From a virus, in IMG/VR virus record IMGVR_UViG_3300017758_000086, positions 1 to 28,088 of that record: a stretch of DNA of 28,088 nt; one strand, given 5' to 3'. This document shows, one piece after another, positions 1-28,088 of the stretch. The position numbers were made by a program, and so were the translations under genes. Each line of letters opens with the position of its first letter. Position 1 is the first letter of the stretch. A model generated the notes under the pieces. It had not been told where the DNA came from. It did no database searches and saw nothing but the letters and a program-made list of their open reading frames with translations.

Positions 1-390
1 ATAAAGATCATTTAATCTAAGTTGGTATCTAACATCAAATATGTTTAGATTACCTTTATCTGAAAAAGGAAAAATATTAATGATTGATACAACTGATTCA
101 GGAACAATTAAATAATTTTTGTCTTCATTCCATGCTGTAGTAACTGTACCGTCTGTTGCACTTTCTGATATTGCATTGGCAGTTTTTAATCTTGTTTTAT
201 CAGCACTTGTAAGTTTGTATTTTAAATATGTTCTTCTAACACCATCATAGTGATATTGAGCAAAATATTGTAATGCCTCGTCAATTCTATCTTCTAGTTG
301 TTCATCACTAGCATTGACTTCTATGACAGGCTTACCTAGATTTCTCAAAGCGTACTGTTTTAATGTTTCTCTTGTATTTGGGTTTGCCAT
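1..390 (-). CDS. Neck protein, T4 gp13-like (partial, N-terminal 130 residues)
   Basis: The gene starts at ATG 388-390 with an AAGG element about 7 bases upstream. It runs off the window at base 1, so only the first 130 codons are present. My translation begins MANPNTRETLKQYALRNLGK and includes EDRIDEALQYFAQYHYDG near residues 43-60. It ends with VRYQLRLNDLY. Recalled from T4-like marine phages, this pattern belongs to the gp13 neck family, which joins the head portal vertex to the tail. The position supports this, because in T4 the baseplate gene 8 lies upstream of 13. A perfect late promoter octamer lies 33 bases upstream. The family call rests on remembered similarity and on synteny. Another head-tail connector protein is the main alternative. 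Confidence 0.65.
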   Translation of the reverse strand, partial: MANPNTRETLKQYALRNLGKPVIEVNASDEQLEDRIDEALQYFAQYHYDGVRRTYLKYKLTSADKTRLKTANAISESATDGTVTTAWNEDKNYLIVPESVVSIINIFPFSDKGNLNIFDVRYQLRLNDLY

Positions 391-407
391 TAATATACCT
401 TGTTTTT

Positions 408-423
408 ATACCTTTTCAGGTAT
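408..423 (-). other. Small hairpin just downstream of the late promoter
   Basis: The minus strand reads ATACCTGAAAAGGTAT, a perfect 6-bp stem with a GAAA loop. It overlaps the last base of the late box and would fall around the transcript 5' end. It could protect the mRNA 5' end, or it may be chance. There is no U-run, so it is not a convincing intrinsic terminator. Confidence 0.3.
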
Positions 424-430
424 ATTTATA
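423..430 (-). promoter_or_regulatory. Late promoter, TATAAATA octamer for the gp13-like gene
   Basis: The minus strand reads TATAAATA exactly, followed by the gp13-like start codon about 33 bases on. TATAAATA is the T4 late promoter -10 element, recognised by gp55 with the gp33/gp45 system. The spacing leaves room for a short leader with an AAGG ribosome site. It sits in the 43-base gap after the 239-aa fibre gene, so the neck gene can be transcribed independently. Confidence 0.75.
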
Positions 431-433
431 ATA

Positions 434-1153
434 CTATCCAAGAGCAACTGCTTGGGCAATGGCGAAAGGTCTACTTGCTAATGAAACACCAGCAACTTGA
501 ACATCTGTAGCTGCATTTACTGTTCCTGAGAATGTTCCGTTTACAGCACTTGCAATCGAACCACTATTAATAGATAATGTGCCGTCCGTCAAAGTTGTTG
601 ATGTAATACTTGTAATACCAGTAAACGAACCAGTTAAGGAGTTACTTCCACCCGCTATTGTTTTATTTGTTAATGTATCTGTTGTATCTTTTAATACAAT
701 TGTTCCTGTTGCGTTTGGTAATGATATTGTTCTATCTGCTGTAGGATTTACTGTTGTTAAGTTTGTTTCGTGTTCATCATCTGCTGAACCTTCAAATTTC
801 AACGAGTTTTGTACCTCAATTGTTGTTGAGTTTACACTTGTTGTCGTTCCTTGAACAGTTAAGTTTCCTGTTATAGTTGCACTACCGCCTACTGTTAACG
901 CACCTGAAACATCTAACGCCTCATTGATTTGTATAGATGTTGAATCGGAAGTTGATAATGAAGTACCAACTATTTGTACCGAGGTTGCATTAATAGCACT
1001 TGTGCCATTTCCTGTTAATATTGAATTTGAAGCAAGTGTGCCTACACCTGTTCCACCTGAAGCAACACCAATTGTTTCACCTGATTGGTATTCTGCAATA
1101 CCAGTAGGTGTTCCACTTGTAAAGACTAGTCTTATTGGTGTTTTATCTGCCAT
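434..1153 (-). CDS. Tail-fibre-like structural protein, 239 aa
   Basis: This is a low-complexity beta-rich protein dominated by T, S, G, N and I. A segment near residues 130-165 contains TADRTISLPNATGTIVLKD and then DTLTNKTI. This pattern is common in phage fibre proteins and is repeated in the 708-aa and 253-aa proteins of this window. The stretch SGALTVGGSATITGNLTVQG (about 83-102) is typical of fibre shafts. The C-terminus, RPFAIAQAVALG, is almost identical to that of the 136-aa protein at 17249-17659. The start is ATG with a strong AGGAGAT site. It is the last gene before the neck gene and lies only 9 bases after the 271-aa gene. The exact attachment place on the virion is unknown. Confidence 0.75.
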   Translation of the reverse strand: MADKTPIRLVFTSGTPTGIAEYQSGETIGVASGGTGVGTLASNSILTGNGTSAINATSVQIVGTSLSTSDSTSIQINEALDVSGALTVGGSATITGNLTVQGTTTSVNSTTIEVQNSLKFEGSADDEHETNLTTVNPTADRTISLPNATGTIVLKDTTDTLTNKTIAGGSNSLTGSFTGITSITSTTLTDGTLSINSGSIASAVNGTFSGTVNAATDVQVAGVSLASRPFAIAQAVALG

Positions 1154-1162
1154 TTATATCTC

Positions 1163-1978
1163 CTAAAACAAGAACGCTGGATTACTGTCGTCAAAAGCAG
1201 CTGAACCGCCACCTAAAACAGGACTTTCTAATCCACCTGAAGCTGTATATACTTCCGTCATATTAGCCACACTTGTATTTATATTAAATCCTAAATTTGT
1301 TGCTACGGTACCAAGACCAATAGCTCTTGTAAAAATCTGTACATTCTTTTGTATTTTTCTAACAAAAGTAAAATCTCTAAATGCACTACCTAATTGACCA
1401 ACATCATATGCGTTGTGTGTATCAGGTGTTAAATCTGTAGAGATAGATGTTAAATCTACCGCTGTACTTTCAATAATTTCCTTAATAGTGATTATATCTC
1501 CAGAAATCGGAGCCGTACCAAAGGTTAAAGTCGTTCCTGAAACTGAATAGTCGGTAGTTGGCCTTTGAAAAACACCATTTAAAAATACCATAACATTGGT
1601 TGCATGTGCATAACTTGTTACAGTATAACCTACTGTACTACCATCACCTGTGTAAGCTCTAACTTCACCTTGTACATTTACACCACCGCCACCACTTCCG
1701 CCAGAAATAGTAATAGTTTTTGTCGCACCTGTACCTGAAGCAACAACACCTGAACCTACAAAATTAATTGTAGAAGCTGCTGTTGATAATGATGAGCCTT
1801 CGTCTTGTATTGTGATAGCACTACCGCCACCACCTGTACCGTCACCAATTACTTTGATAGTACCACTATCGTTTATATAAAGTTTCTGAGCGCTAGTGTC
1901 GATTGCAACTTCACCAGATACAATATCACTTGTAGTAGGTGTAGATGTTCCTCTTTTGAGTTTTATAACCGTTGACAC
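1163..1978 (-). CDS. Modular tail-fibre protein with Mtd-N-like start, 271 aa, GTG start
   Basis: The start codon is GTG (1976-1978), set by an AGGAGAT site and by the MSTVI start shared with the neighbouring 708-aa protein. Residues 1-48 (IKLKRGTS ... SGEVAIDTSAQKLYIND) resemble the N-terminal fold of phage tropism and fibre proteins (major tropism determinant N-domain type). Residues about 107-168 hold the module YTGDGST ... LNGVFQRPTTDY ... SGTTLTFG ... ITIKE. This module also ends the 253-aa protein and occurs twice in the 198-aa protein. Residues 183-203 (LTPDTHNAYDVG...FRDF) recall the segment just before fibre tips. It probably belongs to a side fibre or whisker. Its receptor, if any, is unknown. 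Confidence 0.75.
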   Translation of the reverse strand: MSTVIKLKRGTSTPTTSDIVSGEVAIDTSAQKLYINDSGTIKVIGDGTGGGGSAITIQDEGSSLSTAASTINFVGSGVVASGTGATKTITISGGSGGGGVNVQGEVRAYTGDGSTVGYTVTSYAHATNVMVFLNGVFQRPTTDYSVSGTTLTFGTAPISGDIITIKEIIESTAVDLTSISTDLTPDTHNAYDVGQLGSAFRDFTFVRKIQKNVQIFTRAIGLGTVATNLGFNINTSVANMTEVYTASGGLESPVLGGGSAAFDDSNPAFLF

Positions 1979-2006
1979 TAATAATCTCCTAAATCAATTA
2001 TGTTAA

Positions 2007-4133
2007 TTAAAATGTACCGCCGTCAATACCTGTAACTGTTACTGCACCTGAACTTACTGTGAAGTTAGCTGAAGCGAATGAAGCCACACCTTTATTTGAA
2101 GTTGTTGCCAATTCAGCAGCGATTGTTAATGTATCTCCAGAAACAGATGAGTCAATACCTTCTCCGCCAGATACAGTTAATGTATCTCCTAAATCTACTG
2201 CGTTAGTTGTTCCACTATCAGCAGCTACAGAAATTGTAGAGTTTGATAGTTTAGCATTTGTAATTGAACCTGCTAATTTAGCGGTTGCAATAGAACCTGC
2301 TAACATGGCATTTGTAATACCTAAAGCCTTAACTCTTAATGCGTCTGAACTTACTTCGATTGAACTGTCATCTACTGCAACATCAATTTGGTTACCAGTT
2401 TTTGTTAATGCGTCACCAGCACTAATTTGACCTGCACCTGAGAACTGAGCAAATGTAATACTGTCTGAACCAAATGTTGGTGTACCGTTGTGAGTTGCAA
2501 CATAACCGTTATCTGCGTTTGCTGTACCTGCTTCTACGAAGAAGAAAGTACCGCCTGTTAATTCAGCAGCTGTGTCTGCGTCTGGACTTCTTGTTAATAC
2601 GAACACAGCAGAACCAGAACCTGTTGCTGTTACTTTATAGATACCGTTTTGTACTGCACTTGCCTGGTCTTTAACAAGTATTCTATCATTAACTGATACT
2701 GTAACACCATCAACTGTCAATGCACCGTTAGCGTCAGCAGTTAAAGTACCGTTACCGTTATTATAAGTTACGGCTGATAATGCAGCTGCCGTTGCAACAG
2801 CACATGATTCTTTTACATCAAGTCCGTTTGCAACACTATCCACATATGCTTTTGTAGCAGCGTCTTGGTCACTTGTCGGGTCAGTAACACTTGTAATTCT
2901 ACTAGAGTTTACATCAACTGTACCAGAACCGTTAGGGTCTAAAACAAGGTTACCATTTGAGTTAGTTGTTGAAACTGTATTTGCGTCAATCGTAATGTTA
3001 TCAATTTTTGCAATTGTAACTGGTGTTGTGTTACCAACTGTACCGCCTTCGATTGTAGCAGTATTGATAGCTGGACTTGTTAAAGTCTTATTTGTTAATG
3101 TTTGTGTAGCAGCTAATCCTGCAAAACTTTCAGATTGTAAAGCAGTATTAAATTCTGCCAAACTACCTGTTATTGTGTTAGTCGCTAAATCAATTGATTT
3201 GTTTGTAAGAGTATCAGTTGTTGCCTTACCAACTAATGTATCAGTAGCCGCTGGCAAAGTAACTGTAACATTACCTGAATATGCCGAGTGAGCTGCTGAT
3301 TGTAAAGCTGTGTAATGTGCGTTAGAACTTTCACAATATAATCTAATTGCTGAAGCAGTACCATCATTTTTAATTTCAATTAAACCAGTTGCTAAATTAA
3401 TTCTATCATTACCAGCAATTTTAATGTTAATTGTATCATCTGTATCAGCTGTAATAGATGTATCAGCGTCTGCGTCTAATTTTAACTCTGTGCCATTCAT
3501 ATCAAGGCCGTTAAATACGGCATTGGCATCAAAGTCAATTGTTAGTGTATCACCTGATAGTGAAGTTGCTAAACCTGTACCACCTGTAATTTTTAAAGTT
3601 TCAGTTAATAGATTGATTGATGTTGATGTGGAACTTTCATCAACTAAAGTAAGTGTCGTTGCTGGAGCGGCAAACGATAACCCACCTGAACCGTCTGTTG
3701 TTAATACATGGCCACTTGAGCCATCTGCACCTGGTAATGTTAATGCTAGGTTAGCTGCAACTGAATTTGGTGATTTTAAAGATACGAAATGTGAACCGTT
3801 ATTTGTTCCTTCGTTAAATTTAAGTGTACCACCAACTGTTGCCGAGTTACCTATATTTAATGTATCTATTGCTGAATTTGAGTCTGCTGTTAAAGCTGAA
3901 CTTGCTGTAAGTGTACCATCTACATGGTCTAATTTATCTGCGAAGTATTGACCGCCAATAACTGTAACATTATTTGCGTCACCGTTTCCATCTACGCCAC
4001 CTTCACCAACAAATAATCTATCTCCTAGGTTTGCTTGAGTACCTGTACCAAAAGTATAGGCTAACTCTCCTAGTTTAAGCGTTGAAGGAGCGGAAGTATT
4101 CGAACTTCGTTTTATCTGAATTACTGTTGACAT
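2007..4133 (-). CDS. Large tail-fibre protein, 708 aa
   Basis: This is the largest true fibre gene here. Residues 1-46 (MSTVIQIKRSS ... LKLGELAYTFG ... GDRLFVGEGG) match the common start of marine T4-like phage fibre proteins. The middle contains repeats of the type TLTNK(S/T)(I/L) near 308-313 and 345-351. A segment near 262-295 ending in VTLPAATDTL is shared in style with the 253-aa protein. Residues 422-441 (DQDAATKAYVDSVANGLDVK) are a hallmark of phage fibre proteins. The rest is beta-rich and ends with an SNKGVASFASANFTVSSG segment. Cysteines are rare. The start is ATG with AGGAG eight bases upstream, 10 bases after the 90-aa gene. It is probably a trimeric fibre shaft. The similarity is remembered from family patterns, not from a search. 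Confidence 0.85.
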   Translation of the reverse strand: MSTVIQIKRSSNTSAPSTLKLGELAYTFGTGTQANLGDRLFVGEGGVDGNGDANNVTVIGGQYFADKLDHVDGTLTASSALTADSNSAIDTLNIGNSATVGGTLKFNEGTNNGSHFVSLKSPNSVAANLALTLPGADGSSGHVLTTDGSGGLSFAAPATTLTLVDESSTSTSINLLTETLKITGGTGLATSLSGDTLTIDFDANAVFNGLDMNGTELKLDADADTSITADTDDTINIKIAGNDRINLATGLIEIKNDGTASAIRLYCESSNAHYTALQSAAHSAYSGNVTVTLPAATDTLVGKATTDTLTNKSIDLATNTITGSLAEFNTALQSESFAGLAATQTLTNKTLTSPAINTATIEGGTVGNTTPVTIAKIDNITIDANTVSTTNSNGNLVLDPNGSGTVDVNSSRITSVTDPTSDQDAATKAYVDSVANGLDVKESCAVATAAALSAVTYNNGNGTLTADANGALTVDGVTVSVNDRILVKDQASAVQNGIYKVTATGSGSAVFVLTRSPDADTAAELTGGTFFFVEAGTANADNGYVATHNGTPTFGSDSITFAQFSGAGQISAGDALTKTGNQIDVAVDDSSIEVSSDALRVKALGITNAMLAGSIATAKLAGSITNAKLSNSTISVAADSGTTNAVDLGDTLTVSGGEGIDSSVSGDTLTIAAELATTSNKGVASFASANFTVSSGAVTVTGIDGGTF

Positions 4134-4143
4134 CTATTTGCTC

Positions 4144-4416
4144 CTAAAAATTGCCACCGTTAAACACTAATGTTCCTGTAGTAGTATCTAACTCGTTTTT
4201 TGTTTTAAATTTATCTGAGGAAGCGTCATATTGAAGTAATGCACCGTCATTTAGGCTACTCGAATCAACATCTGTAAGATTTCTCAATCTATTGACATTC
4301 TCAACACTAACATTTGTACTCGGTACTTGTACAGATACTTGTTGTGGACCAGAAGATGTTGAAGATTGAATATTCGCTCTTACACCACCAGTCTGATTAA
4401 TTCTAGCCTTAACCAT
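4144..4416 (-). CDS. Small structural protein, 90 aa
   Basis: The start is MVKARINQTGGVRANIQSS. Near residues 42-68 it has VNRLRNLTDVDSSSLNDGAL followed by LQYDASS, a segment I remember from small structural proteins next to fibre genes of T4-like marine phages. It ends in VFNGGNF. The ribosome site GAGAGGAA lies just upstream of the ATG. A perfect late promoter octamer sits at 4438-4445, so this gene heads the transcript that includes the 708-, 271- and 239-aa fibre genes. It may be an adaptor between baseplate and fibre. No catalytic motif is visible. Confidence 0.65.
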   Translation of the reverse strand: MVKARINQTGGVRANIQSSTSSGPQQVSVQVPSTNVSVENVNRLRNLTDVDSSSLNDGALLQYDASSDKFKTKNELDTTTGTLVFNGGNF

Positions 4417-4437
4417 TAGGTTCCTCTCTCTTTGTAA

Positions 4438-4445
4438 TATTTATA
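4438..4445 (-). promoter_or_regulatory. Late promoter, TATAAATA octamer before the terminal fibre cluster
   Basis: The minus strand has an exact TATAAATA 22 bases before the ATG of the 90-aa structural protein. It lies in a 55-base gap after the 111-aa gene, and an SD-like GAGAGGAA follows it. Its layout is like those of the gp13-like, gp8-like and 253-aa genes. Confidence 0.7.
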
Positions 4446-4471
4446 ACGAAAAGACTCTACGGAAAAAACAA

Positions 4472-4807
4472 TTATACTTTAGGATTGACGGTAATTACGC
4501 CTTCAATTACTCTAGTAACTGTACTTGATGAGGTTTGTGTTATATAAACATCATACACATATCTTGATGGAGCGTCTAAAGCTCCTGTTTGTGTATCGTT
4601 TAATGATAATGTTATTACGCCAGTTGCTGTATCGGCAGCTATTGATACTGTAAATGATACATTTGAACTTGCGCCATAACTCTTTGCAAGTCTAGCTTCA
4701 GCAGTATAACCCGCTAGGTCTACTGCGTTGCCGTCAGAATTAGTCACAGTTACATCTGAACTGAAACTAGCGCCTTGGTCTATTCTAAGATTTGCTACCG
4801 CTGCCAT
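4472..4807 (-). CDS. Small virion structural protein, 111 aa
   Basis: The protein begins MAAVANLRIDQGASFSSDVT and continues with VDLAGYTAEARLAKSYGASS, then a beta-rich tail ending in TRVIEGVITVNPKV. I recall very similar small proteins in the structural region of marine cyanophages and pelagiphages, where they appear as virion or fibre-associated proteins of unknown exact role. The fold suggests an immunoglobulin-like beta sandwich, which is an inference from the strand pattern. The first 23 bases overlap the end of the 74-aa gene, so the two are probably translationally coupled. The only SD-like element, AAGGTG, is rather far from the start. Confidence 0.7.
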   Translation of the reverse strand: MAAVANLRIDQGASFSSDVTVTNSDGNAVDLAGYTAEARLAKSYGASSNVSFTVSIAADTATGVITLSLNDTQTGALDAPSRYVYDVYITQTSSSTVTRVIEGVITVNPKV

Positions 4808-5009
4808 TGAATTGTTTTACACCTTCTTGTATTTTATTGTTATAGTGTGCTGTTAACACATCTATTTTTTCCAATTCAATTTCATGTCTGACTTTAGATT
4901 GTTGTATTTCTTGTCTAGCCGCTATTGTATTTCTTAACTCTAATGGCAAGGTGTCAATATCGTAATCTTTTCCGTCTATTGATATAACATTTTTTGGTTC
5001 TTCACTCAT
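4785..5009 (-). CDS. Conserved-type small protein with helical C-terminal half, 74 aa
   Basis: The start is MSEEPKNVISIDGKDYDIDT, followed by LPLELRNTIAARQEIQQSKV and a charged, probably coiled helix up to residue 65. The pattern 'I-DGK-YD-D-LP' followed by a helix recalls small DUF6447-like phage proteins, a tentative link from memory. The start is ATG with AGGAA six bases upstream. It overlaps the 111-aa structural gene by 23 bases. Its acidic, charged composition differs from the Thr/Ser/Gly-rich fibre neighbours, so it may be an assembly helper instead of a fibre. No function can be assigned. Confidence 0.6.
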   Translation of the reverse strand: MSEEPKNVISIDGKDYDIDTLPLELRNTIAARQEIQQSKVRHEIELEKIDVLTAHYNNKIQEGVKQFNGSGSKS

Positions 5010-5019
5010 ATTATTCCTA

Positions 5020-5027
5020 TATTTATA
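5020..5027 (-). promoter_or_regulatory. TATAAATA octamer close to the 74-aa gene start
   Basis: An exact TATAAATA on the minus strand lies in the 24-base gap between the 90-aa and 74-aa genes, only 10 bases before the ATG. A start 5-7 bases past the box would give an almost leaderless mRNA, and the AGGAA site would be cut away. It may therefore serve mainly the 111-aa and later genes, or be a chance AT-rich match. Confidence 0.45.
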
Positions 5028-5033
5028 AACTAT

Positions 5034-5306
5034 TTATCCGTTTTCATTCAATCTTTTTGAAACTGTTTCGTGGTCCTCTAAAACTTTCCAAGTAGAACCA
5101 TGATAACTATGAATTGATGTACCAATATCATCTTCAGCTGGATAAGCTGATAATATCGTATCAATATTTATGGTTATTGGTCTACCTAGATATGGTTGAG
5201 GTACATTATCACCCTCAATAATACTACCATTTGTAAATGTTTTAAATCTACCTTTTGATTTAGTAATCTTTAATGGTTTTAAATCGTTAAAATCAACATC
5301 ACTCAT
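5034..5306 (-). CDS. Hypothetical protein, 90 aa, coupled to the oxygenase block
   Basis: I do not recognise this protein. It starts MSDVDFNDLKPLKITKSKGR and contains a short basic stretch (residues 14-24). A mixed segment, DNVPQPYLGRPITINIDTIL, follows (about 33-52), and then HSYHGSTWKVLEDHETVSKR. It has no signal peptide or membrane segment and shows no fibre-like composition. The start is ATG with a good AAGGAG site. It overlaps the end of the 215-aa oxygenase-like gene by 8 bases, so it is probably co-translated with the oxygenase block. It could be an accessory or substrate-recognition protein for that block, but this is only context-based. Confidence 0.6.
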   Translation of the reverse strand: MSDVDFNDLKPLKITKSKGRFKTFTNGSIIEGDNVPQPYLGRPITINIDTILSAYPAEDDIGTSIHSYHGSTWKVLEDHETVSKRLNENG

Positions 5307-5946
5307 ATTTAAACTCCTTCAGTTTTAAGTAATCTATTTTGCTAGCTTCTGAAAATAACTCTGCGTCAACATGAAAATTAAAAGATACAGAATATCTTGT
5401 TATGTCTGAAATATTATTGTTTATAGAATGATACAAATGAGATGGAAATAATAGTATTTTACCGTCTTCAGGTGTTATATTGTAAACATCACAATTATGA
5501 TTATCAAATTTTTCAAACGGCACATTTGTGCTTGAATGAAATATATTTGTATAACCCATTGGTTTATGAAAGCAAATATCTCCAGAATTTTTTTTTGTTT
5601 GTATGTAATAGACACCACTCAATAAACTGTTTGCGTGAATATGAGATTGACCCCAATCATCACTTTGGTGTCTTACAGCCCAGCTGTTTTGCATATAAAA
5701 TTTAATATGCTTTTTTACATTTAAATATTTTTTAGTATATACATCTAAATGATTATTAATTTTTTCTTTTAGATTTTTGTATTTTGTGTCGTGCAATAGA
5801 TATTTGTTTTTTGTATAATCACCATTACCAGAGAACATTCTCTCGTAGTTTTCTTCTAATATATTTTTTTTATCATCTTCATTTATTTCTATATCGCCTG
5901 TATATACAGAAATAGGAAATAATTGAATTATCTTTGCTTCACTCAC
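5299..5946 (-). CDS. 2OG-Fe(II) oxygenase-like protein, TIGR02466/2OG-FeII_Oxy_5 type, 215 aa
   Basis: The core runs from about 88 to 193. SWAVRHQSDDWGQSHIHANS is followed by LLSGVYYIQTKKNSGDICF, and then by LLFPSHLYHSI and RYSVSFNF. This matches the jelly-roll oxygenase family whose signature is 'H-x-H-x-N-S-x-x-S-G-V-Y-Y-I ... S-G-D-I'. Likely metal ligands are H102 and/or H104 with H173. R184 is the likely 2-oxoglutarate anchor. An aspartate in the usual HxD position is absent. The start is GTG (5944-5946), overlapping the TAG stop of the 231-aa gene by one base, with AAGGTAAC upstream. The expected reaction is oxidation of a peptide or other substrate using O2 and 2-oxoglutarate. The substrate is unknown. 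Confidence 0.75.
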   Translation of the reverse strand: MSEAKIIQLFPISVYTGDIEINEDDKKNILEENYERMFSGNGDYTKNKYLLHDTKYKNLKEKINNHLDVYTKKYLNVKKHIKFYMQNSWAVRHQSDDWGQSHIHANSLLSGVYYIQTKKNSGDICFHKPMGYTNIFHSSTNVPFEKFDNHNCDVYNITPEDGKILLFPSHLYHSINNNISDITRYSVSFNFHVDAELFSEASKIDYLKLKEFKYE

Positions 5947-6641
5947 TATAGGTTACCTTTTATGTCACCACTTGGTTCTGTATAATAAAAGTGAGTTATT
6001 GTCCATCTGCCATGACCAAAAGGTAAAGTTTCATCTTTCATTTTAATTGGTGTAACTCTATGTAAATATGGGCAAGGAAATAAGATAGCTCTATTGTGTT
6101 TACATTTTACTTCGACACCTGGTTCATCTAAAACAAAATCACCACCCTCAAATGCTTTAGGTTCTTTATAAAACCAAACTAAATGTGTCCAAGCAAAAGA
6201 ATCAAAATGTGCGTCATAGTAATCATTACTTTCATAATAAGAAATTAGGTTTGTATTTTTATTTGAAACTGTAAAACTTCTATAATACGGAGCACAAAAC
6301 TCAATTAAGTCACGAAATTTTTGGTCTCTTACTTTATATAACATTCTTTCAATAGGCATTCTATCATAATTATCATCATGGTAAAAATTATTAGTATACC
6401 ATCTGTAAGAGTGTCCTTTTGCCGTGCCATCTTTTTCTCTAGCGACAATTGTATCTTCAGCTCTATGAATATCCGGCATATTTTTAAAGAGCTCTAATTC
6501 AGCCCAAACTGCTTTTTCTTCGTCAGGATTATACCAATTATCTACTACAATAAATGGGTATGTAGGATTTTTATCGAACTTTTTTACAATCCAATTCTGT
6601 TCAATTTCTACGCCGTCTGCATTTGTTATTTTTATTGACAT
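5946..6641 (-). CDS. 2OG-Fe(II) oxygenase-like protein, 231 aa
   Basis: The catalytic core is visible near residues 134-222. It reads SYYESNDYYDAHFDSFAWTH, then VWFYKEPKAFEGGDFVLDE, then AILFPCPYLHRVTPIK and GRWTITHFYYT. H145 and D147 form the HxD motif, H194 is the distal histidine, and R212 would bind the 2-oxoglutarate carboxylate. The complete set suggests an active non-haem iron dioxygenase of the prolyl-hydroxylase-like superfamily. Residues 1-60 are a family-variable N-terminus. The start is ATG with AAAGG upstream. Its stop overlaps the GTG of the next gene by one base. The substrate cannot be inferred from the sequence. Confidence 0.8.
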   Translation of the reverse strand: MSIKITNADGVEIEQNWIVKKFDKNPTYPFIVVDNWYNPDEEKAVWAELELFKNMPDIHRAEDTIVAREKDGTAKGHSYRWYTNNFYHDDNYDRMPIERMLYKVRDQKFRDLIEFCAPYYRSFTVSNKNTNLISYYESNDYYDAHFDSFAWTHLVWFYKEPKAFEGGDFVLDEPGVEVKCKHNRAILFPCPYLHRVTPIKMKDETLPFGHGRWTITHFYYTEPSGDIKGNL

Positions 6642-6659
6642 TATATACCTTTCAAAATA

Positions 6660-7511
6660 CTAATCTATAATATACTTTTTATCCGAGTCTAAATTAATCT
6701 CTGTAACATTACTTTCTTCTTCTGGTACAGGATTACTTTTTTTGTTTTCATAATCAATATAAGTATCTTCCATACCTAAAAAAGGTCTACCATCAAACAT
6801 TATATTATATTGTCCTTCTTTTTCATTGTAGTGCATGAAAAGTTGAGCATGATTATTACCCCATAGTGGTTCTCTCCAATGTTCAACAATATCACCTCTG
6901 TAAATTAACATATCGCCAGGTTTCATGTGAATAGGCATACCATTTGTGCCCTCTGCACCATCTTTAGGTCCTACAAACATTGGCCAATCCCAATCAGGAT
7001 ATTTACTTGCGTCAACATTTGAGTTGTCATAACCAATACAAAGCGTTGTAGATATTTCACAACTAGCTCTATCTTTATGTCTTTTTAATTCTGTACCTTG
7101 TGTGTATAATCTATGATATGAATAAGTTGGTATTAATTCTTTACCAGTTAACTCACACATTTTTTCTAGTGATAAACTTAATAGTGTATCAAATATAGGG
7201 TCACCGTATTTACTAAAATCACCAGGTGCTTGAGTGTCGTTAAAAGTACCATGTTGGCCTTCAGTTGTTGGTAAACCTTCGTCTTCCATATATGCAAGTC
7301 TAGCTGACTCAAGTTGAATATGATGATATAACAAATTTGTCATATCTTCTTTTAAAAATTTTTCAATTTTTACCCAACCATTTTCTTCAAAAAATTTAGC
7401 TGCTGGATGAACAGCTGCAGGATTTAATCCAGGCTGACCTTTTAACAATGACATTGCTTTTTCTTGCTCTGCCTCTGTTAAACTTTCCCAATTTGAAATT
7501 TGTTTATTCAT
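6660..7511 (-). CDS. 2OG-Fe(II) oxygenase-like protein, 283 aa
   Basis: The N-terminal part is helical (TEAEQEKAMSLLKGQPGLNP, about 12-31). A FFEENGWVKIEKFL segment follows (40-53), typical of dioxygenases of the prolyl-4-hydroxylase/phytanoyl type. The core reads YSYHRLYTQGTELKRHKDRA with H145 and D147 as the HxD pair. Next come IHMKPGDMLIYRGDIVEHWR with H211 as the distal histidine, and HAQLFMHYN. I see no clear arginine at the usual 10-residue spacing after H211, so cosubstrate binding may differ. The tail after about 245 is acidic and disordered-looking (PVPEEESNVTEINLDSDKK). The ATG has AGGAG upstream. It lies 12 bases after the 249-aa oxygenase gene. Confidence 0.75.
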   Translation of the reverse strand: MNKQISNWESLTEAEQEKAMSLLKGQPGLNPAAVHPAAKFFEENGWVKIEKFLKEDMTNLLYHHIQLESARLAYMEDEGLPTTEGQHGTFNDTQAPGDFSKYGDPIFDTLLSLSLEKMCELTGKELIPTYSYHRLYTQGTELKRHKDRASCEISTTLCIGYDNSNVDASKYPDWDWPMFVGPKDGAEGTNGMPIHMKPGDMLIYRGDIVEHWREPLWGNNHAQLFMHYNEKEGQYNIMFDGRPFLGMEDTYIDYENKKSNPVPEEESNVTEINLDSDKKYIID

Positions 7512-7523
7512 AATAACTCCTAT

Positions 7524-8273
7524 CTATTTAAATGGTTTTCCTAATGCCCATAATACTAATGAATATCTTGTTCCTTTTGTAACAGGTGTAACTTGATGGT
7601 AAATGTAAGAAGGAAATATAATTATAGAACCTTGAGGTCTAATTTCTTCACACTCATGGAATCTTTTTCCTCGAGCATGAGGACCAAAATCAAATTTTAA
7701 ATTTCCACCCTCATATTCACCTGGCTTATTTAGGTTGATAGTCATAGACAGCTTTCTTATCTTACCTACAAAATTTGAATTCTCTGTAAAGCCATGAGGG
7801 AATCTACCTTTTTCAGTTTTTTTATGTACACCTGGTATAAATCTTTTATATTTGCCAGGATGGTCGCTGTCACCATCAGCGTGCCAGCCATAAAATTGGT
7901 TTTTACCATATTTTGTAAATTGAAAAGACTCTGCACTATCAAAATCATATTCCCAACCTGACAATTTATTTGCTTTTTGTAAATATGGCCAAACTAAATC
8001 ATATAACCATTGTGGATTTATCCAAGCAGCTTCACTATCTCTTATAAAAGAACCTTTTTCTATATCTTGTGTTGATATACCTTTTTCATTTCGCAATTCT
8101 TCATATGTTATATCAGACATAGGTTTTGATTCTTTATTTACATCACCTTGTTTATGATTATAACCCATTGTAGTAGCAGGTTGTAAATTTTCTGAACCTA
8201 ATTTTATTATTTTTTGACAGACTTCATCTGACAGAGCATTTTGAAAATAGTAATAAGAATTTTTAATTAACAT
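7524..8273 (-). CDS. 2OG-Fe(II) oxygenase, PKHD/prolyl-4-hydroxylase-like, 249 aa
   Basis: This is the clearest oxygenase of the block. Residues 118-133 (QFTKYGKNQFYGWHAD) give H131 and D133. KLSMTINLNKPGEYEGGNLK follows (174-193), then IRPQGSIIIFPSYIYHQVTP with H226, and TRYSLVLWALGKPFK with R236. This matches PKHD-type or P4H-like phage hydroxylases known from marine T4-like viruses. The spacing HxD-H-R is intact, so catalysis is expected. Known relatives hydroxylate prolyl or lysyl residues, but the phage substrates are unknown. The start is ATG with a strong GGAG site. The stop is followed after 12 bases by the 283-aa oxygenase start, consistent with one operon. Confidence 0.88.
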   Translation of the reverse strand: MLIKNSYYYFQNALSDEVCQKIIKLGSENLQPATTMGYNHKQGDVNKESKPMSDITYEELRNEKGISTQDIEKGSFIRDSEAAWINPQWLYDLVWPYLQKANKLSGWEYDFDSAESFQFTKYGKNQFYGWHADGDSDHPGKYKRFIPGVHKKTEKGRFPHGFTENSNFVGKIRKLSMTINLNKPGEYEGGNLKFDFGPHARGKRFHECEEIRPQGSIIIFPSYIYHQVTPVTKGTRYSLVLWALGKPFK

Positions 8274-8296
8274 TATATATTTCTCCTATAATATAT

Positions 8297-9046
8297 TTAG
8301 TCGTCTGTCTGGAACACATAGTTTCCAGAAACACTAACTCTTGTGTCATCTGTCCAAAATGGTGGGACACTATGATTTAAATTTGCTGGAAATATGAACA
8401 TTAAATTGTTATAAGGTTTTACACTATATTCACTTCCCATTAAATTGAAAATAGGCACATCTTCACCATATTTAAAAATAATTTGACCTGGTGTATTAGT
8501 ATTAGTTTTTACATATGACTGGTCAAATATTCTTTCAGGCACTTTACAAAAAATTACAAATGACAATAATCCAAAATGAGTATGAGGTGGGTTATAATCT
8601 CCTGCTTTTTGATAATTTATCCACAAACTATCTAAAGCTAAAGGAAATCTATATGCGTTTTTAAAAGAAGTTTCACCAAAATCTTGTTTATACTGTTGAC
8701 TTCTAGCTTGCATAGGTAATGTCATGGCTCTTTTCATATAAGTTTCACCTTTTAGCTCTTCCATAAAATACATAAAGTCAGATACATAAGTCGCTATTTT
8801 TTTAGCGAAATATTTTTTATCTTCTACGGTGTAGTCATAACTACATCCTTGTTTCATATTACCAGCTAATTTTTCTCTAAAGTCATTCTGTTTGACATTT
8901 AACTTATCACCTCTTTTCAATAAACTATCTACCAATTCATCTTCAACATCAACTTGATATATTGGTGGGCTAAAAGGCGTTATTACTTTAGCACCACTTC
9001 TTAACTTATGTTGAGAACAATTAGTTTGAAATCGGTTTTTTTTCAT
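8297..9046 (-). CDS. 2OG-Fe(II) oxygenase-like protein with HxH motif, 249 aa
   Basis: The core lies at about 138-246. LDSLWINYQKAGDYNPPHTH is followed by FGLLSFVIFCKVP, PGQIIFKYG, NNLMFIFPANLNHSVPPFW and RVSVSGNYVF. The candidate metal residues are H155 and/or H157, with H225 as the distal ligand. R236 sits at the right distance to bind 2-oxoglutarate. As in the 215-aa protein, HxH replaces HxD. The first 110 residues are rich in lysine and charged helices and have no obvious family. The start is ATG, but the ribosome site is weak (GAG about 10 bases upstream). It lies 19 bases after the 65-aa gene. The substrate is unknown. Confidence 0.72.
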   Translation of the reverse strand: MKKNRFQTNCSQHKLRSGAKVITPFSPPIYQVDVEDELVDSLLKRGDKLNVKQNDFREKLAGNMKQGCSYDYTVEDKKYFAKKIATYVSDFMYFMEELKGETYMKRAMTLPMQARSQQYKQDFGETSFKNAYRFPLALDSLWINYQKAGDYNPPHTHFGLLSFVIFCKVPERIFDQSYVKTNTNTPGQIIFKYGEDVPIFNLMGSEYSVKPYNNLMFIFPANLNHSVPPFWTDDTRVSVSGNYVFQTDD

Positions 9047-9065
9047 TTTATAATCTCATACTATA

Positions 9066-9263
9066 TTATTTTGTAGCTTTTTTAATTTGTTTTATTAACT
9101 TAGCTTTTGTAAGTCTTTTGTCTAATTCAATACCTACTTTTCTACCAAGTTTTTCTAAATCAGCTTTTGTTTTTTTTTCTAATCCTTTTAGATTTATTTC
9201 GTTTTTTAAAACTAAAGGTTTTTGTGGAAAAAACAATTGTTTTATTTTATTAATTATGTTCAT
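9066..9263 (-). CDS. Lysine-rich small protein with HeH/SAP-like motif, 65 aa
   Basis: Residues 31-62 (KKTKADLEKLGRKVGIELDK then RLTKAKLIKQIKKA) have the helix-extension-helix pattern of HeH/LEM, SAP or Rho-N modules. These often bind nucleic acid or act as docking helices, and they occur in many phage proteins. About a third of the protein is lysine. The start is ATG with an ideal AAAAGGAG site. It interrupts the oxygenase block, lying between the 197-aa and 249-aa oxygenase genes. It may be a binding or docking partner of the block, which is inference from context. The motif call rests on pattern only. Confidence 0.6.
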   Translation of the reverse strand: MNIINKIKQLFFPQKPLVLKNEINLKGLEKKTKADLEKLGRKVGIELDKRLTKAKLIKQIKKATK

Positions 9264-9284
9264 AAATTCTCCTTTTAATTAATA

Positions 9285-9292
9285 TATTTATC
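9285..9292 (-). promoter_or_regulatory. Possible late promoter, GATAAATA (7 of 8)
   Basis: The minus strand reads GATAAATA, one base from the consensus. It overlaps the end of the 197-aa gene and lies 22 bases before the 65-aa gene, whose AAAAGGAG site follows. The spacing resembles the perfect late boxes in this window. It could drive the lower part of the oxygenase block. Confidence 0.4.
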
Positions 9293-9884
9293 ATGCTTCC
9301 ATGAAGTTAATCCAACCTGTTATTATCATCTTTTCATCATCATTAGATATAACACCTTTGTGAGGATGTGTGAAACCTGCTGGCCATATCACAGTATTGC
9401 CCTTAACACATTCTGTTGTAATATTCTGTCTAGGAAAAATTGTGCCTGCGTTTTCTGTGTCTGTTAGATAAGTCATAAAAACCATCTCTCTATGTCTAGT
9501 ATTTGCTGTCATTCTTTCAAAATGCAAATCTTTAAATCCACCACCTTTTGGATAATACTGTATGTTAGTATTTTCTGTAATACTAAAAGGACCCCATTTA
9601 ATATTGAAATCTGATTTACCTTGAGAAAAATAGTCAAAATACTTATCGCAATAATCATTCAACATCTTTCTTAAAACCTTAAAGTAAGATGAAATGTATT
9701 TTTGTTCATTTACAGGTATTGATATTTCTTTTGATTCTTTCATTCCTAAATTAATTCTTTTTTCTTGGCCTACAACACCATCAAGTGCTTTATCTATATT
9801 GTCATTATATAGTGTAATAATCTCATCACATATACTTAATGGCATTTTATATTCTTTAATAAAAGTTTCTACTTTATATGACAT
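9291..9884 (-). CDS. 2OG-Fe(II) oxygenase-like protein with HxE motif, 197 aa
   Basis: The core at about 105-194 contains TNIQYYPKGGGFKDLHFERM, then MVFMTYLTDTENAGTIFPRQ. VKGNTVIWPAGFTHPHKGVI and KMIITGWINF follow. This is the prolyl-4-hydroxylase-like family in which 'GWH-E/D' is followed by 'Y-L-N-D/T-x-x-x-G-T-x-F' and 'W-P-A-x-F-T-H-x-H-x-G'. The candidate ligands are H121, E123 and H173 or H175, and K185 may hold 2-oxoglutarate. A glutamate replaces the usual aspartate. The ATG lies inside the end of the upstream 194-aa gene (11-base overlap) with no strong SD, so translational coupling is likely. Confidence 0.78.
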   Translation of the reverse strand: MSYKVETFIKEYKMPLSICDEIITLYNDNIDKALDGVVGQEKRINLGMKESKEISIPVNEQKYISSYFKVLRKMLNDYCDKYFDYFSQGKSDFNIKWGPFSITENTNIQYYPKGGGFKDLHFERMTANTRHREMVFMTYLTDTENAGTIFPRQNITTECVKGNTVIWPAGFTHPHKGVISNDDEKMIITGWINFMEA

Positions 9885-10458
9885 TATAATTTATTATTAA
9901 CCTTTTATTATTTTCAGGTTGACAGGCTGTATGCCAAAAATAACCATCAAAAACAACAACTCTACCTTTTTTAGGAGTTACTCTTTTATTTTCTATTAGG
10001 TCTTTCATATTAGGTACTGTCATACCGTTTTCATAATTATTTTTATATATTACTGTATCACCATCACTATCAACAACATAATACAATACAACTAAATGTC
10101 TAAAATCTGTAATATCTAAATGGGGGCTGTCAACGATATGTTTATCTTTTAAATTTAATGGTAATTGTAGAAATGCTCGACCTTGAAGTATTTTAGAATA
10201 CTGATAACCTATTTTTTTACATGAATTTTTTATGATAGGTATTAAGGGCTCGTGAAATTTACTATTTGGTCCGTCCCTATCTACAAAGTAATGAGAAAAA
10301 CCAGGTCGTTGTTGAACTTTATTGTCTGGAATAGAAACATCTTTGTTGAAAAACCAAGGAAAATCTAAACTAAGGAAAGTATTTTCAATGTCATCTTGTA
10401 ATTTGACATCTATAATATCATCAAATACCCATATTTTATTACGATATAACTCGCTCAT
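9874..10458 (-). CDS. 2OG-Fe(II) oxygenase-like protein, 194 aa, first of the oxygenase block
   Basis: The core reads IVDSPHLDITDFRHLVVLYY with H113 and D115. DSDGDTVIYKN follows, then KKGRVVVFDGYFWHTACQPE with H176, and KRLIINYNV with R186. This is a complete HxD-H-R set with family-like spacing, so an active non-haem iron dioxygenase is likely. The N-terminus (NKIWVFDDIIDVKLQDDIEN) resembles the opening helix of phage 2OG oxygenases. The start is ATG with no strong SD nearby (TTGAGG is about 17 bases away). It follows a glycine-rich adhesin gene by 40 bases and overlaps the next oxygenase gene by 11 bases. Confidence 0.82.
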   Translation of the reverse strand: MSELYRNKIWVFDDIIDVKLQDDIENTFLSLDFPWFFNKDVSIPDNKVQQRPGFSHYFVDRDGPNSKFHEPLIPIIKNSCKKIGYQYSKILQGRAFLQLPLNLKDKHIVDSPHLDITDFRHLVVLYYVVDSDGDTVIYKNNYENGMTVPNMKDLIENKRVTPKKGRVVVFDGYFWHTACQPENNKRLIINYNVI

Positions 10459-10498
10459 TTTTTATAATATAAACCTCAATGTTGTCTGTTAAGACTAT

Positions 10499-12073
10499 TT
10501 AGTAAGTTACGATTACGATACCTTTACCGCCAGCACCACCACTTAATTGGTTACCTTGTGAAGCACCACAACCTCCGCCACCAGAACCTCTGTTAGTAGA
10601 ACCGTCTGCACCACCATTACCTTGTGAACCTGCATTACCGCCGCCACCTGCGCCGCCTGAACCTGGTTGACCATCATTGCCACCAATATTTCCTTGACCA
10701 CCTGAACCACCGCCACCTGCGTATGTTACCGAAGAACCTGAAATATTATATGCTTTACCTGCTCCGCCTGCTCTTTGTGAAGATTGACCACCTTGTGTAC
10801 CGGCTGCACCTGAACCACCGCCTGAACCTGAAGGTGTACCAGGATTTCCTCCTGTACCTCCTGCTGTTCCAAAACCGTAAGTACCTGAATCACCTGGTTG
10901 AGTTGGTTGTATTCCACTAGGTGTTGGAGCACCTGGTGTTGCTGTTGCACCCCAACCGGCAGTACCGCCACCTGAGCCACCATTCTGACCTTTGTTTCCG
11001 TTGTAACCATCTGGATGACCTGGAGCATCTCCTGAACCTCCGCCACCACCGCCTTTAGCAGTTAATGTTCCAAATACTGAATCTTGTCCTATGTGTGTTG
11101 GACCTGGATGTGAACCACCTGCACCGACATTTGCTTGACCGCCAGAACCTACTGTTACTGAAACAGTACCGCCTGGTGTTACTGGAAATGATGGTCTATA
11201 AATTAAACCACCTGCACCGCCACCACCGGCCGCAACTGCATTATTATTTGAACCACCACCTGAACCACCGCCAGCAATTACTAATACATCAACTGCTGAT
11301 ATACCACTTGGTACTGAAAAAGTACCTGAAGATGTAAATGATTGTGTTACTGGAGCAGTTATAGTTATTGTGTATTGTCTATCACTAATATTAGAAGCAG
11401 CGTCTTTAGCTCTAATTGTAAATGTTGAAGTTGTGTTAGAACCTGGAACAGTTTGTGTTCCTGAAATTACTGCACCTGAAGATGTCGAAGCAAAACTTAA
11501 TCCTGCTGGAATAGAACCTGATTCTAATGTATAAGTTGGGTCAGCACCTGACTCGGGGTCATGGGCTGCAATTGTAATTGCTGAATATCCTCCAGAGTTT
11601 CCTGAATATAAACTACCTGCAGCTGTTTGAAAAACTGGTTGTGCGTCAATATTTAATGCGTCTGCTAATGTACCTGCAAGACCAGATGTGTTAGAAATTT
11701 TTACATCAAATGGTTCATTTGCATTTGTTAAATTTGCTTTATTTTTTGCAACAACTAAAGTAGCTTGCGTTGAGCTATTTCTTGTTGTAGTATCAGGTGT
11801 TATAGATACACCACCGTCTGTTATGATTTCTGCTGTTACATTTGTTGAAAAACTCGAACCAGTTACAACTATTGTATAATTACCTGTACCATCACCTGTT
11901 AATAAGTTAGCAGGCGAAACACTTGAAACTAATGGTGGACTATCAATAGATTTCCATGATGTACCATCATAATACTCCATCAAATTAGTTGATGTGTTAA
12001 ATCTCATTTTTCCAGCTTCTTCGATACTTCGTTGAGCTGTTGTTCCTGAACTTATTCCTTTTCTCTGTGCCAT
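10499..12073 (-). CDS. Glycine-rich adhesin-like tail-fibre protein, 524 aa
   Basis: Residues 1-45 (AQRSIEEAGKMRFNTSTNLM then EYYDGTSWKSID) are a common phage fibre start. Residues about 50-145 form an IPT-like beta domain (VSSVSPANLLTGDGTGNYTI). Residues 146-240 form a He_PIG/cadherin-like domain (SGSIPAGLSFASTSSGAVIS; FTIRAKDAASNISDRQYTIT). From 241 on the protein is a glycine-rich domain opening with QSFTSSGTFSVPSGISAVDV and ending GGKGIVIVTY. It contains TQPGDSGTYGFG. The glycine-rich tip resembles polyglycine-rich phage adhesins, so host receptor binding is inferred. It has three paralogues in this window. The ATG is preceded by AGGATAAATA at close distance. Confidence 0.82.
   Translation of the reverse strand: MAQRKGISSGTTAQRSIEEAGKMRFNTSTNLMEYYDGTSWKSIDSPPLVSSVSPANLLTGDGTGNYTIVVTGSSFSTNVTAEIITDGGVSITPDTTTRNSSTQATLVVAKNKANLTNANEPFDVKISNTSGLAGTLADALNIDAQPVFQTAAGSLYSGNSGGYSAITIAAHDPESGADPTYTLESGSIPAGLSFASTSSGAVISGTQTVPGSNTTSTFTIRAKDAASNISDRQYTITITAPVTQSFTSSGTFSVPSGISAVDVLVIAGGGSGGGSNNNAVAAGGGGAGGLIYRPSFPVTPGGTVSVTVGSGGQANVGAGGSHPGPTHIGQDSVFGTLTAKGGGGGGSGDAPGHPDGYNGNKGQNGGSGGGTAGWGATATPGAPTPSGIQPTQPGDSGTYGFGTAGGTGGNPGTPSGSGGGSGAAGTQGGQSSQRAGGAGKAYNISGSSVTYAGGGGSGGQGNIGGNDGQPGSGGAGGGGNAGSQGNGGADGSTNRGSGGGGCGASQGNQLSGGAGGKGIVIVTY
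11456..11533. repeat. 78-base direct repeat in an adhesin gene, copy 1
   Basis: This stretch of the 524-aa adhesin-like gene matches 13619-13696 in the 559-aa gene at 76 of 78 positions by eye. It encodes part of the He_PIG-like domain around SIPAGLSFASTSSGAVISGT. Surrounding sequence is clearly more diverged, so recent gene conversion or recombination between the paralogues is plausible. Confidence 0.75.
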
Positions 12074-12086
12074 ATTATTATTTATC

Positions 12087-12683
12087 CTATGCTGGTAATT
12101 CTCTTATATCTATTTTATCATTAACTGATGGAGCTGTGGTAAATGTTAAAACTGCACCTGAAATTGTATAGTCAGTTGTTGGTAACATTGTTAAACCCTC
12201 TACAACCACTATAGTATTACTTACTGTTACGCCGTCTGTAACTGCAAAAGTTGTATCTGAACCATCACCTGTGTATACTCTATGAATTGTTGCTTTTACA
12301 ATATTACTTGTTTCAATATATTTTACTTCGGTTGCTGATAAATCATAAACTAAAAATCTGTCGTCTGAAGCCGCTCTAGCATTTAATTCGTTAAATGAAG
12401 TAAATGAAGCTTGACCTACAATAGCGCCTTCGTATGCAATACCTAAGTAAATTAAAAATATAGTTTCGCCACTATCTACAGCAGTTGTAAAAGTAATTTG
12501 TGTTCCACCATTTGCTAATACATAAGCCTCATTTGGCTCTTGAATAACACCTGCAACAGATACCAGAATAGAACTAGTAGAAGCTACTGTATATGTTAAA
12601 GTAAATGTTGTTGTAGAACCGTCAGCAGTTAATGACTGTCTTTCAAATGCTCCGTACGCTGGTTCTCTTCCTAAATATGCCAT
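12087..12683 (-). CDS. Modular fibre-associated protein with two copies of one beta module, 198 aa
   Basis: The start MAYLGREPAYGAFERQSLTA is one I recall from T4-like marine phage structural proteins. Residues about 19-89 (LTADGSTTTFTLTY ... VAGVIQEPNEAY ... ITFTTAVDSGE) and about 134-198 (VYTGDGSDTTFAVTDGV ... LPTTDYTISGAVLTFTTAPS) are two copies of the GDGST module. The same module occurs in the 253-, 271- and 656-aa proteins. Between them sits a SATEVKYIETSNIVK segment. This segment resembles the short linker 'LLIYDxSxGxLKKVT' in the glycine-rich proteins. The gene sits between two glycine-rich adhesin genes with 10-13 base gaps, so it is probably part of the same fibre. The SD is AGGGA. 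Confidence 0.75.
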   Translation of the reverse strand: MAYLGREPAYGAFERQSLTADGSTTTFTLTYTVASTSSILVSVAGVIQEPNEAYVLANGGTQITFTTAVDSGETIFLIYLGIAYEGAIVGQASFTSFNELNARAASDDRFLVYDLSATEVKYIETSNIVKATIHRVYTGDGSDTTFAVTDGVTVSNTIVVVEGLTMLPTTDYTISGAVLTFTTAPSVNDKIDIRELPA

Positions 12684-12694
12684 ATATTATTTCC

Positions 12695-14374
12695 CTAGTA
12701 TCTTACTATTACTATTCCTTTACCGCCACTACCTGCGTTTGTATTACCTGGTGATTGACTAGAGTTTCCTCCTCCGCCACCACCTCTGTTAGCAGAACCA
12801 TCTTGACCAGCAGCGCCTTTATTTCCGTCTCCGCCACCGCCTTGACCTCCTTGTCCACCTTGACCACCTGAACCTGGTTGGCCGTCTTCACCGCCTCCAC
12901 CACCGCCTGCATAGTAAACTGAAGTTGAACCATCTGCGATTGTATATGCTTTACCTGCACCACCTTGACCACCTACAGTTGACGCTGTATGTCTATCTTC
13001 ACCAGCTGCGCCAGCACCACCGCCACCGCCTCCTGGGTCAGCATTGTTATTTGAACCTCGTCCACCTGGATTACCAAATCCGTATTGTCCTGATTCTCCT
13101 GGCTGTGTTGGTTGAGTAGCAGTACCACCTGTACCATTACCATAATTACCTGAACCACCGCCACCAGAACCACCTGATTGTCCTGTATTATTTGAGTGTG
13201 TTGGTGTATTGAAACAACCAGCAGCACCACCGCCTTTAGCAGTTAGTGTTCCGAATACTGAATCTTGTCCGTCATCACCTCTACCGCCGGCACTTGTATT
13301 ATCTCCACCACCTGAACCAACTGTTACTGTAATAGTACCGCCTGGTGTTACTGTGAATCCTGGTCTGTAAATTAAACCGCCGGCACCACCGCCGCCTCCA
13401 CCTTGTGAAGAACCTTTTCCACCTGCACCGCCACCACCGACTACAAGTACATCAACTGAACTTACGCCACTTGGTACAGCGAAAGTACCTGAAGATGTAA
13501 ATGATGTTGACTGTGGACCGTTAACCGTGATTGAGAATATTCTATCGCTGACATTTGAAGCAGCGTCTTTAGCTCGAATAGTAAATGTAGATGTAGTGTT
13601 TGAAGATTGTGCGTCTGCTGTTCCTGAAATTACTGCACCTGAAGATGTTGAAGCAAAACTTAATCCTGCTGGAATAGAACCCGATTCTAATGTATATACC
13701 GGGTCGCCACCTGATTCTGGATCCGCAGCTGCAACTGTAAATGATAAACCTGACCTTGCACTATTTAATACAGTACCTAATGAACCTGCAGCTGTACTAA
13801 ACACCGGTGATTGGTCGATATTAAGAGCATTATCTAAAGAAGAAGCAAGTCCTGTCGAAGCCGTAACATTAATATCATAAGGTTCGCCTGAACCTGGTAA
13901 ACTTGACTTAGCAACTACACCTGTAATTTGTGTGGCACTATCTACTGTTTGTGAAGAAAAGTTTATAGAACTTCCTGAATTGTTAATTAATTTTGCTGTT
14001 GCACCTGAAAAACCTTGTCCTGTAATTACAATTGTATGATTACCTGTACCATCACCTGATAAAGCATTTGTTGGTGAAATACTTGTAACTGTAGGAAAGT
14101 TTAAAAGATTTGTTTGTGTTACTTTCTTTAATGAACCAGTTGATGTATCATAAATTAATACTTGGTCATTAGAAGCAGCACCTGTTCCTAATGCTGTTTT
14201 GTTTGTAATAATTCCAGGACCGACTACATTTTGAGATTGAATAGCTTTCAATCCATCAGAGCTAGCGTCATACAATAAAAACTCGTCTGTATCAGCCGCT
14301 TCTGCACCTAGATTAGTTTGGTCTTTAATCGCCCCTTTATCTAGTCCGCCTTTTCCTACTTTTGTTAGTGCCAT
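12695..14374 (-). CDS. Glycine-rich adhesin-like tail-fibre protein, 559 aa
   Basis: Residues 1-90 hold two short repeats of the type 'D-x-F/V-L-I/L-Y-D-x-S-x-G-x-L-K', as also seen in the 656-aa paralogue. About 93-190 is an IPT-like domain (FPTVTSISPTNALSGDGTGN). About 190-288 is a He_PIG-like domain with SGSIPAGLSFASTSSGAVIS. About 289-559 is the glycine-rich domain, opening with TSFTSSGTFAVPSGVSSVDV and ending GGKGIVIVRY. Inside it is TQPGESGQYGFG. A 78-base stretch of the He_PIG region is 76/78 identical to the 524-aa gene. It is probably a receptor-binding tip or a fibre that carries one. The ATG follows AAGAGAG. Confidence 0.82.
   Translation of the reverse strand: MALTKVGKGGLDKGAIKDQTNLGAEAADTDEFLLYDASSDGLKAIQSQNVVGPGIITNKTALGTGAASNDQVLIYDTSTGSLKKVTQTNLLNFPTVTSISPTNALSGDGTGNHTIVITGQGFSGATAKLINNSGSSINFSSQTVDSATQITGVVAKSSLPGSGEPYDINVTASTGLASSLDNALNIDQSPVFSTAAGSLGTVLNSARSGLSFTVAAADPESGGDPVYTLESGSIPAGLSFASTSSGAVISGTADAQSSNTTSTFTIRAKDAASNVSDRIFSITVNGPQSTSFTSSGTFAVPSGVSSVDVLVVGGGGAGGKGSSQGGGGGGAGGLIYRPGFTVTPGGTITVTVGSGGGDNTSAGGRGDDGQDSVFGTLTAKGGGAAGCFNTPTHSNNTGQSGGSGGGGSGNYGNGTGGTATQPTQPGESGQYGFGNPGGRGSNNNADPGGGGGGAGAAGEDRHTASTVGGQGGAGKAYTIADGSTSVYYAGGGGGGEDGQPGSGGQGGQGGQGGGGDGNKGAAGQDGSANRGGGGGGNSSQSPGNTNAGSGGKGIVIVRY
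13619..13696. repeat. 78-base direct repeat in an adhesin gene, copy 2
   Basis: This is the second copy of the repeat at 11456-11533, in the same reading frame and domain of the 559-aa paralogue. The two visible mismatches are T/C changes. The 656-aa and 553-aa genes carry much more diverged versions of the same region. Confidence 0.75.
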
Positions 14375-14398
14375 ATTTTCTCTCTTTTAATCTTATAA

Positions 14399-14800
14399 CT
14401 ATTTATCGTTTGTTGTTGATATAGCTTCGATTTTTCTTGCCAATCGGTTTATAAAATCGTCCAAGTAATCAAGGTCAGCAGAAAAACCTATGTGTGGAAT
14501 TCTAATTTTATTTCCATTTTCATCATTTGTTTCTCTAAATCCTTGCATAGCAAAACCAAGTTTTTCATCTTTTGTTAATTGACCCCAAATACTATCTTCA
14601 ACTTTCATCATTGGTATTTCTACCAATTCAAATTTTGCTTTTAGCTCTTCAGCAATCATGTTACCTGGAACTCCAGGTCTTGCTTGAATCAAAGATATTA
14701 CTTCTTGTACTACTGATTTATCTCTTTCAGTAATATCTCCATAATCAAATAAAGGTTCTATGTCTTTGCCATCTACAGTTGATTTAATTTTACCACTCAT
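14399..14800 (-). CDS. Charged hypothetical protein between adhesin genes, 133 aa
   Basis: I do not recognise this protein. It begins MSGKIKSTVDGKDIEPLFDY, continues with ITERDKSVVQEVISLIQARP (about 23-42), and has SIWGQLTKDEKLGFAMQGFR (about 69-88). The C-terminal helix is LDYLDDFINRLARKIEAIS. It is soluble, helical and charged, unlike the beta-rich, charge-poor fibre proteins on both sides. It has a good AAGGAG site. T4-like phages often encode fibre chaperones next to the fibres they help assemble, so such a role is possible but only context-based. Its start lies 40 bases after the 656-aa gene, and its stop region overlaps a GATAAATA box serving the 559-aa gene. Confidence 0.6.
   Translation of the reverse strand: MSGKIKSTVDGKDIEPLFDYGDITERDKSVVQEVISLIQARPGVPGNMIAEELKAKFELVEIPMMKVEDSIWGQLTKDEKLGFAMQGFRETNDENGNKIRIPHIGFSADLDYLDDFINRLARKIEAISTTNDK
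14400..14407 (-). promoter_or_regulatory. Possible late promoter, GATAAATA (7 of 8)
   Basis: The minus strand reads GATAAATA across the last codons of the 133-aa gene. The ATG of the 559-aa adhesin-like gene comes 26 bases later, after an AAGAGAG site. The placement fits a late promoter, but one base departs from the consensus. Confidence 0.4.
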
Positions 14801-14839
14801 TTTATATTCACTCCTTATTATTTTTTAATATATTACTAT

Positions 14840-16810
14840 TTAGTATGATACAATAACGATACCTTTTCCACCGTTACCGCCATCATCAGCGTTAGAACTT
14901 TGTGTGGATCCTCCACCGCCGCCTCCGCCTGTATTTGCTTGAGCACTTGTTCCTGCACCGCCGCCTGATTTACCTGCACCACCGCCGCCGCTACCACCTT
15001 GGCCGCCTGTAGCGCCTGATTCTCCTGAACCTCCACCGCCACCGGAATATGATACTGAAGAACCTGAAATATTGTATGCTTTACCTGCACCACCTTGACC
15101 ACATTGAGAACCGTTGATTAATGCGTCTGTACCTACAGCACCTGCACCACCGCCTCCTCCGCCTGCGTATCCACCAGGACCTGAACGACCATCGCCGCCT
15201 CTACTACCGAATCCGTAAGTGCCTGAATCTCCTGGTTGAGTTGATTGAATTTGTTGTCCATATTGAGATTGTCCACCTGATGAACCTCTAGCACCACCGC
15301 CACAGCCACCTGGACTTCCTGGTTGAACCATACCTCTACCACCTGAACCACCGCCACCGCCTTTAGCAGTCAATGTTCCAAATACTGAATCTTGTCCTGT
15401 TTGTGATGGTTTGTTAATAGCATTTTGTGAATTGTCATAACCACCATGAGCACCACCTGAACCAACTGTTACTGAAACAGTACCGCCTGGTGTTACTGCA
15501 AAACCTGGTCTGTAAACTAAACCACCTGCACCGCCACCAGCACCGCCAGAACCTCCTCCGCCACCACCACCGGCAACTACTAATACATTGACGGATGATA
15601 CAGAAGCAGGTACAGAAAAAGTACCTGAAGATGTAAATGATTGTGATACTGGAGCTGATATTTGAATTGTAAATTGTCTGTCGCTAACATTTGAAGCTGC
15701 GTCTTTAGCTCTGATTGTAAATGTTGATGTTGTATCAGAACCTACAGCGTCTGCTGTTCCTGATATTCTAAAACCTGAACTTTCGGATGTTCCTGTTAAT
15801 CCTGTTGGTAATGAACCACTTTCTATTGTGTAAGAAGCGTCACCGCCTGACTCGGGGTCAGAAGCAAAAACAGTTATAGGAGTAATTGTTCGACCTGAAT
15901 CTGGAAAAATACCTAATGAACCAGCCGCATTACTAAACACCGGTGATTGGTCAACATTAATTTGATTCTCTAATGTACTCGCAAGTCCTGTTGCAGCCGT
16001 AACATTAACATCATAAGGTTCTCCTGAACCTGGTACATTTGATTTAGCAACGACACCAGTTATTTGTGTGTCTGAGTCAACTGTTTGTGAAGCAAAGTTA
16101 ATTGATGAACCACTAGCACTAATTAGTTTTGCTGTACCACCTACAAAACCATTACCTGTTATAACAATAGTGTGATTACCTGTACCATCACCTGATAATA
16201 CATTTGTTGGCGATACACTTGAAACTGTTGGAAAATTTAATAAATTTCTCTGTGTTATTTTTTTTAATGCACCAGCTGATATATCATAAATTAATAATTG
16301 GTCACCTACAGCTGCACCTGTACCTAAAGCAGTTTTACCTGTAATTAATGTTTCGTTTGGTGTAACATTTGAAGCTTTAATTTTTTTAATTCCACTTGCT
16401 GAATCATCATATATTAAATATGCGTCATCATCAGCAGCCGCTTCTGCTAATTCTGTTTGGCCTGAAATAACTGTTGCATTTAATTTAGCTGCTGTAATAG
16501 CGTTGTCAGCGACGGAAGAAAATTCGCCTTGAACTGTACCTGGATTTAATACTACAACATTATTTGTGCCTGCAGCTGGAGCAGATGTAAATGTAATTCT
16601 TTTATATTCTCCAGTTGCGTCAACGCCTAGAGAAAAATCTGTGCCAGGAATTTTTTGAGTGCCGGCTACAAATACTTGAATGTCATTTTGACCTGCTTCT
16701 GCAATACTAAATTGCATATCAAAAATTGTTGTAGAACCATCACCGCTGAAAGTATCTTTATCTGTAAATGTTCTAAATGCTGTACCTGGGTTTTTTGCAA
16801 TATAAGGCAT
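14840..16810 (-). CDS. Glycine-rich adhesin-like tail-fibre protein, 656 aa (longest paralogue)
   Basis: Residues about 20-90 are the GDGST module (TFSGDGSTTIFDMQFSIA ... ITFTSAPAAG). Residues 118-190 contain two copies of a short 'YLIYD/LLIYD-x-SAG-x-KK' linker. About 193-287 is an IPT-like domain (FPTVSSVSPTNVLSGDGTGN). About 288-387 is a He_PIG-like domain. About 388-656 is the glycine-rich domain ending GGKGIVIVSY, with TQPGDSGTYGFG inside. Unlike the two neighbouring paralogues it carries an extra N-terminal module. It is probably a fibre with a receptor-contacting polyglycine-type tip, an inference from the composition of known phage adhesins. The ATG has GAGAGAG upstream. Confidence 0.82.
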   Translation of the reverse strand: MPYIAKNPGTAFRTFTDKDTFSGDGSTTIFDMQFSIAEAGQNDIQVFVAGTQKIPGTDFSLGVDATGEYKRITFTSAPAAGTNNVVVLNPGTVQGEFSSVADNAITAAKLNATVISGQTELAEAAADDDAYLIYDDSASGIKKIKASNVTPNETLITGKTALGTGAAVGDQLLIYDISAGALKKITQRNLLNFPTVSSVSPTNVLSGDGTGNHTIVITGNGFVGGTAKLISASGSSINFASQTVDSDTQITGVVAKSNVPGSGEPYDVNVTAATGLASTLENQINVDQSPVFSNAAGSLGIFPDSGRTITPITVFASDPESGGDASYTIESGSLPTGLTGTSESSGFRISGTADAVGSDTTSTFTIRAKDAASNVSDRQFTIQISAPVSQSFTSSGTFSVPASVSSVNVLVVAGGGGGGGSGGAGGGAGGLVYRPGFAVTPGGTVSVTVGSGGAHGGYDNSQNAINKPSQTGQDSVFGTLTAKGGGGGSGGRGMVQPGSPGGCGGGARGSSGGQSQYGQQIQSTQPGDSGTYGFGSRGGDGRSGPGGYAGGGGGGAGAVGTDALINGSQCGQGGAGKAYNISGSSVSYSGGGGGSGESGATGGQGGSGGGGAGKSGGGAGTSAQANTGGGGGGGSTQSSNADDGGNGGKGIVIVSY

Positions 16811-16829
16811 TTGTTACTCTCTCTATTTA

Positions 16830-17195
16830 TTATACATCTTCTAATACAGACATAGTAGCGTCTAAAGCACTAGCTGTGTTACAAGTTACTCTGATTACAT
16901 CACCTGCTGTTCCGTTATTTTGTAATACAATTTTATTACCAGACATCACCTCTAAAGCTGAGCCGGCAGGAATTGTAGCACTTTTAACTATATGTGTGTC
17001 TGTTCCATCAAAACCATCCAAGTAAATATCAGCAGTTACACCTGTTGTTGTTTTATTTGCAAGTGTAATACCAATAACGATACTTTCTAAAGCTGATGAA
17101 CCAGCACCAGCAGGACAACTGTAAAGAGCACTTCCTGAAGCACCTGTACTTGTTGACGCTGAACTTACTGTAAATCTTTTAAAATCGTTTGCCAT
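16830..17195 (-). CDS. Small virion structural protein, 121 aa
   Basis: It starts MANDFKRFTVSSASTSTGAS and contains LESIVIGITLANKTTTGVTA (about 36-55), then DIYLDGFDGTDTHIVKSATI with IPAGSALEVMSGNKIVLQNN. Proteins of this MANDFKR type with the pattern 'VxG-x-x-x-A-N-x-T ... I-P-A-G-S-x-L' occur next to fibre genes in T4-like marine phages. I know them as structural proteins without a defined role. It is a beta-rich single domain without cysteine-rich or catalytic motifs, apart from two isolated Cys residues. Three perfect late promoter octamers lie 14-42 bases upstream, so strong late expression is likely. The SD is AGGAAG. Confidence 0.7.
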   Translation of the reverse strand: MANDFKRFTVSSASTSTGASGSALYSCPAGAGSSALESIVIGITLANKTTTGVTADIYLDGFDGTDTHIVKSATIPAGSALEVMSGNKIVLQNNGTAGDVIRVTCNTASALDATMSVLEDV

Positions 17196-17208
17196 TGTTT
17201 CTTCCTAT

Positions 17209-17237
17209 TATTTATACTTCTATTTATACTATTTATA
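17209..17237 (-). promoter_or_regulatory. Three tandem perfect late promoter octamers
   Basis: Exact TATAAATA occurs on the minus strand at 17230-17237, 17221-17228 and 17209-17216. All three sit in the 53-base gap before the 121-aa structural gene. The two upstream boxes leave room for a leader carrying the AGGAAG site. The last box is 13 bases from the ATG. Tandem boxes could raise promoter strength or give staggered starts. Confidence 0.75.
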
Positions 17238-17248
17238 ATAAAATTCTA

Positions 17249-17659
17249 TTACCCTAAAGCAATTGATTGAGCAATTGCAAAAGGTCTTGTCGCAACTCTA
17301 ACATTTGCCTCTGTTAAAGTTGTAGTTGCGTTAATAGATGTTCCTGATATACTGGCCAACCCACTAATTGTTGAGTTTAGTGTAATTGTCATTGTATCTG
17401 TTGCTGATACAGTAGCAGTAATATTAGAATCACCTGCAAAAGTAAACACATCTCCAGCATTAATTTGTTGTATTGTAGATGATGTATCTCTAATTGTAAA
17501 GGCGGCCGTTACAGCACTATTCAATTCGTTAATAGCTGCTGATATGTTAGTCGCTGTGGTTGTTAATGTCGCAACATCACCAGTATCCGTTCCCAAAGAA
17601 TTAAATGTGGTTCTTAGGGTTTCTAAAGTATCTGTAGTTGCTACGCTTCTAATTGCCAT
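17249..17659 (-). CDS. Fibre-like structural protein, 136 aa
   Basis: Residues 1-50 (MAIRSVATTDTLETLRTTFN ... LTTTATNISAAINELNSAV) resemble the helical start of a phage fibre protein, which forms a coiled trimer stem. Residues about 54-101 (FTIRDTSSTIQQINAGDVFT ... TITLNSTISGL) match a beta module also seen in the 253-aa and 708-aa proteins. The C-terminus ATRPFAIAQSIALG is nearly the same as that of the 239-aa protein at the other end of the window. The start is ATG with AAAGGAAA, 1 base after the 72-aa gene. It looks like a minimal fibre composed of shared parts. Confidence 0.7.
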   Translation of the reverse strand: MAIRSVATTDTLETLRTTFNSLGTDTGDVATLTTTATNISAAINELNSAVTAAFTIRDTSSTIQQINAGDVFTFAGDSNITATVSATDTMTITLNSTISGLASISGTSINATTTLTEANVRVATRPFAIAQSIALG

Positions 17660-17660
17660 T

Positions 17661-17879
17661 TTACTTTACTATTTCCTTTAATAAACTTTTTATTTCTCTT
17701 AATTCACTTTTTAAGGTATTTATTTCTTTTACAGCATTTCTGATTTGGTCACCTGCTTTTTCTCTACTTTGAACTCTTTGCATATAAATTTGATATTCAG
17801 AAACATTTGTATTAATAATACCGTTTGAATATGTATCTCTTACTAAACTTGTGTGTCCTTCTACTTTTATTTTAGCCAT
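17661..17879 (-). CDS. Small coiled-coil protein, 72 aa
   Basis: It begins MAKIKVEGHTSLVRDTYSNG and continues with IINTNVSEYQIYMQRVQSRE. The last 30 residues form a heptad-like charged helix (NAVKEINTLKSELREIKSLL). The 'KVEGxxxLVRDxxSxxIxNTN' start is one I recall from small proteins found after the large DUF4815-type protein in marine T4-like phages. It may be a small virion or assembly component that oligomerises through its coiled coil. It lies 2 bases after the 249-aa gene and 1 base before the 136-aa gene, so expression is probably coupled. Its ribosome site is weak. Confidence 0.65.
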   Translation of the reverse strand: MAKIKVEGHTSLVRDTYSNGIINTNVSEYQIYMQRVQSREKAGDQIRNAVKEINTLKSELREIKSLLKEIVK

Positions 17880-17881
17880 GT

Positions 17882-18631
17882 CTATACTGCTAATGCAATT
17901 CCTCTTAAATCTTTAATTACAGGTGGATAAGCAGAATTAGTACCTTTCATTACAATTTTGATTTGAAAAGCTGTAAACTCTGTAATATCACTTACTGTAT
18001 ATTTGTATTCTTTAAATGTTCCTGCGTCTTCAGCCGGAGTAACAGTTACATCTTCACTGCCGTCCGTGTTGAAAGGTGTCCAATTTAATTCATCTATATT
18101 TCTAACTTCTTCAGCTGATGTTGCTCTAAAGTAAACTTCAACATCTGAAGTTGAACGAACATTTTGAGTTAATCTAACATCAAATGCTGTTGAAGGATTT
18201 TCTAATGTAATTGGTCTTGTACAATAGATAGCAGCTGTAGATGAACCTGTAGATTGTTCATCATTTACAAAACTAGGTGTATTAGATGTAGTTGGACTAT
18301 TTAATCTATTTTGAATTGTAAATGCACTTGTTCTTTGTAAATCTAAAACTGGTGATAATTTAGTATTAGTTGTTTGCATTACTAATTGTACAAATAATGA
18401 TTTTTGACCTGACATTTCATTTGTTTGGTTAATATCACTTGCAACCATTTGAGGCGCTGTAAAGTAAATATTATCATTTGCAACAACAGATTGGTAATTA
18501 GATGAACTTGTTAAACTAAATTCTGATTCTGAACCGTGTATAGATTTACCTGTTGTCGGTCTAATCTGATATCCAATTGATGTTTCTGGAACTGTCATAG
18601 ATTGTAAACTTAAATTTCGTACATCATACAA
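17882..18631 (-). CDS. C-terminal part of the DUF4815-type structural protein, in a second frame (249 aa)
   Basis: The frame overlaps the end of the 1784-codon gene by 22 bases. The only start at its upstream edge is TTG (18629-18631), and the first ATG lies at codon 12. The sequence RPTTGKSIHGSE, then FTIQNRLNSPTTSNTPSFVN, FDVRLTQNVRSTSDVEVYFR and PPVIKDLRGIALAV is what I recall as the C-terminus of the large structural protein of marine T4-like phages. There it is one continuous chain. The simplest explanation is a lost base in a T run near 18630-18631, since one added T joins the frames as ...TATQIDLYDVRNLS.... Programmed frameshifting, or a real split gene using TTG, is the alternative. 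Confidence 0.7.
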   Translation of the reverse strand: MYDVRNLSLQSMTVPETSIGYQIRPTTGKSIHGSESEFSLTSSSNYQSVVANDNIYFTAPQMVASDINQTNEMSGQKSLFVQLVMQTTNTKLSPVLDLQRTSAFTIQNRLNSPTTSNTPSFVNDEQSTGSSTAAIYCTRPITLENPSTAFDVRLTQNVRSTSDVEVYFRATSAEEVRNIDELNWTPFNTDGSEDVTVTPAEDAGTFKEYKYTVSDITEFTAFQIKIVMKGTNSAYPPVIKDLRGIALAV

Positions 18632-21600
18632 TCTATTTGTGTTGCTGTAATAACTGAACCACCAACATCACCTGTTGCATTTGCATTTGAAGAACTAGGA
18701 GATGTAATATCATAACTATCTAAAGTTACATTTGAAATACTTGTGTATGTTCCGTTAATATCAGAGTGAGAAATACCATTGTAAGTACCACTTGGAACTC
18801 CTGCAATTGTAACATTGTTTGATGTGCCGTGCATACCGTGGTTTGGATGGAAAACTCTAATTACTTTTGAACTAGTTGTTGTTCTTAATGCGTTGTTTTT
18901 TAATGTTCTTACAGGCAAACTATCATTTGTTAATGTAACTGTACCTGTAACATTACTAAATTCACATCTTTTCATTTTGAATTTAATATCTTCATTTTGG
19001 TCAGCAGACCAAGTAGTACCGTTTTGTGATTTAAATAAAACACCAGCATACGGTTGTTCCGATATTGTTCTATCAGAATTAATTTGTGTTTCTCCCATTC
19101 TAGCAACCCAAGCATTATAGTTTGTTGAGTTGGCTAATACTACTAATGCGTATTCAACATTTTCTTGTATATAAACAGGACTATCAAAAGTAAATGTTGT
19201 AGCTGAAGTTGAGTCTTCACTTGTAGTAACAGAACCTGGATTAATTGTTTTTTCAGAGAATGGTAATATTTTTACGCCAGGATATCCATTTACAACTTCT
19301 CTTATTTGAACTGTAATAGGAACATTATCATCTTTTGTTTTAAAGAATAAATCTACTGAACTAATAAACACACCACCATTATCATCAATTAAGAATGTTT
19401 GTGCTAAAGGATCCCACCAACCAACTTGTCTATTAGTTTCTCTAGTTGATGTTCTAGTTATATCTCTATTTTCTGTAGTATTTGTTCTTTGTAATCTTGG
19501 TTCTCTTGTAGATAAAATAGTTTCTTGTTGAGTTTCTAAAATACCTCTTGCTGTGTAATCTACTTCACCTGAAGTTTCTACATCTGAACTTCTATCGTCT
19601 GTAGCTGATGAAGTTAATCTGAATACTCTAGTACCTGTTCTCCATCTTGGATTTGAATCAACTGTCGGGTCAGGTATTGCAAAAGTACCTGATACTGCGC
19701 CATTAGAGTCTGACACTAAATTGCCACCTAATGAACCACCTGTCGGTGTAGTATATTGAGTTACAGCAATATTATCAAAATAAGGATAAACTCTTGTGTT
19801 AGGTTTAAATCGTGTACCTGTAAATGTAATTGTTCTTGCTCTTACAAATGGAACAAATGCAACATTAATAATTCTATCACCTATTGAATTTCTAACAACT
19901 TGTGGTACTAATACATTTCTTACACCTGTTCTAGTTTGATTTACTAATTGACCAGTTGTAACTTCTTGTCTTTGTAATACTCGTCTTGGAATACCAAAAG
20001 CAAATGTTTGTTCTCTTTGAGCACCGCCGAGATTTCTAACATCCATTTCTCTAGGTGCGCCAGCCCACATATCTTGCCATTCATTCCAAATTGTTCCTAA
20101 TTCTACACTTGCTAAATTTGGATTGCCAGAAATTAATGTGTCAAAGCCACCTTGATTATTAATTACTAATTCTGGTGCTCTTTCTGTTTCTTTCCATTCA
20201 TCACCTGGAGGTGTTAACTCAATTGTACCGACCCATGTAAATACATTGAAAGGGTTTACATTGATTGCTTTACTAGCAAATGGTTGGTCGACTAAAGTTG
20301 TTTCTGTATAAGGTAATGTTAATAAATCACCAGTCTTTTGATAATTAGCAGATGTTCTATCTGCGTCAACAATTTCTGTGCCGTCATCATCTCTTTCGAT
20401 TAATGAAACAGCATCCTCTTTAAATGTTGGTCTTAAAGCTCCTTCAGCCATTGCCATAGCAGCTTTATAATCTGCGTTACCTACATCACCAATACCGTGA
20501 CCTGTAAAATTATCAACAATAAATCCGTTTTTAAATCTATCAAAACCATCTGCGTCTTGTATCTGTAAAGATTGAGCAGATTGTTCTAACATATTTAATT
20601 GTGTATAGTATTCTACATTTTCTAATCTTTTTTCAATCTTTCCAATATCTCTCATTGTATATCTTCTATTGTCAATGATTTCTATTTCTACATGGTCTGT
20701 TGAAAGAGTATAATTATCTAACTGCAATGTGTATAGGTGCATTGCTGTATCTAAATTGTTTGGAGCTTGTGGAGATAATGCTGAAGCACCTTCTACTGCT
20801 CTAAATGTTCCGTCTTTATCTAAAAATACTTTTATAATTTTTGGTAAATAATATTCAAAGTCAGACGATACATCTGAATTAAATTTAACAACATCAACTG
20901 TTGAAGCACCTGTGCCATCAAAACTTCTATCTTGGCCACCTGAATTAATTGTACTTGCGTCATCTACTCTAGGTCTAAAATCTACTACATCTCTTAATTG
21001 ATATATTTGTCCTGTTGTGTCGGATGTATAACTTGGAATATCTTCGTAATTTACAACACCTGAATAAGAGTCAACATCAAAGTAATCACCTGAACCGTGA
21101 GAGAAGAAATCAAAATCTACAAGTAATCTACCTGTTGGCGTCAATGCACCATCTTTTAATTTAATTCTACCAATGTCATAAAAGTTATCTCTTTGACCTG
21201 TATCTAAATTAAATCTGTCTGTAATATCTGTATGTGAAGTTGTAGCTGCTGTAGCAAAGTCAGGTGCCATGTAAACTTTGTTTAATGCAAAAACATCAGC
21301 TTTGCCTAAACCAATTACACCACTTTCTATAGTTGCTTGAGTTGAGATAGCAATTGTTTGGTCTTCATTTAAAGTTTTTGTTTTTGAACCTGCAACACTT
21401 CTATTAATTGTTGCAAGAATTTTAACTTTATGACCAGCATAGTTAGCACCAAAGTCTAATGTTAAAGTTTTACCTGTAGGAGAACCACCTAATACAAAGA
21501 TAGAGTCGCCCTCATGGTTATTTCCTGTTAAACTTAAATTGTCACCAACTGCACCTGTGCCTCCAGAACCAGTTGTCATTATTGAAACAGAAAAATCTTT

Positions 21601-23964
21601 ATCTAATAGTGCTGTAAATGTTTCGTTAGTACCAGCAGTAATTGTTACATCACCATTTGATGATAATGTACCTGTAAAGTGTCTTCTAATTGCAAAGTTT
21701 GTATCTGTTACACCAGAGTTGTTTGTAGTTTTTAAAGTCTTAATTGTTTTGTAAGGTAATTTAAATATAGAAATATTTTTATTTGAATCTTGTAATTTAG
21801 CTCTTCTTCTTGTTGCAATAGTTTTTGTAGCTGCACCAGATGTAGTTGTTAGAGCTAACAAGTTATTATTAATAATAACTTCAATTAATTTTGTTTCAGT
21901 TGTACCTGCGTCATTAATAAATGAAATTGAATCACCTATTTTTAATTCGTCTTGAAATCTTGTATTAAAACCTGTTACTGCATTACTTGATACTGTTATT
22001 GAACCAGATATTGTAGCGTTAGCGCCGCTAGTTGAATCAAGTGAAGTATCAGATGTATAAGTTGGCGAACCTGCCATACCAATATGTTTAACAGATGAGA
22101 AGTCGTGATTTCTAACACCTTTAAAACCAACTGTATCAGATTGAATAATATCTGTTGTACTTGAAGTACCACCTGTAATTGTTTCACCAGCTGTAAATGT
22201 TCCGTTTACACTTGATAATACAACAACACCGTGTTTCATTGCACCAGCACTTGTAAATGCCGTTACATTAGCAGCCGTTGTTCCGTCTGCATTAAATAAT
22301 TCAAAAGTAGTTGTACCGTTTCCGTTTCTAACTGTAAAAATATCACTAGTTGTAACAGCAGTTGAATCTACTGAAAAACTTGGTGATGTAAATTTAATTT
22401 GTTGACCATCTTTTAATAAGTGATTTGAACCTGTTGTAACAACACCAGGACTTGCAACTGTAATAGCTGTTGGAGCAATACTTGTAGTTGTTGAAACACT
22501 TTCTAAAGTACCTGTAGCACCTGAAGTTTCTCCTGTTATTTTTTCGCCAGTAGTGAATGTTGCGCCACCTGTTGTATTAAGGTGTGTAAACATATTAATA
22601 TCAAATAGATAATGTTTGAATATGTTTGTTGACGCTGAACCACTAGAATAAGCACCAGCAATTGCATTACCAGAACTGTACTCAAAGCCTCTTGACTTAG
22701 CACGACCAATAGTATTGTTAGAGCCACTTGAACCATTATTTTCTGTACCTCTGTTTACATTAGCTGCACTATAAAGTCCTACTTTTTTAAATGCTTCTAC
22801 ATCACCTGAAACAAATCCTACATCAGGAGTACCATAAACATTTGTAACATTTACAAAGTTACCTAAATTAAATCTTGTATTGAAGTTATTTTCTGTATCA
22901 AAATCTCTTGCTTTATTTACTGCAACAAAAGTTGTACCAATAGTTTCTATTTCATAACCTTTTACATATGCTTTACCAGGAGAAACACCTAATGCTAATT
23001 TTGTTTCTAAGCCACCAGAACCTGAAGCAAAAATACCTCTGTTATTTCCTGATAGTAAGTGTTCTCTAATATCTAAATCAAAACCTCTTACTGCATAGTC
23101 ACCTGATTCGTCAAATGTTCTACGAGCAAGTGTTTCTTCTAATACTGCATACTCGGTTGTTCTAACTCTATTTTGTATAATACCTTCAGATAATCTTAAT
23201 AACTCTATAAAGTTTGAATCTTCGGTACTTGTTAAAGTTTTTTTAGCTAATGTTAAATCTATTTTAAATCTATGAGCGCCTGGAGCATTTACATTTGAAG
23301 AACCAGCCGCATTATCATTTAGAGATAAGTCATCATTTGGTGTTACAAAAGATTCTGTAACTGATAAACCTACTCTGTAAGATGGTGAATTTGTATATTT
23401 GTCTAATACTAAAACTTGTTCAGCAACTTCAACATGATAACCATTTATATAATAAACACCTTCTCCAATATATGCTGATGAACCTGTATGACAACTTGCT
23501 ACAACTATTGTTGCGTTTGCACTATCAATTGTACAATTTACAGTTTCGCCGTGTGTAAAAGCAGACGAAGCATTATTAGTGCCTGAAGTTTCATATTTTA
23601 CAAAAAGTGTATCCGGGTCAGTACCGTCTGTAGCTGCAACACCAACTACATTAGCAACAACACCAGATGTAACACCTGTTAATCTAACACCGTTATACTT
23701 TGTAATATCTGAAACAGATTTACTTGTTAATTTTACTGCATAATAATTTAAATCATATGAAATTTGACCAGGAATGACCATTGCACCTTGTTTAAAGATA
23801 TGGTCAGATAGCCTTTCGACTTGATTCTGTAAAATCGTTTGTGATTGTGTTAACTCTCTTGCCTGTACTGCAAATGATGGTCTGAATAGAACACGATGGA
23901 ACTTTTTAGAATCAGAATAATCATCATAATAAGGCGTGAGGTTAAAGTCAGTTGGACTTGGCAT
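18610..23964 (-). CDS. Giant baseplate/tail structural protein, DUF4815 type, 1784 aa
   Basis: The N-terminus MPSPTDFNLTPYYDDYSDSK continues with FHRVLFRPSFAVQARELTQS and QTILQNQVERLSDHIFKQG. This is the hallmark of DUF4815-type structural proteins of marine T4-like phages. The middle (about 450-900) is a long series of beta-rich Thr/Ser/Gly segments. A C-terminal domain contains VGWWDPLAQTFLIDDNGGVF, ITVQIREVVNGYPGVKILPF and VYIQENVEYALVVLANS. The chain ends at a frame change, and the probable remaining 240 residues are encoded by the overlapping 249-aa frame. It follows the gp8-like gene by 11 bases. The position suggests a baseplate-wedge or fibre-anchoring role, replacing the T4 gp9/gp10 region. 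The ATG has GAGGGA. Confidence 0.82.
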   Translation of the reverse strand: MPSPTDFNLTPYYDDYSDSKKFHRVLFRPSFAVQARELTQSQTILQNQVERLSDHIFKQGAMVIPGQISYDLNYYAVKLTSKSVSDITKYNGVRLTGVTSGVVANVVGVAATDGTDPDTLFVKYETSGTNNASSAFTHGETVNCTIDSANATIVVASCHTGSSAYIGEGVYYINGYHVEVAEQVLVLDKYTNSPSYRVGLSVTESFVTPNDDLSLNDNAAGSSNVNAPGAHRFKIDLTLAKKTLTSTEDSNFIELLRLSEGIIQNRVRTTEYAVLEETLARRTFDESGDYAVRGFDLDIREHLLSGNNRGIFASGSGGLETKLALGVSPGKAYVKGYEIETIGTTFVAVNKARDFDTENNFNTRFNLGNFVNVTNVYGTPDVGFVSGDVEAFKKVGLYSAANVNRGTENNGSSGSNNTIGRAKSRGFEYSSGNAIAGAYSSGSASTNIFKHYLFDINMFTHLNTTGGATFTTGEKITGETSGATGTLESVSTTTSIAPTAITVASPGVVTTGSNHLLKDGQQIKFTSPSFSVDSTAVTTSDIFTVRNGNGTTTFELFNADGTTAANVTAFTSAGAMKHGVVVLSSVNGTFTAGETITGGTSSTTDIIQSDTVGFKGVRNHDFSSVKHIGMAGSPTYTSDTSLDSTSGANATISGSITVSSNAVTGFNTRFQDELKIGDSISFINDAGTTETKLIEVIINNNLLALTTTSGAATKTIATRRRAKLQDSNKNISIFKLPYKTIKTLKTTNNSGVTDTNFAIRRHFTGTLSSNGDVTITAGTNETFTALLDKDFSVSIMTTGSGGTGAVGDNLSLTGNNHEGDSIFVLGGSPTGKTLTLDFGANYAGHKVKILATINRSVAGSKTKTLNEDQTIAISTQATIESGVIGLGKADVFALNKVYMAPDFATAATTSHTDITDRFNLDTGQRDNFYDIGRIKLKDGALTPTGRLLVDFDFFSHGSGDYFDVDSYSGVVNYEDIPSYTSDTTGQIYQLRDVVDFRPRVDDASTINSGGQDRSFDGTGASTVDVVKFNSDVSSDFEYYLPKIIKVFLDKDGTFRAVEGASALSPQAPNNLDTAMHLYTLQLDNYTLSTDHVEIEIIDNRRYTMRDIGKIEKRLENVEYYTQLNMLEQSAQSLQIQDADGFDRFKNGFIVDNFTGHGIGDVGNADYKAAMAMAEGALRPTFKEDAVSLIERDDDGTEIVDADRTSANYQKTGDLLTLPYTETTLVDQPFASKAINVNPFNVFTWVGTIELTPPGDEWKETERAPELVINNQGGFDTLISGNPNLASVELGTIWNEWQDMWAGAPREMDVRNLGGAQREQTFAFGIPRRVLQRQEVTTGQLVNQTRTGVRNVLVPQVVRNSIGDRIINVAFVPFVRARTITFTGTRFKPNTRVYPYFDNIAVTQYTTPTGGSLGGNLVSDSNGAVSGTFAIPDPTVDSNPRWRTGTRVFRLTSSATDDRSSDVETSGEVDYTARGILETQQETILSTREPRLQRTNTTENRDITRTSTRETNRQVGWWDPLAQTFLIDDNGGVFISSVDLFFKTKDDNVPITVQIREVVNGYPGVKILPFSEKTINPGSVTTSEDSTSATTFTFDSPVYIQENVEYALVVLANSTNYNAWVARMGETQINSDRTISEQPYAGVLFKSQNGTTWSADQNEDIKFKMKRCEFSNVTGTVTLTNDSLPVRTLKNNALRTTTSSKVIRVFHPNHGMHGTSNNVTIAGVPSGTYNGISHSDINGTYTSISNVTLDSYDITSPSSSNANATGDVGGSVITATQIDCMMYEI

Positions 23965-23975
23965 TTATTTCCCTC

Positions 23976-25436
23976 TTAAAATTCAATAACTAGTTTGACA
24001 TTTTCTGTTTGGTCTGAAGCTCTCGTAATAGGTGCTCTGTTTTCTGCATAGATAACATCACCACTATCAGCGTCTAATTCTGCGGCCGCATAACCACTTG
24101 TAAAAGAAACACTATCAACTGTACTAGTTGAAGTTGAAGGTGTTCCTGTGATTCCAGAGTCAGCACCTGTAATTGTGTTTGCTCCCGAAAACGCTGTCAG
24201 ATTACCATTTGTATCTAAACCTGCATTATTGAATCTAGTTTGTATATAGTATAAAATTTTATTTGTGTTATCCCACTCAACAACTTTACCTACTGCACCT
24301 GTTGTTGATTGAGTAATCTTTTCGTCTATTGTAAATGAACCTGAAGCACTTGCAAGTAAAACTGATTTTACAGCTCTTAATGTAGTTGCTGTTGCAGCTG
24401 AACCACCTGATTTTGGGTCTTTTACAATTGCTACTCGTCTAAAATCGTTAGTAGTGTTAAAGTCACCAGAGTTTGATGTTTCTGCACCCTCAAAGTTAGT
24501 ATTTGTCATTACAAAGAAACCACCTAATTCATTTACTGAGTCTTTACCGTGTCCGCCTTTTGGTTCGATAATAACATCTAATTCTGTACCTGTTAAACCT
24601 GTTGCACCTGCAGCTACTATGTCTGCAACTCTAATGTAAGCAAAAGTATAACCTGTTCCAGCAGTTGTTACCGTAACAGCTGTTACTGAACCAGAACCAA
24701 CTGTAACTGAAACTTTACCACCAGTACCATCACCTCTAATATCAATATTAGTGTGTGTGCCGTTTGAACCACTTGAACCAGCAGTTTTAATTTTTACAAT
24801 GTTAATTGCACCGTCAACAGCTGCGGCCGCTACAGTTGAATCTGTAGTAACTGCCATAAAGTCAGTTGATAAGAAGTTAACTTGTTGTGAAGCAGATAGT
24901 GAATACATATATTTCCATTTGTATCCATCACCTGTTGTTAAAATAGATGTAGATGTTCCTGTTGGTTCTACAGTTGAAGCTGCATTACCATTGTTATCTA
25001 AAACTTTGTAAACATTATTTGTGCTTGAAAGTACATAAAAAGTTGCGTCAAATAAATTAGTAGCACCACTATTAGCCGCCTGTGTAGTTGTTGTGCCTGT
25101 AACTCTATTTCCGTAATCATGTCTGTAATAATCGTAAACTGTACCTGTTGTCCAGTTTCTTCTTGGTAATGCAAAAGAAACATCACTTGTTGTTATTCTT
25201 TTTGCAGCCAATAAATCATCAAAATAAAAGAATTCATCTTGTATTGAATCAACTGGAGTTAATGGACTTGTATCTGTTCCTTCATTCTCTGTTCTACTAT
25301 CACCTCTTGTTGATGTAGCATAAGGTTGAGGACGACCTAAACCCATGTAATAGACAGTATTTGCTGATTCGCTGAAAGATTCAACGAACTGTTGAGCATT
25401 GTGTCTTCTAAATTTGTTTGTTATAATTGCCGGCAT
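23976..25436 (-). CDS. Baseplate wedge protein, T4 gp8-like, 486 aa
   Basis: Several features recall T4 gp8. ITNKFRRHN at the start matches 'VTSKFRTEK', and PRRNW (91-95) matches 'PRRDW'. TGDGYKWKYMYSL (168-180) matches 'GDGYVWEYLFEI', and FRRVAIVKDPKS (about 335) matches 'FRQISIITNP'. The C-terminus IYAENRAPITRASDQTENVK matches 'YMENRPPIIMAMDQTEEIN'. T4 gp8 is 334 aa, and the extra residues here form a beta-rich insertion around 185-320. The protein belongs to the baseplate wedge. The ATG has AAAGGAT, and a perfect late octamer lies 24 bases upstream. This anchors the whole window as a T4-like tail module. Confidence 0.9.
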   Translation of the reverse strand: MPAIITNKFRRHNAQQFVESFSESANTVYYMGLGRPQPYATSTRGDSRTENEGTDTSPLTPVDSIQDEFFYFDDLLAAKRITTSDVSFALPRRNWTTGTVYDYYRHDYGNRVTGTTTTQAANSGATNLFDATFYVLSSTNNVYKVLDNNGNAASTVEPTGTSTSILTTGDGYKWKYMYSLSASQQVNFLSTDFMAVTTDSTVAAAAVDGAINIVKIKTAGSSGSNGTHTNIDIRGDGTGGKVSVTVGSGSVTAVTVTTAGTGYTFAYIRVADIVAAGATGLTGTELDVIIEPKGGHGKDSVNELGGFFVMTNTNFEGAETSNSGDFNTTNDFRRVAIVKDPKSGGSAATATTLRAVKSVLLASASGSFTIDEKITQSTTGAVGKVVEWDNTNKILYYIQTRFNNAGLDTNGNLTAFSGANTITGADSGITGTPSTSTSTVDSVSFTSGYAAAELDADSGDVIYAENRAPITRASDQTENVKLVIEF

Positions 25437-25460
25437 AATTTTATCTTTTATCCTTTATAC

Positions 25461-25468
25461 TATTTATA
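25461..25468 (-). promoter_or_regulatory. Late promoter, TATAAATA octamer for the gp8-like gene
   Basis: An exact TATAAATA on the minus strand lies in the 41-base gap between the 553-aa adhesin-like gene and gp8. It is 24 bases before the ATG, with AAAGGAT between. This is a typical late promoter geometry, separating baseplate transcription from the upstream fibre genes. Confidence 0.75.
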
Positions 25469-25477
25469 ATGTTTTTC

Positions 25478-27139
25478 CTAAAATTTTACGATTACCACAC
25501 CTTTACCGCCGTTACCTGCGCCAAAACCTGTGTTTCTTACACCGCCTGAACCGCCACCTTTGTTTGAGTCACCGTTAGTACCTGTGTTTGCATTTTTAGC
25601 ACCGCCTTGGCCACCACTACCATTTGGTCCGCTATTTTTACCTGCGCCGCCACCGCCGCCTGAATAATAAACCTCTGAACCTGAAATACTATATGCTTTA
25701 CCATTTCCTCCGTTACCGCCATTATTTCCACTTCCATTAGAACCTTGAGCAGCTGCACCACCGCCGCCAGCAGCAGCGTTGTTTCCACCTGGTGAATTAC
25801 CTCCAATATTTCCAAAACCTGGAGCGCCTGCACTAGGACTTTGAGTTGAACTTCCGCCTGTATTAGTAGCACCGCCTGAAGCACCACCACCTCCTGAACC
25901 TCCTGGAGAACCAGGAGTATCGTCACCATTTCCACCACCACCGCCACCGTTGGCTGTGATTGTACCAAAGACTGAATTTTGTCCGCTACCGCCTGTTCCA
26001 GCGCCACCACCTGGTGAACCTGAACCTGCTGGAGATGGACTTCCGCCATTTCCAACTGTAACTGTAAGTGTAGCACCTGGTGTTACGGTAAAACTAGGAC
26101 TGTAAACTAGACCGCCTCCGCCGCCACCGCCTCCTCCTTGAGGATTAGTGTATGTTGTTCCACCTGCACCAGCGCCAGCAACAACCAATACTTCAACTGC
26201 TGTTGTTCCTGATGGTACTGAAAAAGTACCAGATGATGTAAATGTTTGAGTGGCAGGAGCATTAATTGTAAGACTAAATGCTCTGTCTGCTATGTTTGAA
26301 TTTGCGTCTTTAGCTCTAATTGTAAATGATGATGTTGTGTTCGAACCTACTGCGTCTGGTGTTCCTGTTATTACATAACCTGAACTTGTTGAAGTACCAG
26401 ATAATCCTGCTGGCAATGAACCACTTTCTACTGTGTAAGTTATTGCTGAAGATTCCGGGTCATGTGCCGTTAATTCGTAAGTTGTATTTGTTCTTCCACT
26501 ATGAGCTACAGTAGCTAATGAACCTGCTGATGTTTGCCATATAGGTTGAGCGTCAACTGTAATTGCATTATTTAATGTTCCTGATAAACCTGTAGCGCCT
26601 TCAATTTTAATATCATATGGTTCGCCTGAATTTGGTAAACTAGATTTAGCAATAACACCAGTAATTTGTGTATCTGAATCTACTGTTTGAGAATCAAGGT
26701 TAACTGTTGAACCTGAGTCATTTATTAAATTTACTATACCACCTGTCATAGCAGTACCTGTAAAAACAAAAGTATAATTGCCTGTACCATCACCTGATAA
26801 TGCGTTTGCTGGAGATACACTAGTTACATTTGGGAAGTTTAGTATCTCTGATACTGTTACTTTTTTAAGAACACCAGCAGAGTTATCATAAATTAAAAGT
26901 GTATCTGCACCTTGAGCAGCTGTCCCAAGAGCAGTAGCACCTGTAATTACATCATCATTCAGTTTTGCATTTGTAATTTGAGCAGCTCCAATATGAGCTG
27001 TATCAATTGAACCATCTGTCAAATGTTCAGAATTAATAGCGTCATCAGCTATCTTTGCTCCCGTTACGGCATCAGCATCAATTTTAGCTGTTGTAACTAT
27101 ACTATCATCAAGGTTTGAATTTTTAATTTTATTTGCCAT
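25478..27139 (-). CDS. Glycine-rich adhesin-like tail-fibre protein, 553 aa (divergent paralogue)
   Basis: Residues 1-70 are a repeated helical/strand start (TTAKIDADAVTGAKIADDAI; DTAHIGAAQITNAKLNDDVI) found in many phage fibres. About 72-95 is a 'TLLIYDNSAGVLKKV' linker. About 98-192 is an IPT-like domain (FPNVTSVSPANALSGDGTGN). About 193-290 is a He_PIG-like domain. About 291-553 is the glycine-rich domain, opening with QTFTSSGTFSVPSGTTAVEV and ending GGKGVVIVKF. It lacks the TQPG(D/E)SGxYGFG segment of the other three, having SAGAPGFG instead. It sits before gp8, away from the other paralogues, which suggests an older copy or one under separate selection. The SD is weak. Confidence 0.8.
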   Translation of the reverse strand: MANKIKNSNLDDSIVTTAKIDADAVTGAKIADDAINSEHLTDGSIDTAHIGAAQITNAKLNDDVITGATALGTAAQGADTLLIYDNSAGVLKKVTVSEILNFPNVTSVSPANALSGDGTGNYTFVFTGTAMTGGIVNLINDSGSTVNLDSQTVDSDTQITGVIAKSSLPNSGEPYDIKIEGATGLSGTLNNAITVDAQPIWQTSAGSLATVAHSGRTNTTYELTAHDPESSAITYTVESGSLPAGLSGTSTSSGYVITGTPDAVGSNTTSSFTIRAKDANSNIADRAFSLTINAPATQTFTSSGTFSVPSGTTAVEVLVVAGAGAGGTTYTNPQGGGGGGGGGLVYSPSFTVTPGATLTVTVGNGGSPSPAGSGSPGGGAGTGGSGQNSVFGTITANGGGGGGNGDDTPGSPGGSGGGGASGGATNTGGSSTQSPSAGAPGFGNIGGNSPGGNNAAAGGGGAAAQGSNGSGNNGGNGGNGKAYSISGSEVYYSGGGGGAGKNSGPNGSGGQGGAKNANTGTNGDSNKGGGSGGVRNTGFGAGNGGKGVVIVKF

Positions 27140-27144
27140 ATTAC

Positions 27145-27152
27145 TATTTATA
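27145..27152 (-). promoter_or_regulatory. TATAAATA octamer 5 bases before the 553-aa gene
   Basis: An exact TATAAATA lies in the 20-base gap before the 553-aa gene, but only 5 bases from the ATG. Transcription starting 5-7 bases beyond the box would begin at or inside the coding region. It may be non-functional for this gene, give a leaderless message, or be a chance AT-rich match. Confidence 0.35.
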
Positions 27153-27159
27153 CACCCTA

Positions 27160-27921
27160 TTAAAGCTCTTTAATTGTTATTACATCCGCAGCTATTGGAG
27201 CCGAACCAAATGTTAATGTTGTTCCTGATATTGCATAATCTGTTGTAGGTCTTTGGAAAACACCGTTTAAAAATACCAAAGTATTTTGTACAGTAACACC
27301 ATCCGTTACTGTAAATGCTACAGTAGAACCGTCACCAGTATATGCTCTTGTGTTACCTGTTAATTGGCCAACACCAATTGTTTTATTTGTTAGAGTTTGT
27401 GTTGCAACTAAAGAAACTAAAGTTGAACTCGCACCATCTGGTAATAACATTGTGTTTGTTACACCAGCACTATGAGGTTGAGGTTTAATTGTTTGACCAT
27501 GTGTATTGGCATGGCAATTTAATTTAATTTGGCCTTCAATCGAAGAACCATTACCTCTAAATTCTGTTATGTTAGTAGCACTAGCAACTAATAAGTTACC
27601 TGAAGCATTTGTAAGTGTTTCTGTTTGTACACTTGTTAAACCTGTTATGGTAGTATTAAGAGTAACATTTATAGAGTCGCCACTTGTAGTTGTTGTTAGA
27701 TTAGTGCCACCTGTGATAGCAAGTCTTTCGCCAACATTTATAGATGATTCTGTTGAACTTTCATCAACAATCGTAAATAACGAGCCATTTAAATTAGAAC
27801 CGTCTCCAAGATAGGAATAAATTTCATTAAAGTTATCATTAATTAGGTCACCACCAGCACGAAGCGTAGAACCGTTACCGTCATTCGCTGAAGAACCTAT
27901 GTTGATTGTTTGTTTAGCCAT
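27160..27921 (-). CDS. Modular tail-fibre protein, 253 aa
   Basis: Residues 1-40 (MAKQTINIGSSANDGNGSTL then RAGGDLINDNFNEIYSYLG) are a common phage fibre start. Residues about 49-96 (FTIVDESSTESSINVGERLA ... TTITGL) form the beta module shared with the 136-aa and 708-aa proteins. Residues 133-161 contain IKLNCHANTHGQTIKPQPHS and MLLP, a fibre pattern also seen in the 708-aa protein. Residues 190-253 are the GDGST module with LNGVFQRPTTDYAISGTTLT, nearly identical in part to the 271-aa protein. The ATG has AGGGAC, and a perfect late octamer lies 23 bases upstream. The function as a fibre or fibre-adaptor is inferred from modular similarity. Confidence 0.78.
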   Translation of the reverse strand: MAKQTINIGSSANDGNGSTLRAGGDLINDNFNEIYSYLGDGSNLNGSLFTIVDESSTESSINVGERLAITGGTNLTTTTSGDSINVTLNTTITGLTSVQTETLTNASGNLLVASATNITEFRGNGSSIEGQIKLNCHANTHGQTIKPQPHSAGVTNTMLLPDGASSTLVSLVATQTLTNKTIGVGQLTGNTRAYTGDGSTVAFTVTDGVTVQNTLVFLNGVFQRPTTDYAISGTTLTFGSAPIAADVITIKEL

Positions 27922-27944
27922 TTTTTGTCCCTAAATTTCCCTAA

Positions 27945-27952
27945 TATTTATA
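27945..27952 (-). promoter_or_regulatory. Late promoter, TATAAATA octamer for the 253-aa fibre gene
   Basis: An exact TATAAATA on the minus strand sits 23 bases before the ATG of the 253-aa gene, with AGGGAC between. It lies in the 43-base gap after the partial gene at the window edge. The geometry is the same as at the gp8-like and gp13-like genes. Confidence 0.72.
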
Positions 27953-27964
27953 CAAGTTTTATGA

Positions 27965-28088
27965 TTATGTTACATCAAAAGTTACGGTTGTATCGTCAAA
28001 TGTAATATCTGTTTGGTCGAAACCAGTAGATGGTACAGTTAATGATATTTCAGTCGGATATGCAATATAAGTCTTTAAATTTTCTGTG
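27965..28088 (-). CDS. C-terminal end of an unidentified structural protein (partial)
   Basis: The frame is open from base 28088 to the TAA stop at 27965-27967. It encodes 40 complete codons ending with GFDQTDITFDDTTVTFDVT. The start lies outside the window. The Thr/Asp-rich beta-strand ending suggests another virion or baseplate component, and in T4 the wedge protein gp7 precedes gp8. There is too little sequence to name a family. Confidence 0.6.
   Translation of the reverse strand, partial: TENLKTYIAYPTEISLTVPSTGFDQTDITFDDTTVTFDVT

Follow-up and report, generated by a model that had tools for sequence, protein, structure and literature searches.

Why should a marine phage carry seven different 2-oxoglutarate/Fe(II) (2OG) oxygenase genes in a row beside its fibre genes? 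Sets of several such genes rank among the most frequent unexplained cargo of the phages that abound in the sea, and the authors who described 24 of them in one cyanophage stated that their function had not been specifically investigated (PMC9602691). The question was addressed with a stretch of 28,088 nucleotides (IMG/VR record IMGVR_UViG_3300017758_000086), hereafter called the window, and with the corresponding regions of related phages.

Genomic setting and composition of the oxygenase run

The window represents the host-recognition island of a phage resembling the pelagimyophages (SAR11-type T4-like), and all genes described here lie on its minus strand. One edge of the island is formed by the gene of a VrlC-like baseplate protein (18610..23964; phrog_358), which was named by its position and with reference to PMC7029224. 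Three Gly-rich fibre genes assigned to the Pfam family PF21722 (Gly_rich_2) are located at 14840..16810, 12695..14374 and 10499..12073. The last of them, a fibre/adhesin with a PF21722 tip containing 23% Gly and 5% Pro, is directly upstream of the oxygenase run. Downstream of the run, a small L-shaped tail fibre assembly-like protein (4472..4807; phrog_3304, E=1.4e-24) and a fibre-like protein detected by PHROG profile comparison (2007..4133) are encoded. Pfam and PHROG profile searches recognised no sugar genes in the window, and neither a halogenase nor a JmjC_2 gene is present.

The run (5299-10458) consists of seven consecutive 2OG oxygenase genes with a single interruption by a 65-aa gene, transcribed in the order O8, O7, 65-aa gene, O5, O4, O3, O2, O1. 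Open reading frames, Pfam matches and, for O3, the predicted structure bore out the gene content that had been proposed by a first, sequence-only reading. PF13640 was matched by O8 (9874..10458; 194 aa; E=2.5e-6), O7 (9291..9884; 197 aa; E=1.5e-6, with phrog_61 at 2.4e-29), O4 (7524..8273; 249 aa; E=1.8e-13) and O2 (5946..6641; 231 aa; E=9.5e-8). O5 (8297..9046; 249 aa; E=7.9e-12) and O1 (5299..5946; 215 aa; E=2.6e-23, with TIGR02466 at 4.5e-26) belong to PF13759. All six Pfam matches exceeded the gathering cut-off, while O3 (6660..7511; 283 aa) matched no Pfam or NCBIfam family. None of the proteins is clearly AlkB-like according to Pfam. The small gene (9066..9263) shows a weak Rho_N-like match and occupies the same place in the nearest relatives. 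A sequence search of the PDB gave no match for O8 and only weak matches for O7, prolyl 4-hydroxylases among them. Because O1 is only 13-25% identical to the other six proteins in a rough alignment, a recent tandem duplication was ruled out as the origin of the run, in agreement with the first reading.

Predicted folds and database labels

O3 was assigned by structure prediction. Its AlphaFold2 model (pLDDT 85) matched the prolyl-4-hydroxylase of P. putida in a Foldseek search of the PDB (E=2e-9), and all 50 of the 50 PDB matches listed are 2OG oxygenases. They are led by protein hydroxylases, though some small-molecule oxygenases score too. With O3, the dioxygenase assignment turned out to be right for all seven proteins. 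The model of O4 was most similar to the collagen prolyl hydroxylase of PBCV-1 (E=1e-10), while its sequence revealed a distant similarity to PKHD/PiuC (PiuC, E~1e-3). Thus, a prolyl-4-hydroxylase-type fold with an HxD...H site is predicted for both O3 and O4, whose models are closest to the protein hydroxylases P. putida P4H (acting on EF-Tu), PHD2 and PBCV-1 collagen P4H. The substrate is not deducible from fold similarity.

Since the O3 model resembles prolyl-4-hydroxylases, the label 'ferrochelatase' of its family phrog_2954 looks wrong; no ferrochelatase family was detected by Pfam at E<=1, and the fold matches listed were all 2OG oxygenases. The label 'DNA endonuclease V' of O8 (phrog_274) likewise appears to be wrong, Pfam returning a 2OG oxygenase only. 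Both phage-database labels need correcting whatever the function of the genes, since ideas on iron or haem metabolism have drawn on them.

Active sites and selection

The HxD/E...H iron triad of O2, O3, O4, O7 and O8 is 95-100% conserved in relatives. Full conservation was found for O2 (H145/D147/H194), O3 (H145/D147/H211) and O8 (H113/D115/H176), while in O4 H131/D133 reach 100% and H226 97%, and in O7, which has an HxE motif, H121/H175 reach 100% and E123 95%. O1 (H102/H104/H173) and O5 (H155/H157/H225), in which all three residues are 100% conserved, possess HxH in place of HxD/E. This is a trait of the family, since it is invariant in relatives and also occurs in the solved PF13759 members 3bvc and 2rg4. 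A basic 2OG anchor approximately ten residues past the distal His is present in O1 (R184), O4 (R236), O5 (R236), O7 (K185) and O8 (R186). In O2 it is displaced, and in O3, where Gln is invariant at position +12, no such anchor is obvious. All seven oxygenase genes are under purifying selection, with omega values of 0.11-0.41 against the relative L011.

Late-promoter-like motifs

The late-promoter-like motif TATAAATA is enriched in the window (ten copies versus 4.2 expected, all on the coding strand). Upstream of the run, the closest exact copies are three at 17209..17237 (minus strand), and the next one follows at 5020-5027. Hence, the exact motif is missing all the way from the three Gly-rich fibre genes to the last gene of the run, in agreement with the link to the fibre genes that had been suggested. 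Late expression of the run may be inferred from this layout. In the Pelagibacter phage EXVC030M (Mosig), an exact copy is located one gene upstream of the oxygenase run. In HTVC008M, run and fibres are on opposite strands, and the exact motif is absent from the strand of the run within the 30 kb examined.

Oxygenase runs of relatives and their linkage to Gly-rich tips and halogenases

The first reading had taken such a cluster to be rare, which proved incorrect: relatives commonly have runs of four to eight genes. Seven 2OG oxygenases in a row plus one JmjC protein are encoded by cyanophage S-CREM1, IMG/VR contigs contain runs of up to eight, and cyanophage S-SCSM1 has 24 2OG oxygenases genome-wide. 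Oxygenase runs were therefore already known, and that of the window is not the first. Comparison with relatives shows that the runs adjoin one type of Gly-rich tip far above chance and often include halogenase genes. Members and order vary between the runs of relatives, O4 being directly followed by O3 in 44 of 61. The order Gly-rich tip, halogenase, 2OG run was found in Syn9, S-RIM44, P-TIM40, S-WAM1, S-CREM1, S-SZBM1, P-RSM6 and Sf-FR1.

In shuffles within loci, adjacency of 2OG block and Gly-rich genes was not significant (19 versus 15.5, p=0.17). As all loci of this test were already within the fibre region, a whole-genome test was chosen, in which the distance of the largest 2OG cluster to a PF21722 tip was evaluated at 7 kb with 20,000 shifts in the 15 isolates possessing both features. 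In 12 of them the cluster was less than 7 kb from a tip, versus 2.1 expected, and none of the 20,000 shifts reached 12, upholding the proposed link to Gly-rich adhesins. In 9 of 12 genomes, a flavin halogenase was found no more than 5 kb from a 2OG cluster (1.5 expected), and 13 of 19 halogenases were next to 2OG genes compared to 36 of 223 other large genes.

On the other hand, approximately 63% of the 2OG genes in the tested genomes are outside the main cluster, Melnitz-3 has several Gly-rich tips and only scattered 2OG genes, and such tips also occur in pelagipodophages that have no PF13640/PF13759 enzyme. In a mirror-tree test, enzyme-enzyme correlations were mostly strong (rho 0.6-0.85, O8 excepted) and enzyme-tip correlations lower (0.25-0.6); co-evolution of enzymes and tips thus appears weak in comparison. 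The idea of a collagen-style hydroxylation of Gly/Pro tips was not sustained. The tip proteins near 2OG clusters contain 1-6% Pro and at most eight consecutive Gly-X-Y triplets, so that a collagen-type substrate was rejected and proline hydroxylation of this type is, judging from composition, disfavoured.

Possible functions of the cassette

Taken together, runs, tips and halogenases suggest a putative system for the chemical decoration of proteins where virus and host meet. In our preferred though tentative reading, to which we give somewhat less than an even chance, the run would be a tailoring cassette expressed late in infection. With Fe(II), O2 and 2-oxoglutarate, its enzymes would hydroxylate protein side chains, and the phage's own adhesins produced from the same region would be the likeliest targets, possibly with an effect on binding or stability. 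O4 and O3 would form a conserved core of prolyl-4-hydroxylase fold while the remaining enzymes are swapped in and out. The cassette of related phages also includes flavin halogenases, carbamoyltransferases or JmjC_2 hydroxylases. This reading is favoured by the predicted protein-hydroxylase folds of O3 and O4, the JmjC_2 members of cyanophage cassettes, the conserved iron sites, the omega values, the linkage to tips and halogenases and the motif layout. Against it stand the many 2OG genes outside the main cluster, tips without enzymes, the strand arrangement of HTVC008M, the non-significant adjacency and the mirror-tree result.

To our knowledge, the viral halogenase VirX1 is an orphan as to its native substrate. 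It is conceivable, if rather unlikely, that in marine T4-like phages a dedicated cassette of 2OG hydroxylases, joined in many relatives by halogenases and carbamoyltransferases, chemically diversifies the phages' own receptor-binding tips and that the native substrate of VirX1 is a fibre protein. If the clusters next to Gly-rich tips do act on adhesins, host range in phages would include a chemical layer that cannot be read from the sequence, and the VirX1 question would become testable on existing isolates. No report linking these clusters to fibre modification was found in the literature covered, most subscription journals lying outside it.

A less likely alternative to the preferred reading, of which the first reading had already named the host-surface part, is that the cassette decorates polysaccharide on the surface of the host or yields a metabolite that is halogenated and carbamoylated, altering the surface of the infected cell (superinfection exclusion) or its competitiveness. 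Carbamoyltransferases and one sulfotransferase adjoin some runs, the carbamoyltransferase of S-CAM3 is next to heptose genes, pelagimyophage islands also contain LPS glycosyltransferases (PMC7029224), and Iyer et al. 2021 (PMC7824862) interpreted the S-SSM6a cluster of halogenase, 2OG, cupin and carbamoyltransferase genes in this way. However, this explanation does not predict a link to one adhesin type, the window lacks recognised sugar genes, and protein hydroxylases lead the fold matches of O3 and O4, even though small-molecule oxygenases score for O3.

It is improbable that the genes have no common function, the hypervariable island (PMC7029224) gathering independent cargo and the linkage reflecting insertion hot spots beside fibre genes. 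The insignificant adjacency within loci and the differing order and members of the runs fit this assumption, while the recurrence of O4 followed by O3, the correlated divergences of the enzymes across loci and the preference of halogenases for 2OG neighbours speak against it. Still less probable is a late hydroxylation of host translation proteins (EF-Tu, ribosomal proteins). Among the fold matches, the EF-Tu prolyl hydroxylase of P. putida ranks first for O3, and cyanophage cassettes carry JmjC_2 members, which we take to resemble ribosomal oxygenases, but the linkage to Gly-rich tips and halogenases and the seven divergent enzymes would be left unexplained. Auxiliary metabolism (2-oxoglutarate drawdown that steers energy and nitrogen control, or else DNA repair) was put forward for cyanophages in 2010 by Sullivan et al. 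(PMC3037559; reviewed in PMC2984593). It is very unlikely here, since seven divergent active sites, each of them conserved, would not be required for bulk 2OG turnover, and neither a clearly AlkB-like member nor repair genes beside the run were found in the window.

Comparison with known systems

The prolyl 4-hydroxylases P. putida P4H, PBCV-1 vCPH and PHD2 share, according to the predicted models, fold and HxD...H site with O3 and O4, but are only 13-19% identical to them. In the S-SSM6a cluster, the same enzyme classes (halogenase, 2OG, carbamoyltransferase) occur together; the part of the paper considered here reads it as a capsule or secondary-metabolite system and does not mention a linkage to adhesins (PMC7824862). 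Pelagipodophages of the HTVC023P type have homologues of O3 and O4 next to each other, or almost so, in a structural region, as in the window, but fewer genes than the window run. Their gene pair was published as ferrochelatase plus oxygenase (PMC9599517), a reading of the partner which is contradicted by the predicted O3 model. In the cassettes of S-CREM1 (SCREM1_67-79) and Syn9 (gp38-gp51), a PF21722 tip is followed by a tryptophan halogenase and a 2OG run; unlike the window, they contain halogenase and JmjC_2 genes. Mosig possesses six 2OG oxygenase genes in a row (Mosig_00055-00060). It differs from the window by other neighbours and by the bilin genes ho1 and pcyA after the run, but the run is situated in the same island, between a Gly-rich fibre and the neck gene gp13, and includes orthologues of O3 (46% identity) and O4 (50%).

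Gene content and enzyme identity

The window is an IMG/VR virus record of 28 kb. In a DNA search, Pelagibacter phage Mosig was the phage nearest to it. PHROG matches identified a gp6-type baseplate wedge (23976-25436) and a 1784-aa phrog_358 protein (18610-23964). Further matches are to several fibres rich in Gly, to small assembly proteins and to fibre-like genes. PMC7029224 describes this layout for the pelagimyophage host-recognition cluster, with VrlC on one side and neck protein gp14 on the other. Judged by its position and the published cluster, the 1784-aa protein can be regarded as VrlC-like.

The seven 2OG-Fe(II) oxygenase genes detected by the sequence-only reading on the minus strand (5299-10458) were confirmed at their coordinates. 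In transcription order they are O8 (9874-10458), O7 (9291-9884), O5 (8297-9046), O4 (7524-8273), O3 (6660-7511), O2 (5946-6641) and O1 (5299-5946). Inside the run lies a small gene (9066-9263, 65 aa) with weak Rho_N-like similarity, which is kept there in the nearest relatives, with up to 86% identity. Six of the seven enzymes were assigned to PF13640 or PF13759 above the gathering cut-off of Pfam. O3 gave no family match in Pfam or NCBIfam and matched the PHROG 'ferrochelatase' family phrog_2954 (E=7.6e-42). In an alignment of 36 relatives, its residues H145, D147, R148, H211 and R213 are invariant. The best structure match of the AlphaFold2 model of O3 (mean pLDDT 85) was the P. putida prolyl-4-hydroxylase (E=2e-9); PHD2 and further 2OG oxygenases came next, and none of the 50 listed matches was a ferrochelatase. 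An S-SM1 protein named ferrochelatase revealed the same fold in a viral library search (rmsd 1.6, 149 columns). The label seems to originate from Sullivan et al. 2010 (PMC3037559), who used 'Hyp. with ferrochetalase domain'; it is carried on in PMC9599517, where co-located 'ferrochelatases' are read as iron/haem partners of oxygenases. O8 bears the PHROG label 'DNA endonuclease V' (phrog_274), an assignment that was rejected since its sole Pfam match is to a 2OG oxygenase. The O4 sequence is distantly akin to PKHD-type PiuC. In structure, the O4 model most resembles two prolyl hydroxylases, the collagen-type enzyme of chlorella virus PBCV-1 (E=1e-10) and P. putida P4H.

Active sites and constraint

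The iron ligands are 95-100% conserved per enzyme family, among relatives diverging down to 17-30% identity. Against the syntenic contig L011, dN/dS of the seven genes was 0.11-0.41, with synonymous sites close to saturation. In O1 and O5, an invariant HxH replaces HxD/E at the iron site. Because the solved PF13759 proteins 3bvc and 2rg4 have HxH too, this is a trait of the family; iron coordination and chemistry of such enzymes may depart from those of canonical 2OG oxygenases. Five of the seven proteins clearly have a basic residue for 2OG anchoring at the usual distance; in O2 this anchor is displaced, and in O3 none is evident.

Runs in relatives and transcription

The supposed rarity of a seven-gene run in the late region was not borne out, as comparable clusters occur in Mosig (six consecutive members, 00055-00060), S-SM1 (seven members recognised by Pfam/PHROG at 33.8-39.7 kb), S-CREM1 (a row of seven annotated 2OG genes plus one JmjC) and other loci. 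Among the loci examined, the longest run comprised eight genes. The genome of cyanophage S-SCSM1 contains 24 2OG genes (PMC9602691). O3 immediately follows O4 in 44 of 61 cases, a count that takes in contigs ending within the locus. Directly behind the Mosig run lie the bilin genes ho1 (heme oxygenase) and pcyA (L001:11355-12591), the SAR11 host being a non-phototroph; both genes are also close to the run of the IMG/VR locus L039.

The motif TATAAATA, which is the core of T4-type late promoters, occurs ten times in the window (4.2 expected), always on the coding strand and mostly just upstream of a gene start. No exact copy is present between 5027 and 17209, which by motif alone places the run in one unit with the three Gly-rich fibres (10499-12073, 12695-14374, 14840-16810). 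One-mismatch sites precede fibre genes, so that internal promoters are possible. Mosig has an exact copy one gene upstream of its run. In HTVC008M, the run (L093:11403-14682) is inverted relative to the fibre and neck genes and its strand contains no exact copy in the 30 kb examined, so that the case is weaker for this phage. Expression timing may thus vary among phages.

Linkage to adhesin tips and halogenases

The positions of PF13640, PF13759, phrog_2954, PF21722 (the Gly-rich tip domain) and PF04820 were mapped across 19 complete phage records. Of the 15 genomes possessing both a PF21722 domain and a cluster of at least three 2OG genes, 12 had the largest cluster within 7 kb of such a domain, a value never reached in 20,000 random rotations (mean 2.1). 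A halogenase lay within 5 kb of a 2OG cluster in 9 of 12 genomes (1.5 expected; S-B64 and S-MbCM6 are counterexamples). Both results have to be read with the choice of genomes, which are mutually related and were selected via O3, O4, fibre-region or halogenase matches, with distance thresholds fixed after the neighbourhoods had been seen, and with rotations that disregard the preference of both features for the late region. About 63% of the 2OG genes in the mapped genomes sit outside the main cluster. The support for the proposed fibre link is statistical in kind rather than biochemical.

Relatives often have flavin-dependent (tryptophan) halogenases along with the run, and sometimes carbamoyltransferases or a sulfotransferase. 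In nonredundant loci, 13 of 19 halogenase genes directly adjoin a 2OG gene, compared to 36 of 223 other genes of at least 250 aa (Fisher p=2.4e-6, which is optimistic since genes were counted as independent). In S-SSM5, a gene annotated as 'leprecan-like' (prolyl 3-hydroxylase-like; L115:2498-3016) lies beside a carbamoyltransferase in the same kind of cassette. Cyanophage cassettes also contain 'Minor coat protein' genes (L099:8204-8995, L100:11469-12233) without a structural Pfam match, whose label looks doubtful; that of S-RIM44 has only a weak DUF6445 match. Outside the pelagimyophage-type island, contig L043 carries several halogenase-type flavoproteins, with a GroEL-like gene and 2OG genes close by; one of the flavoproteins (8437-9615, 392 aa) has only a partial Trp_halogenase match.

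Possible substrates

The predicted folds point to protein hydroxylases, naming no particular substrate. With 1-6% Pro and at most eight Gly-X-Y triplets, the Gly-rich tips, suggested as possible substrates by the sequence-only reading, are not collagens. HTVC025P and HTVC200P possess Gly-rich adhesins and no PF13640 or PF13759 enzyme. Across loci, the divergences of O1 to O5 are intercorrelated (rho 0.62-0.85), and more weakly correlated with that of the tip (0.25-0.60), indicating that the enzymes move as a block and are not matched to one tip. The main rival to tip modification is that the cassette serves capsule decoration or secondary metabolism, and a similar S-SSM6a cluster of halogenase, 2OG, cupin and carbamoyltransferase genes is so read by Iyer et al. 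2021 (PMC7824862). In the text on S-SCSM1 virion proteomics (PMC9602691), 2OG enzymes are not among the named non-structural proteins, as would fit enzymes that act and then leave; that text mentions no search for modifications.

Two additions are of most use: the 'ferrochelatase' family is corrected, and a Gly-rich tip/halogenase/hydroxylase cassette is seen to recur in cultured phages, which opens the substrate question to virion mass spectrometry. The order of Gly-rich tip gene(s), halogenase(s) and 2OG run was found in the isolates Syn9, S-RIM44, P-TIM40, S-WAM1, S-CREM1, S-SZBM1, P-RSM6 and Sf-FR1. The first characterised viral halogenase, VirX1, came from Syn10 (PMC8407142), where it would be either of two halogenases, and Syn9 gp42 falls at the corresponding match to the halogenase-bearing Syn10 region. 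Both Syn9 and S-CREM1 have PF21722 tips, and so do the three window fibres upstream of the run.
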